Assembly (NCBI RefSeq): GCF_014203795.1
Contig: NZ_JACHJU010000004.1
Location: 310,001 to 374,000, forward strand
Direction: 5' to 3'
DNA from: Streptosporangium album
GTDB lineage: Bacteria; Actinomycetota; Actinomycetes; Streptosporangiales; Streptosporangiaceae
Length of the DNA stretch: 64,000 nt
Under the pieces are notes generated by a model, which worked only from the letters and a program-made list of their open reading frames with translations, did no database searches and was not told where the DNA came from. The position numbers were made by a program, and so were the translations under genes. This document shows positions 1 through 64,000 of the stretch, piece after piece (position 1 is the stretch's first letter; each line of letters opens with the position of its first letter).

Positions 1-546
1 GCGCGCATCCTTCGCCCGCACCGTGAATCTGTAGCCCGTTGCGGGCATCAGGCCGCCGACGACCGCCGAGGTGGTGTTCCCGCTGACGGACGCGACCTGG
101 TAGCCGTCACGGTAGACGTCGTATCCGGTCACTCCGACGTTGTCGGTCGACGCCGTCCAGGCGAGCGAGACGCTGCCGGCGGATACGGCCACGCGCGAGT
201 GACGTCGGCGCGGTCGGCGGCGCCGTGTCGGAGATGCCGCCGCCCACTTCGTAGATTCCGATGTTGTCGACGGTGATCGCCTCGTCGGTGCCGCCGGTGT
301 CGACGCGCACCGAAAATCCGAGCTCGACCGTCGAGATGACCCGCTGCCCGCCGTTGGGCACGATCGTGAAGCGGTACTGCGGGATGTCGGTGTCGCCGAC
401 CCGCGACAGGGCGCCGGATGCGGCGGTGTACGCGGAGGTGGTCGTGATGCTCACTGACGGAATCGGAAACCGCGGCACGAGATTGTTGTCGAAGTTGCCG
501 AACTGGAGCTGCGCGTAGATGTCCTTCTCGTTGGTGTGCGGGTGAG
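1..546 (-). pseudogene. Carbohydrate-binding/fibronectin-III remnant of a secreted glycosidase-like protein
   Basis: Read on the minus strand, the stretch next to the permease stop codon encodes a beta-rich module (NFDNNLVPRFPIPSVSI ... AITVDNIGIYEVGG) like the carbohydrate-binding part of large secreted glycosidases, followed by a linker and a fibronectin type III domain (VSLAWTASTDNVGVTGYDVY). No start codon or upstream domain is present: the reading frame simply emerges from the end of the permease gene, so the 5' part is lost. Near position 193 the frame changes between the two modules, and the FN3 part continues off the left edge. I read it as a truncated, frameshifted relic; a sequencing error could explain the shift but not the missing start. 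Confidence 0.6.
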
Positions 547-1467
547 CTACTTGACGGCCCCCGTTGCGAGGCCCTTGCTCCAGAACGACTGCAGCGACAG
601 GAACATGGCGACGACGGGCACGACGGAGACGAACGCGCCTGTGACGACGGTGGTGTAGCTGATGGGATAGCCCTGAAGTTCGCGCCAGCCGACGAGGCCC
701 ACGGTCACTGGTTGGAGGGAGGTGTCGGCGAGCATGAGCGAGGGCAGGAGGAAGTTCGTCCAGATCGCGACGAACTGGAAAAGGAAGATCGTGACCATCG
801 CGGGTGCCATGAGCCGCACGCCCATCGCGAAGATGCGCATTTCGCCGGCACCGTCGAGACGGCCGGCCTCGAGCAGGGCGTCTGGTATCGACGACGCGGC
901 GTAGATCCGGCTGAGGTACACGCCGAAGGGGCTGACGATGCTGGGGATGAAGACGGCCCAGAAGGTGTTGATGGTTCCGGTGAAGCTGAACACGAGGTAG
1001 AGCGGGATGGCGAGCACGGGTGCGGGCAGGAGCACCGCGGCGAGCACGGTGCCGAAGACCGCCTCGCGCCCCGGGAAGGGGAACTTCGCGAGCGCGTACC
1101 CGCACATGGACGCCAGGAGCGTGGAGACGATGCCGCCGCCCACCGCGTACAGCAGCGAGTTGAGCAGCCAGCGCGAGTAGATGCCGCCCTGGGCCTGGAA
1201 CAGGGTCTGGATGTTCTCCGCGAGGGCGAAGCTCTCGCCGAACCAGAAGCCGTTGCCCGAGAAGATCTCTCCGCTGCCCTTGGTGGCGGAGACGACCAGC
1301 CACCACACCGGGAGCAGGAAGTAGAGGGCGAAGAGGGTCATGACGGCCAGCACGAACAGGCGCGAGGCGGGGTTCACCGTCGTCAGCGGATGCGCCCGGG
1401 GGCGCCGCCGGCTCGGCGGTTCGGCGACGGGTTCGGTCCGTGCGGGCGATTGCAGTGCTGCGGTCAT
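547..1467 (-). CDS. Carbohydrate ABC transporter permease, MalG/AraQ type
   Basis: A 306-residue inner-membrane permease with six predicted hydrophobic segments. A charged, proline-rich N-terminus of about 30 residues precedes the first helix (LFVLAVMTLFALYFLLPVWWL). The EAA-type loop that docks the ATPase lies in the second half (DALLEAGRLDGAGEMRIF, about residues 195-215). It forms the second channel half with the next gene; the start codon overlaps that gene's stop (ATGA), indicating translational coupling. Family knowledge places it in CUT1 sugar importers for oligosaccharides. No intact ATPase is encoded here, so a shared MsiK-type ATPase elsewhere would have to drive it. Confidence 0.9.
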   Translation of the reverse strand: MTAALQSPARTEPVAEPPSRRRPRAHPLTTVNPASRLFVLAVMTLFALYFLLPVWWLVVSATKGSGEIFSGNGFWFGESFALAENIQTLFQAQGGIYSRWLLNSLLYAVGGGIVSTLLASMCGYALAKFPFPGREAVFGTVLAAVLLPAPVLAIPLYLVFSFTGTINTFWAVFIPSIVSPFGVYLSRIYAASSIPDALLEAGRLDGAGEMRIFAMGVRLMAPAMVTIFLFQFVAIWTNFLLPSLMLADTSLQPVTVGLVGWRELQGYPISYTTVVTGAFVSVVPVVAMFLSLQSFWSKGLATGAVK

Positions 1468-2378
1468 CAGTCGACGCTCCTGGCCGATGCGCGGAAGACA
1501 AGAACGGACAGCACGCAGATCAGGGCGCCGAGCACCACGGACTGCGCGGCCGCGTAGTTGAAGTCATTGGCCGAGAGTGAACGGAGAGCGGCCATGATCG
1601 GTGTGTAGGTGGACGGCAGATTCGGCGCCACGGATTTCATGGTGGCCGGCTCGTTGTAGAGCTGGAACGTGCCGATGATGGAGAAGACGAGGGTGAGCAG
1701 CAGGGCCGGCCGGATCAGCGGGACCTTGATGAGCAGCGCGGCCTTCCAACCGGAGCAGCCGTCGAGAGCGGCGGCCTCCATCGTCTCCTCGGGGATGGCC
1801 TGCAGGGCCGCGAAGATCAGGATCGTGTTGTAGCCGGTCCATGCCCAGGTCAGGATGTTCGCGATCGAGAACGGCAGGGCGCCGTCGGTGACGAAGCTGA
1901 CGTCGACGCCGATCGATGCGAAGAATCCGGTGATGGGACTCAGCGTGGGCGCGTACAGGAACGACCACACCAGTGCCGCGATCACGCCGGGCAGCCCGTA
2001 GGGCACGAAGTAGGCGACCCGGAAGAACTTGCGCCCCGTCGAAACCGACGAGTCGATGAGAAGGGCGAGGATGAGCGCGATGCCGAGCATCACGGGCACC
2101 TGGATGATGCCGATGAAGCTCACCCGGCCCAAGGATGCGATGAAGTCCCCGTCCTGGAACACGCGCACGTAGTTGCCCAAGCCCGCGAAGACGGCCTCGG
2201 CGCCGCCGAGGCCGAGGCCCGAGCGTTTCACCGCGAAGAAGCTCTGAACCACGGAGTACCCGGTTGGCACCAGGTAGACAACGACGAAGAGCAGGAGGAA
2301 CGGCAGAACGAACGGCGCAGCTCGCCTAAGCTCGCGGAGTCGGCTCTGCCGCTGAATCGTCACACGGGACACGGTCAC
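1467..2378 (-). CDS. Carbohydrate ABC transporter permease, MalF/UgpA type
   Basis: A 303-residue membrane protein with a cytoplasmic arginine-rich N-terminus and about six transmembrane segments; the EAA loop is seen near residues 195-215 (EETMEAAALDGCSGWKAA). It is the partner of the downstream MalG-type permease. It starts with GTG and lies about 70 nt after the binding-protein gene in the same minus-strand operon. The composition SBP-MalF-MalG is the standard CUT1 order. Substrate cannot be read from the permease; the nearby GH42 enzyme suggests galactose-containing oligosaccharides if the two were once one locus. Confidence 0.9.
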   Translation of the reverse strand: MTVSRVTIQRQSRLRELRRAAPFVLPFLLLFVVVYLVPTGYSVVQSFFAVKRSGLGLGGAEAVFAGLGNYVRVFQDGDFIASLGRVSFIGIIQVPVMLGIALILALLIDSSVSTGRKFFRVAYFVPYGLPGVIAALVWSFLYAPTLSPITGFFASIGVDVSFVTDGALPFSIANILTWAWTGYNTILIFAALQAIPEETMEAAALDGCSGWKAALLIKVPLIRPALLLTLVFSIIGTFQLYNEPATMKSVAPNLPSTYTPIMAALRSLSANDFNYAAAQSVVLGALICVLSVLVFRASARSVD

Positions 2379-2445
2379 CTAACCTGTCGAAGGACCGGGG
2401 GATGCGGATTCGCGTGGCTCGCGTAGCGTGCGCCCCCGCGAAGCG

Positions 2446-3738
2446 CTACTTGCTGACGGAGAACCCTTGGGCTTGCAGCGCGGAGACCGTGCCCGTCTGG
2501 GCGCCGTTCAGGGCGTCCTGGAAGGTCGCACTCTTGGTGGGCACCTTGCCGAGGCCGTCGCCGAGTGCCGAGGCCGTGGTGGACATCACCGGACCCCACC
2601 GCCAGTTCGGGTTCACCTTGGCCGACTCCGTACGGAACAGCTGGTAAATGGCCTGGCCGCCGTAGTAGCTCTCCGGAGTGTCGAGTGCCGCGTTGGCGAG
2701 CCCGGATTTGGAAGCCGGAAGGATGGCTGCGGATTCGATCAGGTTCGACACGGATTTGTCGTTGGTCGACATCCACATGGCGAACTCGGTGGCCTCCTTC
2801 GGGTTCGCACAGCCCTTCATGACGGCCGTGGCGGATCCGCCCGAGTTGCCGACGGAGTCTGTGGTGCCCCACCGGGGCATGGCCGCGACGGCCCACTTGC
2901 CCGCGGAGCCGGCGGCGTTGTCGCGGATAAGTGATGCCGACCAGACCGGACCGACCTCCGCCCAGACTTTGCCGCTGTTCCACGCGGAGTAGAGCGCCGC
3001 GTCGAAGGCGGGATAGGAGGTGACGAGATCCTGGTCGAAGAGCCCCTGCCAGTAGCCGGCGACCTTGCTGTTGGTGGCGCTGTCGAGCGAGACCGTCCAG
3101 GCGTCGCCGTTGACTCCGAACCAGGGAGCACCGCCCTGCCAAGCGAAACCGGCATAGAGGTACGGGTCGGTGGGCAGGTTCATGATGCGGGCCTTCGGGT
3201 CGGCGGCCTTCACCGCGGCGGCGGCCGCCTTGAACTCCTCCCAGGTCTTCGGAGCCGCGATGCCCGCGGCGGTGAAGAGGTCGGAACGGTAGAACATGCC
3301 CATCGGCGCGGTGTCGACCGGCACGCCGTAGGCGGTACCGTCGATGCCGACATTGCCCCACACCCAGTCGGCGAATTCGGCCTGCCGTGGTTTGACGTAC
3401 TGGCTGATGTCCTGCAGCATGCCGGCGGCGAGGAAGCTCGAGAACGTCTCGTAGCCGATCTGCGCCAGGCACGGGGCCGTGCCCGCCTTTGCGGCCGTGA
3501 GCATCTTGTCGTAGCCGCCCGCGCCGCCGTTGGCGATGGCCTCGTACTTCACCTGGATGTCGGGGTGAGACTCGTTCCACAGCGCGACGGACTTCTCGTA
3601 GCCCGAAGCCCAGCCCCAGAAGGTGATTTTCACCGGGCCGCCGGTGCTCGCCCCGGTGCTGCCGGAGCACCCCGTCAGCGCGATGCCGGTGGCGGCGATG
3701 ACTGCGGCCGCAGTGAGTCGCGCATTTCGGTTGAGCAT
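2446..3738 (-). CDS. Extracellular sugar-binding lipoprotein of a CUT1 ABC transporter
   Basis: A 430-residue family 1 solute-binding protein. The N-terminus is a classic lipoprotein signal: basic MLNRNAR, a hydrophobic stretch, and lipobox LTGC with the lipidated Cys at about residue 24, then a Ser/Gly/Thr linker. The mature part begins with ITFWGWASGYEKSVALWN, typical of maltose/oligosaccharide-binding proteins, and is rich in surface aromatics expected in a sugar-binding cleft. The ATG at 3738 is chosen because it begins the signal peptide and follows GAGAGGAAG; the frame stays open farther upstream but encodes nothing like a signal sequence. First gene of the transporter operon. Confidence 0.93.
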   Translation of the reverse strand: MLNRNARLTAAAVIAATGIALTGCSGSTGASTGGPVKITFWGWASGYEKSVALWNESHPDIQVKYEAIANGGAGGYDKMLTAAKAGTAPCLAQIGYETFSSFLAAGMLQDISQYVKPRQAEFADWVWGNVGIDGTAYGVPVDTAPMGMFYRSDLFTAAGIAAPKTWEEFKAAAAAVKAADPKARIMNLPTDPYLYAGFAWQGGAPWFGVNGDAWTVSLDSATNSKVAGYWQGLFDQDLVTSYPAFDAALYSAWNSGKVWAEVGPVWSASLIRDNAAGSAGKWAVAAMPRWGTTDSVGNSGGSATAVMKGCANPKEATEFAMWMSTNDKSVSNLIESAAILPASKSGLANAALDTPESYYGGQAIYQLFRTESAKVNPNWRWGPVMSTTASALGDGLGKVPTKSATFQDALNGAQTGTVSALQAQGFSVSK

Positions 3739-3758
3739 GACTTCCTCTCGACTGCTAC

Positions 3759-3772
3759 TTGTAAGCGCGTTG
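3759..3772. promoter_or_regulatory. Possible LacI-type operator upstream of the binding-protein gene
   Basis: The stretch TTGTAAGCGC followed by a degenerate right half (GTTGCG) resembles half of the LacI-family operator consensus built around a central CG. It lies about 20 nt before the SBP start codon, where a repressor would block transcription. The LacI gene at 8027-9028 is a candidate ligand-responsive partner. Only one half is convincing, so this is tentative. Confidence 0.3.
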
Positions 3773-3784
3773 CGTGTCGCCGGG

Positions 3785-4051
3785 TCATTCAGGTTGCCCG
3801 GCCAGCCGCATCTCCCCGCTGCCTGGCGCCTGCACCCCGGCCATGATCTTGACCAGTGTGGACTCATCGGCGCCGGTGCCGCCCACGAGTGCCGGCACCT
3901 CCCCGGGAGCGACTTCGAGGGAGACATCGCTCAGGGCGGTGGGGTGACCGAAATGCTGGGAGATGTTCGCGGCCGACAACACCGCGGTGGCACCGCGCCC
4001 CGGGGGCGGGCTCGGGGCCGGCGCCGACGAGTCGTGCGGGTCGGCGGACAC
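3785..4051 (-). pseudogene. Truncated sugar ABC transporter ATPase (RbsA/XylG-like) N-terminus
   Basis: An 88-codon frame reading LSAANISQHFGHPTALSDVSLEV then LVGGTGADESTLVKIMAG matches the first 80 residues of ribose-type double ATPases. The Walker A signature should be GENGAGKST; here the invariant Lys is Glu (GADEST), so nucleotide binding would be lost. The frame stops after the segment that normally leads to the Q-loop; more than 400 residues are missing. It is divergent from the GntR regulator, which is where an intact sugar ATPase gene would be expected, so it may mark a lost second transporter operon. The short frame could be translated, but function is very unlikely. Confidence 0.75.
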
Positions 4052-4091
4052 TTTGTTTCCCCTTTACGACGATCAGGTTAATGCTCGGATA

Positions 4092-4103
4092 CTTGCATAC
4101 AAG
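4092..4103. promoter_or_regulatory. Inverted repeat, probable GntR/FCD operator
   Basis: CTTG-CATA-CAAG is an inverted repeat 27 nt upstream of the GntR-family start codon, between it and the divergent ATPase remnant. Its core TTG-N4-CAA matches the short palindromes known for FCD-type GntR regulators of sugar-acid genes (UxuR/ExuR-like). Position and form suggest autoregulation and control of the downstream sugar-acid genes. Confidence 0.5.
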
Positions 4104-4129
4104 CTCGGCGGCATGCAACGATCATTTTC

Positions 4130-4867
4130 GTGAGTTCCAATCAAGCGCTCATCCCTGAGCCGACACCCGTCGGGCGCGATCCGATGCTGTCACCGGTCGT
4201 CCGAGACCGTCCGTCAGCACGGACGTCCGATCGCGTCTACGACGAGTTGGTCTCCGCGATCCGCGAACTGCGACTCGCCCCTGGAGCGTCCCTGTCCGAG
4301 ACAGACCTCGCCGAGCGGCTGCACGTCAGTCGTACGCCGGTGCGCGAGGCCCTCGCGCGGCTCGTCGACGCGGGACTCGTGCGGGTCGTGCCGCAGGTTG
4401 GCACCCGGGTTGGGTTGATCCGCCTGCGTGATGTGGAAGAGGCGCGCTTTGTCCGCGAGAGTCTGGAGGTTGCGGCCTTCGAGGTGGCGTGCGCCGGCCC
4501 GGCGCCGAACGTCACTGTGCTGCGCGAACTGCTCGAACGGCAAGAGCACAGCTACCGCACCGAAAACTATGACGCCTTCTTCGCGGCCGACGAGGCGCTG
4601 CACAGCGAGATCTTCACGCTCAGCGGCTATCCGGGAGCGTGGCAAGCCGTGCAACGGATGAAGCTGCAGTTGGACCGGCTTCGGCGGCTCACCCTGCCCG
4701 ACTCCGCCGCGGTGCGCAAGCTGATCGACGAGCATCGACTGATCGTGGACGCGCTGGAGACCTCTGATCTGTCAGCCGGTCGCTCCCTGATCAGCCGGCA
4801 CGCCAGGCGCGCTCTGGAACTCGGCCCGACGCTGCGCGCCAAGTACCCGGACTATTTCACGGAATGA
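4130..4867 (+). CDS. GntR family transcriptional regulator, FadR/FCD subfamily
   Basis: A 245-residue regulator. Residues about 27-90 form the winged helix (VYDELVSAIRELRLAPG ... LHVSRTPVREALARLVDAGLV), and about 95-225 form the all-helical FCD effector domain that usually binds a sugar acid or other carboxylate with a metal. It starts at GTG 4130 and sits directly upstream of the SDR, FAH-type hydrolase and UxuA-type dehydratase genes, whose products act on sugar acids, so it is probably their regulator. The inverted repeat at 4092-4103 is a candidate operator. Confidence 0.9.
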   Translation: MSSNQALIPEPTPVGRDPMLSPVVRDRPSARTSDRVYDELVSAIRELRLAPGASLSETDLAERLHVSRTPVREALARLVDAGLVRVVPQVGTRVGLIRLRDVEEARFVRESLEVAAFEVACAGPAPNVTVLRELLERQEHSYRTENYDAFFAADEALHSEIFTLSGYPGAWQAVQRMKLQLDRLRRLTLPDSAAVRKLIDEHRLIVDALETSDLSAGRSLISRHARRALELGPTLRAKYPDYFTE

Positions 4868-5053
4868 GCGCGACGACGGCTACCGGGACCGCGGACAGAC
4901 GCGCTCCGGTGTCGTACCGGATCGCCCCTGACCAGACACCCGACCTGCTCGACGTCGACATGGAACAGGTTGCCGCAACTCGAGGCGCTGGCGGGAACCG
5001 CATTCGCGGGCCCGTGGCGCAACGCTCGGTCCAGGAAGGACATCACCACGTGA
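4864..5053 (+). other. Short stretch between regulator and SDR, possibly a frameshifted small ORF
   Basis: An ATG overlaps the regulator's stop (ATGA at 4864). High third-position GC continues in that frame to about 4972 and then appears better in the next frame, which ends in a TGA overlapping the SDR GTG start (GTGA at 5050). Coupled ends on both sides suggest a small gene once lay here and has suffered a frameshift. The deduced peptide (about 60 residues) matches no family I recognise. Alternatively it is only an N-terminal extension of the SDR, whose frame is open through here. Confidence 0.3.
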
Positions 5054-5784
5054 GCAGGTTCGACGGGCGGACGGTACTCGTCACAGGCGCGGGTTCCGGC
5101 ATCGGCTACGAAATGACTCGCCGATTTCTGGACGAAGGGGCAACGGTGTACGCGGCGGATCTCAACCCCGCGGGCGTACCGGACGGCAGCATCCCTCTCG
5201 CGGTTGACGTGACCGACCCCGACTCTTTCGCGGCGGCGGTGTCCCGTGCGGTGGCCGAGACCGGCTCACTGCACGTCCTGTGCAACAACGCGGGGACGTC
5301 CTCGACCACGGACCCGATCGCCTGCACCGTGGAGGAGTGGGAACACACCTTCGCGGTCAACAGCCGCGGTGTCTTCCTCGGCACCAAGTTCGCGCTGCCG
5401 CACATGCTCGCCCAGCAATACGGAGTCATCGTCAACACCGCGTCCGCAGCCGGACTCGTCGGGTTGAAGGACCGTGCGGCCTACTGCGCCAGCAAGGGCG
5501 CGGTAATTGCCTTCACCCGCCAGGTCGCGGTGCAATACGCGGGAACCGGTGTGCGCTGCAACAGCGTCTGCCCCGGGACGGTCGATTCGCCGTGGGTCGG
5601 GCGGCTGCTCGCGGCGGCCGACGACCCGGCACACGCCCGCGTCCAGCTCGTCGCCAGGCAGCCGATGGGCCGGCTCGGCACGCCGATGGAGGTCGCGGCA
5701 GCGGCCCTCTACCTCGCCTCGGACGAGGCCGCGTTCATCACTGGCACCGAACTGGTCATCGACGGCGGCCTGCTCGCCGGTTGA
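5050..5784 (+). CDS. SDR family NAD(P)-dependent oxidoreductase (candidate 2-keto-3-deoxy acid dehydrogenase)
   Basis: A 244-residue classical short-chain dehydrogenase: cofactor motif TGAGSGIG at the N-terminus, NNAGT, catalytic Ser in NTASAAG, Tyr-x3-Lys in YCASKG, and C-terminal TELVIDGGLLAG. GTG 5050 is preferred because AGGAAGG lies 10 nt upstream and the Rossmann fold begins immediately. The next gene encodes an FAH-type hydrolase 25 nt downstream. In oxidative L-fucose/L-rhamnose-type pathways this SDR-FAH pair oxidises a 2-keto-3-deoxy sugar acid and then cleaves the diketo product, which is the likeliest role; the exact substrate is unknown. Confidence 0.88.
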   Translation: MSRFDGRTVLVTGAGSGIGYEMTRRFLDEGATVYAADLNPAGVPDGSIPLAVDVTDPDSFAAAVSRAVAETGSLHVLCNNAGTSSTTDPIACTVEEWEHTFAVNSRGVFLGTKFALPHMLAQQYGVIVNTASAAGLVGLKDRAAYCASKGAVIAFTRQVAVQYAGTGVRCNSVCPGTVDSPWVGRLLAAADDPAHARVQLVARQPMGRLGTPMEVAAAALYLASDEAAFITGTELVIDGGLLAG

Positions 5785-5809
5785 CAGCCCCTACCACGAA
5801 CGGATCACC

Positions 5810-6661
5810 ATGAGAATAATGCGTATCGGCGCACCCGGCGCCGAACGGCCCGTCGTTCTGCTCCCCGACGGTCGTCACCTCGACCTGTCCGGGCTTACCG
5901 ACGACATCGATGGCGAATTTCTCGCCGGTGACGGCCCGGGCCGGCTGCGCGACGCGGTCGCTGGGGACAGGTTGCCGGAGATCGACGTCGTCGGGCAGCG
6001 CGTCGGCCCTCCCATTGCCCGGCCCGGGGTTGTGCTCTGCATCGGCATGAACTACGCCGCGCACGCCGCCGAATCAGGCTCCGATGCGCCGCAGTGGCCG
6101 GTCATCTTCTACAAGGCTCCCAACACCGTCGTCGGCCCGTACGACGAGGTTTTGCTGCCACGCGGGTCGGCGAAGGCGGACTGGGAGGTCGAGCTCGCGA
6201 TCGTGATCGGGCGCCGCGCCCGCTACCTCGGCTCCCCTGCCGACGCGCCGGCTCACGTCGGCGGCTACGCCATCTGCAACGACGTGTCCGAGCGAGCCCT
6301 GCAGCTGGAAACCAGCGGTGGACAGTGGTCGAAGGGCAAGAGCTGCGAGACGTTCAATCCGCTCGGACCCTGGCTGGTCACCCCCGACGAGATTCCAGAC
6401 CCCCAGACCCTCGGCTTGCGCGCGTGGGTCAACGGTGAGGCCCGGCAGGCGTCCAACACCAAGGACATGATCTTCAACGTCGCTACGCTGATCTACGAAC
6501 TCAGCCAGGTGACCGTCCTCGAACCGGGCGACGTAATCAATACCGGCACGCCCGAAGGTGTTGCGCTGTCAGGCCGTTTCCCCTACCTGATGGAAGGTGA
6601 CATCATGGAACTCGAGATCGACGGGCTGGGCCGGCAGCGGCAGCGGGTCGGGCAGGCATGA
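5810..6661 (+). CDS. Fumarylacetoacetate hydrolase family protein (2,4-diketo-3-deoxy-sugar-acid hydrolase-like)
   Basis: A 283-residue FAH-fold enzyme. The N-terminal third is a small domain; the catalytic part starts with CIGMNYAAHAAE (about residue 77). The metal-binding set is visible: E126 and E128 in DWEVELAIVIG and D158 in ICNDVSER, followed by the conserved lysine-containing loop QWSKGKSCETFNPLGPW and the NTGTPEGVALS turn. Such enzymes hydrolyse C-C bonds in diketo acids, giving pyruvate plus a hydroxy acid. An alternative ATG lies nine nucleotides later. Its stop overlaps the next start (ATGA), so it is coupled to the dehydratase. Confidence 0.9.
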   Translation: MRIMRIGAPGAERPVVLLPDGRHLDLSGLTDDIDGEFLAGDGPGRLRDAVAGDRLPEIDVVGQRVGPPIARPGVVLCIGMNYAAHAAESGSDAPQWPVIFYKAPNTVVGPYDEVLLPRGSAKADWEVELAIVIGRRARYLGSPADAPAHVGGYAICNDVSERALQLETSGGQWSKGKSCETFNPLGPWLVTPDEIPDPQTLGLRAWVNGEARQASNTKDMIFNVATLIYELSQVTVLEPGDVINTGTPEGVALSGRFPYLMEGDIMELEIDGLGRQRQRVGQA

Positions 6662-7740
6662 CCATCCGCCTCTCCCTCGGCCACATCGACAAGTACGACT
6701 CCCACGTCGCGACGTTCGCCCACCAGCTCGGACTCACCGGCGTGCAGCTGCACACCCCCGACCTGCTGCCCGGAGTCGACGGCTTCTGGAGCCTGGCCGA
6801 GTTGAGGGCCCTCCGGGAACGCTGCGACGCTGACGGGCTGGCGATCGACGGCCTCGAAAACGTCCCGCTCGCCCACTTCTGGAAGATCCAACGCGGCCTG
6901 CCCGGGCGGGATGAACAGATCGAAAACTACCGGAAGACGATCCGCAACCTTGCCGCCGTCGGAATCGATCTGCTCGGCTACAACTTCCTCGCCACCTACG
7001 TCTGGCGCACCGACATGGCCGCGAAAGGACGCGGCGGCGCCAAGGTCACCGCCTTCGACCTGGCCGACGTGCACCGCGGCAACGCGCTCGCCGGGTACCG
7101 GCTGACCCCGGAGCAGCCCGTGGACGAGCCGATCACGGCCGACCAGATGTGGGCCAACCACCAGTACTTCCTCGACGCTGTTCTACCCGTCGCCGAGGAA
7201 GTCGGCGTGCGGCTCGCCCTGCACCCCGACGATCCACCCGTCAATGAGCCCCTGGGCGGCGCAGCCCGGATCTTCATCTCCCCTGCCGCCATTGGACAAG
7301 CCCACAAGCAAGCCGGCGGCAGTCCGTCATGGGGGCTGAACCTCTGCCTCGGAACGGTGTCGGAAATGGCCGGCGAGCAGAGCATCAACGAGGTCATCGA
7401 CCTCATGGGACCGGCCATCTTCTACGTCCATTTTCGGGACGTACGCGGCACTGTACCGCGCTTCAGCGAGTCCTTCCTCGGCGAGGGCAACTTCAACCCG
7501 GCACGAGTGATCCGCCGGCTCAACGACTCCGGATTCGACGGATTCCTCATCGACGACCACGTCCCAGCACTGATCGGAGACCTGGACACCTGGGGCGACA
7601 CATCGTCCGAGGCATACTGCAGCCGAGGCCGAGCACACGCGATCGGATACCTGCAAGGCGTCCTGAACGGCCTGGCGCTCGACGAGCCAGACGGCACACG
7701 TGGTCTGCCGGCGAACAGTCAGCTCCCGGCCAACCTGTGA
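6658..7740 (+). CDS. uxuA: Mannonate dehydratase family (UxuA-type) sugar-acid dehydratase
   Basis: A 360-residue TIM-barrel dehydratase. Metal ligands expected from characterised UxuA proteins are all present: H189 in LALHPDDPP, C230 in NLCLGTVSE, H258 in YVHFRDV and D300 in IDDHVP. The family converts D-mannonate to 2-keto-3-deoxy-gluconate using Fe/Mn. The preceding SDR and FAH-type genes, rather than KDG kinase and aldolase, suggest that here the keto-deoxy product is oxidised and hydrolysed. Whether the substrate is mannonate or another aldonate is not readable. Family is certain; the symbol is used at family level. Confidence 0.88.
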   Translation: MTIRLSLGHIDKYDSHVATFAHQLGLTGVQLHTPDLLPGVDGFWSLAELRALRERCDADGLAIDGLENVPLAHFWKIQRGLPGRDEQIENYRKTIRNLAAVGIDLLGYNFLATYVWRTDMAAKGRGGAKVTAFDLADVHRGNALAGYRLTPEQPVDEPITADQMWANHQYFLDAVLPVAEEVGVRLALHPDDPPVNEPLGGAARIFISPAAIGQAHKQAGGSPSWGLNLCLGTVSEMAGEQSINEVIDLMGPAIFYVHFRDVRGTVPRFSESFLGEGNFNPARVIRRLNDSGFDGFLIDDHVPALIGDLDTWGDTSSEAYCSRGRAHAIGYLQGVLNGLALDEPDGTRGLPANSQLPANL

Positions 7741-7830
7741 CGAGCGAGGATGCGGTGTCACCACGCGCTACACGATCACCCGATCAGTCGGTCGACGCCC
7801 CGACCGAAGTGGTGCACGCCCGGCTTCGCG

Positions 7831-7908
7831 GATCGCGTCGGCGCGGCCGCACCGGGGATCGCGTCGGCGCGGCCGCACCGGGGATCGCGTCGGCGTGGCC
7901 GCACCGGG
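7831..7908. repeat. Three tandem copies of a 26-bp GC-rich unit
   Basis: Units begin at 7831, 7857 and 7883, each opening GATCGCGTCGG and closing GCACCGGG; the third differs from the others by one base (C to T). They fill most of the gap between the UxuA-type gene and the convergent LacI gene (7741-8026), which otherwise shows no recognisable gene. The 26-bp period is not a multiple of three, so the array is unlikely to be coding. Confidence 0.9.
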
Positions 7909-8026
7909 GAACCGAGAACAGGACATCGATACCCGTTCGGGGCTCGACCAGCGACAGCACGTCCGAGCTGCGATCCGGATCGACCACAACCCTGGCTCGC
8001 GTCGGTTCGCGGCGTGATCATCGCGC

Positions 8027-9028
8027 CTAGAGCCTCTCCTCGGCTTCTTCCGGCTCCGGCTTTTCGGAGCCCCTGAGGATGAGCTGTGTGGGGAGCATCC
8101 GGGTGGCAAACGCCGAGGTGTCGCCATTCAGGCGACCGAGTACGATCTCGGCAGCGGTGCGCCCCATCAGCTCGATGTCCTGGCTCACCACCGACACCGG
8201 AGGGCTGCCGAGCAACGATGTCTCGAAGTCGTCGAAGCCGACGAGGGGCAACCGTCGGCCGGCCTTCTGGAATGCGAGCAACGCACCGATCGTCGAGCGG
8301 TTGTTGGCCGCGAAGACGGCGTCGGCCGAGTCGTCGCCGAGCACGGCGCCGACCTCGTGTTCCGCCTGTTCCCTGGTGCGCGCCGTCGTGATCGTGAGCG
8401 AGTCGTCAACGCCGATCCCGGCCTCGGCGAGCGCCGCGGCGTATCCGGCGTGACGTTCGCGCATCGTGTAGATGTCGAGCGAGTCGCCGACGAAGGCGAT
8501 GCGCCGCGAGCCGGAGGAGGCGAGCGCGAAGGTGGCCTCGCGCGCCCCGCCCGCGTTGTCCGCGAGCACGGCGTCGGCATCAGAGTACGGCACGGGCCGG
8601 TCAAGGAAGACCAGCGGAGGGATGGGCGAAACGACGTCGGACCAGTCGCGGACGGCGTTCCGCGGCGGCACTACGATCAGGCCATCCACCCGCTGCTCCA
8701 TGAGCCGATCGACCAGGCGATCGTGCCGCAGCCCTTCCTCTTCGGAACTGGCGATCGTGACGAGGTATCCCGCCGCATCCGCCACACTTTCGATGGCTCG
8801 TGCGAGCGCTGAGTAATAGGGGTTCGCGAGGTCGCTGATGACCAGGCCGATGGTCTTGCTCGTCCGACCGGGCCGGATGCTCGCCGCGGAGAGGTTGCGG
8901 CGGTAGCCGAGCTTCACGATCGCTGCACTGATTCGATCCACGAGGTCAGGATCGATGTTCGTTTCCCCGTTGACGTGACGCGAGACGGTCTTCAAGCTGA
9001 CCCTTGCTTCGTGAGCAACATCATTCAT
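8027..9028 (-). CDS. LacI family transcriptional repressor
   Basis: A 333-residue repressor: helix-turn-helix TMNDVAHEARVSLKTVSRHVNG at the N-terminus, hinge, then a periplasmic-binding-protein-like effector domain (IGLVISDLANPYYSALARAIE ... VDGLIVVPP ... VGFDDFETSLL). The ATG at 9028 starts the HTH exactly; the frame remains open into an IS630 transposase fragment upstream, producing an artificial 452-residue fusion that should not be annotated as the protein. It is oriented like the GH42 gene behind it and the sugar transporter at 547-3738, so it probably controls galactoside uptake and hydrolysis. Confidence 0.9.
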   Translation of the reverse strand: MNDVAHEARVSLKTVSRHVNGETNIDPDLVDRISAAIVKLGYRRNLSAASIRPGRTSKTIGLVISDLANPYYSALARAIESVADAAGYLVTIASSEEEGLRHDRLVDRLMEQRVDGLIVVPPRNAVRDWSDVVSPIPPLVFLDRPVPYSDADAVLADNAGGAREATFALASSGSRRIAFVGDSLDIYTMRERHAGYAAALAEAGIGVDDSLTITTARTREQAEHEVGAVLGDDSADAVFAANNRSTIGALLAFQKAGRRLPLVGFDDFETSLLGSPPVSVVSQDIELMGRTAAEIVLGRLNGDTSAFATRMLPTQLILRGSEKPEPEEAEERL

Positions 9029-9151
9029 CGTAGGGTTGCGTGGCACCTGGTCTCTCCAGTCGACGACTGTTACCGCCCGATCGTATTCTGCTGTGCCACC
9101 GCGCCATCGTGCTCGGCGAGCAGGTGCAGTGTAGTGCCGCATCAGGCAACG

Positions 9152-9421
9152 TTTGCCCTCCTTGTACTTCGGGTAAAGAGACTCGAAGCCGTCGGCGTCG
9201 AAGTTGTGGATCACATCCCGGACCCGGTCTGCGCTGGTGAAGGTGACTTCGGCGATCTTTGCCACGGGCATGCCCTGCGCGGACAGCAGCACCGTCTGGG
9301 CCCATCGCCAGGTCACCACCGACCCCGTACCGCGGCGGATGATCCGCAGCAGCCGTCTGCCCTCGTCATCATCGATCTCACGCACGCGTATCCGTCTGGA
9401 GGAGGCGGCGCGGCCGGTGCC
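9152..9421 (-). pseudogene. IS630-family transposase N-terminal fragment
   Basis: The minus strand encodes VREIDDDEGRRLLRIIRRG, then a helix-turn-helix region ending DADGFESLYPKYKEGK. This is the DNA-binding head of actinobacterial IS630 transposases. It stops abruptly after about 85 codons; the DDE domain is absent and no end repeat is seen. Downstream it is fused in frame with the lacI leader. It lies between the GH42 stop and lacI, so an insertion followed by deletion happened inside what looks like a gene pair. Confidence 0.8.
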
Positions 9422-9430
9422 CTGATTCGC

Positions 9431-11461
9431 TCAGCCGGCCCGTCTGACGACCCTCACCCCGCCCGCGGGCACCGTGATCTCCCCCTCGTGAACGGACCCG
9501 TCCAGCAGGTCGGCTCCCGCCCCCGGAACGGTCGTCTCGGTGTCGCCGTGGTTGATTAGGAAGACGTAGTCGTGATCGGCCGAGCGGCGCGTCACGACCT
9601 CGAGTCTGCCGTCGGAAGGTGTCGCCGCCGCAAGCCGCTTCGCGATCGCCTCCACCAGACGCGCTCGGGCGCCGGCGGCCAGTTCCACGCCCACGTACCA
9701 GGCTTCCCCTGCGCCTCGGGTCGCGCGCGTGATCGCCGGCGCACCCGCGAAGTCGCCGCTGAGGTACCGGGCCTCGGCCACCGCATCCGTTAGATCGATC
9801 TCCTCGTGCCAGGTCGAGACCCGGGTGGGCCCCGTGACCCCGTCGATCTCCACGGAGTCCGCCTCCATCATGGGCGCGAACTCCTCCACGCGCACCCCCA
9901 GCAGCTCGCGGAACGCCCCGGGGTAACCGCCGAGCCGTACCCGGTCGAGCGGATCGACGATGCCGGAGAAGTAGGTGACGATCACGGTCGCCCCCGCGTC
10001 TGCGGCGGCGGCAATGGCGGCTGCGTCGTGGTCGGAGACCAGGTAGAGCATGGGCACGACGATCAGTCGGTAGCCCGACAGGTCGGCCGACGGCGGCATG
10101 ACGTCGACGGTGATGCCCGCCTCCCAGAGACTCCGGTACCAATTGAGGGCGGACTCCATGTACGAGAGACCGTTGTGCGGATGCGACTCTCGCTCGGCCG
10201 CCCACCACGACTCCTCGGAGAACAGCAACGCGCAGTCCGCGACTACCCGGGTTCCGAGCACTTCGGCACAGGATGCGAGCTCCACGCCGAGCGCCGTCAC
10301 CTCCCGGAACTTCCGGCTGTCGGCACCGGCATGCGGGAGCATCGCGGAATGAAACCGTTCGGCGCCCGCGTTGGCGGCCCGCCACTGGAAGAAGCAGATC
10401 CCGTCGGATCCGCGGGCGACGTAGGAGAACACGTCCCGCCGGAGTTGCCCGAGGCGCTTCGCGGGGTTGACAGGGCGCCAGCTCGTGGCACTGGTGGCCG
10501 TCTCCATGAGCAGCCACGGCTTCCCTTGCGACAAGCCGCGTGCCCGGTCGGCCGAGAACGACAGCTCGACGTGAGCGTCGGGCGTCGACCTGAGGTAGTG
10601 GTCGCTCGCGATGAGATCCAGGTCGTCGGTCCACGAGCTGTAGTCCATGTTCTTTCCGGCGTCGAAGAGCACCAGGTTCGTGGTGATCGGCACAGCCGGG
10701 GTGACACGCCGCAGCACGGCGGTCTCTGCTCGCAGCTGCTCGCGCAGCCGGTCGGAGCTGAACCGGTCAAAGTCCAGCACGTGAGTGGGGTTCGAGTCGG
10801 TGAACGTCACCCGCGGAGGCTGAATCTGCTCCCACGCCGAGTAGGCCTGGCTCCACGCGGCGGTCGTCCACGCGGCGTTCAGCTCGTGGAGCGAGTCCCG
10901 GTACCGCTCTTTCAGCCAGCTCTGGAAGGCCACGGCGCTCGCGTCGTCGTAGCACCGCGAATTGTGGCCGCCGAGCTCGTTGGACACGTGCCACAGCGCG
11001 AGAGCCGGGTGCTCGCCGTAGCGCTCCGCCATCTTCTCCACCAGCGCGAGCGAGTGCTCGCGATAGACCTGCGACGACGGCGACCAGGCCTGGCGTCCGC
11101 CCTGCGACATCATCCGCCCGTACCGATCGACGGGCAGCACCTCCGGAAACTGTGTGGTGAGCCACGGCGGAGGCGATGCGGTGGCCGTGGCGAGATCGAC
11201 GGCGATGTCGTTCGCATGCAGCAGGTCGAGCACGCGGTCGAGCCATCCGAAGTTCCATCGATCGGGCGCCGGCTGCAGCGTCGACCAGGCGAAGACACCG
11301 ACCGTGACGAGGTTGACACCGGCCTCGCGCATCAATCGCACGTCCTCGTGCCACACGCTCTCGTCCCACTGCTCAGGGTTGTAATCGCCTCCGAAAGCCA
11401 CGGGTTCGCCGCCGAACCGGGCCACGACGTTGGCGGGCCACCGGATCCACTCTGCCGTCAC
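9431..11461 (-). CDS. Beta-galactosidase, glycoside hydrolase family 42
   Basis: A 676-residue intracellular GH42 enzyme that cleaves terminal beta-galactosides. The TIM barrel opens with FGGDYNPEQWDESVWHEDVRLM. The acid/base is E162 in WHVSNELGGHNS and the nucleophile E320 in PWLLMETATS. A trimerisation (Rossmann-like) domain and a small beta-domain follow to the C-terminus. Length is normal for the family and there is no signal peptide. GTG 11461 follows AGGAGAAG. Its promoter region abuts a transposase tail at 11500, so its native promoter may have been lost. It pairs logically with the ABC importer at 547-3738. Confidence 0.95.
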   Translation of the reverse strand: MTAEWIRWPANVVARFGGEPVAFGGDYNPEQWDESVWHEDVRLMREAGVNLVTVGVFAWSTLQPAPDRWNFGWLDRVLDLLHANDIAVDLATATASPPPWLTTQFPEVLPVDRYGRMMSQGGRQAWSPSSQVYREHSLALVEKMAERYGEHPALALWHVSNELGGHNSRCYDDASAVAFQSWLKERYRDSLHELNAAWTTAAWSQAYSAWEQIQPPRVTFTDSNPTHVLDFDRFSSDRLREQLRAETAVLRRVTPAVPITTNLVLFDAGKNMDYSSWTDDLDLIASDHYLRSTPDAHVELSFSADRARGLSQGKPWLLMETATSATSWRPVNPAKRLGQLRRDVFSYVARGSDGICFFQWRAANAGAERFHSAMLPHAGADSRKFREVTALGVELASCAEVLGTRVVADCALLFSEESWWAAERESHPHNGLSYMESALNWYRSLWEAGITVDVMPPSADLSGYRLIVVPMLYLVSDHDAAAIAAAADAGATVIVTYFSGIVDPLDRVRLGGYPGAFRELLGVRVEEFAPMMEADSVEIDGVTGPTRVSTWHEEIDLTDAVAEARYLSGDFAGAPAITRATRGAGEAWYVGVELAAGARARLVEAIAKRLAAATPSDGRLEVVTRRSADHDYVFLINHGDTETTVPGAGADLLDGSVHEGEITVPAGGVRVVRRAG

Positions 11462-11499
11462 GAACTCTTCTCCTCACTGCCCAACGAACGAACATCCAC

Positions 11500-11625
11500 G
11501 CGAAGACCGCCTTGCCAGCCAGCAAACCGAAACCCGGTAAGCCCGACCCCGGACGACCACCCGGCTCCACCAACCGCGGACCAGCACCCCGACACGACGT
11601 CGGGAGACCGTCAAACGCAGCCTGA
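11500..11625 (+). pseudogene. Transposase C-terminal tail remnant
   Basis: Forty-one codons read AKTALPASKPKPGKPDPGRP then a tail ending APRHDVGRPSNAA and a stop. This Pro/Lys/Gly-rich ending is characteristic of a family of actinobacterial DDE transposases whose last residues are GRPPGSxNRxPAPRxDVGK. Everything upstream is missing because the GH42 gene begins 39 nt away on the other strand. It marks a recombination joint between the GH42 block and the SDR/SMP-30 block. Confidence 0.6.
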
Positions 11626-11680
11626 GGATCACCGCCCGGAACAGCGCCAGGTTGCGACAAGATCAGACTAGCGGCTTGAG

Positions 11681-11690
11681 ACAACGTTGT
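11681..11690. promoter_or_regulatory. Palindrome ACAACGTTGT, possible LacI-type operator
   Basis: A perfect 10-bp palindrome with central CG flanked by partly symmetric bases lies 141 nt before the SDR start at 11831, just after the transposase remnant. AACGTT centres are common in actinobacterial LacI-family operators. It is the only obvious symmetric element in this promoter region; binding by the LacI protein of this window is speculation. Confidence 0.3.
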
Positions 11691-11830
11691 TTAGAGTGAA
11701 CCCGCGCAACCGGCTCACAGCCCGTCCTGGCACGACAGTTGCGGCGATCGTTCAACGAAAATGCCCACCGCGGCTGACCCCCGCGCCGTCCACGGCGCGG
11801 AGCCCGTGGACGATATCAAGGGAGTGGATC

Positions 11831-12613
11831 GTGGCGGAGTTCGACGGCAAGGTCGCCATCGTCACTGGTGGACTTAGCGGCATTGGACGCGCGACAGCCC
11901 GAGTGCTTTCGGCGCGCGGCGCGACGGTCGTGGCCGCGGGTGTCCCACCGACACGTGACTCCGAAGCTCCGCTTCCAGGTATCGAACACGTCGACGTTGA
12001 CGTCACCGACGAGACCGCCACCGCGCAACTCGTCGCACACGTCGCCGCCACACACGGCGGACTCGACATCGTCGTCGCCGCCGCCGGAATCCAACGCTAC
12101 GGCACGGCGGCGAAGACCAGCGCCGATGAATGGAACGAGGTGCTCGCCGTCAACGTGACCGGCGCCTTCCACACCATCAAGCACGCGTTACCCCACCTGC
12201 GCGCTCGCGGAACGGGGGCGATCGTGATCGTCTCCTCCGTTCAAGCCTTCGTCACCCAAAACGCCGTCGCCGCCTACACCACCAGCAAAGGGGCGCTCAA
12301 CGCACTCGCACGATCGATCGCGATCGACGAGGCGAAGAACGGGATCAGAGTCAACACCGTCTGTCCCGCATCGGTGGACACCCCGATGCTGCGGTTCTCG
12401 GCCCGCACCTTCTCCGACGGCAGCGACCAAGCCGCGCAAGCACTGGTCGAGTCCTGGGGACGGATGCACCCACTGGGACGAGTGGCGCAACCGGATGAGG
12501 TTGCCGAAGCGATCGCCTTCCTGGCCAGTGACCGCGCCAGCTTCATCACCGGTATCGCGCTACCCGTTGATGGTGGGCTGCTGGCCAACGCCGCGGTGGT
12601 GCTTCCCGAATGA
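11831..12613 (+). CDS. SDR family oxidoreductase (candidate sugar dehydrogenase)
   Basis: A 260-residue short-chain dehydrogenase: TGGLSGIG cofactor loop, AAAGI replacing the usual NNAG, catalytic Ser in VSSVQAF, YTTSKG for the Tyr/Lys pair, and the C-terminal ITGIALPVDGG. GTG 11831 follows GGGAG and begins the fold; the frame extends upstream without family similarity. The next ORF starts in an ATGA overlap and an SMP-30 lactonase follows, so this enzyme may oxidise an aldose to a lactone that the lactonase then opens. It is distinct from the SDR at 5050. Confidence 0.87.
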   Translation: MAEFDGKVAIVTGGLSGIGRATARVLSARGATVVAAGVPPTRDSEAPLPGIEHVDVDVTDETATAQLVAHVAATHGGLDIVVAAAGIQRYGTAAKTSADEWNEVLAVNVTGAFHTIKHALPHLRARGTGAIVIVSSVQAFVTQNAVAAYTTSKGALNALARSIAIDEAKNGIRVNTVCPASVDTPMLRFSARTFSDGSDQAAQALVESWGRMHPLGRVAQPDEVAEAIAFLASDRASFITGIALPVDGGLLANAAVVLPE

Positions 12614-12735
12614 GGGAGAACATCCGTTACGACCGTGATCCCGGTCGGCCAGACTGGTTTCCACTTGTCCCGAACAGCCGCTGGGTCAGCCCTGGCCGGC
12701 CCGGCCAGCCGGGGATGACCGAGGACTCCAGATGA
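12610..12735 (+). CDS. Small coupled ORF of 41 codons, unknown function
   Basis: ATG 12610 overlaps the SDR stop and its TGA overlaps the SMP-30 start, so both junctions are ATGA four-base overlaps, the arrangement of translationally coupled operon genes. The 41-residue product starts MRENIRYDRDPGRPDWF and is rich in Pro, Arg and Trp, with no hydrophobic segment or recognised motif. It could be a genuine small protein, a relic of a deleted larger gene, or merely a coupling leader for the lactonase. The double overlap is the only support. Confidence 0.35.
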   Translation: MRENIRYDRDPGRPDWFPLVPNSRWVSPGRPGQPGMTEDSR

Positions 12736-13586
12736 CGGCTGAGGTTGCGGTTCCCAGTAGGGCCCGAGTCGGCGAAGGGCCGGTGTGGGACGCCGAGATC
12801 TGTCGCCTGCACTGGGTCGACATCCCCGCCGGACACATCCATACCAGCGACCCGACCACCGGTCAGACCACCAGCGTCGAGCTGCCGACGCTCGTCGGCG
12901 CCGCGGTACCACGACGCAGCGGAGGCTTCGTCGCCGCAACGGCCGAAGGGTTCGCGACCGTCGAAGCCGACGGATCGATGAACATCCGGCGCGCGATCCT
13001 GCCCGACGGCGAGCGCATGAACGATGCGAAGTGCGACAGGCAGGGGCGACTCTGGGCCGGCAGTACCACGATGGATTTCCAGCCCGGCAAAGGCGCTCTG
13101 CATGTCCTCATGCCGGATTGGACAAGCCGCGTTGTCCTTGAGGAACTGGCCCTGCCCAACGGGCTTGGCTGGAGTCCCGATGGACGCACCTTCTACCTCG
13201 CCGACACCATTGCCGGCGAGATTTCGGCCTTCGACACCGATCCCGGGTCCACCAGGATCAGTCGTCGACGCACGTTGTTCCGGATCCCCGCTCGCACAGG
13301 CATGCCGGACGGACTCACCGTCGACACAGCAGGGTGCCTATGGGTCGCGGTATGGGGCGGCGACCGCTTGGCACGGATCTCTCCGGACGGAGACTTGCTC
13401 GGCGAGGTCCCGCTGCCCGTGCACCAGCCGTCCTCCTGCACGTTCGGCGGATCCCGTCTCGACATCCTGTACATCACGTCGGCCCGTGAAGGGCTCGATC
13501 TTTCCGGCAACGACCCCGCGGGATCAGTGCTCGCCATCGACCAGTTGGGCGCCGTGGGCATGCCGTCGACGGCGTTCGCCGGATGA
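12732..13586 (+). CDS. SMP-30/gluconolactonase/LRE family lactonase
   Basis: A 284-residue six-bladed beta-propeller. Expected metal-site and substrate residues appear in order: the N-terminal Glu in VGEGPVWD, an Asn in ERMNDAKCD, Asn in LALPNGLGWS and Asp in GMPDGLTVD. Family members open aldonolactones using a divalent metal. It follows the SDR and small ORF in one coupled unit and supplies the lactonase step of an oxidative aldose pathway whose later enzymes could be the gene products at 5050-7740. No signal peptide, so cytoplasmic. Confidence 0.88.
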   Translation: MTAEVAVPSRARVGEGPVWDAEICRLHWVDIPAGHIHTSDPTTGQTTSVELPTLVGAAVPRRSGGFVAATAEGFATVEADGSMNIRRAILPDGERMNDAKCDRQGRLWAGSTTMDFQPGKGALHVLMPDWTSRVVLEELALPNGLGWSPDGRTFYLADTIAGEISAFDTDPGSTRISRRRTLFRIPARTGMPDGLTVDTAGCLWVAVWGGDRLARISPDGDLLGEVPLPVHQPSSCTFGGSRLDILYITSAREGLDLSGNDPAGSVLAIDQLGAVGMPSTAFAG

Positions 13587-13619
13587 GTGGGGCCGCGATG
13601 GTTCGCCCCAACGTGGCAG

Positions 13620-13925
13620 CTGGTACTCCGCAGTGAGGAACTCGCGCACCAAGAGGCGTACCAAGTCGGGCTGGCCGCTGATGCACCGGCACTTCGTCGA
13701 CCACGCCAACGCCCTCCTGCGCGAGCCGGAACCCCGAAGGTGCTGGGTATCGATGAGACCCTGCGGGTGCCAGAAAGGTGCGGACGGTGCTCGTTGAAAT
13801 GCGCCTCGTACTGGCTTCCTCCTCCCGAACGTTTCCCCAGACACCCGAGCATGTTGTGGTGTCAAGCGACGGCTGCTGGAGGAGGAGAACGCCCAGCTGC
13901 GGCGGGCGGCCTTCGGACGCGGCCA
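13620..13925 (+). pseudogene. ISL3-family transposase fragment and other transposase debris
   Basis: Frame-broken plus-strand reading gives SGWPLMHRHFVDHANALL, then, after a frame change near 13733, KVLGIDETLRV. This matches the segment of ISL3 transposases where the first catalytic Asp (LGIDE) occurs. At about 13875-13915 a separate helix (RRLLEEENAQLRRA) resembles the coiled coil of transposition-associated proteins. Nothing intact is encoded between the lactonase and the DUF2306 gene. Confidence 0.5.
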
Positions 13926-13931
13926 TCCGGC

Positions 13932-14774
13932 TCAGCCCGCGGAACGTCCTCTCCCGGACACGGGTGCGGATGCGGAAACCGGTGCGGACGCGACGCCTCC
14001 CCGCGGGCGCCTGCGGGACCTGGGCTTGCCGGTATGGTCCGTGTACTCCAGCCACCATTCCGCGATCACCAGGTTGACGACCCAGCTGAGCCAAACACCG
14101 GCGGCTCCGATCGCCATGATCATCGCCTGCTCGTCGCCGCCGTAGGCGGTGTCGAGCCGCGGAAGCTGGACAAGGAGCAACACCCCGGCCCACAGACGAC
14201 TCACGACGATGGACGTGGTCAGCGCGAAGCTGCGGATCATCCACCTGCGGTGCTCGGGGAACCGCCGCTGCCGCGCCATCCGCCATCCGGCGATACCGGT
14301 GATCAGCCACACCACGCCCAGCATGGTGTTCCCAGCGTTCCCCCCGAACCCCGTGTGGCCGAACGGAGCGACCCCGAGCACGGTGATGCCGGCCGGGAAG
14401 ACCCCGAGGAAGAAGTACGCTCGCCCCATCCAACGGTGCACCCGGGGAAACGAACGACGGAACCACGGCCACACCTGAAAGCACCCCGTCAGCAGGGCCA
14501 CCGTGCCGAACATGATGTGCGCCACGAGCAGGGGATAGAAGAATGGCGGAGAATCGGACACCTCGACCCGCGATTGCGCCGGATCGAAGGTGAGGTACGG
14601 CGGCACGGAATACACCACGAAAGCGAGCATCACGATGAACAGCGGAATGATCCAGCGAAACTGGCGCCGCCGCCGTGGTCGCGCCGCCGGCTGCGGAGGC
14701 GGTGCCTCGGCCCCGTCCTCGTCGGGCACCGAGCCCGGTCCTCCCAGCATTGTGGCCACAGAGGGTCTCCTCAT
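13932..14774 (-). CDS. DUF2306-type multi-pass membrane protein
   Basis: A 280-residue membrane protein. An acidic/Pro/Arg-rich cytoplasmic N-terminus of about 38 residues leads into about seven hydrophobic segments. Conserved-looking histidines sit at membrane edges (LLVAHIMFGTVALLTGCFQ, RVHRWMGRAYFF, FPEHRRWMIRSF), which is the pattern of DUF2306 proteins and recalls cytochrome b561-like haem sites; cofactor binding is not established. The C-terminus is a basic, low-complexity tail. It is divergent from the LuxR regulator with about 105 nt between them, so it may be its target. Confidence 0.75.
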   Translation of the reverse strand: MRRPSVATMLGGPGSVPDEDGAEAPPPQPAARPRRRRQFRWIIPLFIVMLAFVVYSVPPYLTFDPAQSRVEVSDSPPFFYPLLVAHIMFGTVALLTGCFQVWPWFRRSFPRVHRWMGRAYFFLGVFPAGITVLGVAPFGHTGFGGNAGNTMLGVVWLITGIAGWRMARQRRFPEHRRWMIRSFALTTSIVVSRLWAGVLLLVQLPRLDTAYGGDEQAMIMAIGAAGVWLSWVVNLVIAEWWLEYTDHTGKPRSRRRPRGGVASAPVSASAPVSGRGRSAG

Positions 14775-14879
14775 CGTCGTCGGGGTCGGCGGGCGTTACC
14801 CGCCCATTGGGGCTAGCCTCGCGGGGACGCGGATCTGGGGCCAGAGTCGAACCGACTGCAGTCACCCGGGAGACCGCCG

Positions 14880-17627
14880 GTGGAGACCTGGGACTCACAC
14901 GTGATGCACGGTCGGCACGGGGAACAAGAAGCCGTCGCCCGGCTGCTCGCCGACGCGCGGAGCGGACGCAGCGGGGTGCTGGTCCTGCGCGGCGAAGCGG
15001 GGATAGGCAAGAGTTCACTGCTACGCCATGCCGCCGAGACCGCAGCCGCCCCCGAGCCCATGCGGGTGCTCGCGTGCGCCGGGGTGGAATCCGAGGTCGA
15101 GCACGCGTTCAGCGGGCTACTCGGGCTGCTGCGGCCGGTGCTCGATCACCTCGACGCGCTGCCCGGCGTCCAGGCCGAGGCGCTGCGCGGCGCGCTCGGC
15201 ATAGCCGACTCCCCTGCCTCGGACTTCCTGGTCTCGGCGGCGGTGCTCACCCTGCTCGCGGCGGTGGCGGCGGACCGCCCTCTGCTGGTCACGGTCGACG
15301 ACGTGCAGTGGCTGGACCGTGCCTCCGCCGCCGCCCTGCTGTTCGCCGCTCGCCGGCTGGCCGGCGAGCCCGTCGCGATGCTGCTCGCCGTGCGCGAACC
15401 CGAACCGCTGCCGGTCAATACGGCCGGGCTGACCGAACTGGTGCTGCACGGACTGCCCCCCGAGGACGCCGCGCAACTGCTCGACGCGTACGGCTGGACG
15501 CTGCCCACCCGTCAACGAGATGCCCTCGTCGCGGCGACCGGTGGCAACCCGCTGGCGCTGATCGAGTTGGCCCGGCTCGACGAGCCCGAGCGGGCCCTGC
15601 CCGACCTCGCCATGACCGGAACCCTGCCTGTGAGCGCCCGTGTCCGCGCGGCGTTCCTGCGCCAGGTCGAAGCCCTGTCCGCGGACGGCCGCGCGGCGCT
15701 GCTGGTGGCGGCCGCAGAGGAGAGCGGGAACGTCGGCACCGTCCTCGGAGCCGCCGCCCGGCTGGGCCTACCGGCCGACGCTCTGGACCCGGCCGAGCGG
15801 TCGGGACTGGTGCAGCTCACCGGGGTCGAGATCCGCTTCCGGCATCCGCTGGTCCGCTCCGCCGTCTACGCCGACGCCTCTTTCGACCGCCGCCGCGCCG
15901 CGCATCTGGCCATCGCCGCGTACCTGAGCGCCGCCGGAGAGGACGACCAGGCGACCTGGCATCTCGCCGTGGCCACGACCGCACCGGATGAGAAGATCGC
16001 CGCCGCGCTGGAGCGAGGCGCCGACGCCGCCCGACGGCGCGGTGGCGCGGCCGCGGCGATCTCCGTCCTGCAGCAGGCCGCGCGGCTCAGCGAGTCGCCC
16101 ATCGACCGCTGCCGCAGGACGGTGACCGCCGCTTTCGTGGCGCTGGACGCAGGCCGGCCCGGCCTGGCACGGACGCTCGTCGACCAGGTCATGGCCGAGC
16201 CCGTGCCCCCCGCGATACTGGCCCAGCTCAACGGGACCATCGAGCTGTACAGCGGGGACCCCGCGATCGCCTACTCACACCTGATGCGGTGCGCCGAGCT
16301 CATGGCATCCACCGAACCCGAGGAGGCAGCCTGGATCCTCACGCTTGCGGCGGGATCGGCGTTGCACGCCGGAGACATGGAGGCGACGATGCTGGCGACC
16401 AGGCGCATCACCGACCTGGACTGCTCCCCGGCGACGCTTCGCGCCGCCGAAGGCCTCCTCGAGGGCTACGAGGGTGTCATCACCGGGGCCGAACTGTGGG
16501 AACTGCCGGGCGCCATGGTCCAGGCCGGGGGCGGGGGCGGTGAGCGGGAGTGGATGTGGGCGACCGTGATCGGCTGGATGGGGCCCGACGACCACCAGGC
16601 CCTCCGGCTCGCCGAAGCCACCGGCCGCCGGGTCCGCGCCGCGGGCTCTCCCGCGCTCCTGACCGAGGTGCTGTTCTACCACGCCGACATCGAGTTCCGG
16701 CTCGGGCGCTGGACCGAGGGGGCCGCGCATGCCGAGGAGGGCTTGCGGTTGAGCTACGAGACCGGCCAGCGGGGATGGACAGCCAACTTCCTCGCCCAGT
16801 CGGCCCGGTTCGCCGCCGTGCGCGGCGAGGCCGCGGAATGCCGCAAGCTCGCCCGGCAGGCGCTGGAGATCGCGCTCCCGCTGCGCGAGCGTATCGCCGC
16901 GGCGACCGCGACCGGCGCCCTGGGGCTGCTGGCGCTGGGCGAAGACGCGTCAGGGGAGGCATTCACGGAGTTGATGCGCCTGGTCGACCGAGGTTCACCT
17001 CGGTCCAATGACTTCGTCGCCTTCGCGATGCTCCCGGACCTCGTTGAGGCCGCCGTGCGCGCTGGACATCCGGAACCGGCCCGGCGGGTCGTCGCGGCCA
17101 TGGAACCTCAGACCGGCGGCATCCGCGGGCCCGCCGCCCTGGCCCGGAAGCACCGCTACCGCGCGATCCTGGCAGACGACGCGCACGCCGAGTCGCACTA
17201 CCGGAGCGCGCTCGCGGGCGGCGGGCTCGACCAGCACCCCTTCGATCGGGCGCGGACCGAACTTCTCTACGGGGAATGGCTGCGCCGCAACCACCACAGG
17301 ATCGAGGCCCAGCCGATACTGAGGGCCGCAGGCGAGACGTTCGAGGCGCTAGGAGCGGCACCATGGGCACGGCGCGCGGTCGCCCAGTTCCGCGCGGCCG
17401 GCGGCGCCGTACCGCACCAGATCCGGGCGGTCGCCGTTCTGCTCAGCCCGCAGGAACTGGAGGTGTCCAGGCTCGCGTCCAAAGGGCTGAGTAACCGCGA
17501 GATCGGCGACCGGATGCACCTCAGCCCGCGAACGGTGGGCTCGCATCTGTACCGGGCGTTCCCCAAACTCGGGATTTCCGCACGCGCCGAACTCCGCGGC
17601 CTCGACTTTGAACTCGACCTCGGCTGA
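14880..17627 (+). CDS. Large ATP-binding LuxR family regulator (LAL)
   Basis: A 915-residue protein with the LAL layout. An AAA-like ATPase at residues about 10-330 contains Walker A GEAGIGKSS (38-46) and Walker B LLVTVDDVQWLD, and a long helical, tetratricopeptide-like middle follows. The C-terminal LuxR helix-turn-helix at about 850-905 reads LSPQELEVSRLASKGLSNRE. LAL proteins couple ATP and ligand binding to promoter activation. GTG 14880 follows GGGAGA; ATG 14904 is an alternative start and would fit the family start MHGR better. Divergent from the DUF2306 gene. Confidence 0.92.
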   Translation: METWDSHVMHGRHGEQEAVARLLADARSGRSGVLVLRGEAGIGKSSLLRHAAETAAAPEPMRVLACAGVESEVEHAFSGLLGLLRPVLDHLDALPGVQAEALRGALGIADSPASDFLVSAAVLTLLAAVAADRPLLVTVDDVQWLDRASAAALLFAARRLAGEPVAMLLAVREPEPLPVNTAGLTELVLHGLPPEDAAQLLDAYGWTLPTRQRDALVAATGGNPLALIELARLDEPERALPDLAMTGTLPVSARVRAAFLRQVEALSADGRAALLVAAAEESGNVGTVLGAAARLGLPADALDPAERSGLVQLTGVEIRFRHPLVRSAVYADASFDRRRAAHLAIAAYLSAAGEDDQATWHLAVATTAPDEKIAAALERGADAARRRGGAAAAISVLQQAARLSESPIDRCRRTVTAAFVALDAGRPGLARTLVDQVMAEPVPPAILAQLNGTIELYSGDPAIAYSHLMRCAELMASTEPEEAAWILTLAAGSALHAGDMEATMLATRRITDLDCSPATLRAAEGLLEGYEGVITGAELWELPGAMVQAGGGGGEREWMWATVIGWMGPDDHQALRLAEATGRRVRAAGSPALLTEVLFYHADIEFRLGRWTEGAAHAEEGLRLSYETGQRGWTANFLAQSARFAAVRGEAAECRKLARQALEIALPLRERIAAATATGALGLLALGEDASGEAFTELMRLVDRGSPRSNDFVAFAMLPDLVEAAVRAGHPEPARRVVAAMEPQTGGIRGPAALARKHRYRAILADDAHAESHYRSALAGGGLDQHPFDRARTELLYGEWLRRNHHRIEAQPILRAAGETFEALGAAPWARRAVAQFRAAGGAVPHQIRAVAVLLSPQELEVSRLASKGLSNREIGDRMHLSPRTVGSHLYRAFPKLGISARAELRGLDFELDLG

Positions 17628-17780
17628 CGAAAGCGCGACCGGCGCCATAGCCACCTTCATAAGTGGCAGTCTCCTGAACTGCGCAAACACCTCCAGCAGT
17701 TCAGTCGACCGCTGAATACGCTGATCTTCCAGTACGTCTATACCGAACCGCTGCCAGCATCACGGCCCTGTACTCGGCGG

Positions 17781-17930
17781 GTAGCCGGAGCGCATTATTG
17801 CGCCCCGGCCCCCTCAGAACCGTGCGGGCCACTCATCGCGGCACACGCCTCAAGGGCCGAAGTGACCCGGTAGCTCCCATTAGCCCCGGAGGGCGGTTCA
17901 GGATTGTTGTGCTGGTTTCCTGTGTCGGCG
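17781..17930 (-). mobile_element. Group II intron 3'-end remnant (domains IV/V/VI)
   Basis: On the minus strand, 17851-17817 has the sequence and 35-nt length of group II intron domain V: it opens GAGGCGTGTGCCGCG and closes GGCCCGCACGGTTC. Next come TGAGGGGGCC and a domain VI-like hairpin with arms GCGCA/TGCGC ending CTAC at about 17781. The upstream part (GCTAATGGGAGCTACCGG) also resembles the end of domain IV. The catalytic triad AGC appears as AGG, and no reverse transcriptase is encoded nearby, so it is a dead 3' fragment. The rest of 17628-18163 shows no gene. Confidence 0.65.
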
Positions 17931-18163
17931 GGCGAGGACCCCGCGATAGCAGGAGGAGTGCACGAGGCGGACTGTACGGGTTTACTGGACAGACCCTGCG
18001 GGCCCTGCACGCCGCGGTCGCGGCCCGGTGGAGCGTCATCGATCAACGCGGATCTGTTCTACGGCAAGGCCGGCACCATCGGCGCTGGGGCTGGCCGCCT
18101 AACACTCCGCCGCGGGAGATCGAAACCATGACAGACCTCCACCTGTGCCTCCAGTCGCCGAAT

Positions 18164-18358
18164 CTACTGTCTACGCAGCAACAGGTGACCTCGGCGGAAC
18201 CGCTCCCCCTCTCGGGGCTCACGCAGCATCCGGCCGACCTCGACGAACTCGGCCTCGTGTGCCAGCCCGGCAAGGTCGTCGATCGGCCACCGGTAAGCCG
18301 GCGCCACCGCGTGGTCGAACGCCGCCACCGGCCCGCCCTCGGACTCGAAGAAGGCGAG
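18164..18358 (-). pseudogene. SAM-dependent methyltransferase C-terminal fragment
   Basis: About 65 codons read FFESEGGPVAAFDHAVAPAY, RWPIDDLAGLAHEA, then REPREGERFRRGHLLLRRQ and a stop. The ending is that of actinobacterial class I methyltransferases (LREPxEGERFxRGHLL). The SAM-binding part is missing; the frame runs at its 5' end into an unrelated MFS transporter fragment, so two partial genes were joined by deletion. Confidence 0.6.
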
Positions 18359-18360
18359 TA

Positions 18361-18504
18361 GAAGGTGATCAGCAGTCCGACCCGTGACCGCGCGACGCCC
18401 ATGTCTTCACTGATCGAGGGCAGCAGGCCGACCGGCAGCATCTCGGTCGTGACGACGACGAACGTACTGATCGCGAGCACGGCCAGGCCGACGCGCCGCC
18501 GCAC
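18361..18504 (-). pseudogene. MFS transporter N-terminal fragment
   Basis: From GTG 18504 the minus strand encodes VRRRVGLAVLAISTFVVVTT, then EMLPVGLLPSISEDMGVARS and RVGLLITFY. This is transmembrane helix 1, the first loop and the start of helix 2 of a Cmx/AraJ-type MFS exporter. It breaks off at about 18360, where the methyltransferase tail starts. Only about 48 residues of an expected 390 remain. A complete relative of this family is encoded at 19071-20249. Confidence 0.65.
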
Positions 18505-18522
18505 GGAAAGCGGGAGCTGGGA

Positions 18523-18800
18523 GTTGAGCTGGTGGACCGCTCGCCCAGACACGTCAGGCTGACCACGATGGGCGAACGGTTCCTGCCGGAGGCGCGGGCC
18601 GTGCTGGAGGCCGAGGAGCGGGCCAGAGCGGCGGTCGCCGGCGCCCGGGAGGTGGCCGGGCATCCCGGTCTGACCGCCCTGCCGGTGTGGCGGGATCCAC
18701 TGGTCGCCGTGCTTCCCGCCCACCATCCGCTCGCCGGCGCGCCCGAGGTGTTACTCGCCGACCTGGCCGGGATGCCGTTCCGCGAATCACGGCTGGCGAT
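18523..18800 (+). pseudogene. LysR-family regulator internal remnant
   Basis: The frame ELVDRSPRHVRLTTMGERFL then PEARAVLEAEERARAAVAG is the end of a LysR DNA-binding domain and its linker helix. After a deletion of about 60 residues it continues PVWRDPLVAVLPAHHPLAGA, a piece of the effector domain. The recognition helix and the C-terminal third are absent. It lies head to head with the MFS fragment, the usual exporter/LysR arrangement, so both probably come from one lost locus. Confidence 0.6.
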
Positions 18801-18856
18801 GGTCACCTCGCTCGTGGTCCGCCGCGTATCCCCGCCTCCCGGCCTGGAACGGCTCC

Positions 18857-18995
18857 TGAGCGCGAGCCGGTCAGGAAAATCACCGACGCGTTCGTGGACG
18901 CCTACCAGGTCCCCGCCGAAACCGTTCAGGTCTGGATCCACGAGGTGCCCACCGACAGCTGGGGCGCGGCGGGAACGCTCACCGCGGACAGGTAA
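18857..18995 (+). pseudogene. Tautomerase (4-oxalocrotonate tautomerase-like) C-terminal fragment
   Basis: The last 44 codons read EREPVRKITDAFVDAYQVPA then VQVWIHEVPTDSWGAAG, which matches the second half of small tautomerases of the 4-OT superfamily. The catalytic N-terminal Pro and first strand are lost. A strong hairpin follows at 19020. Confidence 0.6.
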
Positions 18996-19019
18996 CCGAC
19001 GGGCGAAGAGGCCGTGTCC

Positions 19020-19061
19020 GGCTCTCTGCCCGGCTCCCCATACGGGGAGCCGGGCAGAGCC
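19020..19061. terminator. Strong bidirectional hairpin terminator
   Basis: A perfect 13-bp stem (TGCCCGGCTCCCC at 19027-19039 pairing with 19044-19056) has loop ATAC and is extended outward by GGCTC/GAGCC with a two-base bulge. It lies between the tautomerase remnant on the plus strand and the convergent Cmx-like gene ending at 19071, as expected for a shared terminator. No long U-tract, which is common in high-GC actinomycetes. Confidence 0.75.
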
Positions 19062-19070
19062 GAGTCGGCG

Positions 19071-20249
19071 CTACGCCGCCGGGATCTCCTCGCGACCACG
19101 TGCTGAGGCACGCCGTACCACTGGCACCACACCGGCTGCGGCGAGTGCAAGGACCATCAGCAGCGCGCTCACCCACACCGGCGAGCGGAAGCCGAACCCC
19201 GCGCCGATCGCGAGCCCGCCGAACCACGGACCGATCGTGGCGCCCACGTTGAAGGCTGCCGTGGCGGACCCACCGGCCAGGGTCGGCGCGTCGGCCGCCA
19301 GGTGGAGCACTCGCGAGATCAATGCCGGCCCGGTGCCGAACGAGAGCATCCCCTGGATGAAGACGAGCATGATCGCTGCCACCGGGTTCCCCGCGGTCAG
19401 CGCGAGCACGGTCCAGCCGACGGCGAGCGACGCCATGCCGGCCATCATGAGCGTGACCGGCCGCGCATCGATGAGCCGGCCCCCGACGGTGACACCGGCG
19501 AACGAGCCCAACCCGAAGAGTGCGAGCACGGCGGGCACCCATCCAGGGCCGAAACCGGTGACGTTCGTGACCAGCAGCGCAAGGTAGGTGAACGTGCAGA
19601 ACGTCGCGCCCTGCACGAGTGTGCTCATCAGCAGGGTCAACAGGAGCTCACGACTGGTCAGGACGCGCAGTTCCCCGCGGGCGCTCGTGCCGGTGGACCG
19701 GGGCCGTCCTTCCGGAATCGTCCTTGCGATCGCGATGATGGCCGGTACCGAGACGGCGGCCACCGCCCAGAACGCCGATCGCCATCCCCACTGCTCTCCC
19801 AGCAGTGCGCCGGCGGGGACCCCCGCCACGCAGGCGATGGTGACACCCCCGACCACAACGGAGGTGGCGCGCGCCCTGGCATTGGGATCGACCATGCCGA
19901 CCGCGGCCGCCAGGGCAACGGCCCAGAACCCGGCGTTTGCCAGCGCCCCGACGACGCGCGTCGCGAGCAGCACTCCGTAGCTGGGGGTAAGGGCGCCGAT
20001 GACGTGGACGGCGGCGAAGACGCAGAGGAAGATGACCAGCGCGCGGCGCTGTGGCCATCGTCGGCTGAGAAGCGCCATCAACGGCGCACCGATCACCATT
20101 CCGATCGCGAACGCCGAGGTCAGCAGCCCGGCGGCCGCGATGGATACGTGGAGGTCGCCGGCGATGCCCGGTATCAGACCGGACAGCATGAACTCCGACG
20201 TGCCCTGGGCGAACACCGCAAGCCCGAGCATGTAGACGGCGAATGGCAT
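19071..20249 (-). CDS. MFS exporter, Cmx/CmrA-like (chloramphenicol-type efflux family)
   Basis: A 392-residue twelve-helix MFS protein beginning MPFAVYMLGLAVFAQGTSEF, the signature start of the Cmx/CmrA and AraJ-like drug exporters, with motif A region SRRWPQRRALV between helices 2 and 3. Length matches the family (about 390-400). Known relatives export chloramphenicol-type drugs by proton antiport; the actual substrate here is not shown. Monocistronic, ending against the terminator at 19020-19061. Confidence 0.82.
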   Translation of the reverse strand: MPFAVYMLGLAVFAQGTSEFMLSGLIPGIAGDLHVSIAAAGLLTSAFAIGMVIGAPLMALLSRRWPQRRALVIFLCVFAAVHVIGALTPSYGVLLATRVVGALANAGFWAVALAAAVGMVDPNARARATSVVVGGVTIACVAGVPAGALLGEQWGWRSAFWAVAAVSVPAIIAIARTIPEGRPRSTGTSARGELRVLTSRELLLTLLMSTLVQGATFCTFTYLALLVTNVTGFGPGWVPAVLALFGLGSFAGVTVGGRLIDARPVTLMMAGMASLAVGWTVLALTAGNPVAAIMLVFIQGMLSFGTGPALISRVLHLAADAPTLAGGSATAAFNVGATIGPWFGGLAIGAGFGFRSPVWVSALLMVLALAAAGVVPVVRRASARGREEIPAA

Positions 20250-20879
20250 GAAAAGCTCCAGAGACGGCTAGTAGATCAACGGGGTGGGGTGGGCCGCGCC
20301 CGCTCATCACGACGGGTGGCAGCGCAGATGACCGTCCGGTCTCTTCACGGACACGACTCGACGACCGCGCTTCGCTCACGAAGGAGATCCGTCGACGCCG
20401 GGGAATCGGCGCACGACCGCCTTGGGGGCAGCCCACAGTACGGTGATCCGGCGACGGCAGCCGTGCGGAGGCAGGCCGGCGACCTCTTCGGCCGCGTGGC
20501 TTCAACTCGACAGCGGGTCAGCCACCGGTCGACCGGTGGCTAGCGTCTGTTCGCCTCGGGGCTGGACATGATCGCGACACTAACAGCTCGGATCACGCCG
20601 CCTCCACCTGTTTACCGGGTCCCGGGAATGGACCCCGCCGATCAGGGCAGACAGCACAGGAACGGGCAGAGGAGGGCGAATCCCGTCGAGGTCGAGGTTG
20701 CCGAGGGCTGCTTGAGCCACACGGCTCTATCCACCTTCGTTTGAGGCTTTCGAAGTGTTCACAGCACCTGAGCCGTTAGCCCGTGAGGAAAGTCTCAACT
20801 CAGAACTTCAATGAAGCAATAGAAGCTCAGGGGGTTCGCGAGGAAGTGTCCAGAGCCCACCTACTCCGCAGGAGAGTCA
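20250..20879. other. 630-bp region without a recognisable gene
   Basis: Upstream of the Cmx-like gene. Frames on both strands up to 20540 look like compositional shadows, with no motif. From about 20700 the DNA becomes visibly less GC-rich and contains a short inverted repeat (CTTCG ... CGAAG, about 20740-20757). It probably contains the promoter of the exporter and of the hydrolase remnant at 20880; I see no structural RNA. Confidence 0.5.
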
Positions 20880-21040
20880 ATGCAGCATGACGTTGTGCCG
20901 TCGATACGGGAGATCGGCATGACGGTGACCGCGGACGACGGGCTGGTCATGGCCGACACTCTGGCCCTGCCCGCAGGTAACGGGCCGCACCCGGCCGTGG
21001 TGCTGCTCTGTCCGGGCAATCTCGACCGGGAGGGTTCACA
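20880..21040 (+). pseudogene. Alpha/beta hydrolase N-terminal fragment
   Basis: ATG 20880 follows GGAGAGTCA. The product starts MQHDVVPSIREIGMTVTADD and continues MADTLALPAGNGPHPAVVLL then CPGNLDREG. This is the first strand, substrate-facing loop and oxyanion strand of a dienelactone-hydrolase-like alpha/beta fold. The similarity ends near 21040 before the nucleophile elbow, and the frame stops at 21104, so it is truncated. Confidence 0.6.
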
Positions 21041-21154
21041 CTCATGCGTGCCGACACCCGGTCGCAGAGGAGCGCCACGGCCTTCCGGGCACACCACTCG
21101 TTGAGCGATGCACTTGACCCTGCCACTGTGTGAGGCCCTGCACTGGAAGGCACC

Positions 21155-21763
21155 ATGTTCACCATCGGAGACTTCGCCAAGCACGGCCGCGTGTCGGTCC
21201 GCATGCTGCGTCACTACGACGCCATCGGGCTGCTGCGTCCCGCCCACGTCGATCCGGCCAGCGGCTACCGCCTCTACGAGGCCGGGCAGCTCGCCCGGCT
21301 CAACCGCGTCATCGCGCTCAAGGACCTCGGCTTCACCCTTCAGCAGGTCCAGTCGATCCTCAACGAGCACGTGAGCGTCGAGGAACTACGCGGCATGCTG
21401 CGGCTGAGGCAGGCGGAATTGGAGGCGGCCATGACCGATGCGGCGGCCCGGCTGACCCAGGTCGAGGCGAGGCTCCGGACGATCGAGAGCGAGGGGCGTA
21501 TGCCCACCGACGACATCGCCGTCAAGAGCCTTCCACCCGTCCGGCTGGCCGAGCTGACCGGCACAGCCATGAGCTTCGATCCACAGGACGTCGGACCGGT
21601 CATCGGGCCCCTCTACGACGAACTGTGTCGCCGCCTGAGCGATGCCGGGGTGGTCCCGACCGGCCCCGGCATCGCCTACTACGAAGACGCCCCGCACGGA
21701 GGTGGGGCGATCACCGTCCACGACCCTCGGAAGCCTGCAACACTCTCTCGTCTCCGGAGATGA
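21155..21763 (+). pseudogene. MerR regulator with truncated GyrI-like effector domain
   Basis: The DNA-binding half looks intact: MFTIGDFAKHGRVSVRMLRH, YDAIGLLRPAHVDPASGYRL, then a dimerisation coiled coil (residues about 75-115). A GyrI-like ligand domain follows (about 125-190) but breaks after AITVHDP, at about codon 191, where the frame turns into RKPATLSRLRR and stops; the usual C-terminal 60-70 residues are missing. The following 190 nt encode an unrelated-looking peptide (ALELGLRQLAPTYEHLREEL) in another frame. DNA binding may survive but ligand response probably does not. Confidence 0.65.
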
Positions 21764-21941
21764 TCAAGCCCTGGAACTGGGGCTGCGACAACTGGCCCCC
21801 ACCTATGAGCACCTGCGGGAGGAACTCGCCACGGTCATGGAGGACACGCCCAGATCGGGACGGGCGCATGCTTTCGGATCCATCGAACCACCACCCGGCC
21901 GGCTGGCCCGAACAGCCACAACAGGCTGACCTGGCAGAGCA

Positions 21942-22856
21942 CTACCAGCCGACGCCATCATGATCGGACAGAACTTCATCGATCACGCGGCGGTTGGCGG
22001 CGGCTTGCCTCTCGTCCGTGTCGATCTCCTTTGCCAGGACGATCAGCGCCTTCCACAGTGCCCAGCCCCGGGCCCGCGCCCACGTGGCGGAGTCCTGGCT
22101 GACAGCGCTGCGGAAGGCCTCCCGGCTATCGCCCGAGAACATCGTCCACGCGATCACCAGATCGCACGCGGGATCGCCGACACCCGATGTTCCGAAGTCG
22201 ATGACGGCAGCCAGCCCTCCCTCCCTGACCAACAGGTTGCCGCTCGCGAAGTCACCGTGGAACCACACCGGCGCCCCGGCCCAGGTCGCATCGAGGGCGG
22301 TGTCCCACACAGCCGATGCCCGGTCGGTGTCGATGCGGCCGTCCAGCACGGCGAGGGAGCGACGGGTCTCGTCGTCGTAGTGTGCCGGAGAGGCACCCCG
22401 GTAGAAGCTGTGCGCACCCGCCTGTGGCCCATCCGTCGCGTCGGCGCGCTGCAGGGCGAGGATGAAATCGGCCACCGAGGCCGCGAACGCGGGCAGGTCG
22501 TCGATGCGGTCAGGGCTGGCGGTCTCGCCCTCCAACCACCTGCGGATCGACCAGTTGAACGGATATCCCGCGCCCGGAGCCCCCTTCGCCAGCGGCATGG
22601 GAACAGCAACCGGCAACGACGGCGCGAGGATCGGCAGCCATCGATGTTCCTTGTCCACCGCCGGTGCGTAGCCGGCGGCGGTCGGAAGACGCACCGTCAT
22701 CTTCTCTCCGAGGCGGTAGGTGCGGTTGTCCCAGCCATCGACCTCGACCGGTGTCACGGACAGGCCGACCCATTCCGGGAACTGGTCCGCGATCAGTCGC
22801 TTCACCAGCGACGCATCGATTCCGGCACGTCCGTCGATGTGCGAACTCTCCATCAT
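21942..22856 (-). CDS. Aminoglycoside phosphotransferase family protein
   Basis: A 304-residue kinase-like protein. The N-lobe contains DGWDNRTYRLGEKMTVRLPT with the Lys/Arg-rich strand. The catalytic loop is VWFHGDFASGNLL (HxD-x4-N), and the metal motif is DFGTSGVGDPACDL. These are the APH/choline-kinase catalytic residues and appear intact. Substrate is unknown: many actinobacterial members of this subgroup phosphorylate antibiotics or small alcohols, but none has to be a resistance enzyme. ATG 22856 is chosen, with ATG 22853 equivalent. Confidence 0.85.
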   Translation of the reverse strand: MMESSHIDGRAGIDASLVKRLIADQFPEWVGLSVTPVEVDGWDNRTYRLGEKMTVRLPTAAGYAPAVDKEHRWLPILAPSLPVAVPMPLAKGAPGAGYPFNWSIRRWLEGETASPDRIDDLPAFAASVADFILALQRADATDGPQAGAHSFYRGASPAHYDDETRRSLAVLDGRIDTDRASAVWDTALDATWAGAPVWFHGDFASGNLLVREGGLAAVIDFGTSGVGDPACDLVIAWTMFSGDSREAFRSAVSQDSATWARARGWALWKALIVLAKEIDTDERQAAANRRVIDEVLSDHDGVGW

Positions 22857-23069
22857 CCCGAGAGTGTGGCGGCCGTTCCTGCCGTCGCGCAAAGGGTTTT
22901 GCGGAGGCTGGACCGTGCGTGGCGACCCACGTCCTGGGTCAGGTCACGGCCGAGACCACGCTGCGTGGCTCGCCACGACCGACAGGATGCGCAGCCGTAC
23001 CGGAATCGTCCAGAGCCTTGAACGCCCGCGCCACCCCGGGGGCCTGCTCTGCGTCCAGGGGCGCCCTGC

Positions 23070-24464
23070 TCACGTGTCGGCCACCACACGTTCAGGGTGC
23101 CGACGGCGTGCCGGGGTGAAGAGGGCGGCGACCGCGATGAGCAGGCAACCGGTACCGGCGATCACGCAGACCGTGGTGGCTCCGAAGCGGGCCGCGACCC
23201 ACGACAGACCGGCGGCTCCCACCGGCCCCATGGAGAAGTGGATGGTCCAGAATGCCGAGGTGACGCGGCCGAGCAGGTGGTCGGGGGTGACCTGCTGGCG
23301 CAGCGACATCGAGCAGATCCCGGCCACGCTGACGCAGCCGAGGTAGACGCCCATCAGCGCGGCCACGCCCCAGGAGGTGCCGACGGAGCCGATCCCGGCT
23401 ATGGCCAGCCCGCACACCGACTGCGCGCCGATCCAGCAGGGCCCGAACCCCAGCCGTTGACGCAGGCGCGCGACCAGCAGGGCGCCTGCGACCGTGCCGA
23501 CGGCGGCGGCTCCGAGTACGGTGCCGACGGTGGAATCGGACTGGCCAAGGTCGTGTTTGAGGCGATAGATCACGATATCTGTGAGGCCGAGTGTCAGGAA
23601 GATGAAGAAGGACAGCAGGATCGTCAGGGTGCGCAGGACCGGGTTCGCCCACAGGAAGCGCACACCGGCGAGCAGCTCCTGCCAGGCCCGTTTCTCCCGC
23701 GCCACCGTACCGCCCACGTCCGGCATCGGGGTATCCGGCTCCGCAGCCCGCGTCCCGGCGCCGGTCGGCGCCGGCGCCTGGCGTCTGTCGATCCGGATGA
23801 GGTAAACGGCGACGGCGGACACCGCGAAGCTGGCGGCGTTGATGGCGATCGCGGTGGTCAGGCCGAAGTGCCCGGCCATGACACCGGCGAGCACGGGGCC
23901 CAGGATCCCCGCCGCGGCTGAGGTGGCGTAGAGCCGACCGTTGGCCTCGGTGATCTGTTCCTCCCCGACGAGGTTGCGCACCGCGGCCACATAGGTCACC
24001 TGGAAGACCATGCCGACGGCCTCGGCGGCCGGCAACACGACGTACAAGACCCCGACCTGCGGGCCCATCGCCCATGCCAGGGGAATGACCGCGTACAGCA
24101 CCAGCCGGGCGAGGTCGCAGCAGATCAGCAGTGACCGCCGGTCGAACCGGTCCACCAGAATCCCGGCGAAGATCCCGGCGCCGACCGACGCCGCCCCCGA
24201 GATGCCTGTCAGCAGGCCCATCTGGGCCACGGACCCGGTCGCCTGCAGCACCAGCAGCGGGACCGCGATGTAGGCGAAGGAGTCTCCGGCGACCGAGAGG
24301 GTCTGCGCGGCCCAGAAGACGCCGAAGTCGCGATCGCGCCACAGCGACCGGACCCGCGTGTCCTGCGGCGCCGTGCCCGCAGCACGTGATCTAGGGAACA
24401 CGGGACGACCTGGGCGGCACGAGGGAAAGAGCGCCACCGTGGTGATCGTGCGCCCGCACGGCAC
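23070..24464 (-). CDS. MFS transporter, DHA3-type
   Basis: A twelve-helix MFS protein: after an uncertain N-terminal stretch, the conserved start is SLWRDRDFGVFWAAQTLSVA, and motif A-like DRFDRRSLLI lies between helices 2 and 3. A charged central loop of about 40 residues separates the halves. This is the EntS/MefA-like drug or siderophore exporter layout. The N-terminus is ambiguous: GTG 24464, 24437 or 24401 are all possible and none has a clear ribosome site. Substrate unknown; likely single-gene unit. Confidence 0.85.
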   Translation of the reverse strand: MPCGRTITTVALFPSCRPGRPVFPRSRAAGTAPQDTRVRSLWRDRDFGVFWAAQTLSVAGDSFAYIAVPLLVLQATGSVAQMGLLTGISGAASVGAGIFAGILVDRFDRRSLLICCDLARLVLYAVIPLAWAMGPQVGVLYVVLPAAEAVGMVFQVTYVAAVRNLVGEEQITEANGRLYATSAAAGILGPVLAGVMAGHFGLTTAIAINAASFAVSAVAVYLIRIDRRQAPAPTGAGTRAAEPDTPMPDVGGTVAREKRAWQELLAGVRFLWANPVLRTLTILLSFFIFLTLGLTDIVIYRLKHDLGQSDSTVGTVLGAAAVGTVAGALLVARLRQRLGFGPCWIGAQSVCGLAIAGIGSVGTSWGVAALMGVYLGCVSVAGICSMSLRQQVTPDHLLGRVTSAFWTIHFSMGPVGAAGLSWVAARFGATTVCVIAGTGCLLIAVAALFTPARRRHPERVVADT

Positions 24465-24597
24465 CGCCGGGACTCAAGAGTGGTCCAGAGCCGGCCTGAC
24501 CAGCCGCCAGTCCGCCTTGGTACGGCCGGCACCGGGCAGCAGAAGGACATTGCGCATTCCAGAACTCTGGCTGACCGCGGTCAGGCGCGACAACCCA

Positions 24598-24792
24598 TTA
24601 TCGGGAACAGCGTTTGGCGCACGGCAACCGGCGCTCCGCCAGGTCGCCGAACCGTTGCCGCCGGTGCGCGACGGTCGGCGGGACCTCCTCGAAGGTGGTG
24701 ACGCCGCCGATGACGTAGTGGGAGAAGATCTCGGCTATGCGGCCGAGGTCTTCGGGCGCGGCCGCCCGGACGGCCGCTTCCTGAGTCGACAT
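24598..24792 (-). pseudogene. Phosphinothricin acetyltransferase-like N-terminal fragment
   Basis: ATG 24792 begins MSTQEAAVRAAAPEDLGRIA, then EIFSHYVIGGVTTFEEVPPT, the first 50 residues of Pat/Bar-type GNAT enzymes. It continues about ten more residues and meets a stop after RRLPCAKRCSR. The acetyl-CoA binding part is absent. Confidence 0.7.
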
Positions 24793-24841
24793 GAGCCCTT
24801 CCAATTTCTCTATGGCGAAATTAAGAAGAACGGACGGACGC

Positions 24842-26299
24842 TCATTGCCGGTAGTGATAGGTGTGTGAAGGAGTGAAGCCGATCCGGGCGTAGAGATTAC
24901 GGGCTGTTTCGTTGTGCTCTTCGACCTGAAGATAGAGGCGTTCGGCCCCCTGACCAGCCGCCCAGCGGGCGCCGGCCCCCAGGATCGCGGTGGCGACGCC
25001 CCGGCGGCGGTGGTCGGGGTGGGTCGCCATGCAGAAGATCCCCGCCCAGCCGGAGTCGGCCACGAACAGTCCCATGCCGGCGGTCCGCCCGGCTGTGTCG
25101 ACGGCCAGGAGAGCGGTGGGCGAGGCGATACGCGCGATGACCTCGCTGCTGGCCGGACGGCCGTCCAGGCCGGCGAAGAGCCGGGGCCAGCGGGCGGGGT
25201 CGTCCACCGTTTCGACGGGGATGGTCGACGTGGTCTCGGCGATGACGTCGGCGGTCGAGGCGGTGAGCACCAGGGTCTTACCGGTGAGGGCATAGCCGCG
25301 GGCCGCCAGTGCCGCGTCGAGCGAGCGATGATGTTCCGCGGGGCTCACCTGGACGCATGCCGGCTGTCCCCGCTCCCGATAGAAGGCCTCGACCTCGTCG
25401 ACTGTGGTCGTGCGGCCGAGCAGCGGCAGCGCGGAGTTCGAGCGTTTCCACCCCCCGCCGGGAGTGTGTCTCAGCAACCAGCCCTCGCGATCCTCGGTGA
25501 ACGAGGCGGGCCAGGCCTGGGCGGCACGCCGTTCGATCTGCCAGGCGGCCGAAGCACCGCAGAGCGTCACGAGCTCGGGAACCAGCTTGGCGAGCAGGTC
25601 GTCGTCCTGAGGGCGTGCGGGTTCGTACTCGGTCACGCCGAGTCCCACGACCTCGAATCGCGAGGCCAGGGCGGCGATCTGATCGGTCAGCTCCCCGGGG
25701 AGAAGGCCTCCGGGCTCCGGGGTGCCGACGGAGCCGAAGAACTCCGGGTCGAGCACGTCGAGATCGAGGTGGATGTAGAGCGCCGCCCCGTCGGCGAGTG
25801 CGGACAGGTCGCCCAGGCCCGTCACTCGCACGTATTCAGATTCAGCGGGGTCCAGTGCGCGGACCCCGGCGAGGACGACCTGCTCCGGCCGGAGCACTCG
25901 ATCGGGCACCAGGTCTGGTGGCCCCTCACCCAGGAGCGTGCGCAACACCATGCCGTGGAAGGCGCCCGAGGGGGACGAATCGGGGGTGTTGAGGTCGCCG
26001 TGCGCGTCGAACCATACGACCCTCAGCCGCTCGCCGTACTCTCGCAGAGCCGCCGAGATCGGTTCGAGCTCCACGCCGCAGTCTCCGCCGACCGTGACCG
26101 TGAAACCGCCCCGGGCCCGCGAAAGCGCCTCCCGGGTCCTCGCGGCGGTCTCCGCGAGGGTCTCTCCGATCGTCACGCGCAGGTGCTCGGCGTCGGGGAT
26201 CATGGCGGCCAGCCGGGCGGCCCCCTCGGCCAGCCGGACGGCCGCCGGGGAGGACGATCCCTGCCACTGGGGCACTTCGACCACCGTTACCTGGGACAA
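24842..26299 (-). CDS. Arginase/agmatinase-fold protein fused to a GNAT N-acetyltransferase
   Basis: A two-domain protein of about 485 residues. The N-terminal half is a ureohydrolase fold carrying the manganese-site motifs: GGDCGVE (about 71), FDAHGDLNTPD (97-107) and HLDLDVLDPEFF (177-188). From about 275 a GNAT domain follows, with EGWLLRHTPGGGWKRSNSAL and the acetyl-CoA loop ATHPDHRRRGVATAILG. TTG 26299 is the best start: AGGAGGAG lies 5 nt before it, while an upstream ATG would contain the ribosome site. A bifunctional role on a guanidino or amino substrate is inferred. Confidence 0.8.
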   Translation of the reverse strand: MSQVTVVEVPQWQGSSSPAAVRLAEGAARLAAMIPDAEHLRVTIGETLAETAARTREALSRARGGFTVTVGGDCGVELEPISAALREYGERLRVVWFDAHGDLNTPDSSPSGAFHGMVLRTLLGEGPPDLVPDRVLRPEQVVLAGVRALDPAESEYVRVTGLGDLSALADGAALYIHLDLDVLDPEFFGSVGTPEPGGLLPGELTDQIAALASRFEVVGLGVTEYEPARPQDDDLLAKLVPELVTLCGASAAWQIERRAAQAWPASFTEDREGWLLRHTPGGGWKRSNSALPLLGRTTTVDEVEAFYRERGQPACVQVSPAEHHRSLDAALAARGYALTGKTLVLTASTADVIAETTSTIPVETVDDPARWPRLFAGLDGRPASSEVIARIASPTALLAVDTAGRTAGMGLFVADSGWAGIFCMATHPDHRRRGVATAILGAGARWAAGQGAERLYLQVEEHNETARNLYARIGFTPSHTYHYRQ

Positions 26300-26354
26300 C
26301 GCTCTCCTCCTCATACCGCGAGGCCTCAGTCTCGCGTGCTCCAACTGTCAAGGA

Positions 26355-26822
26355 CTACTTCGAATTTCTTCGGTTACCGTTAAGGCGGCCTCGATGGCCG
26401 GCCCCATACGGCTGTGGCTGTTTCGCGCTCCCCGGCCCGCCGTCGGGCCGGGGACCCGGGCGAGGGCGTGGCGCGGTGTCCGGCTGGACGACGGCGAGAT
26501 AGGCCCGGATGGCGTCGCGATTGCGGGTCAGGCAGTCGATGCGCTGCTGAATCCGCTCGGCCTCGCCCCGCAGCAGCCCGTCGGTCTCCGGGGTCAGGCA
26601 TTCCGGATGGAGGTGGATCTCGTCCGGCCTGTTCAGGTAGGGCAGGATATTACGGATGATCTCGGTGGTGAGGCCGGAGTCGAGGAGCCCGCGGATCTGC
26701 TGAACCCGGTAGACCGCCGATGCGTCGTAGGAGCGGTAGCCGTTGTCGGTCCGCTCGGGATGCAGCAGGTCCTGCTCCTCGTAGTAGCGCAGCATCCTGG
26801 CGGGGACGCCGGTGCGCCGGGA
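26355..26822 (-). pseudogene. MerR-family regulator lacking its start
   Basis: The minus strand encodes LSRRTGVPARMLRYYEEQDL, LHPERTDNGYRSYDASAVYR and a helical dimerisation region, a normal small MerR protein ending with a Pro/Arg-rich tail. The first six or so residues are gone: at 26822 the similarity stops and the sequence becomes an MFS fragment read on the other strand. The open frame continues to a GTG at 26948, which would give a protein with an artificial N-terminus. Confidence 0.65.
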
Positions 26823-26939
26823 CAGTTGATCTTCGTGGCCCGGCTGCTGGCCGGCGTCATGGGCGGCACCCTGTGGGCGATGCTCGCCGGCTACGCCGCC
26901 CGCATGGCGCCCGCCGAACGCCGTGGCCGCACCGTATGA
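26823..26939 (+). pseudogene. MFS transporter internal fragment
   Basis: Thirty-eight codons, LIFVARLLAGVMGGTLWAML then AGYAARMAPAERRGRTV, correspond to helices 4-5 and the following loop of an arabinose-exporter-like MFS protein, followed by an immediate stop. It is joined directly to the MerR remnant on the opposite strand. Confidence 0.6.
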
Positions 26940-27021
26940 CCCCTCCATACGGGGCAGGCCGGTGAGCTGGTCGAAGTGCGCGGCCCAGGAGCCGCCATGG
27001 ACACAGGCCCTCCGATGTTCC

Positions 27022-28560
27022 TCACGGACCGTCTTCCTCGAGACCGGCCCCTACCAGGGCTCCGGTGCGGAGCGGGATCTCGCGGAGGAGCCAGGAGGCG
27101 GCGAAGGCGATCACCGACAGGACCGCGGCACCGAGGAGGATGCCGTGCAGGCCGCTGGTGACGGCCGTCCGGTAGGCCTCGCGGACGGAGGGGAGCATGT
27201 CCCGCAGCAGGGCCGGCGTCAGGTCACCGCCCCCGGCGGCCATCCGGTGCGCGGTCTCGGCGCCGAGCCCCCCGGCGAGGCTCGCCTCCATGCGGCCCGC
27301 GTAGAGGGCACCCAGCAGCGCGATGCCCAGCGAGCCGCCGATGGTGCGGACCAAAGTGACCGTCCCGCTGGCGGCGCCCATGTCACGGGCGTCGGCGCTG
27401 TTCATCGTGATCAGCATGGTGCTCTGCATCAGCAGGCCCATGCCGAGCCCGGCGACCAGGGTGAGGGCCGAGGCGACAGCCGTAGCGGTGTCCACGTCGA
27501 GCAGCAACAAGGCGAGGGCGCCCGTCACCGTAACGGCGCCGCCGAGGATCGGGTAGACGCGGTAGCGGCCGTTGCGGCTGACGAGGTGGCCGGTGGTGAG
27601 CTGCGCGGCGAGCATGCCGAACATCAGGGGCAGCAGCAGCATGCCGCTGGCCGTCGGAGAGGCTCCCCGGACGAACTGCATGTACTGCGGCAGGTAGTTC
27701 GTCACGCTGAGCATGACCGCTCCGACGAGGAAGCTGAGAACCTGGGCGAGGGTGAAGTTGCGGTTGCGGAACAGCCGGGGCGGGATGACCGGTTCGACGG
27801 CGCGCCGCTCGACGTACACGAATCCGGCCAGCGCCAGGACGCCGGCGGTGCCCAGGGTGAGGATCTGCGGTGAGGACCAGGCGTAGCTGCTCCCGCCCCA
27901 GCCGGCGAGCAGGGTCAGGGCCAGGATGGCGGCGGTCAGCAGCAGCGCGCCGGCGTAGTCGATGCGGGCCGTGATCCGCTCGGTCCGCAGCCGGATCCCC
28001 ATGCCGATGATCAGCAGGGCGACGGCCCCGATGGGCACGTTCACGTAGAAGGTCCAGCGCCAGCTCAGCTGGTCGGTGAGGAAGCCACCGACCAGCGGTC
28101 CGCCGACGAAGGCGACCGGCAGCATCGCGCCGATCATCGACTGCAGGCGGCCGCTCTCGCGCGGGGGGACCAGCACGCCGATGATCGCCAGCGCGCCGAC
28201 CATCAGCCCGCCCGCCCCCAGCCCCTGTACCGCGCGGAACGCGATGAGCTGACCCATGTCCTGAGACAGACCGGCGAGTGTCGAGCCGGCCAGAAAGAGC
28301 AGGATCGCGGCCATGAAGGTGCCCTTGCGGCCGTACAGGTCGCCGAGCTTCCCCCAGATCGGAGTGGTCGCGGCGGCGGCGAGCAGGTAGGCCGTCACCA
28401 CCCAGGACAGGTGGTTCAGCCCGCCGAGGTCACCCACGATCGTGGGCAGCGCGGTGCCGACGATCAGGCCGTCCAGCATGGCCAGGAACATGCCGAGCAT
28501 CAGGCCGAAGACACCGAAGTAGATCGACCGCCGTCCTGCCGGTGGTCCGCTGTGGTTCAT
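27022..28560 (-). CDS. DHA2-family MFS drug exporter (EmrB/QacA type)
   Basis: A 512-residue, fourteen-helix exporter. Helix 1 contains MFLAMLDGLIVGTALPTIVG, motif A is GKLGDLYGRKGTF, and motif C-like GAMLPVAFVGGPLVGG lies in helix 5. ATG 28560 follows GGGAAA and starts MNHSGPPAGRR; longer frames upstream overlap the reductase stop. It is the second gene of an operon with the FMN reductase (20 nt apart) and is divergent from a TetR regulator across strong palindromes, the typical inducible multidrug efflux layout. Confidence 0.9.
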   Translation of the reverse strand: MNHSGPPAGRRSIYFGVFGLMLGMFLAMLDGLIVGTALPTIVGDLGGLNHLSWVVTAYLLAAAATTPIWGKLGDLYGRKGTFMAAILLFLAGSTLAGLSQDMGQLIAFRAVQGLGAGGLMVGALAIIGVLVPPRESGRLQSMIGAMLPVAFVGGPLVGGFLTDQLSWRWTFYVNVPIGAVALLIIGMGIRLRTERITARIDYAGALLLTAAILALTLLAGWGGSSYAWSSPQILTLGTAGVLALAGFVYVERRAVEPVIPPRLFRNRNFTLAQVLSFLVGAVMLSVTNYLPQYMQFVRGASPTASGMLLLPLMFGMLAAQLTTGHLVSRNGRYRVYPILGGAVTVTGALALLLLDVDTATAVASALTLVAGLGMGLLMQSTMLITMNSADARDMGAASGTVTLVRTIGGSLGIALLGALYAGRMEASLAGGLGAETAHRMAAGGGDLTPALLRDMLPSVREAYRTAVTSGLHGILLGAAVLSVIAFAASWLLREIPLRTGALVGAGLEEDGP

Positions 28561-28580
28561 CGCTGTTTCCCGGAGCGGCA

Positions 28581-29183
28581 TCAGGCCGAGTACGGGCGGA
28601 CGGCTCTGGCCTCGCGCAGGGCATGCGCCCACCAGGCCAGCTGGTCGAGCATGGTCTTGGCCGCGACGTCACAGGCCGGGTCGGTGGCCGTACCGGCCGG
28701 GTCGAACTGCGCCCACACGCCCTGGAAGCCGACGCTGTCGCGGATGGTGACGGCGTGCAGCTCGGCCAGGACGAGACGGAGCTGTTCGACCGCGCGCAGG
28801 CCGGCGGAGAAACCACCGTAGGAGACGAAGCCGACCGGCTTGGCATGCCACTCCCTGCCGTGCCAGTCGATGGCGTTCTTCAGCACCGCCGGAAAGCTGT
28901 GGTTGTACTCGGGCGTGACGATGACGAAGGCGTCGGCCGTGGCCAGCCGCGGCGACACGGCGGCCAGCAGTTCCCTGGCCTCCGGGGAGGCCGGAGGCTC
29001 CCCGAGAACCGGGAAGACGGTGGGCAGCGGGGTCTCGACCAGGTCGATGAGGTCGGCGTCCATGTCCTCGCGCCGCGCGAAGTGGCTGAGCAGCCAGTTC
29101 GCCACGACCGGGCCGAACCGTCCGTCCCTGGTGCTGCCGAGGAGGACCGCGATCTGAAGGCGGTTGTCGTTCATGTCGCTCAT
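28581..29183 (-). CDS. NADPH-dependent FMN reductase family oxidoreductase
   Basis: A 200-residue flavodoxin-like enzyme. The phosphate loop is LLGSTRDGRFGPVVANW near the N-terminus, and the flavin loop is VTPEYNHSFPAVLKNAIDW. Such proteins reduce FMN, quinones, azo or nitro compounds. ATG 29183 follows a GGGATC site; an upstream GTG would extend into the operator region. First gene of the operon with the DHA2 exporter, under the presumed TetR operator, so it may detoxify the same class of compound. Confidence 0.88.
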   Translation of the reverse strand: MSDMNDNRLQIAVLLGSTRDGRFGPVVANWLLSHFARREDMDADLIDLVETPLPTVFPVLGEPPASPEARELLAAVSPRLATADAFVIVTPEYNHSFPAVLKNAIDWHGREWHAKPVGFVSYGGFSAGLRAVEQLRLVLAELHAVTIRDSVGFQGVWAQFDPAGTATDPACDVAAKTMLDQLAWWAHALREARAVRPYSA

Positions 29184-29200
29184 GAGGGATCCCTTGATGT

Positions 29201-29249
29201 GTACAACGTATCTTAGCGAGTACAACGTACACATGGCTGTGTACGTTGT
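29201..29249. promoter_or_regulatory. TetR-type operator cluster: direct repeat plus perfect 12-bp inverted repeat
   Basis: GTACAACGTA occurs at 29201-29210 and again at 29220-29229, and its inverted copy lies on the other side. The arms ACAACGTACACA (29222-29233) and TGTGTACGTTGT (29238-29249) are exact reverse complements with spacer TGGC. The cluster lies between the divergent reductase-exporter operon and the TetR gene, where one repressor could control both. Confidence 0.8.
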
Positions 29250-29260
29250 CTAATCTTGAT

Positions 29261-29276
29261 ACGGTGTATACACCGT
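29261..29276. promoter_or_regulatory. Perfect 16-bp palindrome before tetR
   Basis: ACGGTGTATACACCGT is fully self-complementary and lies 22 nt before ATG 29299, overlapping the alternative GTG 29275. Its sequence differs from the 12-bp arms at 29222-29249, so it may be a second operator for autoregulation or for another regulator. Confidence 0.6.
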
Positions 29277-29298
29277 GACCTGGAAGGGAACCGCATCC

Positions 29299-30033
29299 AT
29301 GGCCGCTCAGAAGAAAGACGACGGCAAGGCGCACACCTCTCTGTGGGAGCGCCTTGAACGCCCCGCTCCGGCGCCCCGCCAGACCCTGACACCCAACCGG
29401 ATCGCCTCGGTGGCGGTCGAGATCGCCGACGCCGAGGGCCTCGACGCCATCACCATGCGGCGCCTGGCCACCGAGCTGGGCGTCGCCCCCATGGCGGCCT
29501 ACCGCTACGTGTCCGGCAAGGACGACGTCCTGCAACTGATGGTCGACCTGGTCTACGCCGAACTGCAGCTTCCCGACGCCACCGGCTGGCGGGAGAGCGT
29601 GCGGGCCCTCGCCATCCGCACCCGCGCCCTGATGCTGAAGCATTCATGGCTCGCCCAGCTCTCCCCGCAGGCGCTGTTGGCGCTGACCCCGAACCGGATG
29701 GCCGTGGCGGAACGGAGCCTGACCGCACTCGACGACCTGGGCCTGGACGCCGACACGATGATGGCCGTCGTCCGCACCGTCGAAGCCTACGTGTACGGCA
29801 CCACTCACGCCGAGATCGCCCTGCACCAGCTGATGGAGGGCCAGGGATGGTCCAGCGGTGACGAGGTGCGGACGGGGTTGGCCCCGCAGATGATCTGGCT
29901 GATGGACACCGGCCACTATCCCACCTACCGGCGCTACACCTTCGAAGCCGCCCGCAAGGACGACCCGCAATGGCAGTTCGAGATCGGGCTGGACTGCGTC
30001 CTCGACGGCATCGCCGTACGTGTGGGCATCTGA
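29299..30033 (+). CDS. TetR family repressor with TetR-type C-terminal domain
   Basis: A 244-residue regulator. The helix-turn-helix is ITMRRLATELGVAPMAAYRY (about residues 52-71), and the C-terminal part (ALHQLMEGQGWSSGD ... QFEIGLDCVLDGI) resembles the ligand domain of tetracycline-repressor-like proteins. ATG 29299 follows AAGGGAA; GTG 29275 is possible but would overlap the 16-bp palindrome. Divergent from the FMN reductase and DHA2 exporter, which it most likely represses. Confidence 0.88.
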   Translation: MAAQKKDDGKAHTSLWERLERPAPAPRQTLTPNRIASVAVEIADAEGLDAITMRRLATELGVAPMAAYRYVSGKDDVLQLMVDLVYAELQLPDATGWRESVRALAIRTRALMLKHSWLAQLSPQALLALTPNRMAVAERSLTALDDLGLDADTMMAVVRTVEAYVYGTTHAEIALHQLMEGQGWSSGDEVRTGLAPQMIWLMDTGHYPTYRRYTFEAARKDDPQWQFEIGLDCVLDGIAVRVGI

Positions 30034-30163
30034 GACCGCCGACGGTGACGGTGCCGGGCCTCGCCGTCCGGCGCCCCCTCCGGAGGCGGAGATGACCGGA
30101 TCGGTCCACGGCCTGACCGCCTTGTGCCTTCAGCCCGCCGCCGGATCACCGCATCCTGGACGG

Positions 30164-30442
30164 ATGAACAGCGCACTGTTCGACCCTGCCCGCGGGTACG
30201 TCCGCCTGATGGACGGTCTCGTCCCGCACGAGGACGAACCGTTGATCACGAAGACGGCGCACAACGCCTTCACCACCACGAACCTCCACCAGTTCCTCAC
30301 GAGCCGCGGCGTCCGGGCACTCACCGTGTGCGGCCTCCGGACCGAACAGTGCTGCGAGACCACGACCCGGGTCGCCTCCGACCTGGGCTTCGACGTCACC
30401 TTCGCCACCATCCGCACGGTCGACGAGCTGACCAGCGCATAG
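30164..30442 (+). pseudogene. Cysteine hydrolase (isochorismatase-like), internally deleted
   Basis: The core RSRGVRALTVCGLRTEQCCE-like segment (here TSRGVRALTVCGLRTEQCCE then TTTRVASDLGFDV) contains the nucleophilic Cys region of isochorismatase-fold hydrolases. The N-terminal Asp motif (DxQxD) is missing. After DLGFDVTFA the sequence jumps to IRTVDELTSA, the normal extreme C-terminus, so about 35 residues are deleted. Confidence 0.6.
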
Positions 30443-30477
30443 GTTCGCCGACCCCGGCGAGTAAGCTCGATCGGACC

Positions 30478-30830
30478 ATGCCACGCGTCGTCTTCCTGCT
30501 CATCCCCCGGGTGCACCTGCTCGATGTGGCCGGACCCGCTCAAGTCTTCTCCACGGCGGCCGATCTCGGATACGACCACACCATCTCCTACGTCTCAGAG
30601 GACAAGGACGTCGCCACCGTGCAGGGGCTGCCCCTGCGTGCCGACGACACCTGGCCGGCCCTCGCGCCCGAAGATCTCGTCATCGTGCCGGGCTGCTCGA
30701 CGGCCGTCGCTGCACCACGCACCACACGGTCCAGGACGAACTGGCCCGCCTGTACCCGGAGGCGGTCGTGGTGCGCGACGTGATCTATGTCGCAGACGAC
30801 CGGGTCGTGACCTCCGCGGGGGTGGCCAGC
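30478..30830 (+). pseudogene. DJ-1/PfpI (GlxA-like) domain fragment with frameshift
   Basis: ATG 30478 begins MPRVVFLLIPRVHLLDVAGP then AQVFSTAADLGYDHTISYVS, the amidase-like N-domain of GlxA-type AraC regulators. Around 30710 the frame changes; the continuation VQDELARLYPEAVVVRDVIY and VVTSAGVASG in another frame is the end of the same domain, with the nucleophile-elbow region deleted. No AraC DNA-binding domain follows. Confidence 0.65.
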
Positions 30831-30841
30831 GGCTGGTGCCA

Positions 30842-31215
30842 CAGATGTGCGAACGGCGCTGGGGGCGGGTGATCCAGGTCGGAGGAGGACTGGCACTGCA
30901 GCCGATGAACCTCCAACCCCATTACAACGCCTCGCTGGCCGCCCGGCACAACCTCGCGCTCTCTCTCGCGCGCGACCTCAAGGGCTCGGTGTGACGTCGA
31001 ACGTCGTCGCGCCGGGAGCCATCCTGGTGGAGTCGGTTCAGCGGCTTCTCACCGACATCGCGCCGGCTCATGGTTGGGGCGAGACCTGGGAGGAGATCGA
31101 ACGCGCCGCCGCGGAGGACTTCGTCCCGAACGACATCGGCAGGCTGGGCCGGCCCGAGGAGATCGCCGGCGCCGTGGCCTACCTGGCCGTTCCCCGTGGC
31201 CACGGCACCCGGCGT
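30842..31215 (+). pseudogene. SDR oxidoreductase C-terminal half, frameshifted
   Basis: Two frames together give RWGRVIQVGGGLALQPM, HYNASLAARHNLALSLARDL, then in another frame VTSNVVAPGAILVESVQRLL and IGRLGRPEEIAGAVAYLA. This is the second half of an SDR from the catalytic Ser/Tyr region onward; the catalytic Tyr is retained in HYNASLAA but Lys is replaced by Ala. The Rossmann start and the last residues are absent. Confidence 0.6.
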
Positions 31216-31313
31216 GAGCCGGCAACGCCCGGTCCTGCCGGTTCTGAGAGAATGAAGCTCCATCCCGAGCACGCTGAGAAGCGGCGCTCCCCTATGGCAG
31301 GAGCTCACGCACG

Positions 31314-32147
31314 TTGTCCCAGAAGCGCGAACGACCATCTCCCGACGCCGCCGACCTCGGACTGCGATCCGACTGCGGCAGCTGCTTCGGACTGTGCTGC
31401 GTCGCGCTGCCCTTCGCCGCCTCGGCCGACTTCGCGACCGACAAGGACGCCGGGCAGCCCTGCTCGAACCTGCAGGCCGACTTCCGCTGTGGCATCCATG
31501 CGCAGCTGCGGCAACGGGGCTTCTCCGGCTGCACCGTCTTCGACTGCTTCGGCGCGGGGCAGAAGGTCTCCCAGGTCACCTTCAGCGGGCAGGACTGGCG
31601 GGAGGCCCCGCGCACCGCACGGCAGATGTTCGACGTGTTCGCCGTCATGCGGCAGCTCCATGAACTCCTGTGGTATCTGACCGAAGCACTCACCCTGCCG
31701 CAGGCCCGGCCCGTCCACGACGGACTGCGCCGCGCACGCGAGAAGACCGAGCGCCTCACCGGCGGCAGCGCCCAGGAGCTCACGGAGCTGGATGTGGCGG
31801 CACACCGGGGTGATGTCAACGCCCTGCTGCTGCGCACGAGCAAACTCGTGCGGGCCAAGGTCGCGGGCCGTAAGAAGGACCGGAGGGGGGCCGATCTCAT
31901 CGGGGCCAACCTCAGAGGCGCGAATTTGCAGGGCGCCAACCTCCGCGGGGCGTACCTCATCGCCGCCGATCTCAAGGGCGCCGACCTGCGCGTGGCCGAT
32001 CTGATAGGTGCCGACCTGCGAGACGCCGACCTGAGCGGCGCCGACCTCACCGGCAGCATCTTCCTCACTCAACCCCAGCTCAACGCGGCCAGGGGCGACA
32101 CCGCCACCAAACTGCCGCAGGCCCTCACCCGTCCCACGCACTGGTAG
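31314..32147 (+). CDS. Cys-rich pentapeptide-repeat protein
   Basis: A 277-residue protein. The first 80 residues hold a cysteine cluster ([33 protein letters not shown]) that could bind zinc or an iron-sulphur cluster. A helical middle follows, and residues about 195-255 contain about ten pentapeptide repeats of form A(D/N)LxG that fold as a right-handed quadrilateral helix. TTG 31314 is used as start with GGAG upstream. The length and intact repeats argue for a working gene among debris. Quinolone-type gyrase protection is known for some pentapeptide proteins but cannot be inferred here. Confidence 0.82.
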
Positions 32148-32255
32148 CCCCCGGCCCCGGGCTGCGGGAAAGCCGCGACAAGCCGGCGGGGCCCTTCAAA
32201 GGGCGACAGACTCCGTTCCGCCGGGCGCGGGACCAGGAGCCACCAGTGCGAAGTC

Positions 32256-34529
32256 CTACGGTTGGCTGACGTAGCCGGACAGATGTTTGGCGGTGAGGGA
32301 CGTGCCTGTGCCGACGAGTTCGGCGGGGGTACCGGCGAAGACGATCTGACCGCCCTCGTGGCCGGCTCCCGGGCCGAGGTCGATGATCCAGTCCGCGTGG
32401 GCCATCACGGCCTGGTGGTGCTCGACCACGATGACCGTGTTGCCTCCGTCGACAAGGCGGTCGAGCAGGGCGAGCAGCTGGTCCACGTCGGCGAGGTGCA
32501 GGCCGGTGGTCGGCTCGTCCAGGACGTAGGTCGTGCCGTTCTTCGCCATGTGGATGGCGAGCTTGAGCCGTTGCCGTTCACCGCCGGACAGCGTGGTGAG
32601 CGGCTGACCGAGGCCGAGATAGCCGAGACCCACCGCCACGAGGCGGTCGAGGATCATTCGGGCCTGACCGGTGGTGAAGAACTCGCGGGCCTCGGCCACC
32701 GACATGCCGAGAACCTCGCTGATGTTCCTGCCACGCAGCCGGTACGACAACACTTCCGGCGTGAACCGTTTCCCCTCACACTCCTCACACAACGACGCCA
32801 CCTCGGCCATCATGGCGAGGTCGGTGTAGATCACGCCGAGGCCCTTGCAGGCGAGGCAGGCGCCCTCGGAGTTGGCGCTGAACAGGCCGGGCTTCACACC
32901 GTTGGCCTTGGCGAACGCCGATCGGATCGGATCGAGCAGTCCCGTGTAGGTGGCCGGATTGCTCCGGCGGGAACCACGGATCGCCGACTGGTCGGCAACG
33001 ACCACGCCGTCCTGCCCGGCGACGTAACCGTGGATCAGAGAGCTCTTGCCGGACCCGGCGACACCGGTGACGACGGTGAGCACGCCCAGGGGAATGTCGA
33101 CGCTCACGTCCCGCAGGTTGTGCAGGGTGGCACCCCTGATCGCCAACTTCCCGTCGGGCCGGCGTACCTCCTCGCGCAGCCTCACGCGGTGGTCGAGGTA
33201 GCGACCGGTCAGGGTGTCGGACTTTCGCAGCCCGGCCAGGTCGCCGGCGAAGCAGATCCGGCCGCCCGCCGTGCCGGCACCGGGGCCGAGATCGACCACG
33301 TGGTCGGCGATCGCGATCGTCTCCGGCTTGTGCTCCACCACGAGCACCGTGTTGCCCTTGTCGCGCAACTGGAGCAGCAGATCGTTCATCCGCTGGATGT
33401 CGTGCGGATGCAGCCCGGCCGTGGGCTCGTCGAAGACGTAGGTGACGTCGGTCAGGCTCGAACCGAGGTGACGGACCATCTTCACACGCTGGGCCTCACC
33501 ACCGGACAACGTGGAGGACTCCCGGTCGAGGCTCAGATAACCGAGACCGATCTTGACCAGGGAGTCCAGTGTTCCGCGGAGGGTCTCCAGCATCGGCCCG
33601 ACGGAGTCGTTATGGATGCCCCGGACGAACTCGGCCAGATCGTCGATCTGCATGGCCGAACACTGTGCGATGGTATGGCCGTCGATCATGGAGGATCGGG
33701 CGGCCTCGTTCAGCCGGGAACCACCACAGGCGGGGCAGCCGGTGAGTTTGACCGCCCGGTCGGCGAACGCGCGCGCCTGGGGCTGCATCGACTCCCGGTC
33801 CTTGGCGAGGTAGAGCCGCCGGACCTTGGTGACGAGCCCTTCATAGGTGAGGTTGTTCGACCCGATTTTGAGCTTGGTGGCGGGCTTGTGGAGGAAGTCC
33901 TCCCACTGGGCGGGGGTGTAGTCCTTCAGTCTGAGGTCGGGGTCGAAGAGACCGGAGTGCGCCATCACCTGCCAGTACCAGGTGTCCACCGCGAATCCGG
34001 GGACCGTGATCGCCCCGTCGTTCAACGACAGCTCCATGTCGACCAGCTGGCCGACGTCGATCTCGGAGACCTTGCCGAGCCCCTCGCACTCCGGGCACAT
34101 GCCCTCGGCCCTGTTGAAGCTGAAGGCGAAGGGAGGGCCGACGTGAGGGCTGCCGATCCGGCTGAACATGATCCGCAGCATGGTGTGGGCGTCGGTGGCG
34201 GTGCCCACCGTGGAGCGGGAGTTCGCGCCCATCCGTTCCTGGTCGACGATGATCGCCGCGCTCAGGTTGCGCAGCGAGTCGACGTCCGGGCGGCCGAGAC
34301 TCGGCATGAAGTTCTGGAGGAAGGCCGTGTAGGTCTCGTCGATCAGCCGCCGCGACTCCGCGGCGATCGTGTCGAAGACGAGTGAGGACTTGCCGGAGCC
34401 GGAGACTCCGGTGAAGACGGTGAGTCGCCGCTTGGGGATGTCGAGGGAGACACCGGTCAGGTTGTTCTCCCTGGCACCGCGGACCTGGATGAGGTCATGG
34501 CTGTCCGCAGCGGTGTGATCCGATGACAT
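32256..34529 (-). CDS. UvrA-like ABC ATPase (drug-resistance type UvrA paralogue)
   Basis: A 757-residue tandem ABC ATPase. The first Walker A is GVSGSGKSS (41-49) and the second GVAGSGKSS in the C-terminal half; signatures LSGGEAQRV and LSGGERQRL are present. Zinc-finger cysteines occur in [16 protein letters not shown] and CLACKG/CEECEGK. It is shorter than repair UvrA (about 950) and matches the actinobacterial UvrA-like proteins found with antibiotic clusters, e.g. TioU. ATG 34529 begins the family start; ATG 34577 is possible. Divergent from a double-MerR regulator. Confidence 0.88.
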
Positions 34530-34700
34530 TTTCCGAGCGAGCGCTCCTGAGCTGTTACCGCTGTTGCCAACGTTCATGCCTTTAATCATTTCATTGAAGC
34601 ACCAGATGAAGACTTTTCCCGTTTCCAGTTGCTTATGCTGGGGATCTATGCGCGTAACCTTCAACCCGACGGTGAACCCTGTAGCCGGGAAGACGGACCA

Positions 34701-35489
34701 ATGAGCCGCGAGGAAGCGGGCCTCCGCCCCATCGACCTGGCACGGATGGCAGGCATCTCCACCCAACAGATCCGCAACTACGCGGACGCCGGTATCCTGC
34801 CTCCGACCTCACGGTCCCCCGCCGGTTACCGCAGGTTCGACGCCGGACACCGCCGGGCCCTGTTCACCTACCGAGCCCTCGCGAAGGGATACGGGTGGGA
34901 CACCGCCCGAGCGATCATGCAGGCCGCTCATGCCGGAGACCTCCCTCTGGCGCTCTCCCTCATGGACGCCGGCCATGCCGTGCTGCATGAACAACGTCTC
35001 TCTCTCAAGGCGGCGGGCGAAGCGCTCGAAGCGGTCGCAGAGCAGAACCCGGAGACCTCGGGACCGACGCGGTCAGGCATGCGTATCGGAGAAATGGCCG
35101 CCCACCTCGGTGTGCGCGCATCCGCCCTGCGTGTATGGGAATCCGTCGGCCTCCTGACCCCACAGCGTGATCAAGACACCAAGTACCGCTGGTTCGGTTC
35201 AGCAGACATCCGAGACGCGCGAATGGTCAACATGCTCCGGCAGGGCCGCTATCCCCTGCCCCAGATCAAGCTCATCCTCGACGGCCTCCGCAGGACGGGC
35301 AGCAGCGACGCACTCCGCGCAGCCATCGCACAACGTCAGGCGGAACTGACACAACGGGCAACGGCCATGCTCGAGGGTTCCAGCCGCCTGCACCACTACG
35401 TCACGGACGGAGAGCCGGCCTCCGGCGACGGAGACGCGGTCGCGCCACGTCGTGATACTCGGAGCCGTACGCGACGGACTGAGCGGTGA
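34701..35489 (+). CDS. TioE-like regulator with two MerR helix-turn-helix domains
   Basis: A 262-residue regulator with duplicated MerR heads. The first, residues about 9-75, reads LRPIDLARMAGISTQQIRNY ... AGILPPTSRSPAGYRRF; the second, about 125-190, reads MRIGEMAAHLGVRASALRVW ... VGLLTPQRD. A short arginine-rich tail follows. This double head is the layout of TioE-family regulators, whose genes neighbour UvrA-like resistance genes. ATG 34701 follows GGGAAG. It is divergent from the UvrA paralogue 172 nt away, so it likely senses a DNA-binding drug and controls that gene. Confidence 0.85.
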   Translation: MSREEAGLRPIDLARMAGISTQQIRNYADAGILPPTSRSPAGYRRFDAGHRRALFTYRALAKGYGWDTARAIMQAAHAGDLPLALSLMDAGHAVLHEQRLSLKAAGEALEAVAEQNPETSGPTRSGMRIGEMAAHLGVRASALRVWESVGLLTPQRDQDTKYRWFGSADIRDARMVNMLRQGRYPLPQIKLILDGLRRTGSSDALRAAIAQRQAELTQRATAMLEGSSRLHHYVTDGEPASGDGDAVAPRRDTRSRTRRTER

Positions 35490-35533
35490 AGTCCTCGCCA
35501 GGCGACGACCTCGCGGGAGAAAAAGGGGAAGAC

Positions 35534-35866
35534 CTACCCGCGCGGCGCGTACATGATGACGGCGACCCCGATGAGGCAGATGGCGGCACCCGCCAGATCC
35601 CACCGATCGGGGCGGAACCCGTCGGCGACCATCCCCCAGGCGAGGGATCCGGCGACGAAGACCCCACCGTAAGCGGCGAGGATACGGCCGAAGCCGGCGT
35701 CGGGCTGCAGAGTGGCGACGAACCCGTACAGACCCAGGGCGACGATGCCCGCGCCGATCCACCACGCGCCGCGGTGCTCGCGCACGCCCTGCCAGATCAG
35801 CCAGGCGCCACCGATCTCGGCGAGCGCCGCCACGACGAACAGAACAAGGGACCGCACAACCGTCAT
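35534..35866 (-). CDS. YnfA family small membrane protein
   Basis: A 110-residue protein with four hydrophobic helices: [20 protein letters not shown], the [15 protein letters not shown] helix with the conserved FGR that follows, [14 protein letters not shown], and a last helix ending VIMYAPRG. All are family hallmarks (E in AAEIGGAWL). YnfA proteins resemble small multidrug-resistance transporters. ATG 35866 starts immediately before helix 1. Convergent with the TioE-like gene. Confidence 0.92.
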
Positions 35867-35986
35867 GATCAAGACGGTACCGGTCGCCGGTGTCGTGTCA
35901 CGAGGCGGACTTACCACGGCCACCGCCGGTGTCGCAGGAGCATCGGGCGGACCCGGACGGCACGGCCAGGCCACTGCGCAGCCCGC

Positions 35987-36340
35987 TCACAACGCGCCGG
36001 CCAGACTGGCCGCGCGGGCGGCCAGCGCGTCCACCACCCCGATGTGCCGGGCGTCCGCGGCGACCTCCAACCACAGCCGGCCGCCGGTCACGGTCAGAGT
36101 GAAGGTGAAGAAAGAGCAGCAACCCGTTTCCCGCGCCATCAGCTCCGCCGTCCGGCCGGCCGTCTGCGCGTCGGCTTCCAGTTCCAGGCGTACCCGGCCC
36201 GGCTCCACCCTGTCGACCCCTCGCACCGCCTCGGCGAACAGTGCGTCGAACTCCGCCAGCCGCAGCGGCTGTTCGGCCGTCGGCAGCGTGCACGCCTGCG
36301 GCACCCACACCTCTGCCTCAGCGATCTCGTTCAGCTCCAT
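35987..36340 (-). CDS. Conserved actinobacterial small protein with ETGCCSF motif
   Basis: A 117-residue soluble alpha/beta protein. It starts MELNEIAEAEVWVPQACTLP, and the centre has MARETGCCSFFTFTL, a recurrent motif in short actinobacterial proteins that I recognise by pattern but cannot name. The paired cysteines suggest metal or thiol chemistry; function is unknown. The IS200/IS605 element ends at 36350, only 10 nt upstream of this start codon, so the gene has probably lost its native promoter and ribosome site. Confidence 0.7.
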   Translation of the reverse strand: MELNEIAEAEVWVPQACTLPTAEQPLRLAEFDALFAEAVRGVDRVEPGRVRLELEADAQTAGRTAELMARETGCCSFFTFTLTVTGGRLWLEVAADARHIGVVDALAARAASLAGAL

Positions 36341-36349
36341 ACCCTGACG

Positions 36350-36480
36350 TTGACCTGCTCCCTGCCCTGAAGGACGGGGATTCCCGTGCCGCTTAAGCGG
36401 CAGCCCGCGGCACGCCGCGAGCTATGGAACGGGGTGCTTGACGCTTCACCGACCCGGGCAACCCCGAGTCTCCACGCCCT
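36350..36480 (-). ncRNA. Candidate omega/reRNA overlapping the tnpB 3' end
   Basis: TnpB nucleases use an RNA made from the 3' end of tnpB and the element's right end. Here that is the minus-strand stretch through the hairpins CTGCCGCTTAAGCGGCA and CCGTCCTTCAGGGC up to the GTCAA end at 36350. The guide would then be the minus-strand bases from 36349 downward (CGTCAGGGTATGGAGC). Inferred from family knowledge and position; the 5' limit is a guess. Confidence 0.4.
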
Positions 36481-37715
36481 GAGACGACCGGCCCGGCCGC
36501 CTGCCCTCTGGCCTTGATGCATTTTGCGGCGTTCACATCAGCGTGCTCGGTATACCCGCAGGCGGTGCAACGGAAGAGGGCTTGGCTCTCACGACTCTTC
36601 GCGTCCACCTTCCCGCAGGCCGGAGCCGAGCACGTCTGGGACGTGTAGGCAGCAGGGACCTTACCGATGACGCTGCCGGTACAGCGCGCCTTGGACCGCA
36701 ACGCGACTTCCAGCCCATACCAGCCCTTATCCAAGATCGCCTTATTGAGGCCAGACTTTTGAGCGACCCGCGAACCCGGCTCCTCGATCGTGCCGGACGC
36801 CGAGGCGGTCATGCCACGGACGCCCAGATCCTCCAAGACGATGTGCCCGTAGTCGCGGGTGAGCCGGTGCGCGCTCTGGGCGTTGAAGTCCGCCCGGCGC
36901 CACCGAACCCGCCGCATGATCTCCCCCACCTCACCGGCCACCACCTTGCGCCGGGCCGAGCCCTTCTTCGTACGGGCCAACCGGCGTTGCAGCCGCAGAC
37001 ACCGCTCCGCCTCACCGGCCGACAGGTAGCCCAGATCGGCCTCGCGGTCGGCCTTCTCCTCCTTCGGGGGCACCGGCGAGGACACGCCGGACTCGCCGGC
37101 ATGGCGGCGGTCGAAGAACTCCCCGCCGGAGGTGACGGCAGCCGTCACCACCCCCCGGTCCACCCCCGCCACCCGGTCGGGGCGTGCATGCCCCTCCATT
37201 TGAGTGATGCCGTCGTCGACCAGGAACGACACGAACCAGTGCTTACCGTCGCGCGAGATGGTCGCGGACTTCACGCTCTCGCCCAGCGGGCGCGACAGAC
37301 GGAACCTCACCCACCCGAACTTGGGCAGGAACACTCGCCCCCACTTGCGGTTGATCTTCTCGACCGGGATGTGCTTGGCGGTCGGGAACCGAAACGACGG
37401 CGTCCACTTCGCCTTGCTCTTCCAGCGGACCTTCCAGGTGCCGTGCCTGCGGCACGCCTCGTCCAGGTCCTTGAGCGTCTGCTGGATGACCTGGGCGGGA
37501 GCGTCGGCCAGCCAGATGAACTCGCCCTTGGCGTCGGCGAGTTGCCCGCACTGCCCGGCGTAGCCGATGAAAGCGCCCCTGCGCCGATAGGCGCGACGCT
37601 GTTCCAGGCCGGTGTTCCACACCGACCGGCAGATCCCGGCCACCCGCTCGGCGAACAGCTTCTGCCCGAAGTCCAACTCCAGCCGGTACTTACGCCCCGT
37701 CAGTATGCGAAACAC
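36393..37715 (-). CDS. tnpB: TnpB RNA-guided endonuclease (IS200/IS605 OrfB)
   Basis: A 440-residue TnpB with all catalytic parts: RuvC-I Asp in VAGVDRGVVT, RuvC-II Glu in HIVLEDLGVRG, the four-Cys zinc finger (TCSAPACGK ... FRCTACG) and RuvC-III Asp in TEHADVNAAK. TnpB is guided by the element's own RNA to cut the donor site. Length is normal (about 400-450). The listed GTG at 37715 overlaps a strong AAGGGAGG site, so translation may start a few codons later (a CTG is the nearest candidate). Confidence 0.9.
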   Translation of the reverse strand: MFRILTGRKYRLELDFGQKLFAERVAGICRSVWNTGLEQRRAYRRRGAFIGYAGQCGQLADAKGEFIWLADAPAQVIQQTLKDLDEACRRHGTWKVRWKSKAKWTPSFRFPTAKHIPVEKINRKWGRVFLPKFGWVRFRLSRPLGESVKSATISRDGKHWFVSFLVDDGITQMEGHARPDRVAGVDRGVVTAAVTSGGEFFDRRHAGESGVSSPVPPKEEKADREADLGYLSAGEAERCLRLQRRLARTKKGSARRKVVAGEVGEIMRRVRWRRADFNAQSAHRLTRDYGHIVLEDLGVRGMTASASGTIEEPGSRVAQKSGLNKAILDKGWYGLEVALRSKARCTGSVIGKVPAAYTSQTCSAPACGKVDAKSRESQALFRCTACGYTEHADVNAAKCIKARGQAAGPVVSGRGDSGLPGSVKRQAPRSIARGVPRAAA

Positions 37716-37773
37716 CTCCCTTGCCCCACCTGTCGCTCACATCTCACAGACTCGAACACATTAGCTCTGGTCT

Positions 37774-38190
37774 ATGACTCAGGAAGCCGAATACCGGCGC
37801 GGTAGACATGTGGTTTCCGCGATGCATGCCCATCTGGTCTTCGTGACCAAATATCGCAGGAACGTCTTCGACGACGAGATGCTGCGCCGCTGCGAAGAAA
37901 TCATGATCGAGGTGTGCGACGGCTTCGAGGCCGAGCTACGCGAGTTCAACGGCGAAGACGATCACATCCACCTGCTGGTCCACTACCCGCCCAAAGTCGC
38001 CATCAGCAAACTGGTCAACTCGTTGAAGGGCGTGTCCTCGCACTACCTACGCAAGGAGTTCACCGGCCGGGTCAACCGCGCCGTCATGCACGGCCACTTT
38101 TGGTCCCCCAGCTACTTCGCCGCCTCCTGTGGCGGAGCTCCGCTGACCATCATCAAGGCCTACATCGAACAGCAACGCCGCCCAGCCTGA
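37774..38190 (+). CDS. tnpA: IS200/IS605-family TnpA, Y1 HUH transposase
   Basis: A 138-residue HUH transposase: the metal-binding HUH pair is HIHLLVHYPP at about residue 70, and the catalytic Tyr is in IIKAYIEQQ near the C-terminus. It starts MTQEAEYRRGRHVV, a normal family start, and is full length. It excises and inserts single-stranded DNA at hairpin ends. Divergent from tnpB by 58 nt. Confidence 0.92.
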   Translation: MTQEAEYRRGRHVVSAMHAHLVFVTKYRRNVFDDEMLRRCEEIMIEVCDGFEAELREFNGEDDHIHLLVHYPPKVAISKLVNSLKGVSSHYLRKEFTGRVNRAVMHGHFWSPSYFAASCGGAPLTIIKAYIEQQRRPA

Positions 38191-38381
38191 CGTTCTGGGT
38201 CCGCGCTTCGCGCTCCGGGATGTCCCGCCTGACGGCGGGCCATCCCCTGACGGGGACCGCATTCATCCCCGGCCCGAAGGCCGAGGCTTTTGCGGACCAT
38301 CGGTAAACCCGTACCCAGGTACCGGATGCAACCCCTGAGCGCTCGTGCGCACTCCCACGGGGCGGCCTCCGGCGGCAGGCC

Positions 38382-38423
38382 ATTATATGAGCGGCGTTAT
38401 ATTAGTGGTGTTATATTAGCGCT
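38382..38423 (+). promoter_or_regulatory. Three tandem 14-bp AT-rich repeats abutting the marR start
   Basis: Units begin at 38382, 38396 and 38410: ATTATATGAGCGGC, GTTATATTAGTGGT and GTTATATTAGCGCT. The last unit ends directly before the MarR ATG at 38424. Each carries TATAT(T/G)A, so one may be the -10 box of a leaderless or short-leader promoter and the array could bind the MarR protein co-operatively. The array is conspicuous in otherwise GC-rich DNA. Confidence 0.65.
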
Positions 38424-38957
38424 ATGACATCATCGGACCCCACTGCGACACCCGGACGGTGGCAGGCGCTCCGCGTCCTGCAGGCCGCCTTGGACGCCCA
38501 GATCGAATCCGTGTACACCGAGCGAGGCATCGAGGGAGTCCGCTCCCGGTTCGCCTATCCCTTGATCCGTCTCGCGCATACCGGGCCGCTGACGATCCGT
38601 GAGCTGGCGGATTCGCTTGACCGCTCACACTCCGCGATAAGCCAGACCCTCACAGCGATGCGGCGTGAGGGCCTGGTCGATTCCGAGCTCGGCACCGACG
38701 CCCGCACGCGCCGCATCACCTTGACTGATCGCAGCCGTGCTCTCATCCCCTTCCTCGAGGCCGAGTGGCGCGCGACCGAGGCCGCCGTCGCCGAGCTCGA
38801 CGACGAGATCCCCCACGCGCTCAGCGCTGTCGTCACCGAGCTGGAGCGTGCTCTGGAACGGCGGTCCATGCGGGACCGGATCATCGCCCATCTCGATGAG
38901 CCTCATGCCGACCAGGCGCCCACGGCTACGTCCACGCCGACGGATCCGCGTTCATGA
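38424..38957 (+). CDS. MarR family transcriptional regulator
   Basis: A 177-residue winged-helix regulator: recognition region TIRELADSLDRSHSAISQTL, then MRREGLVDSELGTDARTRRI (the wing with DxRxR), and a C-terminal dimerisation helix. It lies directly behind three 14-bp repeats, so it is likely autoregulated. Its stop overlaps the start of the MFS gene (ATGA), giving a coupled regulator-exporter operon. Confidence 0.9.
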   Translation: MTSSDPTATPGRWQALRVLQAALDAQIESVYTERGIEGVRSRFAYPLIRLAHTGPLTIRELADSLDRSHSAISQTLTAMRREGLVDSELGTDARTRRITLTDRSRALIPFLEAEWRATEAAVAELDDEIPHALSAVVTELERALERRSMRDRIIAHLDEPHADQAPTATSTPTDPRS

Positions 38958-40285
38958 CCTGGCGCGAGCGGCTGATCGACATCCGTCCCCTCCGCACCAA
39001 CCGGCCGTTCCGCGACCTGTGGACGGGGTCCTCCCTCGCCTCGATCGGTCAGCAGATCGCCACCGTCGCCGTCCTGCTGCAGGTCTGGGACCTCACGCGC
39101 AGCACGCTCTGGACCGGCGCCATCGGCCTTGCGACAGCCGTGCCGCTGCTCCTCCTCGGACTGGTCGGCGGATCGCTGGCCGACTCCCTCGACCGCAGGG
39201 CCCTCGTCCGTGCCACCACCGTGGGCCAGGTCCTGGCAGCCGTAGCCCTCCTGGCGCAAGCCGTCGCGGGCAACCGGTCCGTCCTGCTACTGCTCACCCT
39301 GGTCGCTGTGCAGTCCGGTTGCGCGGCGCTCGGAGCCCCGGCGCGGCGCACCTTCCCCGTCCGGTTGCTCCCCGCCGACCAGGTCGCCGCCGGGCTCGCC
39401 CTGCAGAACGTCGCCTTCCAGGTCTCCATGCTCGTCGGGCCCGCACTCGCCGGCATCATGCTCGCACAGTGGCACTACCCCGCCGCGTACGCGTTCCAAG
39501 CCCTTGCCGGCATCGCCTCGCTGATCGCCGTGATCCGATTACCCCCGATGCCCGCCCTGCGCACCGGCGACGACCGGCAGCCCGCGCGCGGCACCCGTCG
39601 AAGCCGCGGTTCAACCCCAGGAGGCTGGCGGATCATCCTTCAGCGCCCCACCCTGTGGGGCTCCTTCGCGACCGATCTCGCCTCCACCGTCCTGGCCATG
39701 CCGATCGCGCTCTTCCCTCTGATCAACGAGATCCGCTTCGGGGGCGCCCCCCAGACCCTCGGGCTCTTTCTGTCCGCGATCGCGGTCGGCGGGCTCAGCG
39801 CCGGTCTGCTCTCCGGGACCGTCACCCGACTACGCCGCAGCGGCCTCATCCAGCTCCTCGCAGCCACGGTGTGGGGTCTCGCCCTGGCCGGCTTCGGCCT
39901 GGCCGGGCCCCTCTGGCTCGCCCTCGGCTGTCTCGCGATCGCCGGCGCGGCCGACACCGTCTCCGTGATCACCCGAGGCGCACTGGTCCAGCTTGAGGCA
40001 CCCGACCACTACCGCGGGCGTGTCTCCTCGGTCGAGCACGTCATCGGCGTCGCCGGCCCCGAGGTCGGCAACTTCCGTGGAGGACTTCTCGCCTCCCTCA
40101 CGTCCGCACCCACATCACTCCTCGTGGGCGGTCTGGCGGCAGCGTTCACCGTTGTCGCCGTCGGCCTGACCAACCGTCCGTTGCGCGACTACCGCACCCC
40201 GTCTGAGGACGGACACTCGCCACCACCCGAATCGCCTACGGCGGCTCCCGCACCGGCGACGGCCGTCGCCAACGGACCACGGTGA
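38954..40285 (+). CDS. MFS transporter, EntS-like (DHA3)
   Basis: A 443-residue exporter with about twelve helices, starting with LRTNRPFRDLWTGSSLASIG, the family start seen in EntS/MefA-type carriers; motif A-like DSLDRRALVRAT follows helix 2. The C-terminus is a Pro/Ala-rich tail. Coupled to the MarR gene by an ATGA overlap, so it should be inducible through that regulator. Substrates of relatives are siderophores or macrolides; unknown here. Confidence 0.88.
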   Translation: MTWRERLIDIRPLRTNRPFRDLWTGSSLASIGQQIATVAVLLQVWDLTRSTLWTGAIGLATAVPLLLLGLVGGSLADSLDRRALVRATTVGQVLAAVALLAQAVAGNRSVLLLLTLVAVQSGCAALGAPARRTFPVRLLPADQVAAGLALQNVAFQVSMLVGPALAGIMLAQWHYPAAYAFQALAGIASLIAVIRLPPMPALRTGDDRQPARGTRRSRGSTPGGWRIILQRPTLWGSFATDLASTVLAMPIALFPLINEIRFGGAPQTLGLFLSAIAVGGLSAGLLSGTVTRLRRSGLIQLLAATVWGLALAGFGLAGPLWLALGCLAIAGAADTVSVITRGALVQLEAPDHYRGRVSSVEHVIGVAGPEVGNFRGGLLASLTSAPTSLLVGGLAAAFTVVAVGLTNRPLRDYRTPSEDGHSPPPESPTAAPAPATAVANGPR

Positions 40286-40347
40286 ACCAGCGGCCCCTCC
40301 TCACCTGATCGGGCCCTGTCGCCGTCATGCGCTGAAAGGCGTTCCCG

Positions 40348-41238
40348 CTAACCGGGGTCGGGCCTGGTGAAAGCCCGCCGGCTGTGCACGAGCAACTCAC
40401 GCATCCCGGGGCTGTGCGCGCCCTTCCAGACCAGGGCGAGCAGGGCGGGTGTTTCGACGTCGTCGATGGTGAGGGCGGTGAGCCGGTCGCGGTGGTGCGC
40501 GGCCATCGAGTCGCTGAGGATCGCGACGGCGAGCCCGCGGGCGGCGAGGTCGGCGATGGCGTCCGCGGCGCTGGCCTGCAGTGCGATCACCGGCTGGAGG
40601 CTCTGTGCCGCGCACGCCTGGTCGAATACCGTGCGCAGGCCGGTGCCGGGTGGCATGCACACGATCGGGTGGGCGCCCAGGTCGCGCAGGGTGACCCGCC
40701 GCTGCTTCGCCAGGGGATGCGCGGCCGGGACCGCCGCGACGAGCCGCTCACTGATGATCGTCAGCGCGTCCAGCCCGTCGGGGGTGGCGGTCGCGGTCCC
40801 GACGAGAGCCAGGTCGATGATGCCGGCGCGCACCCCCTCGACGAGCCGGTCGGAGTTGTCCTCCACCAGCGAGATCTCCACACCGGGATGCGCCCGGTGG
40901 AACGCGGCGAGGGCGTCGAACAGCGGCGTGACGGTGCAGCCGGTGACCATCCCGACCGTGAGCCGGCCCCGGATCAGGTCGGTCACCTCACCCACCGCCT
41001 GGCTGACCGCCCTGGCCGCGGCGAGCGCGGCGCGGGCGTGTTCGAGCGCGGCCTTTCCCGCGACGGTGAGGGTGGCGGTGCGCGCCGACCGATCGAACAG
41101 CTCGGCTCCGAGTTCACGCTCCAGCCGGCGGATCTGGGCACTGACGCCGGACTGGCTGATGTGCACCCGCTCGGCCGCCCGGGTGAAGTTCCGCTCCTCG
41201 GCGACCGCGACGAAGTACTCCAGCTGCCTCAGTTCCAT
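40348..41238 (-). CDS. LysR family transcriptional regulator
   Basis: A 296-residue complete LysR protein: MELRQLEYFVAVAEERNFTR, then the recognition helix HISQSGVSAQIRRLERELGA, linker helix, and a two-lobed effector domain (LTVGMVTGCTVTPLFDAL ... GAHPIVCMPPGTGL). Divergent from the small NTF2-like gene at 41337 with about 100 nt between them, which it most probably regulates. Convergent with the MFS gene. Confidence 0.92.
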   Translation of the reverse strand: MELRQLEYFVAVAEERNFTRAAERVHISQSGVSAQIRRLERELGAELFDRSARTATLTVAGKAALEHARAALAAARAVSQAVGEVTDLIRGRLTVGMVTGCTVTPLFDALAAFHRAHPGVEISLVEDNSDRLVEGVRAGIIDLALVGTATATPDGLDALTIISERLVAAVPAAHPLAKQRRVTLRDLGAHPIVCMPPGTGLRTVFDQACAAQSLQPVIALQASAADAIADLAARGLAVAILSDSMAAHHRDRLTALTIDDVETPALLALVWKGAHSPGMRELLVHSRRAFTRPDPG

Positions 41239-41336
41239 AACTAGGGATTCTAGCTTTCAGTAGATCCATCTGTTGGACTTCTGATCAGAATGCGGCCAGG
41301 CTGGGAAGCAGTGAAGCCCGACGTCAGGAGGAACAC

Positions 41337-41696
41337 ATGCCGGAGTACGAGAAGGCCATGCGGCCCGAAGACATCACCCGCCTGTTCGTCGAACGGTCCA
41401 ACGCCGGTGACGCGGCCGGGGTCGCCGCGCTCTACGAACAGGACGCGGTGATGGCCTACCCGCCCGGCGGCCAGACGGTGGGCCGGGAGGCGATCCGCAC
41501 GCTGTGGGAGAAGGTGCTGGCCAGCCGTCCCCACTTCGAGCCTGAGCAACCGCTGCCGACGCTGATAAGCGGCGACATCGCCCTCACCTCGACCCCGCCG
41601 AAGGACGGGGCCGGCGCCCGCGCGCAGGTCGTCCGGCGCCAGCCCGACGGAAGCTGGCTACGCCTGCTCGACCAGCCCGAGTTCGTCACCGGCTGA
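41337..41696 (+). CDS. NTF2-like/SnoaL-type small protein (DUF4440-like)
   Basis: A 119-residue cone-shaped fold protein: TRLFVERSNAGDAAGVAALY, then EQDAVMAYPPGGQTVGREAI and a beta-sheet ending WLRLLDQPEFV. The family includes isomerases, hydrolases and ketosteroid-isomerase-like proteins of about this size. ATG 41337 follows AGGAGGAACAC. Divergent from the LysR gene. Substrate unknown. Confidence 0.85.
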   Translation: MPEYEKAMRPEDITRLFVERSNAGDAAGVAALYEQDAVMAYPPGGQTVGREAIRTLWEKVLASRPHFEPEQPLPTLISGDIALTSTPPKDGAGARAQVVRRQPDGSWLRLLDQPEFVTG

Positions 41697-41865
41697 TCGG
41701 GACCCGGCACGGCCCGCACGTCCCGTTCCGACGCGACCACGCGACCCCCTGCCGACAGGCGAGAGACGACGACGCGCCGGCCGGTGCCTGACGGAACCGG
41801 CCCGCGCGGCGCCCCCCACCTACCGACGCGGCGATGACGCCGACAACCGATAGACGGAGCATGAC

Positions 41866-42531
41866 TTGGCGACCTTCGTTCTCATTCCCGGCATGTGCCA
41901 TGGCGGCTGGAGCTACGAGCCGCTCACCGACCGGCTACGGCTCCACGGCCACCGCGCGTACCCGCTGACGTTGACCGGGCTCAGCGAGCGCAGTCATCTG
42001 CTGAGCGCGGGAGTGAACCTCGAAACGCACATCCAGGACGTGGTCAGCATGCTGGCGGCAGAAAAGGTCGAGGACGCGGTGCTGATCGGCCACAGCTACG
42101 GAGGGATGGTGATCACCGGGGTCGCGGACCGCGTGCCGGAGCGAGTGGACTCCCTGGTGTACCTGGACGCCGTCGTGCCACAGCATGGCGACTCCTGCTG
42201 GGCCCTCGTATCCGACCAGGAGCGGAAGTGGTACATGGACGTGACGGAGACCGGCTATTCGGTGCGGCCACTGCCATTCTTCGACCCGCGCACCACACCC
42301 CATCCGCTCGCCTCCCTGCTCCAGCCGATCCAGCTCACCGGCGACCTCGCGCGGTTCCGGCGCAGGGACTACGTGTACGCGGCAGGATGGGACGGCGATT
42401 CGCCGTTCACCCCCACCTATCAGCGGTTGCGTAACGACCCACTGTGGACGACACATGCGCTGGACAGCAGGCACAACCTCATGCGGGACGCGCCGGAGGA
42501 CCTGTTGGAGATCCTTTTTGAGGCTGTCTGA
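41866..42531 (+). CDS. Alpha/beta fold hydrolase (EstC/pyrethroid-hydrolase-like)
   Basis: A 221-residue single-domain hydrolase. The oxyanion loop is LIPGMCHGGWSYEPL, the nucleophile elbow is IGHSYGGMVITG (Ser), and the catalytic His is in ALDSRHNLMRDAP. Compact size and the HGGW motif match AB_hydrolase_6 esterases. TTG 41866 is chosen because GGAG lies six nucleotides upstream and it begins the first strand. Separate from the NTF2-like gene by about 170 nt with no gene between. Confidence 0.85.
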   Translation: MATFVLIPGMCHGGWSYEPLTDRLRLHGHRAYPLTLTGLSERSHLLSAGVNLETHIQDVVSMLAAEKVEDAVLIGHSYGGMVITGVADRVPERVDSLVYLDAVVPQHGDSCWALVSDQERKWYMDVTETGYSVRPLPFFDPRTTPHPLASLLQPIQLTGDLARFRRRDYVYAAGWDGDSPFTPTYQRLRNDPLWTTHALDSRHNLMRDAPEDLLEILFEAV

Positions 42532-42675
42532 CCTGGTCGGCCGATCTCCGGAGGGGCGCTCACGCGCCGGTGTCGGGTCGAGCGGCCGGGGCCGAGGGGG
42601 CGGCCGCGTCTGCGGCTGGTGGCACGTCCGTGCACGGTTCCGGGGATGGGCCGGAGGGCCCGATGCGCGGGGTGG

Positions 42676-42955
42676 TCAGTGGGAGGAGAAGATGCCGGTG
42701 GCCGGCTCGGTGACCGGGGTCGTGGCGGCGTCCACGAACCACTCGCGGCCGAGGATCAGTCCGAACACCGCCGGCGGGAGCCGGACGAGCAGCCGCATGA
42801 CGGGGGCGAGCCTGCCCGGCCCGTTCACCTCGGAGTGGTGCGCGGCCAGTGCCTCCAACACGGTGCCCACCCCGGCCAGTTCGGCGGCGCGCTTGCCGAC
42901 CTCGTGCACCTTGACGTGATCGCGGTGGCCGTACCCGCCATTGGGGTTGTGAACT
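42676..42955 (-). pseudogene. PIG-L/LmbE-type deacetylase C-terminal remnant
   Basis: The minus strand reads VHNPNGGYGHRDHVKVHEVG, then a helical C-terminus ending FVDAATTPVTEPATGIF and stop. GHRDHxxVH is the second zinc-site motif of LmbE-like N-acetylglucosamine deacetylases. The first half, with the PxDE motif, is missing; the break at about 42955 coincides with the edge of the TnpB remnant. Confidence 0.6.
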
Positions 42956-43049
42956 GTTGATTGGTTCGTCAGTGTTTATCGGTTCTTCTCTGGATTCTTC
43001 CGTCCGGTGGGGCGAGCGACCGGCCCTTGGAGCGGTGGATGGGGGATCG

Positions 43050-43973
43050 GGGCGGTGCGAGGGTGCGGCGCTGGCCTCGCACCGCGGGGCGGCGCGGTCC
43101 GCGTTCAACTGGGGCCTGCACCTGGTCAAGGCGGCGATGGGTCAGCGCGCCGCCGAACAGACCTAAGGGTGCCCGTAAGGGGCCAAAGATCGGGTTTCCC
43201 CGGTTCAAGTCCAAGCACCGCGCCACTTTGTCGTGCCGGTTCACCACCGGGACCATCCGCGTCGAGTCCGATCGTCATCACGTCACGCTGCCCCGACTCG
43301 GCACGATCCGCACCCATGAGTCCACCCGCAAGCTCGCCCGCCACCTGGAACGCGGCACCGGACGAATCCTGTCCGCCGCCCTCCGGTTGGAGGGCGGGCG
43401 CTGGTTCGTGGCGTTCACCTGCGAGATCGACCGGACCGACCAGGCCGGACGGGCCGACCAGGCCGACCGGACCGAACGGACCGAACGGGCCGACCAGGCC
43501 GACCGAACCGGACGGGCCGTGGCCGGCCCTGGGGCGGTGATTGGCGTCGATCTCGGCGTGAAGGATCTCGCAGTGCTGTCGACCGGCGAGGTCGTCGCCA
43601 ACCCCAAGCATCACCGATCGGCTCTGCGTAAGCTGCGGAGGTTGAACAAGCGGCTTGCCCGCCGTGTCGGACCACGCACGCCGACCGCTGGTATCCATCC
43701 AGTAAGACGTGTTCCGGCTGCGGCGTGGTGAAAGCCGAACTCGCCTTGTCCGAACGCATCTACACCTGCGCGGCGTGTGGTCTGGTCCTGGATCGAGACC
43801 TCAACGCCGCACTGAATCTGGCCGCGTTGGCGGCCGGCGTCGCCCAGAGTTGCGGGGAGACGCTAAACGCCCGTGGAGGAGCGGTAAGTCCCGGTGTCCG
43901 TGCCGGGCACGCACCGGCGAAACGGGAACCCCGGAAACGGGGAACGCTCCGGCGCGAGCCGGAAGCTGCCTGA
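43050..43973 (+). pseudogene. Degraded TnpB (second family member)
   Basis: Pieces in several frames: RSAFNWGLHLVKAAMGQRAA (N-terminus), KGPKIGFPRFKSKHRATLS, RuvC-I in AVIGVDLGVKDLAVLSTGEV, then, after loss of about 100 residues including the RuvC-II Glu, HADRWYPSSKTCSGCGVVKA and CAACGLVLDRDLNAALNL with the zinc finger and RuvC-III Asp. At least two frameshifts occur (near 43166 and 43690). It cannot make a nuclease and differs clearly from the intact TnpB at 36393. Confidence 0.8.
43431..43520. repeat. Degenerate short tandem repeat inside the TnpB remnant
   Basis: About six imperfect copies of a 15-bp unit built from GACCGACCAGGCCG/GACCGAACGG are inserted between the beta-strand WFVAFTCEI and the RuvC-I motif. 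They encode a low-complexity run of Asp, Gln, Ala, Arg and Thr not expected in TnpB. It is in frame with both sides, as if expanded before the gene decayed. Confidence 0.75.
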
Positions 43974-44055
43974 GAGCGCGCTTACCAAAGCACACTCACA
44001 GGCAACGGTGTCGTGCCGAGGCCGACACGGAGATCGTCTCTTCTCCGGACCGTGT

Positions 44056-45033
44056 TCAGTCGGAGACCGTTCCGCGCACCTTCCTGAAGAACGTCCGTAT
44101 GTCGGCGACCAGCAGGTCCGGTTCCTCCATCGCGGCGAAATGCCCGCCTCGGTCGAACTCCGACCATTGCACGATGCGGTCCGTCTGCTCGGCGATATGC
44201 CGCACCGCGACGAAGTTCTCGTGCGGGAAGACGGCCAGGGCGGTCGGGACGGCCGACGGCTCGGGCGGCGTCCCCCAGTAGTCCGCGTGCGCCCTCTCGT
44301 AGTAAATGCGAGCGGACGAGCCGGCGGTTCCGGTCAGCCAGTACAGCATCACGTTGGTGAGCAGGAGGTCGCGGTCGACGGCGTCCTCCGGGCGGTCCCG
44401 TGAGTCCGTCCACTCCTTGAACTTCTCCGTGATCCAGGCCAGCTGGCCGACCGGAGAGTCGGTCAATCCGTAGGCAAGGGTCTGCGGCCGCGTGGACTGG
44501 ATATCGGCGTAGCCCGTGCTGTCGCGGTTCCACTGCTGGGTGCGCCTCCAGGAGGCCAGCGTGCGCTCTCGCTCCCCGGGGCTCAGCGTAGCCAGTCGGT
44601 CGGCGTCCGGCTCTTCGGCCGCGGCGCCGCCCGGCAGCAGGTTCAGATGCACACCGATGGTCTGATCGGGGTGGGTGCGGCCGAGTTCGCGGGAGATGAC
44701 CGAGCCCCAGTCGCCGCCCTGCGCGCCGTACCGCCGGTAGCCGAGGCGCCTCATCAGCTCGGCGAACGCGGCGGCGACCCGGCGGAACTCCCAACCGGTC
44801 TCCCGCGTCGGCCCGGAGAACCCGAACCCGGGGATGCTCGGCACCACCAGGTGGAACGCATCGGACGGATCGCCGCCGTGGGCCCGCGGATCGGACAGTG
44901 GACCGGTGATTTCGGTGAATTCCACGATCGAGCCGGGCCAGCCGTGCGTGATGATCAGCGGAGTCGCGTCCGGTTCTGGAGACCGGATGTGAGCGAACCG
45001 GACGTGCGCGCCCAGGAAGGAACGGCGCGGCTA
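44056..45033 (-). pseudogene. Epoxide hydrolase (EHN-type) missing its N-terminus
   Basis: The frame from about 45030 reads FLGAHVRFAHIRSPEPDATP then LIITHGWPGSIVEFTE (HGWPGS oxyanion motif), QGGDWGSVISRELGRTHPD with the nucleophile Asp, and GGHFAAMEEPDLL with the catalytic His. The normal 80-90 residue EHN domain and start are absent; a TAG lies in frame just upstream. A GTG at 44925 would give 289 residues but lacks the oxyanion motif. The cut end lies close to the promoter of the next gene. Confidence 0.65.
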
Positions 45034-45099
45034 CGCCTTCGGTGAACGCGGCTAAGCTCTGGATGAACTCGAGGGGCGGCCTGTTCTCCCACGAGCAAG

Positions 45100-46104
45100 A
45101 TGGTCGATATGAGGCTTCTTGTACTGGGTGGGACGCATTTTGTGGGACGGGCCGTCGTGGAGACGGCACTGGCACGTGGTGACGAGGTCACCACGCTCAA
45201 CCGGGGGGTGAGCCGACCCGCCGCGACAGGGGTGACCTCGATCGTCGCCGATCGGACCGACCCCGAGGCGCTGCGCCGGGCCGTCGGCGACCAGGAGTGG
45301 GATGCCGTCGTCGACACCTGGAGCGGAGCGCCGCGCGTGCTCCGTGACTCATGCGGGCTGCTCGCCGACCGGACCCGCCACTACGGATACGTCTCCAGCC
45401 GGTCGGTCTACCGGTGGCCGATGCCGCTCGGCGCCGACGAGCGGGCACCGCTGGTCGACGGCGATCCCGACGGCGACAACGGCGACGACTACGCCACCGC
45501 CAAGCGCGGCGGCGAACTCGCCGTCCTCCGGGAGTTCGGTGACCGAGCCCTGCTCGCCCGCGCCGGGCTGGTGCTGGGTCCCTACGAGAACGTGGGGAGG
45601 CTGCCCTGGTGGCTGCGCCGGATCGAGCGCGGCGGGCGGGTCCTGGTGCCGGGTGACCCGAGCCGCCCGCTGCAGTACATCGACGCCAGGGACCTGGCCG
45701 CATGGATGCTCGCCGCCGCCGAACGCGGTGCCGGCGGCGCTTTCAACGCCGTCAGCCGCACCGGGCACACCACCATGGGCGAACTACTCGAAACAGCGGT
45801 GAAAGTAACCGGATCGGACGCCGAGCTGGTCTGGGTCGCCGCCGAGGTGCTCGACGGGGCGGGCGTCAGCCCGTGGATCGAGCTGCCGATCTGGCTGCCC
45901 GACGACGCCGAGTACGGCGGCATGCACAACTCGGACGTCTCCGCCGCCCATGACGCCGGCCTCGTCTGCCGTCCCGTCCAGGAGACGGTCGCCGACACCT
46001 GGGCCTGGCTCCACGCCGAGGGCGACCCGCCGCTCCGCCCCGACAGGCCCCGGCCCGGTCTCGACCCCGCCAAGGAGAAGCAGGTGCTCGACGGGCTCGC
46101 CTGA
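45100..46104 (+). CDS. NAD-dependent epimerase/dehydratase family protein
   Basis: A 334-residue extended SDR: LLVLGGTHFVGRAVVETALA is the cofactor loop (GGTxFxG), and Tyr/Lys occur as GDDYATAKRGGE at about 128-140; the C-terminal part resembles the sugar-nucleotide/reductase substrate domain (LQYIDARDLAAWMLAAAERG). ATG 45100 or 45109 could start it. The family includes reductases acting on isoflavone-like or NDP-sugar substrates; the specific role is unknown. Stands alone between broken genes. Confidence 0.82.
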   Translation: MVDMRLLVLGGTHFVGRAVVETALARGDEVTTLNRGVSRPAATGVTSIVADRTDPEALRRAVGDQEWDAVVDTWSGAPRVLRDSCGLLADRTRHYGYVSSRSVYRWPMPLGADERAPLVDGDPDGDNGDDYATAKRGGELAVLREFGDRALLARAGLVLGPYENVGRLPWWLRRIERGGRVLVPGDPSRPLQYIDARDLAAWMLAAAERGAGGAFNAVSRTGHTTMGELLETAVKVTGSDAELVWVAAEVLDGAGVSPWIELPIWLPDDAEYGGMHNSDVSAAHDAGLVCRPVQETVADTWAWLHAEGDPPLRPDRPRPGLDPAKEKQVLDGLA

Positions 46105-46214
46105 CGGCTCCGGCGCCGTTGAGGCCGCCCCCCGGGACCGGGGCGGGTCGCGCGCCGCCGGCATCGGCCCCGCGGCCGTCCTGGGGCGCCCGGACGCGCG
46201 GGTGTAATGAGCCC

Positions 46215-46545
46215 ATGGCTGCCGTATCGACATGGAGTGACCTGCTCAGGACCCGATCCGCCCTCTGCCTGGGACTCGCCCCCTCCCCCAAGTGGCTGCA
46301 CGCGTGGCGGATGGGCGACGACTTCGCCGGAAAGGGCAGGCGGGGCCTTGCGGCCCTCGCGGAGATCCGGCGGGCCGCGGACATCCCCGTGATCACCGAG
46401 GTGGACGATCCGCGTGACGTGCGGACGGTCGCCGAGGTGGCCGACTGCCTGCAGGTGGACGGGCGGCACCTGGACAACCGCCCGCTCCTGGCCGAGCTGG
46501 GCGCCCAACCGAGGCCGGTGCTGCTGATGCGGGGGCCGCAGGCGG
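46215..46545 (+). pseudogene. DAHP-synthase/NeuB-like (class I) fragment
   Basis: After ATG 46215 (MAAVSTWSDLLRTRSALCLG) the frame contains GLAALAEIRRAADIPVITEV and VADCLQVDGRHLDNRPLLAE, the beta-strands of aroF/kdsA-type aldolases that carry IGAR-like and LLKRG motifs. Here they are degenerate (QVDGRH, LLMRGP). Similarity ends at about 46545 where ISAs1 sequence begins. Much shorter than the 260-350 residues expected. Confidence 0.5.
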
Positions 46546-47000
46546 GTCTCGACGACACGTCCGGCGGTGTCCACGGAAACGCCGGGCAGCAGCCCGGCCT
46601 GGCGCCGGGCCGTGCGCTGGGCGGCGCGGCGTTCCTCGCGCTCGGCCGGGCCGGGGGTGCGAGGGATCACCGGCGTGGGAGCCGTCTTACGGATGACGTC
46701 GGCGGCGTATCCACACGTCGCCGCGTCGAGTGCGTCCGCGTCCAGGTCAGCGAGCACCCGCCGGAAGGTCCGCTCGTGGGCACGACGAACCGGCCCAGCA
46801 GCGGATCGCGGCGCGCGCCCAAGCGCTCCAGCACCTGCGGGGAGGTCCGCGCCGCCCCGACGATCCGGGACCTTCCTGAGCCTGCTGAGCAGCGACGATT
46901 CCATCAAGATCGGATCGGCTTCCAGCTCGGCTTCCCACAGGACCAGGTCGGCGAGCTGGTCAAGGACAGGGTTGATCGGGGAAGATACAGACACGAGCAC
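46546..47000 (-). pseudogene. ISAs1-family transposase N-terminal remnant
   Basis: GTG 47000 begins VLVSVSSPINPVLDQLADL; after a frame break the segment ERTFRRVLADLDADALDAAT then AEREERRAAQRTARRQAGLL and LLPGVSVD appears. This is the DDE_Tnp_1-associated N-terminal domain of ISAs1 transposases, which continues with the first catalytic Asp (VDGK), here corrupted. A short inverted repeat (GAGCACGACT 46995-47004 against 47048-47057) lies at its edge. Confidence 0.65.
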
Positions 47001-47130
47001 GACTCCTATGAAGATCTTTTGGCTTAGAGACCTGAAAGATCATCGGAAGTCGTGCTCGTTTGGCAGCCCGCTCCAAGCGAACGGGCCCACCAGACGCATC
47101 GCATCAAGCCGGAACAACGCCGGGGCCCTG

Positions 47131-47560
47131 GGATCTCGGTGATCTCGGCCATGCGGTCGGGCTTGTTCTTGGCGGCGGCCATCGCGACCATCACCGGGTA
47201 GCCGTTCTCCTCGCTGCACTTCACCAGGTGGCGGGTCAGCTCCACGTCGCGCGGGGCCATCCCCCAGCTGGCGTCGGCGATGAAGATCGACACGAAGTTG
47301 TTCTTGCTGATCCAGGTGATGTCGTCGCGGACCCGCCGGTCCTCGAACTTGTGCACCTTGTCGTTCGTCGCCGCGCCCCAGAAGCAGAATCCGCAGCTGA
47401 ACGGACATCCACGGTTGGTCTCCAGGATGGCGGTGGTGTACCTGCCCTCCTCGAAGACGCCGGAGGTGACGGGTGAGGGCACCTCCATGAGGTCGCGTAC
47501 CCGCTCGGCGCCTCGGTGGTCACCAGCTCGCCGCCCCGCCAGAAGCCGAACCCTCGGGGG
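47131..47560 (-). pseudogene. B12-binding-type radical SAM enzyme fragment
   Basis: The core TTAILETNRGCPFSCGFCFW has the CxxxCxxC cluster motif. Strands KFEDRRVRDDITWISKNNFV and SIFIADASWGMAPRDVEL follow, typical of cobalamin-dependent radical SAM proteins. A frameshift near 47510 splits the upstream GFGFWRGGELVTTEA from ERVRDLMEVPSPVTSGVF, and the frame is cut after ITEI at about 47131. The B12 domain and the C-terminus are missing. Confidence 0.65.
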
Positions 47561-47680
47561 GAGAGACGGCCCGGCCACCAACGGGTCGCCTCGTCTCGCG
47601 AGGCCAGCCTGTGCTGAGGCGGCCGAAAGGCCCGGTCCCTGATGACCTGTGCCCGCTGTCTCCCCCGCACGCGAACGTGT

Positions 47681-48532
47681 TCACCGGACAGGGCTCACGA
47701 CCAGCGGGCAGGCGGCCTGGTGGAGCAGCGAGTGGCTCACCGAGCCCAGGAGCAGCCCGGTCAGGTCGCCTCGGCCGCGCGACCCCACGACCAGCAGATC
47801 CGCCTGCGCCGAGGCGTTCTTCAGGACGTCCACCGGGTGTCCGCACTCCACCTGTTCGGTGACCTTGACATCCGGATAGCGCTCGCCCCAGCCCGCCAGA
47901 GCCTCGGCCAGCAGGCGCCGCTCCCCTTCGGCCGCCTCCTCCGCGACCGCCAGGGCGGACGGCCCCCAGCCACCGATGACCGGCGGGTGCCACGCGTGAA
48001 CCGCCCGCAGGCCGGCGCCCCGCAGGGACGCCTCGGCGAAGGCGAATCCGAGGGCGTGCGCGCCGGCCGGGGAGCCGTCGACGCCGACGACCACCTCACC
48101 GTACGGCGGTGCGGGCGGATGCCGTATGACGGCGACCGGGCAGGTGGTGCGTCCGGCCACGCCCAGCGGGACCGATCCCAGCAGCATGCCCCGGAAGCCC
48201 CCCAGCCCATGGCTGCCGACCACCAGGAGCTCCGCGTCCGCTGTGGCCTCGATCAGGACGAGCCGGGGGTCACCCGGCAGCAGCCGCGACTCCACAGGGA
48301 CGCGTCCGTCTTCCTCACGGACCCGTTTCACCGCCTCGGCCAGCATGGAGGCGGCCCCGTCGCGCATCCAGCGGCCCACGTCCGCGTGCGGGGCGTCTTC
48401 GGACATCTCCAGCGGCCAGGCCGGCATGACGTGAACGATGCGCAGCCCGGTTCCGCGCACACCGGCCTCCCGCACCGCCCAGCTCACGGCCTCAAGACCG
48501 GCCCGCGAGCCGTCGACTCCCACCAGGATCAT
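47681..48532 (-). CDS. Universal stress protein, tandem UspA domains (USP 1)
   Basis: A 283-residue protein of two UspA folds. Each has an N-terminal VGVDGS-type strand (residues 3-9; VVVGVDGSPAGA at about 148) and an ATP-binding loop G-x2-G-x9-G-S (GSHGLGGFRGMLLGS; GSRGRGDLTGLLLGS). Such cytoplasmic proteins bind ATP and support survival in hypoxia, stationary phase or dormancy. ATG 48532 follows GGGGG. The palindromic site at 48590 lies upstream. Confidence 0.93.
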   Translation of the reverse strand: MILVGVDGSRAGLEAVSWAVREAGVRGTGLRIVHVMPAWPLEMSEDAPHADVGRWMRDGAASMLAEAVKRVREEDGRVPVESRLLPGDPRLVLIEATADAELLVVGSHGLGGFRGMLLGSVPLGVAGRTTCPVAVIRHPPAPPYGEVVVGVDGSPAGAHALGFAFAEASLRGAGLRAVHAWHPPVIGGWGPSALAVAEEAAEGERRLLAEALAGWGERYPDVKVTEQVECGHPVDVLKNASAQADLLVVGSRGRGDLTGLLLGSVSHSLLHQAACPLVVSPVR

Positions 48533-48589
48533 GACATCCCCCTTCCGGTGTCTCCATCACAACGCCGGACGGCACGGGGGAACACCGGC

Positions 48590-48616
48590 GAAAGTCCTCT
48601 TTCCCCGGGACTCCGG
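48590..48616 (-). promoter_or_regulatory. Stress-island inverted motif, copy 1
   Basis: GAAAGTCC, nine bases, then GGGACTCCGG. It ends 58 nt before the USP 1 start codon. Same arms, spacing and distance as six other copies in this island. Confidence 0.7.
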
Positions 48617-48734
48617 TCATCGTGGGTGAGGAAGCCCTACTGGTGGCAGGAACAGACGGAGGGTCGTGAGGCCCTCGACGGGGGTCCTCAGGGCTCGGCG
48701 TGACCAGGTCCGGGTGAGGCCCGGAAGTCCCCGT

Positions 48735-49736
48735 TCAGTGGGGCGGGCGTTCTTCCAGCACCTCGGTGACCGGACGCCGGACACCTTCGCTCTCGTCGAT
48801 GGCGAAACCCAGTCGCATGATCATCTGGGGATACTCCCCCGACAGGAGTTCCTGCCTCAGGAACTCCCGAAGGTGGAACATCTCCAGCGCCTGAGTGTGG
48901 AAGGCCGCGCTCACGTCGTAGGCGGAGGCGTGCAGCAGGACGCGTTGCAGCGCCTGGCCGGCCGTGATCCAGTCCTCGCGGGAGTCCCCCGCCGTGGTCA
49001 GGACCGCCACGGTTCCGGGGGAGGTGGACACGGACTGGTCGGAGTCGCTGCCCCACGGGCGGCCGTGGGCGTAGTCGCGCTGGGCGAAGCGCGGACGGGT
49101 CGGCTCGGGTTCGCGGGGATAGCCCTGCGCCGGGACCCCCTCCCGGCGGGAGCTTCCCGGCGGCTGCGACCAGCGGATCATCTCCAGGGTGAACAGCCGG
49201 TCCTCGGACTGCACGTCCTGGGCCACACAGGTGAGTCCGGCGATCACCCGGACAGCGGCCTCGGACCGGACCGGTGTCAGCCGCGCCCCCTCCGCGCTCG
49301 CCTGGGAGACGAAGTTCTCCACCAGGCGGTCCGGCATGGGCAACTCGGTGAATCCGGCACGGTGGGTGCGGCGCCGTTCGATCTCGGCGTGCAGCAGCCG
49401 GATGTGCTCGTCGGGGACCGCGGGCGCTCCCATCCGCACCGTCGCCAGCAGGGCGGGGCGATCGGGGTCCGGCAGCACGCGCACCTGTGTCTCATAGCAG
49501 AGCGCGCGCAGCGCGAGCCGCACGTTCATCAGGGCCGCACCACAGCTGATCAGCAGTTCCCGGCCCGTGGCGTCGCCGAGCCGCAGCTTCCTGCCGCTGT
49601 CGGACCGCAGGGCGATCTCGCCTCCGTCGATGGTGAAGGACCAGGGCTGGGTGTTGTGCACCGAAGGTGCCCATACGGCGGCCTGGACCGCCCTGTGCAG
49701 CACCGAGCTGATCTCCTCGGTTGTGCGGGCGTTCAT
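48735..49736 (-). CDS. Acg-type nitroreductase family protein
   Basis: A 333-residue member of the Acg family: AVQAAVWAPSVHNTQPWSFT near the N-terminus is the FMN-binding start, and the C-terminal half has HASAYDVSAAFHTQALEMFH. In mycobacteria Acg is a DosR-dependent flavoprotein that lacks normal nitroreductase activity and may store FMN. ATG 49736 follows GGAGG. It is 12 nt behind the CBS-BON gene, so both share the promoter with the motif at 50468. Confidence 0.88.
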   Translation of the reverse strand: MNARTTEEISSVLHRAVQAAVWAPSVHNTQPWSFTIDGGEIALRSDSGRKLRLGDATGRELLISCGAALMNVRLALRALCYETQVRVLPDPDRPALLATVRMGAPAVPDEHIRLLHAEIERRRTHRAGFTELPMPDRLVENFVSQASAEGARLTPVRSEAAVRVIAGLTCVAQDVQSEDRLFTLEMIRWSQPPGSSRREGVPAQGYPREPEPTRPRFAQRDYAHGRPWGSDSDQSVSTSPGTVAVLTTAGDSREDWITAGQALQRVLLHASAYDVSAAFHTQALEMFHLREFLRQELLSGEYPQMIMRLGFAIDESEGVRRPVTEVLEERPPH

Positions 49737-49748
49737 CTTTCGCCTCCA

Positions 49749-50414
49749 TCACAGGTAGAGGGGCGGGATGCGGGCCAGGTCGTCGGACTCGTAGACCAGG
49801 CCGTTCTCGACGTCGAGGACACCCTCGATCCCGCGGACCGCGGCGACGAGCTGTGAACTCTGCGAGTGGAGGCCGACCCGGCCCGTCAGCGTCACCACGC
49901 CGGCCTCGTTGCCGACGGCCAGCTTCTCCCGGTCGACGCGGAGCCGGTCACAGATCTCGGTGATCTCCCGGTCGATCTCCTCGACGGGACGGACGAAGAC
50001 CTTGAGCAGGTCGCTCTGCTGGACGCACCCGGTGATATGTCCGGTGTCCGCGTCGACGACGGGCAGTTGCTTGATCCGGTTCCGGTGCATCAACCGCGCC
50101 GCGTCCCGGACGGGGGTGGCCTCCGTGACAGTGATCACGGGGGTGGTCATGATCTCCCCTGCCGTGGTACCCATGGCCTTCCGGTGTTCCTCGCGGTTCC
50201 TGCGACCGCCGAAGACGCCGCCCATGCGCCCGCGGGAATCGGTCTCCTTCAACAGCAGGTCGTCCTCCGAGACCATGCCGACGGGACGGTCATCGGCGTC
50301 GATGACGGTGACCGCGCCGACCTTGAACTGCCGCATGGCATCGACGATCTCGGTGAACGACGCCTCCCGCCGCACCGCGACCGCCCGCACCCCCATGACA
50401 TCCTTGACCTTCAT
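49749..50414 (-). CDS. CBS-pair protein with C-terminal BON domain
   Basis: A 221-residue protein: two CBS motifs (VKDVMGVRAVAVRREASFTE at the start; AGEIMTTPVITVTEATPVRD from about residue 85) form a Bateman module that senses adenine nucleotides. Residues about 145-215 are a BON domain (VGNEAGVVTLTGRVGLHSQS), a lipid- or osmotic-shock-associated fold. ATG 50414 follows GAGGAGG. First gene of an operon with the Acg-type gene; a motif copy is 54 nt upstream. Confidence 0.9.
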   Translation of the reverse strand: MKVKDVMGVRAVAVRREASFTEIVDAMRQFKVGAVTVIDADDRPVGMVSEDDLLLKETDSRGRMGGVFGGRRNREEHRKAMGTTAGEIMTTPVITVTEATPVRDAARLMHRNRIKQLPVVDADTGHITGCVQQSDLLKVFVRPVEEIDREITEICDRLRVDREKLAVGNEAGVVTLTGRVGLHSQSSQLVAAVRGIEGVLDVENGLVYESDDLARIPPLYL

Positions 50415-50467
50415 GGTTGACCTCCTCGTTACGAGGATTCCGGAACGGCGCCGGCGGCGGCAGCGGC

Positions 50468-50494
50468 GAAAGTCCCCGATGCAGGGGACTTACG
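50468..50494 (-). promoter_or_regulatory. Stress-island inverted motif, copy 2
   Basis: GAAAGTCC, nine bases, then GGGACTTACGG. This is the most symmetric copy: AAGTCCCC faces GGGGACTT. It ends 54 nt before the CBS-BON start. Confidence 0.75.
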
Positions 50495-50592
50495 GTCACG
50501 TTCCGCGCGACCGGGCGTCGTCATGCCGGCGAGCCGGCCGTTCCGCAATGGCGCCGGATCGGGACTCCCTGCCTTCCCCGCCCGGGCGGATG

Positions 50593-51489
50593 TCAAGGTC
50601 TGACCACCGCGACCGGGCAGCGGGCATGGTTCAGCACGCCGCGGCTGACGGAGCCCAGTAGCACCGAACCGACGGCACCCATCCCCCGCGACCCCACGAC
50701 GACGAGGTCGGCCCTGGTGGAGGCGTCTTCGAGGGCGTCGACGGGGTGCGCACTGTGGACGTCCTGCACCACCTTCACCTCGGGGAACTTCTCCTGCCAG
50801 GCGCTGAGTCCGTCCTTGACCATCTGGTGCTGTGTGTGGCGGATCTCGTCCATGTTGTAGGAGATCTCCGGGGCGAAGGCATGCACCGGCAGCTGCCAGG
50901 CGTGTACGGCGCGCAACGCGCAACCGCGCAACCTGGCCTGTTCGAAGGCGTAGGCCAGCGCGGGCTCGCACTGCGGGGAGTCGTCGACACCGACGACGAC
51001 CTCGCGGTGCGTCTCCTCACCGCCGAGGCGGACCACGACCACCGGGCCATGGGCGTGCCCGGCCACATGAGCGCTCACCGATCCGACCAGGGCTCCCGCG
51101 AAACCGCCCAGCCCCCTGCTGCCGAGCACGATCTCGGTGGCGTTCTCGGCCTGTTCCCGCAGGACCGCGACCGGGGAGCCCTCGATCAGCTCGGTGCCCA
51201 CCTCGACGGACGGCTGGCGCGCCCGTGCCATGCGCTCGGCCTCCAGTAGCACCTCCCGCCCGTTCACGATCAGTGTGTCCGGTTGACTGGGAGTGGCGAA
51301 CCGGGGGATGTCGTAGGGCCCGCGCTCCACGACGTGCACGATCCGCAGCGGCAGCCGTCGCAGGGAGGCGTCGTCCGCGGCCCATCGCACCGCTCTGTCC
51401 GCGTCGGCCGAGCCGTCCACCCCGACGACGACCGTAGAGGAGCCGTCACGCGCGTCCGGAACCGGCTGGTAGGTGTCCGTCGAAGTCAT
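50593..51489 (-). CDS. Universal stress protein, tandem UspA domains (USP 2)
   Basis: A 298-residue two-domain UspA protein. The domains start at VVVGVDGSADADRAVRWA and VVVGVDDSPQCEPALAYA; ATP loops are GSRGLGGFAGALVGS and GSRGMGAVGSVLLGS. A 17-residue N-terminal extension precedes the first strand. ATG 51489 follows AGGAGGGG. A separate unit: it ends 179 nt before the CBS-BON start and has its own motif copy. Confidence 0.93.
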   Translation of the reverse strand: MTSTDTYQPVPDARDGSSTVVVGVDGSADADRAVRWAADDASLRRLPLRIVHVVERGPYDIPRFATPSQPDTLIVNGREVLLEAERMARARQPSVEVGTELIEGSPVAVLREQAENATEIVLGSRGLGGFAGALVGSVSAHVAGHAHGPVVVVRLGGEETHREVVVGVDDSPQCEPALAYAFEQARLRGCALRAVHAWQLPVHAFAPEISYNMDEIRHTQHQMVKDGLSAWQEKFPEVKVVQDVHSAHPVDALEDASTRADLVVVGSRGMGAVGSVLLGSVSRGVLNHARCPVAVVRP

Positions 51490-51554
51490 GGTCCCCTCCT
51501 GGCGTGGATCGTCGGTTCAAGCGTCCGCTGCGGGCATAGAGGTTCCCAGGGGCG

Positions 51555-51582
51555 CCGGACCCGCTCGCGCAGGGACTTTCGG
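51555..51582 (-). promoter_or_regulatory. Stress-island inverted motif, copy 3 (left half weak)
   Basis: The right half GGGACTTTCGG is perfect; the left half is GCCGGACCC instead of GAAAGTCC. It ends 66 nt before USP 2. Confidence 0.5.
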
Positions 51583-51732
51583 CCTGATTTCCCGGGCGTC
51601 TTCACGGAGGCGGCCGATCCGCCGCCTGGCCGCGGAAGAGAGCCGGAGGGCCAGGTAGGTCATGCTGTTCGGGAGCCCCCGTCCGGGTGCGGCCTCGCGG
51701 TGTGAAGGGCCGGGCCCCGGGCGGATTCCCCG

Positions 51733-52215
51733 TCATTCCCACGCGACCCGGGGCAGGACCGGGGTCAGGCGGAACATCCCCGTCATCAACTCCGGCGGCT
51801 CCTCCCGCTCGGCGACCCGTCCGGCCACGGCCCTCAGCACGTCGGTGGCGGTCACCATCCCCACCAGCCTGTGTGCCTCCCCCAGGACCGGGATCGCGTC
51901 GACGCCGGCACCGACCATGGCGGCCGCCGCCTCGGCCAGGCGCGCGTCGAGCGTGGTGTGCGGGCATCGGCGATCGGCCAGCAACGCATGGACGCGCACG
52001 CGTGACTGCTCGATCGGGCCGCCGGACCAGTGAGCGGTGAGATCCTCCTTGGTGAGGACGCCCCGCAGGCGGCCGTTCCCCTCCACGACCGGCAGGTGAT
52101 GGATGCCCGCCCGGCACATGATCTCCCAGGCCATGAGCGGGGACTCGTCCGGGGCGACGGCGACCAGCGTCCTGCTCATCACCTGCCCCACCGTGAGGTT
52201 CTGTACGTCCATCAC
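51733..52215 (-). CDS. CBS-pair protein
   Basis: A 160-residue protein made of two CBS motifs: VGQVMSRTLVAVAPDESPLM and DARLAEAAAAMVGAGVDAIP with VTATDVLRAV at the end of the second. Such stand-alone Bateman modules sense AMP/ATP or NADPH. ATG 52215 overlaps the stop of USP 3 (TGATG), so it is translated with that gene. C-terminal 20 residues are variable. Confidence 0.88.
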   Translation of the reverse strand: MMDVQNLTVGQVMSRTLVAVAPDESPLMAWEIMCRAGIHHLPVVEGNGRLRGVLTKEDLTAHWSGGPIEQSRVRVHALLADRRCPHTTLDARLAEAAAAMVGAGVDAIPVLGEAHRLVGMVTATDVLRAVAGRVAEREEPPELMTGMFRLTPVLPRVAWE

Positions 52216-53078
52216 GCCTCCCCCCGGGCGCGTACCACCGCGACGGGGCAGTGGGCGTGGTGCAGGACTCCGTGACTCACCGAGCCCAGTACGGCCGAGC
52301 CGAGCCTGCCCAGGCTCCGCGAGCCGACGACCACCAGGTCCGCGGTGACGGACGCCTCGCAGATGACGGCGACGGGATGCCCGCAGACCGCCGTCTCCTC
52401 GACCTCGATCTGCGGATACTTCCCCCTCCAGGGGGTGAGCGTGTCCGCCGCGACACGCCGCTCGGTCTCCATGAGCTCCTCGATCAGCATCGGATAGGCG
52501 GTGGCCCCCTGTCCCATGACGGGCATCTGCCAGGTGTGGATCGCGTGCAGCCGGGCGCCGCGCCGGGTGGCCTCCTCGAATGCGTACTCCAGGGCCGCCG
52601 CCGAGTGGGTAGAGCCGTCGAAGCCGACGACGACCTCGTCATACGTCCGCTCCTGTGATCCTCTGACGACCACGACCGGTACGTTCACGTGCCCGGCCAG
52701 GGCGAGGGAGACCGAGCCGAGCAGCAGTCCGGTGAACCCGCCGAGGCCCCGGTTGCCCACCACGACCTCCTCGGCGTCCTCGGCCTCCCGCTGGAGGACC
52801 TCGGCGATCCGGCCCGTTTCGAGCACGGTCTCCACCTCGATCCCCGGGGCGCGTTCACGTGCCAGGTCGGCTGCGGTGTCGAGCACGCCCTGGCAGTAGC
52901 CGGTCATGGAGTCGCGGAACCCCGGAGGGGTCTGCAGCGGGATGTCGTAGGTCCACGGTTCGCGCACGTGAACGATCCGCAGGGCGCGTCCCCGCCGCGC
53001 CGCGTCGGCGGCGGCCCACGCGACCGCGGCCCGCGAAGAAGGTGAGTCGTCCGCGCCCACCACTACATGCGCTGTCAT
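52212..53078 (-). CDS. Universal stress protein, tandem UspA domains (USP 3)
   Basis: A 288-residue two-domain UspA protein: VVVGADDSPSSRAAVAWA and VVVGFDGSTHSAAALEYA begin the domains; ATP loops are GNRGLGGFTGLLLGS and GSRSLGRLGSAVLGS. The third position of the second loop (S for G) departs from the consensus. ATG 53078 is supported by GGGAGGCGAC immediately upstream. First gene of a two-gene operon with the CBS protein. Confidence 0.93.
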   Translation of the reverse strand: MTAHVVVGADDSPSSRAAVAWAAADAARRGRALRIVHVREPWTYDIPLQTPPGFRDSMTGYCQGVLDTAADLARERAPGIEVETVLETGRIAEVLQREAEDAEEVVVGNRGLGGFTGLLLGSVSLALAGHVNVPVVVVRGSQERTYDEVVVGFDGSTHSAAALEYAFEEATRRGARLHAIHTWQMPVMGQGATAYPMLIEELMETERRVAADTLTPWRGKYPQIEVEETAVCGHPVAVICEASVTADLVVVGSRSLGRLGSAVLGSVSHGVLHHAHCPVAVVRARGEA

Positions 53079-53137
53079 GTCGCCTCCCTGGGCTCTCACT
53101 TCCATCCGACCGTCTCCCGGCGTTTTTCGCAGCGGCC

Positions 53138-53165
53138 GAAAGACCTGGTCATCCGGGACTTCCGG
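53138..53165 (-). promoter_or_regulatory. Stress-island inverted motif, copy 4
   Basis: GAAAGACC, nine bases, then GGGACTTCCGG; it ends 60 nt before the USP 3 start. Confidence 0.65.
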
Positions 53166-53211
53166 CACTGGCTTGGACGTGACCGTCCCGTCGCTCCTCG
53201 CTCCTCGCGCC

Positions 53212-54060
53212 TCAAGCGGGATGCGGAACCACCGCGACCGGGCAGTGGGCGTGAAGCAGCACGCCACGGCTCACCGAGCCGAGGACGGCCGCGCCGAACC
53301 CGCCGAGCCCTCGCGATCCCACCACCACCAGGTCCGCCTGGGCCGAGGCGTCGCAGAGGGCGGCCACCGGATGGGACTGGACCGTCGTCTCGGCCGTCTC
53401 CACCTGCGGATGGCGTTCCAGCCACGCCTTCAGCGCCTCCCGCACCGCGCTTTCACCGGAGCCGGAGAGGTCCTGGGGAGGAGCGGAGCGGCCGAGCGCG
53501 TACGGCACCTGCCAGGCGTGGACCACCCGGAGACGGGCCCCTCGGCGGGCGGCCTCCGCGAAGGCGTACTCCAGCGCGGCCTGGGACGCCTCCGACCCGT
53601 CGAACCCCACGGCGATCTCCGCTTGGACGGTGTCCTGGTCGCTGCGCACGACGACCAGCGGACAGGACGTGTGCCCCGACAGCCCCATCCCCACCGACCC
53701 GACCAGCATGCCGGCGAAACCGCCCAGCCCCCGGCTGCCGACGACGACCTGGACCGCCTGCTCGGCCGCCGCGAGCAGTGTCTCGATGATCCGGCCCGGG
53801 ATGAGCGCGGCGGTCACCGCCAGGCCGGGAGCCTGGGCCCGTGCGGCGTCGGCCGCGGCGTCGGTCATCTCCTCGCAGGATCGGGACACGCCTTCGGGGG
53901 CCTCAGGCACCTGCAGGTAGGGAACGTCATAGGCCCACGTCTCGCACACGTGGACGACGCGCAGGGCGCAGTTGCGGCGGACGGCGTCTTCCGCCGCCCA
54001 CTTCACCGCGATGGCCGCCGGTCTCGAACCGTCCGTACCGACCAGAACGTGCCCGGCCAT
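53212..54060 (-). CDS. Universal stress protein, tandem UspA domains (USP 4)
   Basis: A 282-residue two-domain UspA protein: VLVGTDGSRPAAIAVKWA and IAVGFDGSEASQAALEYA; ATP loops GSRGLGGFAGMLVGS and GSRGLGGFGAAVLGS, both canonical. ATG 54060 follows GGAGGAGGGGG. It ends 51 nt upstream of copy 4 of the motif, and has its own copy upstream. The IS1182 insertion is 171 nt beyond its start. Confidence 0.93.
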   Translation of the reverse strand: MAGHVLVGTDGSRPAAIAVKWAAEDAVRRNCALRVVHVCETWAYDVPYLQVPEAPEGVSRSCEEMTDAAADAARAQAPGLAVTAALIPGRIIETLLAAAEQAVQVVVGSRGLGGFAGMLVGSVGMGLSGHTSCPLVVVRSDQDTVQAEIAVGFDGSEASQAALEYAFAEAARRGARLRVVHAWQVPYALGRSAPPQDLSGSGESAVREALKAWLERHPQVETAETTVQSHPVAALCDASAQADLVVVGSRGLGGFGAAVLGSVSRGVLLHAHCPVAVVPHPA

Positions 54061-54129
54061 GTCCCCCTCCTCCGCCTCGTGGTCGCGTCATCTCCATCGC
54101 ACACCTCCGGCGGGCAGCCCGCAGGGGCC

Positions 54130-54157
54130 GAACGTCCCCCGCCCGCGGGACCTCCGC
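54130..54157 (-). promoter_or_regulatory. Stress-island inverted motif, copy 5
   Basis: GAACGTCC, nine bases, then GGGACCTCCG; it ends 70 nt before the USP 4 start. The IS1182 element begins about 75 nt farther out and leaves the site intact. Confidence 0.65.
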
Positions 54158-54231
54158 CCCTTCTCCGTCGCGCCGGTGAGCACCATCTGACAAGGCGCTA
54201 CCGGGCTGCGGGCCGGTGCTCCGGCCTTCAG

Positions 54232-55991
54232 GACTCCGTTGGCGAACCCGGTTGATCGTTCCGGAAGCTCTAACTAAGGTCTGCGCAAGATCCGAATTGG
54301 GCTGGAGGGCGGGCAGCGTGTCGATGTATCCGAAGTCGTTCATGGAGATTCCGGAGTCGACCCGCAGGGTCGCGGTGGCCGCGTTTCCCAAGGGCAGCAT
54401 GTGCATGCGGCTGCGTGACGCGTTGGGGACGGTGTTCAGCGACGAGGAGTTCGCCGATCTGTTTCCCGGTGAGGGGCGGCCGGCTGAGTCTCCGGGACGG
54501 TTGGCGCTGGTGCTGCAATACGCCGAAGGCCTGTCGGATCGTCAGGCGGCCGATGCGGTTCGTGGTCGGCTCGATTGGAAGTACGCCCTGGCCTTGGAGT
54601 TGGAGGACTCCGGTTTCGACTTCTCGGTGTTCAGTGAGTTTCGGGACCGGGTGATCGATGGCTCGGCCGAGGAACGGATTTTGGAGCTGCTGCTGGAGCG
54701 GTTGTGGCGGGCTCGCCTGCTGCGTGCGGGTGGTCGTGCGCGTACCGATTCCACCCACGTGTTGTCGGCCGCCCGGACGTTGAACCGGCTGGAGCTGGTG
54801 GTCGAGGCGATGCGGGCGGCCTTGAACGCGCCGGCGACCGCAGCGCCGTCCTGGCTGGCCCCGCTGATCAGCGAACAGTGGTGTGAGCGGTATGACCAGC
54901 GCGCCGACTCCTACCGCCTTCCCAAAGGGGACCAGGCCCGCGCTGAGCATGCGACCGTGGTGGGCCAGGACGGATACGCCCTGCTCGAAGCCGTCTACCG
55001 CCAGGATGCGCCGTCCTGGCTTCGTCGGATCGAGGCCGTGGAGACCCTGCGCAGGTGCTGGGTCCAGCAGTACTACCGTGACCACGCCGGGGTGCGGCTG
55101 CGCGAACAGAAAGATCTTCCTGTCGGCGGTAACCGGCTGGCCGGCCCCTATGACACCGACGCCCGCTACGCGGTCAAGCGCGGCAGCGGATGGACCGGCT
55201 ACAAGGTGCACCTGACCGAGACCTGCGAGCCGGACCGTCCGCACCTGATCACGCACGTGGCGACCACCCCCGCGCCGGTGGACGACAGCGAGGTCACCGG
55301 GCTGGTCCACGAGAGCCTGGAGCGGCGCGGGTTGCTGCCCGACGAACACGCCGTGGACAGCGCATATGTCAGCGCCGAGCATCTGGTGAGCGCTCGTGAC
55401 AGGTTCGGGATCGACGTCCTTGGCCCGGTCTCGGCCGACACCGGCTGGCAGACCAAAGACGGCGACGCGTTCCAGACCACCGATTTCTGCGTCAACTGGA
55501 ACGCTGGGCAGGTCATCTGCCCGCAGGGACATGCCAGTCCGTCCATGGCCGGCCAGCGCACCAGGACCGGGCATCCCGTCATCAAGGTGAACTTCTCCCA
55601 GGCCCACTGCACTCCCTGCCCGGTCCGCGCTCGATGCACCAAGTCGGCCACCGCCTCTCGCAAGCTCACCCTGCGGCCACGTGACCAGCACGAGGCGCTC
55701 GCTCAGGCTCGTGCCGTTCAGCAAGGCGAGCAGTGGCAGCGCCGCTATCAGATCCGGGCCGGGGTCGAAGACACGATCTCCCAGGCAGTCCGCGGTCATG
55801 GCCAGCGCCGTTCCCGCTACATCGGCCTGGCCAAGACCCACCTACAGAGCGTGTTGACCGCCACAGCGATCAACTTGGTACGCATCGACGCATGGCTGAC
55901 CGGCACGCCTTTAGGCCCAACCCGCACGTCACACTTCATCGGACTACGGTAAGCGATCAGTGCATAACGCACTGTATTCGCCAACGGAGTC
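54232..55991 (+). mobile_element. IS1182-family insertion sequence, complete, with 6-bp direct repeat
   Basis: Terminal inverted repeats are exact: GACTCCGTTGGCGAA at 54232-54246 and TTCGCCAACGGAGTC at 55977-55991. CTTCAG flanks it directly on both sides (54226-54231; 55992-55997). Removing the element and one repeat restores CCGGCCTTCAGGCCGG, a hairpin with 6-bp arms and a TTCA loop, so the element entered a stem-loop. It contains one uninterrupted transposase gene. Confidence 0.85.
54318..55952 (+). CDS. IS1182 family transposase
   Basis: A 544-residue DDE transposase. The N-terminal domain has TRRVAVAAFPKGSMCMRLRD and LQYAEGLSDRQAADAVRGRL (DUF772). Catalytic Asp is in RTDSTHVLSAAR, with a second Asp in EHAVDSAYVSAEHL; four C-terminal-region cysteines (CPQGH, CTPCPVRARC) form a zinc-binding insert, then VEDTISQAVRGHG supplies the Glu. 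GTG 54318 follows GGAGGGCGGGC; ATG 54324 is equivalent. Full length and probably active. Confidence 0.9.
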   Translation: MSMYPKSFMEIPESTRRVAVAAFPKGSMCMRLRDALGTVFSDEEFADLFPGEGRPAESPGRLALVLQYAEGLSDRQAADAVRGRLDWKYALALELEDSGFDFSVFSEFRDRVIDGSAEERILELLLERLWRARLLRAGGRARTDSTHVLSAARTLNRLELVVEAMRAALNAPATAAPSWLAPLISEQWCERYDQRADSYRLPKGDQARAEHATVVGQDGYALLEAVYRQDAPSWLRRIEAVETLRRCWVQQYYRDHAGVRLREQKDLPVGGNRLAGPYDTDARYAVKRGSGWTGYKVHLTETCEPDRPHLITHVATTPAPVDDSEVTGLVHESLERRGLLPDEHAVDSAYVSAEHLVSARDRFGIDVLGPVSADTGWQTKDGDAFQTTDFCVNWNAGQVICPQGHASPSMAGQRTRTGHPVIKVNFSQAHCTPCPVRARCTKSATASRKLTLRPRDQHEALAQARAVQQGEQWQRRYQIRAGVEDTISQAVRGHGQRRSRYIGLAKTHLQSVLTATAINLVRIDAWLTGTPLGPTRTSHFIGLR

Positions 55992-56178
55992 CTTCAGGCC
56001 GGGGGTGAAGGCCCGCGCGGGAAGGCCGCCAGGCCTGTTCGGCATTCCCTTGGGGCGTGTCCTGACCGGAGCGAACCGCCACGACTCCCCAAGTTCTGAG
56101 CCTGGGGGTCACGCCGTCGTATAACTGCGGCTCAGAGGCCGGATGTTCGCGGTTGGCATCCGCTATAGGGTGGCCGCC

Positions 56179-56769
56179 ATGCCGCCCAAGAGCTTCTACG
56201 ACCTGGCCTTCGGGGTGTCCCCAGGAGGGGCCCGTAAGGACGCCCACTACGTCCGGGGCAGCCTCGACGAGATCAAGGCCGATCTGGCATATGAGCTCTC
56301 CGAGAGCATCAATGTGTATCTGCTGTGCTGGTACGGCGCGGAGCTGGCGCTGCATGTGTACGAGCAGGGCGAACGGGTGCACTCGATCGACCTCCACCCG
56401 TTCATCACGGTCTCGGTCGACGGCTATCCGGACATCACCTTCCTTGACTCAGGCAAGCCGACCGGATACGACATCGGCGCGGACGACCGGGACAAGGTGA
56501 GGATGACGCTCTCTGACGGAATGTTCTCCGGGGAGCTCGACAATGCGATCAAGGTCACCGTTGATTGGGACGGCGTCGACGTCCCGTCACTGGTCGGCGA
56601 GATCGCGGTGGAGAACGACTATGTGAAGCTCATCGATGATCATCTCGACGGCCTCCACGATGACGATGACGATGACTTCGACGAGGATGACTTCGACGAG
56701 GACGAGCTGGAGGACGAGCTGATCGATCGGGGCTATATCCCTTACGGATTCATCGACTTCGAGGCTTGA
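56179..56769 (+). CDS. Hypothetical acidic protein with Asp/Glu-rich tail
   Basis: A 196-residue protein of unknown family. The N-terminal 150 residues look globular, with strands such as INVYLLCWYGAELALHVYEQ and YPDITFLDSGKPTGYD. Residues about 158-180 are almost all Asp, Glu and Phe, and the last residues are GYIPYGFIDFEA. There is no signal peptide or membrane segment. ATG 56179 has no clear ribosome site, and TATAGGG lies 12 nt before it, compatible with a near-leaderless transcript. An acidic tail could mimic nucleic acid, but nothing shows this. No partner is evident; it lies between IS elements. Confidence 0.65.
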   Translation: MPPKSFYDLAFGVSPGGARKDAHYVRGSLDEIKADLAYELSESINVYLLCWYGAELALHVYEQGERVHSIDLHPFITVSVDGYPDITFLDSGKPTGYDIGADDRDKVRMTLSDGMFSGELDNAIKVTVDWDGVDVPSLVGEIAVENDYVKLIDDHLDGLHDDDDDDFDEDDFDEDELEDELIDRGYIPYGFIDFEA

Positions 56770-56950
56770 GCCACGTCATCTGGGGGCTCCCGTACAGGAT
56801 CGCCTGCAGCTTGTCGAAGACGGTCCGGTCGCTGACCCGTCGGCGGTGGCAGCCCAGCGGGTGGGACGGATCGAACTCCGAGCGATAGGGCAGCAGAGCA
56901 GCAAATTGGTCCCACAGCGGCTCGGTCAGCCATGATGGCAGTGCAGGCAC
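56750..56950 (-). pseudogene. IS5-family transposase N-terminal fragment
   Basis: GTG 56950 begins VPALPSWLTEPLWDQFAALL then SEFDPSHPLGCHRRRVSDRT, the DUF4096-like start of IS5-type transposases of actinomycetes. After about 58 codons it breaks and stops (MTWLKPRSR). Its 3' edge overlaps the end of the acidic-protein gene on the other strand. Confidence 0.7.
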
Positions 56951-56999
56951 AGGTCCCCCGGATGATCACAGAGCGTCGCAACTCCATGCCGGGGCAGCG

Positions 57000-57146
57000 C
57001 CAGTCGCCGGCTCGGGCGTTCGGGTGCGCGCGGACGGTGTTCAACGATGGGCTGCGCACACGTCAAGACGCCCGCGAACAGGGCTTGCCGTACATCTCCG
57101 ACGGCGAGCTGTCCAAGCGGGTCATCACGGCCGCGAAGCAGACGCC
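57000..57146 (+). pseudogene. TnpB N-terminal fragment
   Basis: SPARAFGCARTVFNDGLRTR then QDAREQGLPYISDGELSKRV and ITAAKQTP match the first 50 residues of an IS605/IS607-type TnpB, where the helical wedge begins. It is cut at about 57146 against an IS1182 fragment and has no own start. Confidence 0.7.
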
Positions 57147-57149
57147 GGG

Positions 57150-57572
57150 GCGCCGGGCACATAGACCGCCTCCAGCAGGGCGAAAGCATCGGTCCCGACA
57201 CTCAGAGCCCACCGGGTCCGGGCGTCTTCCCCCTTGGGGAACCGATAGGCGTCCACCCGCGCCCCATACCGTTCGATCCACTCGGCCGAGACCACCGCCG
57301 TACTTCCAGTCGATCCGCCCGCGCACCGCGTCGGCGGCCTGCCGATCGCTCAGCCCTTCGGCGAACTGCAGCACCGACACCGGCGCCGGTATCCCGGGAG
57401 ACAGCCCAGGTCCGCCCCGCGCAGGAAACGCCTCGGCGAACTGCTCGTCTTCGAAGAACGGACCGAGTTCATCACGGACCCGCATCGCCAGACATCCCTT
57501 GGGGAAAGCCGCCCATGCTATCCGGACGGTTGATTCCGGCACCTCACCAGCGGGACAGGGACGCAGAGACAT
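57150..57572 (-). pseudogene. Second IS1182-family transposase, truncated and internally deleted
   Basis: ATG 57572 starts MSLRPCPAGEVPESTVRIAW; then AFPKGCLAMRVRDELGPFFE and LQFAEGLSDRQAADAVRGRI match the same N-terminal domain as the intact element at 54318, but with many differences. After DWKYG the catalytic part is deleted; a fragment in another frame (VVSAEWIERYGARVDAYRF) continues until about 57150. Confidence 0.75.
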
Positions 57573-57699
57573 GGCAGAACCTCCTCCACACACACTGCCT
57601 GCAAGAGGGTTCCTCCACCGTGTCACGTCAAACGATCATCACCACTCGAATCGGCCAACAGTCTTCCTGTCCCTTCCGGTGACGCCACGCAGGCGTGAA

Positions 57700-57899
57700 A
57701 ATTGGGGTGGGTTGCCCGCCGACGCCGGCATTGTCTCTGGGGCGTATGAGCCCGTCCAACAGTCTGGCGCCGGGGCCCGACCCTGACGGGTCACGCACTG
57801 TTGCCTTCGAGCACGCCGGTCAGACTGTTCGGTTCCCGACCGAGGCCCCCGGGCATCCCGCCACCTACCCCCTGATCTTGGTGAGGAGAACGATCACCG
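57700..57899 (+). ncRNA. Candidate bridge RNA region of the IS110 element
   Basis: About 200 nt of non-coding DNA precede the transposase, the position where IS110-group elements encode the bridge RNA that pairs with target and donor. Several short self-complementary tracts occur (e.g. GGGCCCGACCC, and TGACGGGTCA near 57783). The loops cannot be assigned without a folding model and element ends, so this rests on position only. Confidence 0.3.
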
Positions 57900-59264
57900 G
57901 TGACGATGCGAGAATCTGTGGAGATCCCGGACGAAGAACACGAGCGACTCATCGAACGGGTCGCCGCGATCGATGTGGCCAAGGCCTTCGGGAAGGTGTG
58001 TACCCGGGTGCCGCACGAAGGCAAGGCCGGTCGGCGGCCGACCAAGGTGTGGGACGTGGACGCCACCATGAACGCGGTCACCGAGCTGGGCGACCACCTG
58101 GTGTGCCAGGGAATCGAGAAGGTCACCGTCGAATCAACCGGGGATTACCGGCGCATCTGGTTCTACGTGCTGGAGGAGCGTGGCCTGGATGTGCAGCTGG
58201 TCAACGCCCGCGATGTGAAGAACCTGCCGGGCCGTCCGAAAACCGACAGGCTGGACGCGGTCTGGCTGGCCAAACTGACAGAGAAGGGGCTGCTGCGGCC
58301 CTCGTTCGTCCCGCCCAAGGAGATCCGGACGCTGCGGGACTACACCCGGATGCGGGTGGATCTGATCGGCGAGCGGACCCGGTACCGGCAGCGGCTGGAG
58401 AAACTGCTGGAAGACTCCCTGATCAAGGTGTCGTCGGTGGCCGGCACACCGACGACCGCCTCGACCCGGGACATGATCGAGGCATTGATCACCGGGGAGC
58501 GCGATCCGCGGGTGCCGGCCGAGCTGGCCCGGGGCAAGATGCGGGCCAAGATTCCCGCGCCGGTCGAGGCATTGACCGGCCAGTTCGACGGCCACCACGC
58601 CGAACTCGCCACGATACTGCCGGCGCAGATCGACAGCCTGGACGCGTCGATCGCCCAGCTCACCGCCCGCATCGAGACGCTGCTCGGGCAACTGCCCGCC
58701 GACCAGGCATCCGACGACCGTGACGATCACGGGCCGGGTGAGCACGCCGAGGTTGCCGCGATCATCCGCCAATCGCTGAACGCGGTGCAACGGTTGGACG
58801 AGATCCCCGGCATCAGTCCGGAGATCGCCCAGGTCATCCTGGCCGAGGTCGGGCTGGACATGACCCGCTTTGCCACTGCCGGCCACCTGGCCTCCTGGGC
58901 CAAGCCGTGTCCCCGCACCATCCAATCGGGGCCCAGGAGCCGGGGCGGCGAGACCGGCAAGGGCAATCCCTATCTGAAGGGCGTACTGGGAACCGCCGCG
59001 GCCGTGGCGGCCCGGACCGACACCTTCCTCGGCGAGCGCTACCGGCGGATCGTCAAACGCCGGGGCAAGCTCAAGGCCCTGGTCGCCGTGGCCCGCTCGA
59101 TCCTGGTCATCGTCTGGCACCTGCTGGCCGACCCCACCGCCCGCTACCGCGACCTGGGCGCCGACTACCACACCACCAAGATCGACCGGGATAAGAAGAC
59201 CCGCACCCACGTCCGGCAACTCCAAGCGCTCGGCTTCACCGTCGCCCTGACCCAGACCGCCTGA
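57900..59264 (+). CDS. IS110 family transposase (DEDD)
   Basis: A 454-residue recombinase. The N-terminal RuvC-like domain has Asp in RVAAIDVAKAFGKV, Glu in KVTVESTGDYRR and the KTDRLDAVWLAKL motif. The C-terminal Tnp_20 domain has LDEIPGISPEIAQVILAEVG and the serine-bearing region TIQSGPRSRGGETGKGNPYL. Length and motifs are complete. GTG 57900 lies 10 nt after AGGAGAA; ATG 57906 is possible. Confidence 0.9.
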   Translation: MTMRESVEIPDEEHERLIERVAAIDVAKAFGKVCTRVPHEGKAGRRPTKVWDVDATMNAVTELGDHLVCQGIEKVTVESTGDYRRIWFYVLEERGLDVQLVNARDVKNLPGRPKTDRLDAVWLAKLTEKGLLRPSFVPPKEIRTLRDYTRMRVDLIGERTRYRQRLEKLLEDSLIKVSSVAGTPTTASTRDMIEALITGERDPRVPAELARGKMRAKIPAPVEALTGQFDGHHAELATILPAQIDSLDASIAQLTARIETLLGQLPADQASDDRDDHGPGEHAEVAAIIRQSLNAVQRLDEIPGISPEIAQVILAEVGLDMTRFATAGHLASWAKPCPRTIQSGPRSRGGETGKGNPYLKGVLGTAAAVAARTDTFLGERYRRIVKRRGKLKALVAVARSILVIVWHLLADPTARYRDLGADYHTTKIDRDKKTRTHVRQLQALGFTVALTQTA

Positions 59265-59375
59265 CCCACACCGCTCCCCACCAGCCCTGACTCACATCGA
59301 TGGCCGGGGTTCGCTGCCGCGCGCCCGGCTGAGGTGGTCATTTTCCGGTCAGAGTCCTTCAGGGCGGAGTGGATG

Positions 59376-60236
59376 TCAACAGGACGGAACGACGGCGACG
59401 GGGCAGGACGCGTGCCTGACCAGGGACCGGATGACCGCTCCGGGGTGGCCGGTGCGATATGCCGTCCGGCCTGTGCCGACGACGACGAGGGTGGCCCCTA
59501 TGGAGGCGGCCCGTAGGGTCTCTTTCGGGGCGTTCGTGGTGAAACGGACGTCGACGGGGACGTCCGCGTACTTCTCCTGCCAGGGCGTCAGGCGTTCGTT
59601 CATCCATTCCTGGCAGGCCCGGGTCGAGTCGTCGAGATCGGGTAGGTGGGTCATGGCGACGCCCCAGGTCAGAGAGCGCGGGTGGCCGGCGTGCAGCACG
59701 CGCAGGCGCAGCCGCCGCAGAGCAGCCTCGTGGAAGGCGAAGTCCAGCACCTGGTCGGCGGTGGTGTCCCTGATCCCCAGCGCGACCGGCCCTGGATGCA
59801 GTGGCACCGGGATCGGGCCCGCCCCTCGCACGACGACCGCCGGGCACTGCGCGCCGGCCACGACGGAGGCCGTGACGGAGCCGACCGCGGACCGGGCCAC
59901 CGCGCCCAGGCCGCGGGAGCCGACCACGACGAGTTCGGCGTCAGCCGACAGCTCGATGAGCCGCTGCCCGGCGGAGCCCTCGTAGAGGTCGGTCGCCACG
60001 TCGGTGATCGTGCTGCATCCGCGGGCACAGTCGGCACCGTGGTAGAGGACGTGCTCGGCCGCCTTGCGCAGGTGGAGCTTGGCCTCGTCGTCGGCCTCGC
60101 CGTACGGCCACCGCCACGCGTGGGTGACGGTCAACGGCAGCCCCCGGAACTCGGCCTCGTCCAGCGCCCACTCCAGGGCCTGCATGGAGAAGTCCGAACC
60201 GTCGTAACCAACGACAATTCTGTGCGACTTTGTCAT
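59376..60236 (-). CDS. Universal stress protein, tandem domains, second ATP loop degenerate (USP 5)
   Basis: A 286-residue UspA pair. Domain 1 starts IVVGYDGSDFSMQALEWA and has a canonical ATP loop GSRGLGAVARSAVGS. Domain 2 is more divergent: it starts VALGIRDTTADQVLDFA without the usual D-G-S and its loop (GTGRTAYRTGHPGAV) lacks the G-x2-G-x9-G-S spacing, so it may not bind ATP. ATG 60236 follows GGAAAGGGG; the longer open frame upstream is not similar to Usp proteins. Confidence 0.9.
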   Translation of the reverse strand: MTKSHRIVVGYDGSDFSMQALEWALDEAEFRGLPLTVTHAWRWPYGEADDEAKLHLRKAAEHVLYHGADCARGCSTITDVATDLYEGSAGQRLIELSADAELVVVGSRGLGAVARSAVGSVTASVVAGAQCPAVVVRGAGPIPVPLHPGPVALGIRDTTADQVLDFAFHEAALRRLRLRVLHAGHPRSLTWGVAMTHLPDLDDSTRACQEWMNERLTPWQEKYADVPVDVRFTTNAPKETLRAASIGATLVVVGTGRTAYRTGHPGAVIRSLVRHASCPVAVVPSC

Positions 60237-60287
60237 GATTACCACCCCTTTCCATGGTTGGCCATGCCGGGCGGGGACAGCAGGGCG

Positions 60288-60316
60288 GAACGTCCCTGTT
60301 CGCGGGTGACTTCCGA
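60288..60316 (-). promoter_or_regulatory. Stress-island inverted motif, copy 6 (one base inserted)
   Basis: GAACGTCC, then CTGTTCGCG and GGTGACTTCCG, i.e. a T interrupts the right half. It ends about 52 nt before USP 5. Confidence 0.55.
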
Positions 60317-60489
60317 CCTCTTTACGGCTCCGAGCCCCGGAAGCCCCGGCGGGCCGCGAGGCAGGTTCGGGCTTCAACGCGTCGTTGTCACGTATCGGGC
60401 GTAACGGCCAGGGGGCAGGGACAGGGAGACACCCGGCCGGCACCGATGACCTGGTGGATCAAGGCGGATCGGCTCACCTGGCACAATGA

Positions 60490-60819
60490 ATGGCCATGTT
60501 CCCCCACGACGCGGTTCTCTGCGACCTCGACGGCGTGCTCCGTCGCTTCGACCATCCGGCCCAGGCCGACATCGAGGCCCGTTACGGACTGCCTCTCATG
60601 GAGACGGCCTTCGACCCGGCTCTGATCGGGCCCGCCACGCTCGGCATGGCCAAGCCCGACAGGCGTATCTACGAACTCGCCGCCGAGCGCGCGGGCGTCG
60701 CCCCCGAGCGATGCCTGTTCGTCGACGACCGCCTGGAGAACGTGGAGGCCGCCAGGGCCCTCGCGATGACCGGCGTGCACTACAGGAGCGTGGAGGACCT
60801 GGCGGCCGTGCTCGGCTAG
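60490..60819 (+). CDS. HAD-family hydrolase, cap domain missing
   Basis: A 109-residue in-frame protein carrying HAD motif I (VLCDLDGVLRRF), then, after only about 35 residues, GMAKPDRRIYELAAERAGVA (motif III Lys) and CLFVDDRLENVEAARALAMT (motif IV Asp pair). Related HAD proteins are about 190-220 residues, so roughly 90 residues with the cap and motif II (S/T) are gone while the frame is kept. Probably a deletion derivative; catalytic activity is doubtful. ATG 60496 is also possible. Confidence 0.6.
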   Translation: MAMFPHDAVLCDLDGVLRRFDHPAQADIEARYGLPLMETAFDPALIGPATLGMAKPDRRIYELAAERAGVAPERCLFVDDRLENVEAARALAMTGVHYRSVEDLAAVLG

Positions 60820-60990
60820 GTGTACCGCCCAGGCAGGTTGGTGACGCGACTGGCGGGTGGAAGTCCTCCGAGCGCGGTGTGTCCTCGGTGATGGTTGTAC
60901 ATGTGTAGCCAGATGGTGAAAGCGGCGCGCCGTTCGGTCTCTGAGCGGTAGGGGCGGAGCCGGATGGGCTGAACGGCCTTCGCGGAGATC
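60816..60990 (-). pseudogene. IS481/IS3-type integrase C-terminal fragment
   Basis: RLRPYRSETERRAAFTIWLH then MYNHHRGHTALGGLPPASRV and TNLPGRYT stop: the C-terminal end of an integrase-core transposase, containing the last conserved region (NxxRxHxxLGGxPP) after the catalytic Glu. The body of the gene is absent. Confidence 0.75.
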
Positions 60991-61023
60991 GCCTCGCACG
61001 TCGGGTGCGGGGCGGTGCGGGAT

Positions 61024-61095
61024 CTCTTCAGGGTTCCCTCGGGCCAAGGCGCCATGAGTCTCCTCAGGGTTCCCGCGTGCCAGGGCACCATGCAC
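61024..61095. repeat. Two tandem copies of a 36-bp unit
   Basis: Positions 61024-61059 and 61060-61095 share about 29 of 36 bases (both begin CTC-CTCAGGGTTCCC with T/C change). Lies between the IS481 fragment and USP 6; length is divisible by three but no gene is evident. Confidence 0.7.
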
Positions 61096-61181
61096 GGGGG
61101 CTCACCGTCTTCGGGCGACCGCCCCGTGAACGAGAGACCCGGAGACCGTCCCGTTGGGGTTCATCCGCCTTTCGGCGGCGG

Positions 61182-62030
61182 TCACCTGACGATCGCGACG
61201 GGACAGCGCGCGTGGTGGATCACCCCGTGGCTGATCGAGCCCAGAATGACCGACCCGACGGCGCCTCGGCCACGCGAGCCCACGACGAGCAGGGCGGCCC
61301 GTGGTGAGACGCCCACCAGAGCCGACACCGGGTGGGCGTACGTCACGTCCCGGACGACCCCGACCTCGGGGAACTTCTCCTCCCAGGCGGCGAGCTGGCC
61401 CATGGTCATCCGCTGCTGCGCCTGCCGTACGTCCTCGATGTCGTAGACGACCTCCGGCGCGAAGGCGTGGACGGGCACCTGCCAGGCGTGAACGGCGCGC
61501 AGAGCGCACCCGCGCAGCCGGGCCTGCTCGAAGGCGAACCCCAGAGCGGGCTCGGATCCGGAGGATCCGTCGACGCCGACGACGACCTCGCCGGACGGCG
61601 TGCCCGCGTCCCTTCCGACGACCACCACGGCGCCAGGCACGTGACCCGCCACGTGAAGGACCGCCGAGCCCAGCAGGGCGCCGACGAAACCCCCCAGACC
61701 ACGGCTGCCGATCACGAGCTCGGTGGCCGCCCCGGCCTGCTCGCGCAGCGCCTTGGCGGGTTCTCCCTCGAGCAGCGCGGTCGTCACGCGCACGTCCGGC
61801 CACCTTTCCCCGACGGCCTTGATCGCCTCGGTGAGCACCTGCTCGCCGGCGCGCGTCATGAGGTCGAGCCAGTCGGGCGGAGGAAACGCGGCGATGCCGT
61901 ACGGCCAGCGGTCCACGACATGGGCGATGCGCAACGGCAGCCCCCGCCGGTCGGCGTCGCCGGCCGCCCACTGCACAGCCGCGGTGGCGGTGGCTGAGCC
62001 GTCCGTCCCGGCAACGATCGCTTCAGTCAT
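61182..62030 (-). CDS. Universal stress protein, tandem UspA domains (USP 6)
   Basis: A 282-residue two-domain UspA protein: IVAGTDGSATATAAVQWA and VVVGVDGSSGSEPALGFA; ATP loops GSRGLGGFVGALLGS and GSRGRGAVGSVILGS, both canonical. Its second domain and the segment ALRAVHAWQVPVHAFAPEV are very similar to USP 2, suggesting a duplication within the island. ATG 62030 follows GGGAGG. Confidence 0.93.
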   Translation of the reverse strand: MTEAIVAGTDGSATATAAVQWAAGDADRRGLPLRIAHVVDRWPYGIAAFPPPDWLDLMTRAGEQVLTEAIKAVGERWPDVRVTTALLEGEPAKALREQAGAATELVIGSRGLGGFVGALLGSAVLHVAGHVPGAVVVVGRDAGTPSGEVVVGVDGSSGSEPALGFAFEQARLRGCALRAVHAWQVPVHAFAPEVVYDIEDVRQAQQRMTMGQLAAWEEKFPEVGVVRDVTYAHPVSALVGVSPRAALLVVGSRGRGAVGSVILGSISHGVIHHARCPVAIVR

Positions 62031-62081
62031 GGTTCCTCCCGCTGTCCATCGGACCGCAGCACGGATGACTTCCCCAGGGGC

Positions 62082-62110
62082 GATCGTCCCGAGATGGACG
62101 GGACCTTCGC
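62082..62110 (-). promoter_or_regulatory. Stress-island inverted motif, copy 7
   Basis: GATCGTCC, ten bases, then GGGACCTTCG; it ends 52 nt before USP 6. Confidence 0.6.
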
Positions 62111-62183
62111 CCCCTCACGGACGCGGCCCCGCACCGCAGCCGTTCCTCCCGGGAGGAACGGTCACCGGCCGACGGCTACGATC

Positions 62184-62596
62184 ATGTGGGTGGACGATCA
62201 GTACCTGCCCGATGAGATCGCTCAGGTGTTCCGGGACACGCGTGACGGCTGGCGGGTCGAGCCGCTGACACACAACGCCGCCAACGCGGTCACCCGGGGC
62301 ATCTGGCGCGTCGTCAGCGGCGACCGCTCGGCGGTGCTGAAGGTTCTCAGCCGCGGGGATTCCGATCACCAAGGGTGGCGGGCCTCGCGCAGGGACGGGA
62401 GGGCAGTAGCGTCTTCGACCTGTTCCTCGACGCCGCGACGCCGCCCGAACTGGACCACGCCGTCTACGGCGCCTACCTGCGCGGGCTCCGGGAGGCCGGC
62501 TGGTCAGGAGATGAGCGGCTGGTCCGGTTGGGGGGCGGAACGCCCGGCCGCCCGGCATGGCCCGGGCCGCCGGGCGGGCGTGACCCCACGGGCCCC
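62184..62596 (+). pseudogene. Phosphotransferase-like protein, internally deleted
   Basis: ATG 62184 begins MWVDDQYLPDEIAQVFRDTR and reaches the N-lobe strand RSAVLKVLSRGDSDHQGW. A deletion removes the kinase core, and in another frame the C-terminus VFDLFLDAATPPELDHAVYG then LRGLREAGWSGDERLVRL follows. The pattern is an APH-like kinase of about 300 residues of which only both ends remain. Confidence 0.6.
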
Positions 62597-62628
62597 GGCG
62601 TCTGAGCGGGCCCGGCGACGGTGGGCGC

Positions 62629-63951
62629 TCAGTCCACGGGTGGCCCGAGGTGACCGGTGAACCAGTCTCGCGCGAGAGCCGCGACGGTCTCAAGCGCTCC
62701 CCGCTCCTCGAACAGGTGAGTGGCACCGGGGACGACCTGGAGCAGGTTCTCGCAGCGCAACCGCTGCTGCGCGGCCCTGTTGAGGTCGAGGACCGCCCCG
62801 TCGTCGCCTCCCACGATCAGCAGGGTGGCCGCCCGCACCGCGTCGAGCCGCGGGCCGGCCAGGTCGGGCCGCCCGCCCCGGGAGACGACGGCGGCGACCT
62901 CGTTGCCCGGCTCCGCCGCCGCCCGGAGCGCGGCCGCGGCCCCGGTGCTGGCCCCGAAATAGCCGATCGGGATGCCCGCCGCCCGGGGCTGATCGCGCAG
63001 CCAGCCGGTCACCCGGACGAGCCTGTCGGCCAGCAGCCCGATGTCGAAGACGTTGTCCCGGTCGGCCCCCTCCTCCGGGGTGAGCAGGTCGAACAGCAGC
63101 GTCCCCAGACCCGCGCGGTTGAGCGTGGCGGCCACCTGACGGTTACGCGGGCTGTGCCGGCCACTGCCGCTGCCGTGCACGAACACGATCACGCCCCTGG
63201 CCTTCTCCGGGATCACGAGCTGTCCGGGCAGCCGGACCCCTCCGGCTTCCACCAGGACGTCCCCGGTGGAATCCGGTGGATCCGATCCCCTCGCGCTCTC
63301 GCCGTGCTCACCCTCGGGAGGTGCGGCCCGCGCGAGCAGCCCGATCACCTCCTCGTCGGTGGTCTGGGCGAAGTCCACGTACCAGGCGCCGATGGCGTAG
63401 AAGTCGTCGGGTGTCTGGAGGCAGATCACCTCATCGGCGACCTTGCGCAGGCTCGCGACCGTCTCCGGAGCCCCCACCGGGACCGCCAGCACCACCCGTG
63501 AGGCACCGCGCGCACGGGCGACCTGGCAGGCGGCACGGGCCGTCCCGCCGGTGGCGATCCCGTCGTCCACCACGATCACCGTACGGCCCGCCAGGTCCGC
63601 CAGGGGCCGCTCACCGCGGAAGCGGCGCGCGCGGCGCAGGAGTTCGGCCCCCTCACGCTCCTCCACCTCGGCCATCTCCGCCTGCGTGAGATTCGCGAGC
63701 CGCACGACATCGCGGTTGACGAGACGGACTCCGCCTTCCCCGATGGCGCCGAACCCCACCTCCGGCTGGAACGGCACCCCGAGCTTGCGGACCACGATCA
63801 CGTCCAGCGGGGCGCCGAGGGCTCCGGCGACCTCGAACGCCACCGGCACACCTCCTCTGGGCAGCCCCAGGACCACCACGTTCTCGGTGCCGACGAGCCC
63901 ACGCAACCGTTCGGCCAGGCGCGCGCCCGCGTCACGACGGTCAAAGAACAC
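62629..63951 (-). CDS. Phosphoribosyltransferase-alpha/beta hydrolase fusion
   Basis: A 440-residue two-domain protein. Residues 1-210 are a type I PRTase with the PRPP motif VIVVDDGIATGGTA. From about 230 a dienelactone-hydrolase-like domain follows: oxyanion IVFVHGSGSGRHSPRN, nucleophile Ser in YFGASTGAAAALR, Asp in IVGGDDGAVLD, His in GATHLFEE. GTG 63951 lies 8 nt after AAAGGAGG; the GTG at 63960 overlaps that site. This fusion recurs in actinobacterial stress/dormancy islands; biochemical role unknown. Confidence 0.9.
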   Translation of the reverse strand: MFFDRRDAGARLAERLRGLVGTENVVVLGLPRGGVPVAFEVAGALGAPLDVIVVRKLGVPFQPEVGFGAIGEGGVRLVNRDVVRLANLTQAEMAEVEEREGAELLRRARRFRGERPLADLAGRTVIVVDDGIATGGTARAACQVARARGASRVVLAVPVGAPETVASLRKVADEVICLQTPDDFYAIGAWYVDFAQTTDEEVIGLLARAAPPEGEHGESARGSDPPDSTGDVLVEAGGVRLPGQLVIPEKARGVIVFVHGSGSGRHSPRNRQVAATLNRAGLGTLLFDLLTPEEGADRDNVFDIGLLADRLVRVTGWLRDQPRAAGIPIGYFGASTGAAAALRAAAEPGNEVAAVVSRGGRPDLAGPRLDAVRAATLLIVGGDDGAVLDLNRAAQQRLRCENLLQVVPGATHLFEERGALETVAALARDWFTGHLGPPVD

Positions 63952-64000
63952 CGCGTCCACCTCCTTTCGGACGCTCTCCGTGCCACCCTCGTCGACTGCG

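Follow-up and report, generated by a model that had tools for sequence, protein, structure and literature searches.

The window, that is, the whole stretch of 64,000 nucleotides of Streptosporangium album DNA that was analysed, carries a GTCC...GGGAC-type sequence pair at seven loci. These sites precede six usp genes and one CBS-BON/Acg operon, all on the minus strand, as are the boxes and -10 elements given below for these genes. The usp genes, all with the Pfam Usp domain, are usp1, for a universal stress protein (47681..48532), usp2 (50593..51489), usp3 (52212..53078), usp4 (53212..54060), usp5 (59376..60236, start chosen by reading) and usp6 (61182..62030); usp3 is followed by a gene for a CBS protein (51733-52212; Pfam CBS). 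The presumed operon consists of a CBS-BON gene (49749..50414; Pfam CBS and BON) and, as its second gene, an Acg-type nitroreductase (48735..49736; Pfam Nitroreductase), the name Acg being that of a preliminary description of the window. By reading, the start codons lie at 48532, 50414, 51489, 53078, 54060, 60236 and 62030, and the motif precedes them by 52-70 nt at all seven sites, as that description had stated.

The same description had reported seven copies of an inverted promoter motif, and every one was found at the position given for it. A pattern search (at most two mismatches, gap of 9-10) returns eight bins of 20 bp, which represent the same seven loci, whereas 100 first-order Markov shuffles of the window average 0.16 bins and never exceed 2, a comparison that flatters the motif because the pattern was built from those very sites. 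The independent tests of the motif are the scoring with an OsdR matrix, a genome model built from the seven sites, and the matching to the published DosR consensus. The motif as originally formulated holds in part: the pair is present at all seven loci, but the left arm at usp2 fits poorly, and this site scores only on the other strand. The right arm at usp1 reads GGGACTCCGG. The spacer between GTCCC and GGGAC falls into two classes, of 8 or 9 nt. Two weaker items were absent from the first list, a lone box (48717-48731) and a candidate eighth pair (47619..47656), the latter with a score of 13.5 bits and an E value of 1.15, which is within noise.

Judged by sequence, every arm represents a DosR/OsdR-type box whose inner half (GGGAC) is strong and whose outer half is degenerate, and two such boxes lie 22-23 bp apart at all seven promoters. 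At usp1, the proximal box (48584..48599; OsdR matrix score -1.55, three mismatches to the DosR consensus GGGACTTNNGNCCCT) forms a 22-bp pair with a weak distal box (48606..48621; -5.99, four mismatches). The CBS-BON/Acg operon has a proximal box (50462..50477) with one mismatch to the same consensus and a distal box (50484..50499) with three. At usp2, the proximal box is weak (51548..51563; -1.11, three mismatches) and the distal box strong (51571..51586; OsdR-matrix rank 23 of 298,271, two mismatches). The usp3-CBS unit has four mismatches in its proximal box (53132..53147) and one in its distal box (53154..53169). The near-symmetric proximal boxes of usp4 (54124..54139), usp5 (60282..60297) and usp6 (62076..62091) rank 2, 3 and 9, respectively, of 298,271 in the OsdR-matrix scan, and their distal boxes lie at 54146..54161 (one mismatch), 60305..60320 (weak; -0.33, three mismatches) and 62099..62114 (two mismatches).

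The arms had been described as facing outward, unlike the compact mycobacterial DosR box. This geometry is not borne out, and the arms are better read as the inner halves of two adjacent compact boxes. The outer halves exceed chance, with 32 of 56 positions matching TCCC where 16-17 are expected (p <= 1e-4), and the palindromic GGGNC-N4-GNCCC boxes before the targets are degenerate, yet above chance. Most arms also fit the published OsdR/DosR sequences, although some do so poorly: 8 of the 14 arms have at most two mismatches to the DosR consensus and 12 at most three, while 4 of the 14 score below zero with the OsdR matrix, which was built from the 25 OsdR Table 1 sequences. In the contig stretch, 51 of 298,270 positions, the arms included, are within two mismatches of the DosR consensus, and 27 of them lie inside a 68-kb island, where 11.7 are expected by length. 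Exact GGGAC-N4-GTCCC boxes are absent from the 80-kb stretch of S. album itself, and over the whole genome single boxes show no enrichment (80 matches vs. 191 for the reversed control).

Since the inner halves are conserved far better than the outer ones, the everted GTCCC-N8/9-GGGAC might be the operator of a single dimer of another regulator, unrelated to DosR and with outward-facing geometry. This is considered highly improbable in view of the outer halves, the boxes of usp4, usp5 and usp6 that are near-symmetric by themselves, the presence of devR itself within the island, and the arrangement in relatives. The latter hold five triples of the form GGGAC-N4-GTCCC-N8/9-GGGAC, and in one Rhodococcus locus (L269) two perfect boxes stand 22 bp apart.

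At 140 loci of other actinomycetes, 17, 65 and 22 pairs are found at 21, 22 and 23 bp, respectively, and 0-5 at each other spacing from 16 to 39 bp; these counts are not independent, as the relatives overlap in ancestry and one site may count at two neighbouring spacings. Half-site counts made without a matrix give 30 for GGGAC-N4-GTCCC, 23 for GTCCC-N8-GGGAC and 10 for its N9 form, over a background of about 4. Pairs at 22 bp also occur around devR in Mycobacteriaceae, which further counters a geometry foreign to DosR. The literature searched, including the available portions of PMC3338549 and PMC7018068, gave nothing on the exact box spacing.

The motif continues past the window, with ten more candidate pairs selected over the following 50 kb. 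A genome-wide scan, proposed with the preliminary description, was carried out in part on the 9.02-Mb genome with the 7-site model, 150 of 7,765 first-look candidates being scored. Four held-out sites, none more than 50 kb from the window (C4:422929, 400166, 388089 and 419007, with 23.6, 20.0, 19.1 and 17.5 bits), outrank the top match outside the island (C1:609034, 15.6 bits); of the remaining outside-window sites, one falls below that match and five are not among the matches listed. The best matches, i.e. the training sites and the four others, thus lie at stress genes in one island beside devR. A 17-site model (150 of 7,737 candidates scored) proved circular, the 17 loci above its first off-C4 match being exactly its training sites, and the 7-site model was therefore used in its place. 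Among four off-island matches of the 17-site model that were inspected, two (L095 and L098) fall within open frames and two (L096 and L097) upstream of minus-strand open frames, the frames being rough. Because only these fractions of the candidates were scored, off-island members may be missed. The loose core AGTCC-N10-GGACT gives 152 matches per strand in the whole genome against 305 for its reversed control and is uninformative alone.

Genes of the families typical of the DevR/DosR/OsdR regulon, namely usp, hsp20, nitroreductase, CBS and PNPOx, are found at the pairs. Beyond the window, further usp and CBS genes at pairs were identified by BLAST against the window genes, and pairs also precede genes for hsp20, CBS proteins, PNPOx and ftsH (Pfam). 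With six paralogous usp genes, and with the usp2/usp386 and usp6/usp388/usp402 promoters alike beyond the boxes, DosR-type boxes might merely have been inherited by tandem usp duplication and be mostly no longer functional. That these pairs stand before unrelated hsp20, CBS, PNPOx and ftsH genes, and that boxes and spacing are conserved amid freely differing spacer sequences, makes this reading exceedingly improbable.

Downstream of the pair, a GATGGA-like putative -10 element is found at a fixed distance in 10 of 18 promoters and is absent from the other 8. In most cases it lies 33-38 nt from the centre of the proximal box, and it differs from the usual TANNNT. In the window it occurs as GATGGA at usp1 (48553..48558; ATGG at +34 from the proximal box centre), usp3 (53101..53106), usp4 (54093..54098) and usp6 (62045..62050), and as CATGGA at usp5 (60251..60256). 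The 18 promoters of the ATGG count include two without an assigned gene (392933 and 400870), and for 376138 and 419007, which are divergent, the count took in the ftsH and the CBS side alone; the two remaining sides have no ATGG at that place.

The -10-like element also bears on the notion that the inverted repeat acts as RNA, either as a 5' leader hairpin or as a terminator of the upstream gene. A GTCCC...GGGAC repeat is indeed able to pair, and the sites in the window are located between or behind tandem genes. Such a role is nevertheless barely credible, given this element in 10 of 18 cases, the spacing fixed at 22 or 23 bp, the lack of a T run after the pairs in the printed sequence, and the pairs that lie between divergent genes (C4:376138, 388147 and 419007, by our own script's gene calls).

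The cognate regulator had been said to be absent from the window, and a devR/dosR gene of the NarL family indeed lies 5.2 kb past its end. Its product carries Response_reg and GerE domains, and its best PDB match is DevR (3c3w; 266.7 bits vs. 152.6 for VraR). Residues D54, T82, K179, K182 and N183 of DevR are all kept, the last three of which we take to be DNA-contact residues. Control of the sites by a different response regulator encoded in the genome is considered less likely, as the one closest to the devR product is 41% identical to it (157.7 bits vs. 444.8 for self). An intact devS lies 28 kb beyond devR, within C4:407.8-409.5 kb; its domains (GAF, GAF, HisKA_3, HATPase_c) and the alignment of its GAF-A to DevS (168.7 bits) qualify it as a predicted heme-GAF sensor kinase of the DevS/DosT type.

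Thus the motif very probably consists of paired DevR/DosR (OsdR) binding sites that define a dormancy-type stress regulon with a conserved promoter layout. The proposal of a shared DosR/OsdR-type regulator for the usp, Acg and CBS genes is supported, and with devR just past the window the regulon would be of the known dormancy type. One DevR dimer would bind each box of 14-16 bp. Because the boxes, 22-23 bp apart, are separated by about two helical turns, two phosphorylated dimers may sit on the same face of the DNA and bind cooperatively. The proximal box lies about where a -35 element would be, which, together with the GATGGA-like -10, suggests a class II activator promoter. On a signal of low oxygen or redox stress from the heme kinase DevS, DevR-P would jointly switch on the genes for usp, CBS-BON, nitroreductase, hsp20, FtsH and PNPOx, and probably also devR itself.

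The targets of mycobacterial DosR include usp, hsp20 and nitroreductase genes. As far as the available portions of the published accounts extend, the S. album regulon resembles the mycobacterial one in these targets, and the regulator and heme-kinase are homologous. The mycobacterial DevR/DosR consensus is GGGACTTNNGNCCCT, and tandem sites are bound cooperatively, the proximal one over the -35 region (PMC3029386, PMC4973870, PMC5360333, PMC6448022, in the parts available); some mycobacterial targets carry a single box. In contrast, the S. album arms are less symmetric, its devR and intact devS are 28 kb apart, and its GATGGA-like -10 is unlike the seven -10 elements in Table 2 of PMC5360333. 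The OsdR (SCO0204)/OsdK regulon of Streptomyces coelicolor, with its core at SCO0167-SCO0219, likewise clusters usp genes with a nitroreductase and a DevR-type regulator and has AGGGCCGATCGGCCCT-type boxes near the genes, and its core also includes nitrate reductase genes (PMC5069765, available part). Its consensus as given there is a single symmetric 16-mer, whereas the S. album boxes are paired, with a strong inner GGGAC and weak outer halves.

These results place a usp-rich actinomycete gene island under a predicted DosR/OsdR dormancy system, and they correct the reading of the motif to paired compact boxes rather than a novel operator geometry. The common 22-bp spacing and the GATGG-like -10 offer a testable rule for detecting DosR targets in genomes whose single boxes are too weak to be conspicuous, and the island provides another system for studying the activation of RNA polymerase by two DevR dimers. 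It is conceivable, at slightly less than an even chance, that a rigid DosR/OsdR promoter grammar is class-wide, shared by Mycobacterium and S. album, with boxes 22 +/- 1 bp apart, strong inner half-sites and a non-TANNNT -10 ([GC]GAT[GC]G) at a distance of about 32-38 nt from the centre of the proximal box. If so, the 22-bp ruler would reflect a single fixed complex formed by two DevR dimers with RNA polymerase, and the non-TANNNT -10 would keep these promoters silent without DevR, from Mycobacterium to the order of S. album.

The seven sites that the preliminary description had recognised by a GAAMGTCC/GGGACYTNCG motif were all found in the window sequence where it had placed them, and a distance of 52-70 nt to the start codon holds for 7/7. 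With a gap of 9 or 10 and up to two mismatches, a window scan for this motif gives eight bins, corresponding to seven loci, against a mean of 0.16 and a maximum of 2 in 100 first-order shuffles. The genes that follow are six universal stress protein genes (usp1-usp6), one of which leads the usp3-CBS unit, and the CBS-BON/Acg operon; Pfam finds Usp in 6/6 of the usp genes and also confirms CBS and BON, and nitroreductase. In the usp4-usp5 interval of the usp cluster (window 57900-59264) lies an open frame that, by reading, resembles an IS110-type transposase.

On the gene strand the sites take the form GGnCGAAAGTCCC-N8/9-GGGACnTTCGSCC, each arm reading GGGAC-NWWN-G-nCC from inside to outside. 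By its sequence, each arm is a predicted box of the DosR/OsdR type, with one half strong and the other weak, and the earlier reading, in which both arms form a single everted operator, is not borne out. A matrix independent of this genome, built from the 25 box sequences in Table 1 of the OsdR paper (PMC5069765), places arms of usp4, usp5 and usp6 at ranks 2, 3 and 9 among 298,271 positions of contig NZ_JACHJU010000004.1 (C4), and scores 4 of the 14 arms below zero. The DosR consensus GGGACTTNNGNCCCT, as it is given in a Mycobacterium smegmatis paper, is matched with at most two mismatches by 8/14 arms and with at most three by 12/14. Counting the 8 arms, 51 of the 298,270 positions on C4 stay within two mismatches; 27 of these fall inside the 68-kb island, which carries the pairs and runs past the window end. 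A short repeat of 9-bp period at window 43432-43500 (CGGACCGAACGGGCCGACCAGG...) scores as many overlapping OsdR-like boxes; it is perhaps low-complexity coding sequence.

The outer halves were compared with TCCC at the four outermost bases of each arm, which lie outside the motif of the preliminary description. Matches occur at 32 of 56 places, where 16.2 are expected from 1606 control half-sites (0 of 20,000 draws as high). With 288 non-coding half-sites as the control, the expectation is 17.4 (p 0.0001). A matrix-free count of exact half-sites in 60 devR loci of other genomes and the own island shows two sharp peaks, one for the compact box GGGAC-N4-GTCCC (30) and one for GTCCC-N8-GGGAC (23; 10 at N9), over a background of about 4 elsewhere. 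In mycobacteria, this measure gives a small peak (4 for GTCCC-N8-GGGAC in 827 kb, most other gaps giving 0-3). The own 80-kb stretch holds 8 everted pairs at N8/N9 and no exact GGGAC-N4-GTCCC; therefore, its outer halves are degenerate.

In each of the seven window pairs, 22 or 23 bp separate the two box centres. A single-box matrix built from the own sites was run on 140 loci from other genomes and gave 17, 65 and 22 pairs at 21, 22 and 23 bp, with at most 5 at every other spacing from 16 to 39; these counts are not independent, since many of the loci are closely related and a site may count at neighbouring spacings. Seven of the eight groups have 22 as their commonest spacing; the own genus has 23. 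Named examples of the pair come from Rhodococcus yunnanensis (L269), where both boxes are perfect, and from a bog Mycobacterium (L219).

A whole-genome search with a model trained on nothing but the seven window sites ranks C4:422929 (before an HTH-PNPOx gene), 400166 (hsp20), 388089 (a usp) and 419007 (a CBS-BON-like gene), all held out of the model and less than 50 kb past the end of the window, above the best match elsewhere in the 9.02-Mb genome among the matches listed (C1:609034, 15.6 bits). A fifth candidate pair, 417328, scores below C1:609034, and five others are absent among the matches listed. Further candidate pairs precede usp genes (C4:386886 and 402593) and a CBS-BON-like gene (417325), and another, at 376138, separates ftsH from an AAA_33 gene and has one box that is a perfect DosR consensus match; the usp and CBS names outside the window rest partly on BLAST to window genes. 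Single boxes show no genome-wide enrichment (80 versus 191 for the reversed pattern), and therefore it is the pair that matters.

Lone boxes were seen at C4:374068-374083, 68 bases beyond the window end and before a phosphoribosyltransferase-hydrolase gene (window 62629-63951), and at window 48717-48731, in the gap from the end of the nitroreductase gene to the usp1 promoter, with one mismatch to the DosR consensus. A cluster of DosR-type boxes at C2:1169010-1169154 (L096, about 1390-1534), upstream of a SPFH/stomatin-like gene and near a CBS gene, is a possible regulon member off the island, the gene names coming from a translation read by eye.

The window covers C4:310001-374000, and the gene for the probable regulator, devR, lies 5.2 kb beyond its end (C4:379207-379845). 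The product is a response regulator of 213 aa that matches DevR best in the PDB (266.7 bits; second VraR, 152.6). Its nearest full-length match in the genome has 41% identity (157.7 bits), and otherwise only a 38-residue fragment comes near it. Within the order, 111 of 121 genomes have a devR this close (E <= 1e-70); within the class, 151 of 197 do (E <= 1e-60). Asp54, Thr82, Lys179, Lys182 and Asn183 are all kept, the last three being presumably DNA-contact residues. Thr82 is described as required for cooperative binding in the DevR literature. A candidate box, AGGACCTTGGTCCCT, begins 50 nt 5' of the devR start codon.

An intact gene for the predicted heme sensor kinase, devS, lies within C4:407.8-409.5 kb and encodes two GAF domains plus HisKA_3 and HATPase_c; GAF domain 1 aligns with DevS over 149 residues (168.7 bits). 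In this organism, the DNA sites and the spacing between them are seen directly, as are the two-component genes. A truncated devS copy adjoins devR (C4:379755-380558; L021:5755-6558, minus strand), with one GAF domain in part and the kinase part absent by Pfam; two DNA stretches, 299 and 303 bases long, share over 99% identity (99.3 and 99.7%) with parts of the intact devS, which lies 28 kb off. The 38-residue fragment of the devR start, 97% identical, lies at C4:399925-400038 (L022:5925-6038), with its own box upstream at C4:399876, directly before hsp20. Because of this near-identical copy and the devR fragment, the split of devR and devS seems recent.

Of the 18 own pair promoters, 6 have an ATGG that starts at +34 and 4 one that starts at +35, counted from the centre of the box closer to the gene; 0.2 is expected per four-position span. 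The hexamer is GATGGA in 6 of the ten, while the others have GATGGG or CATGGR. ATGG is absent at this position from the window's CBS-BON and usp2 promoters. In other genomes, the own genus left out, 13 of the 156 sides have [GC]GAT starting at +32, against about 2 at other offsets; many of the 13 are related mycobacterial promoters, and a few come from the own family and family f21. Since the proximal box would be near -44, the GATGGA-like element is at a putative -10 position. In M. tuberculosis, by published accounts, the proximal site overlaps the -35 element and lies at a comparable distance from the start.

Judged by these testable features of sequence, the system is a putative DosR/OsdR regulon. 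The preliminary description was right about the type of regulator, the boxes being of DosR/OsdR type with devR nearby, and wrong about the geometry, which is that of paired compact boxes. Compared with DosR/OsdR systems, the inner halves here are strong and the outer ones weak, devR and devS are split apart, and the putative -10 is a different, GATGGA-like one. DevS would sense oxygen or redox state and phosphorylate DevR, two DevR-P dimers would bind the two boxes cooperatively on the same DNA face, and the bound dimers would bring RNA polymerase to a poor -10; binding, signal and activation in this organism are most likely those of the DevR and OsdR literature. In a wider reading, the promoter layout may represent a grammar common to the whole class.
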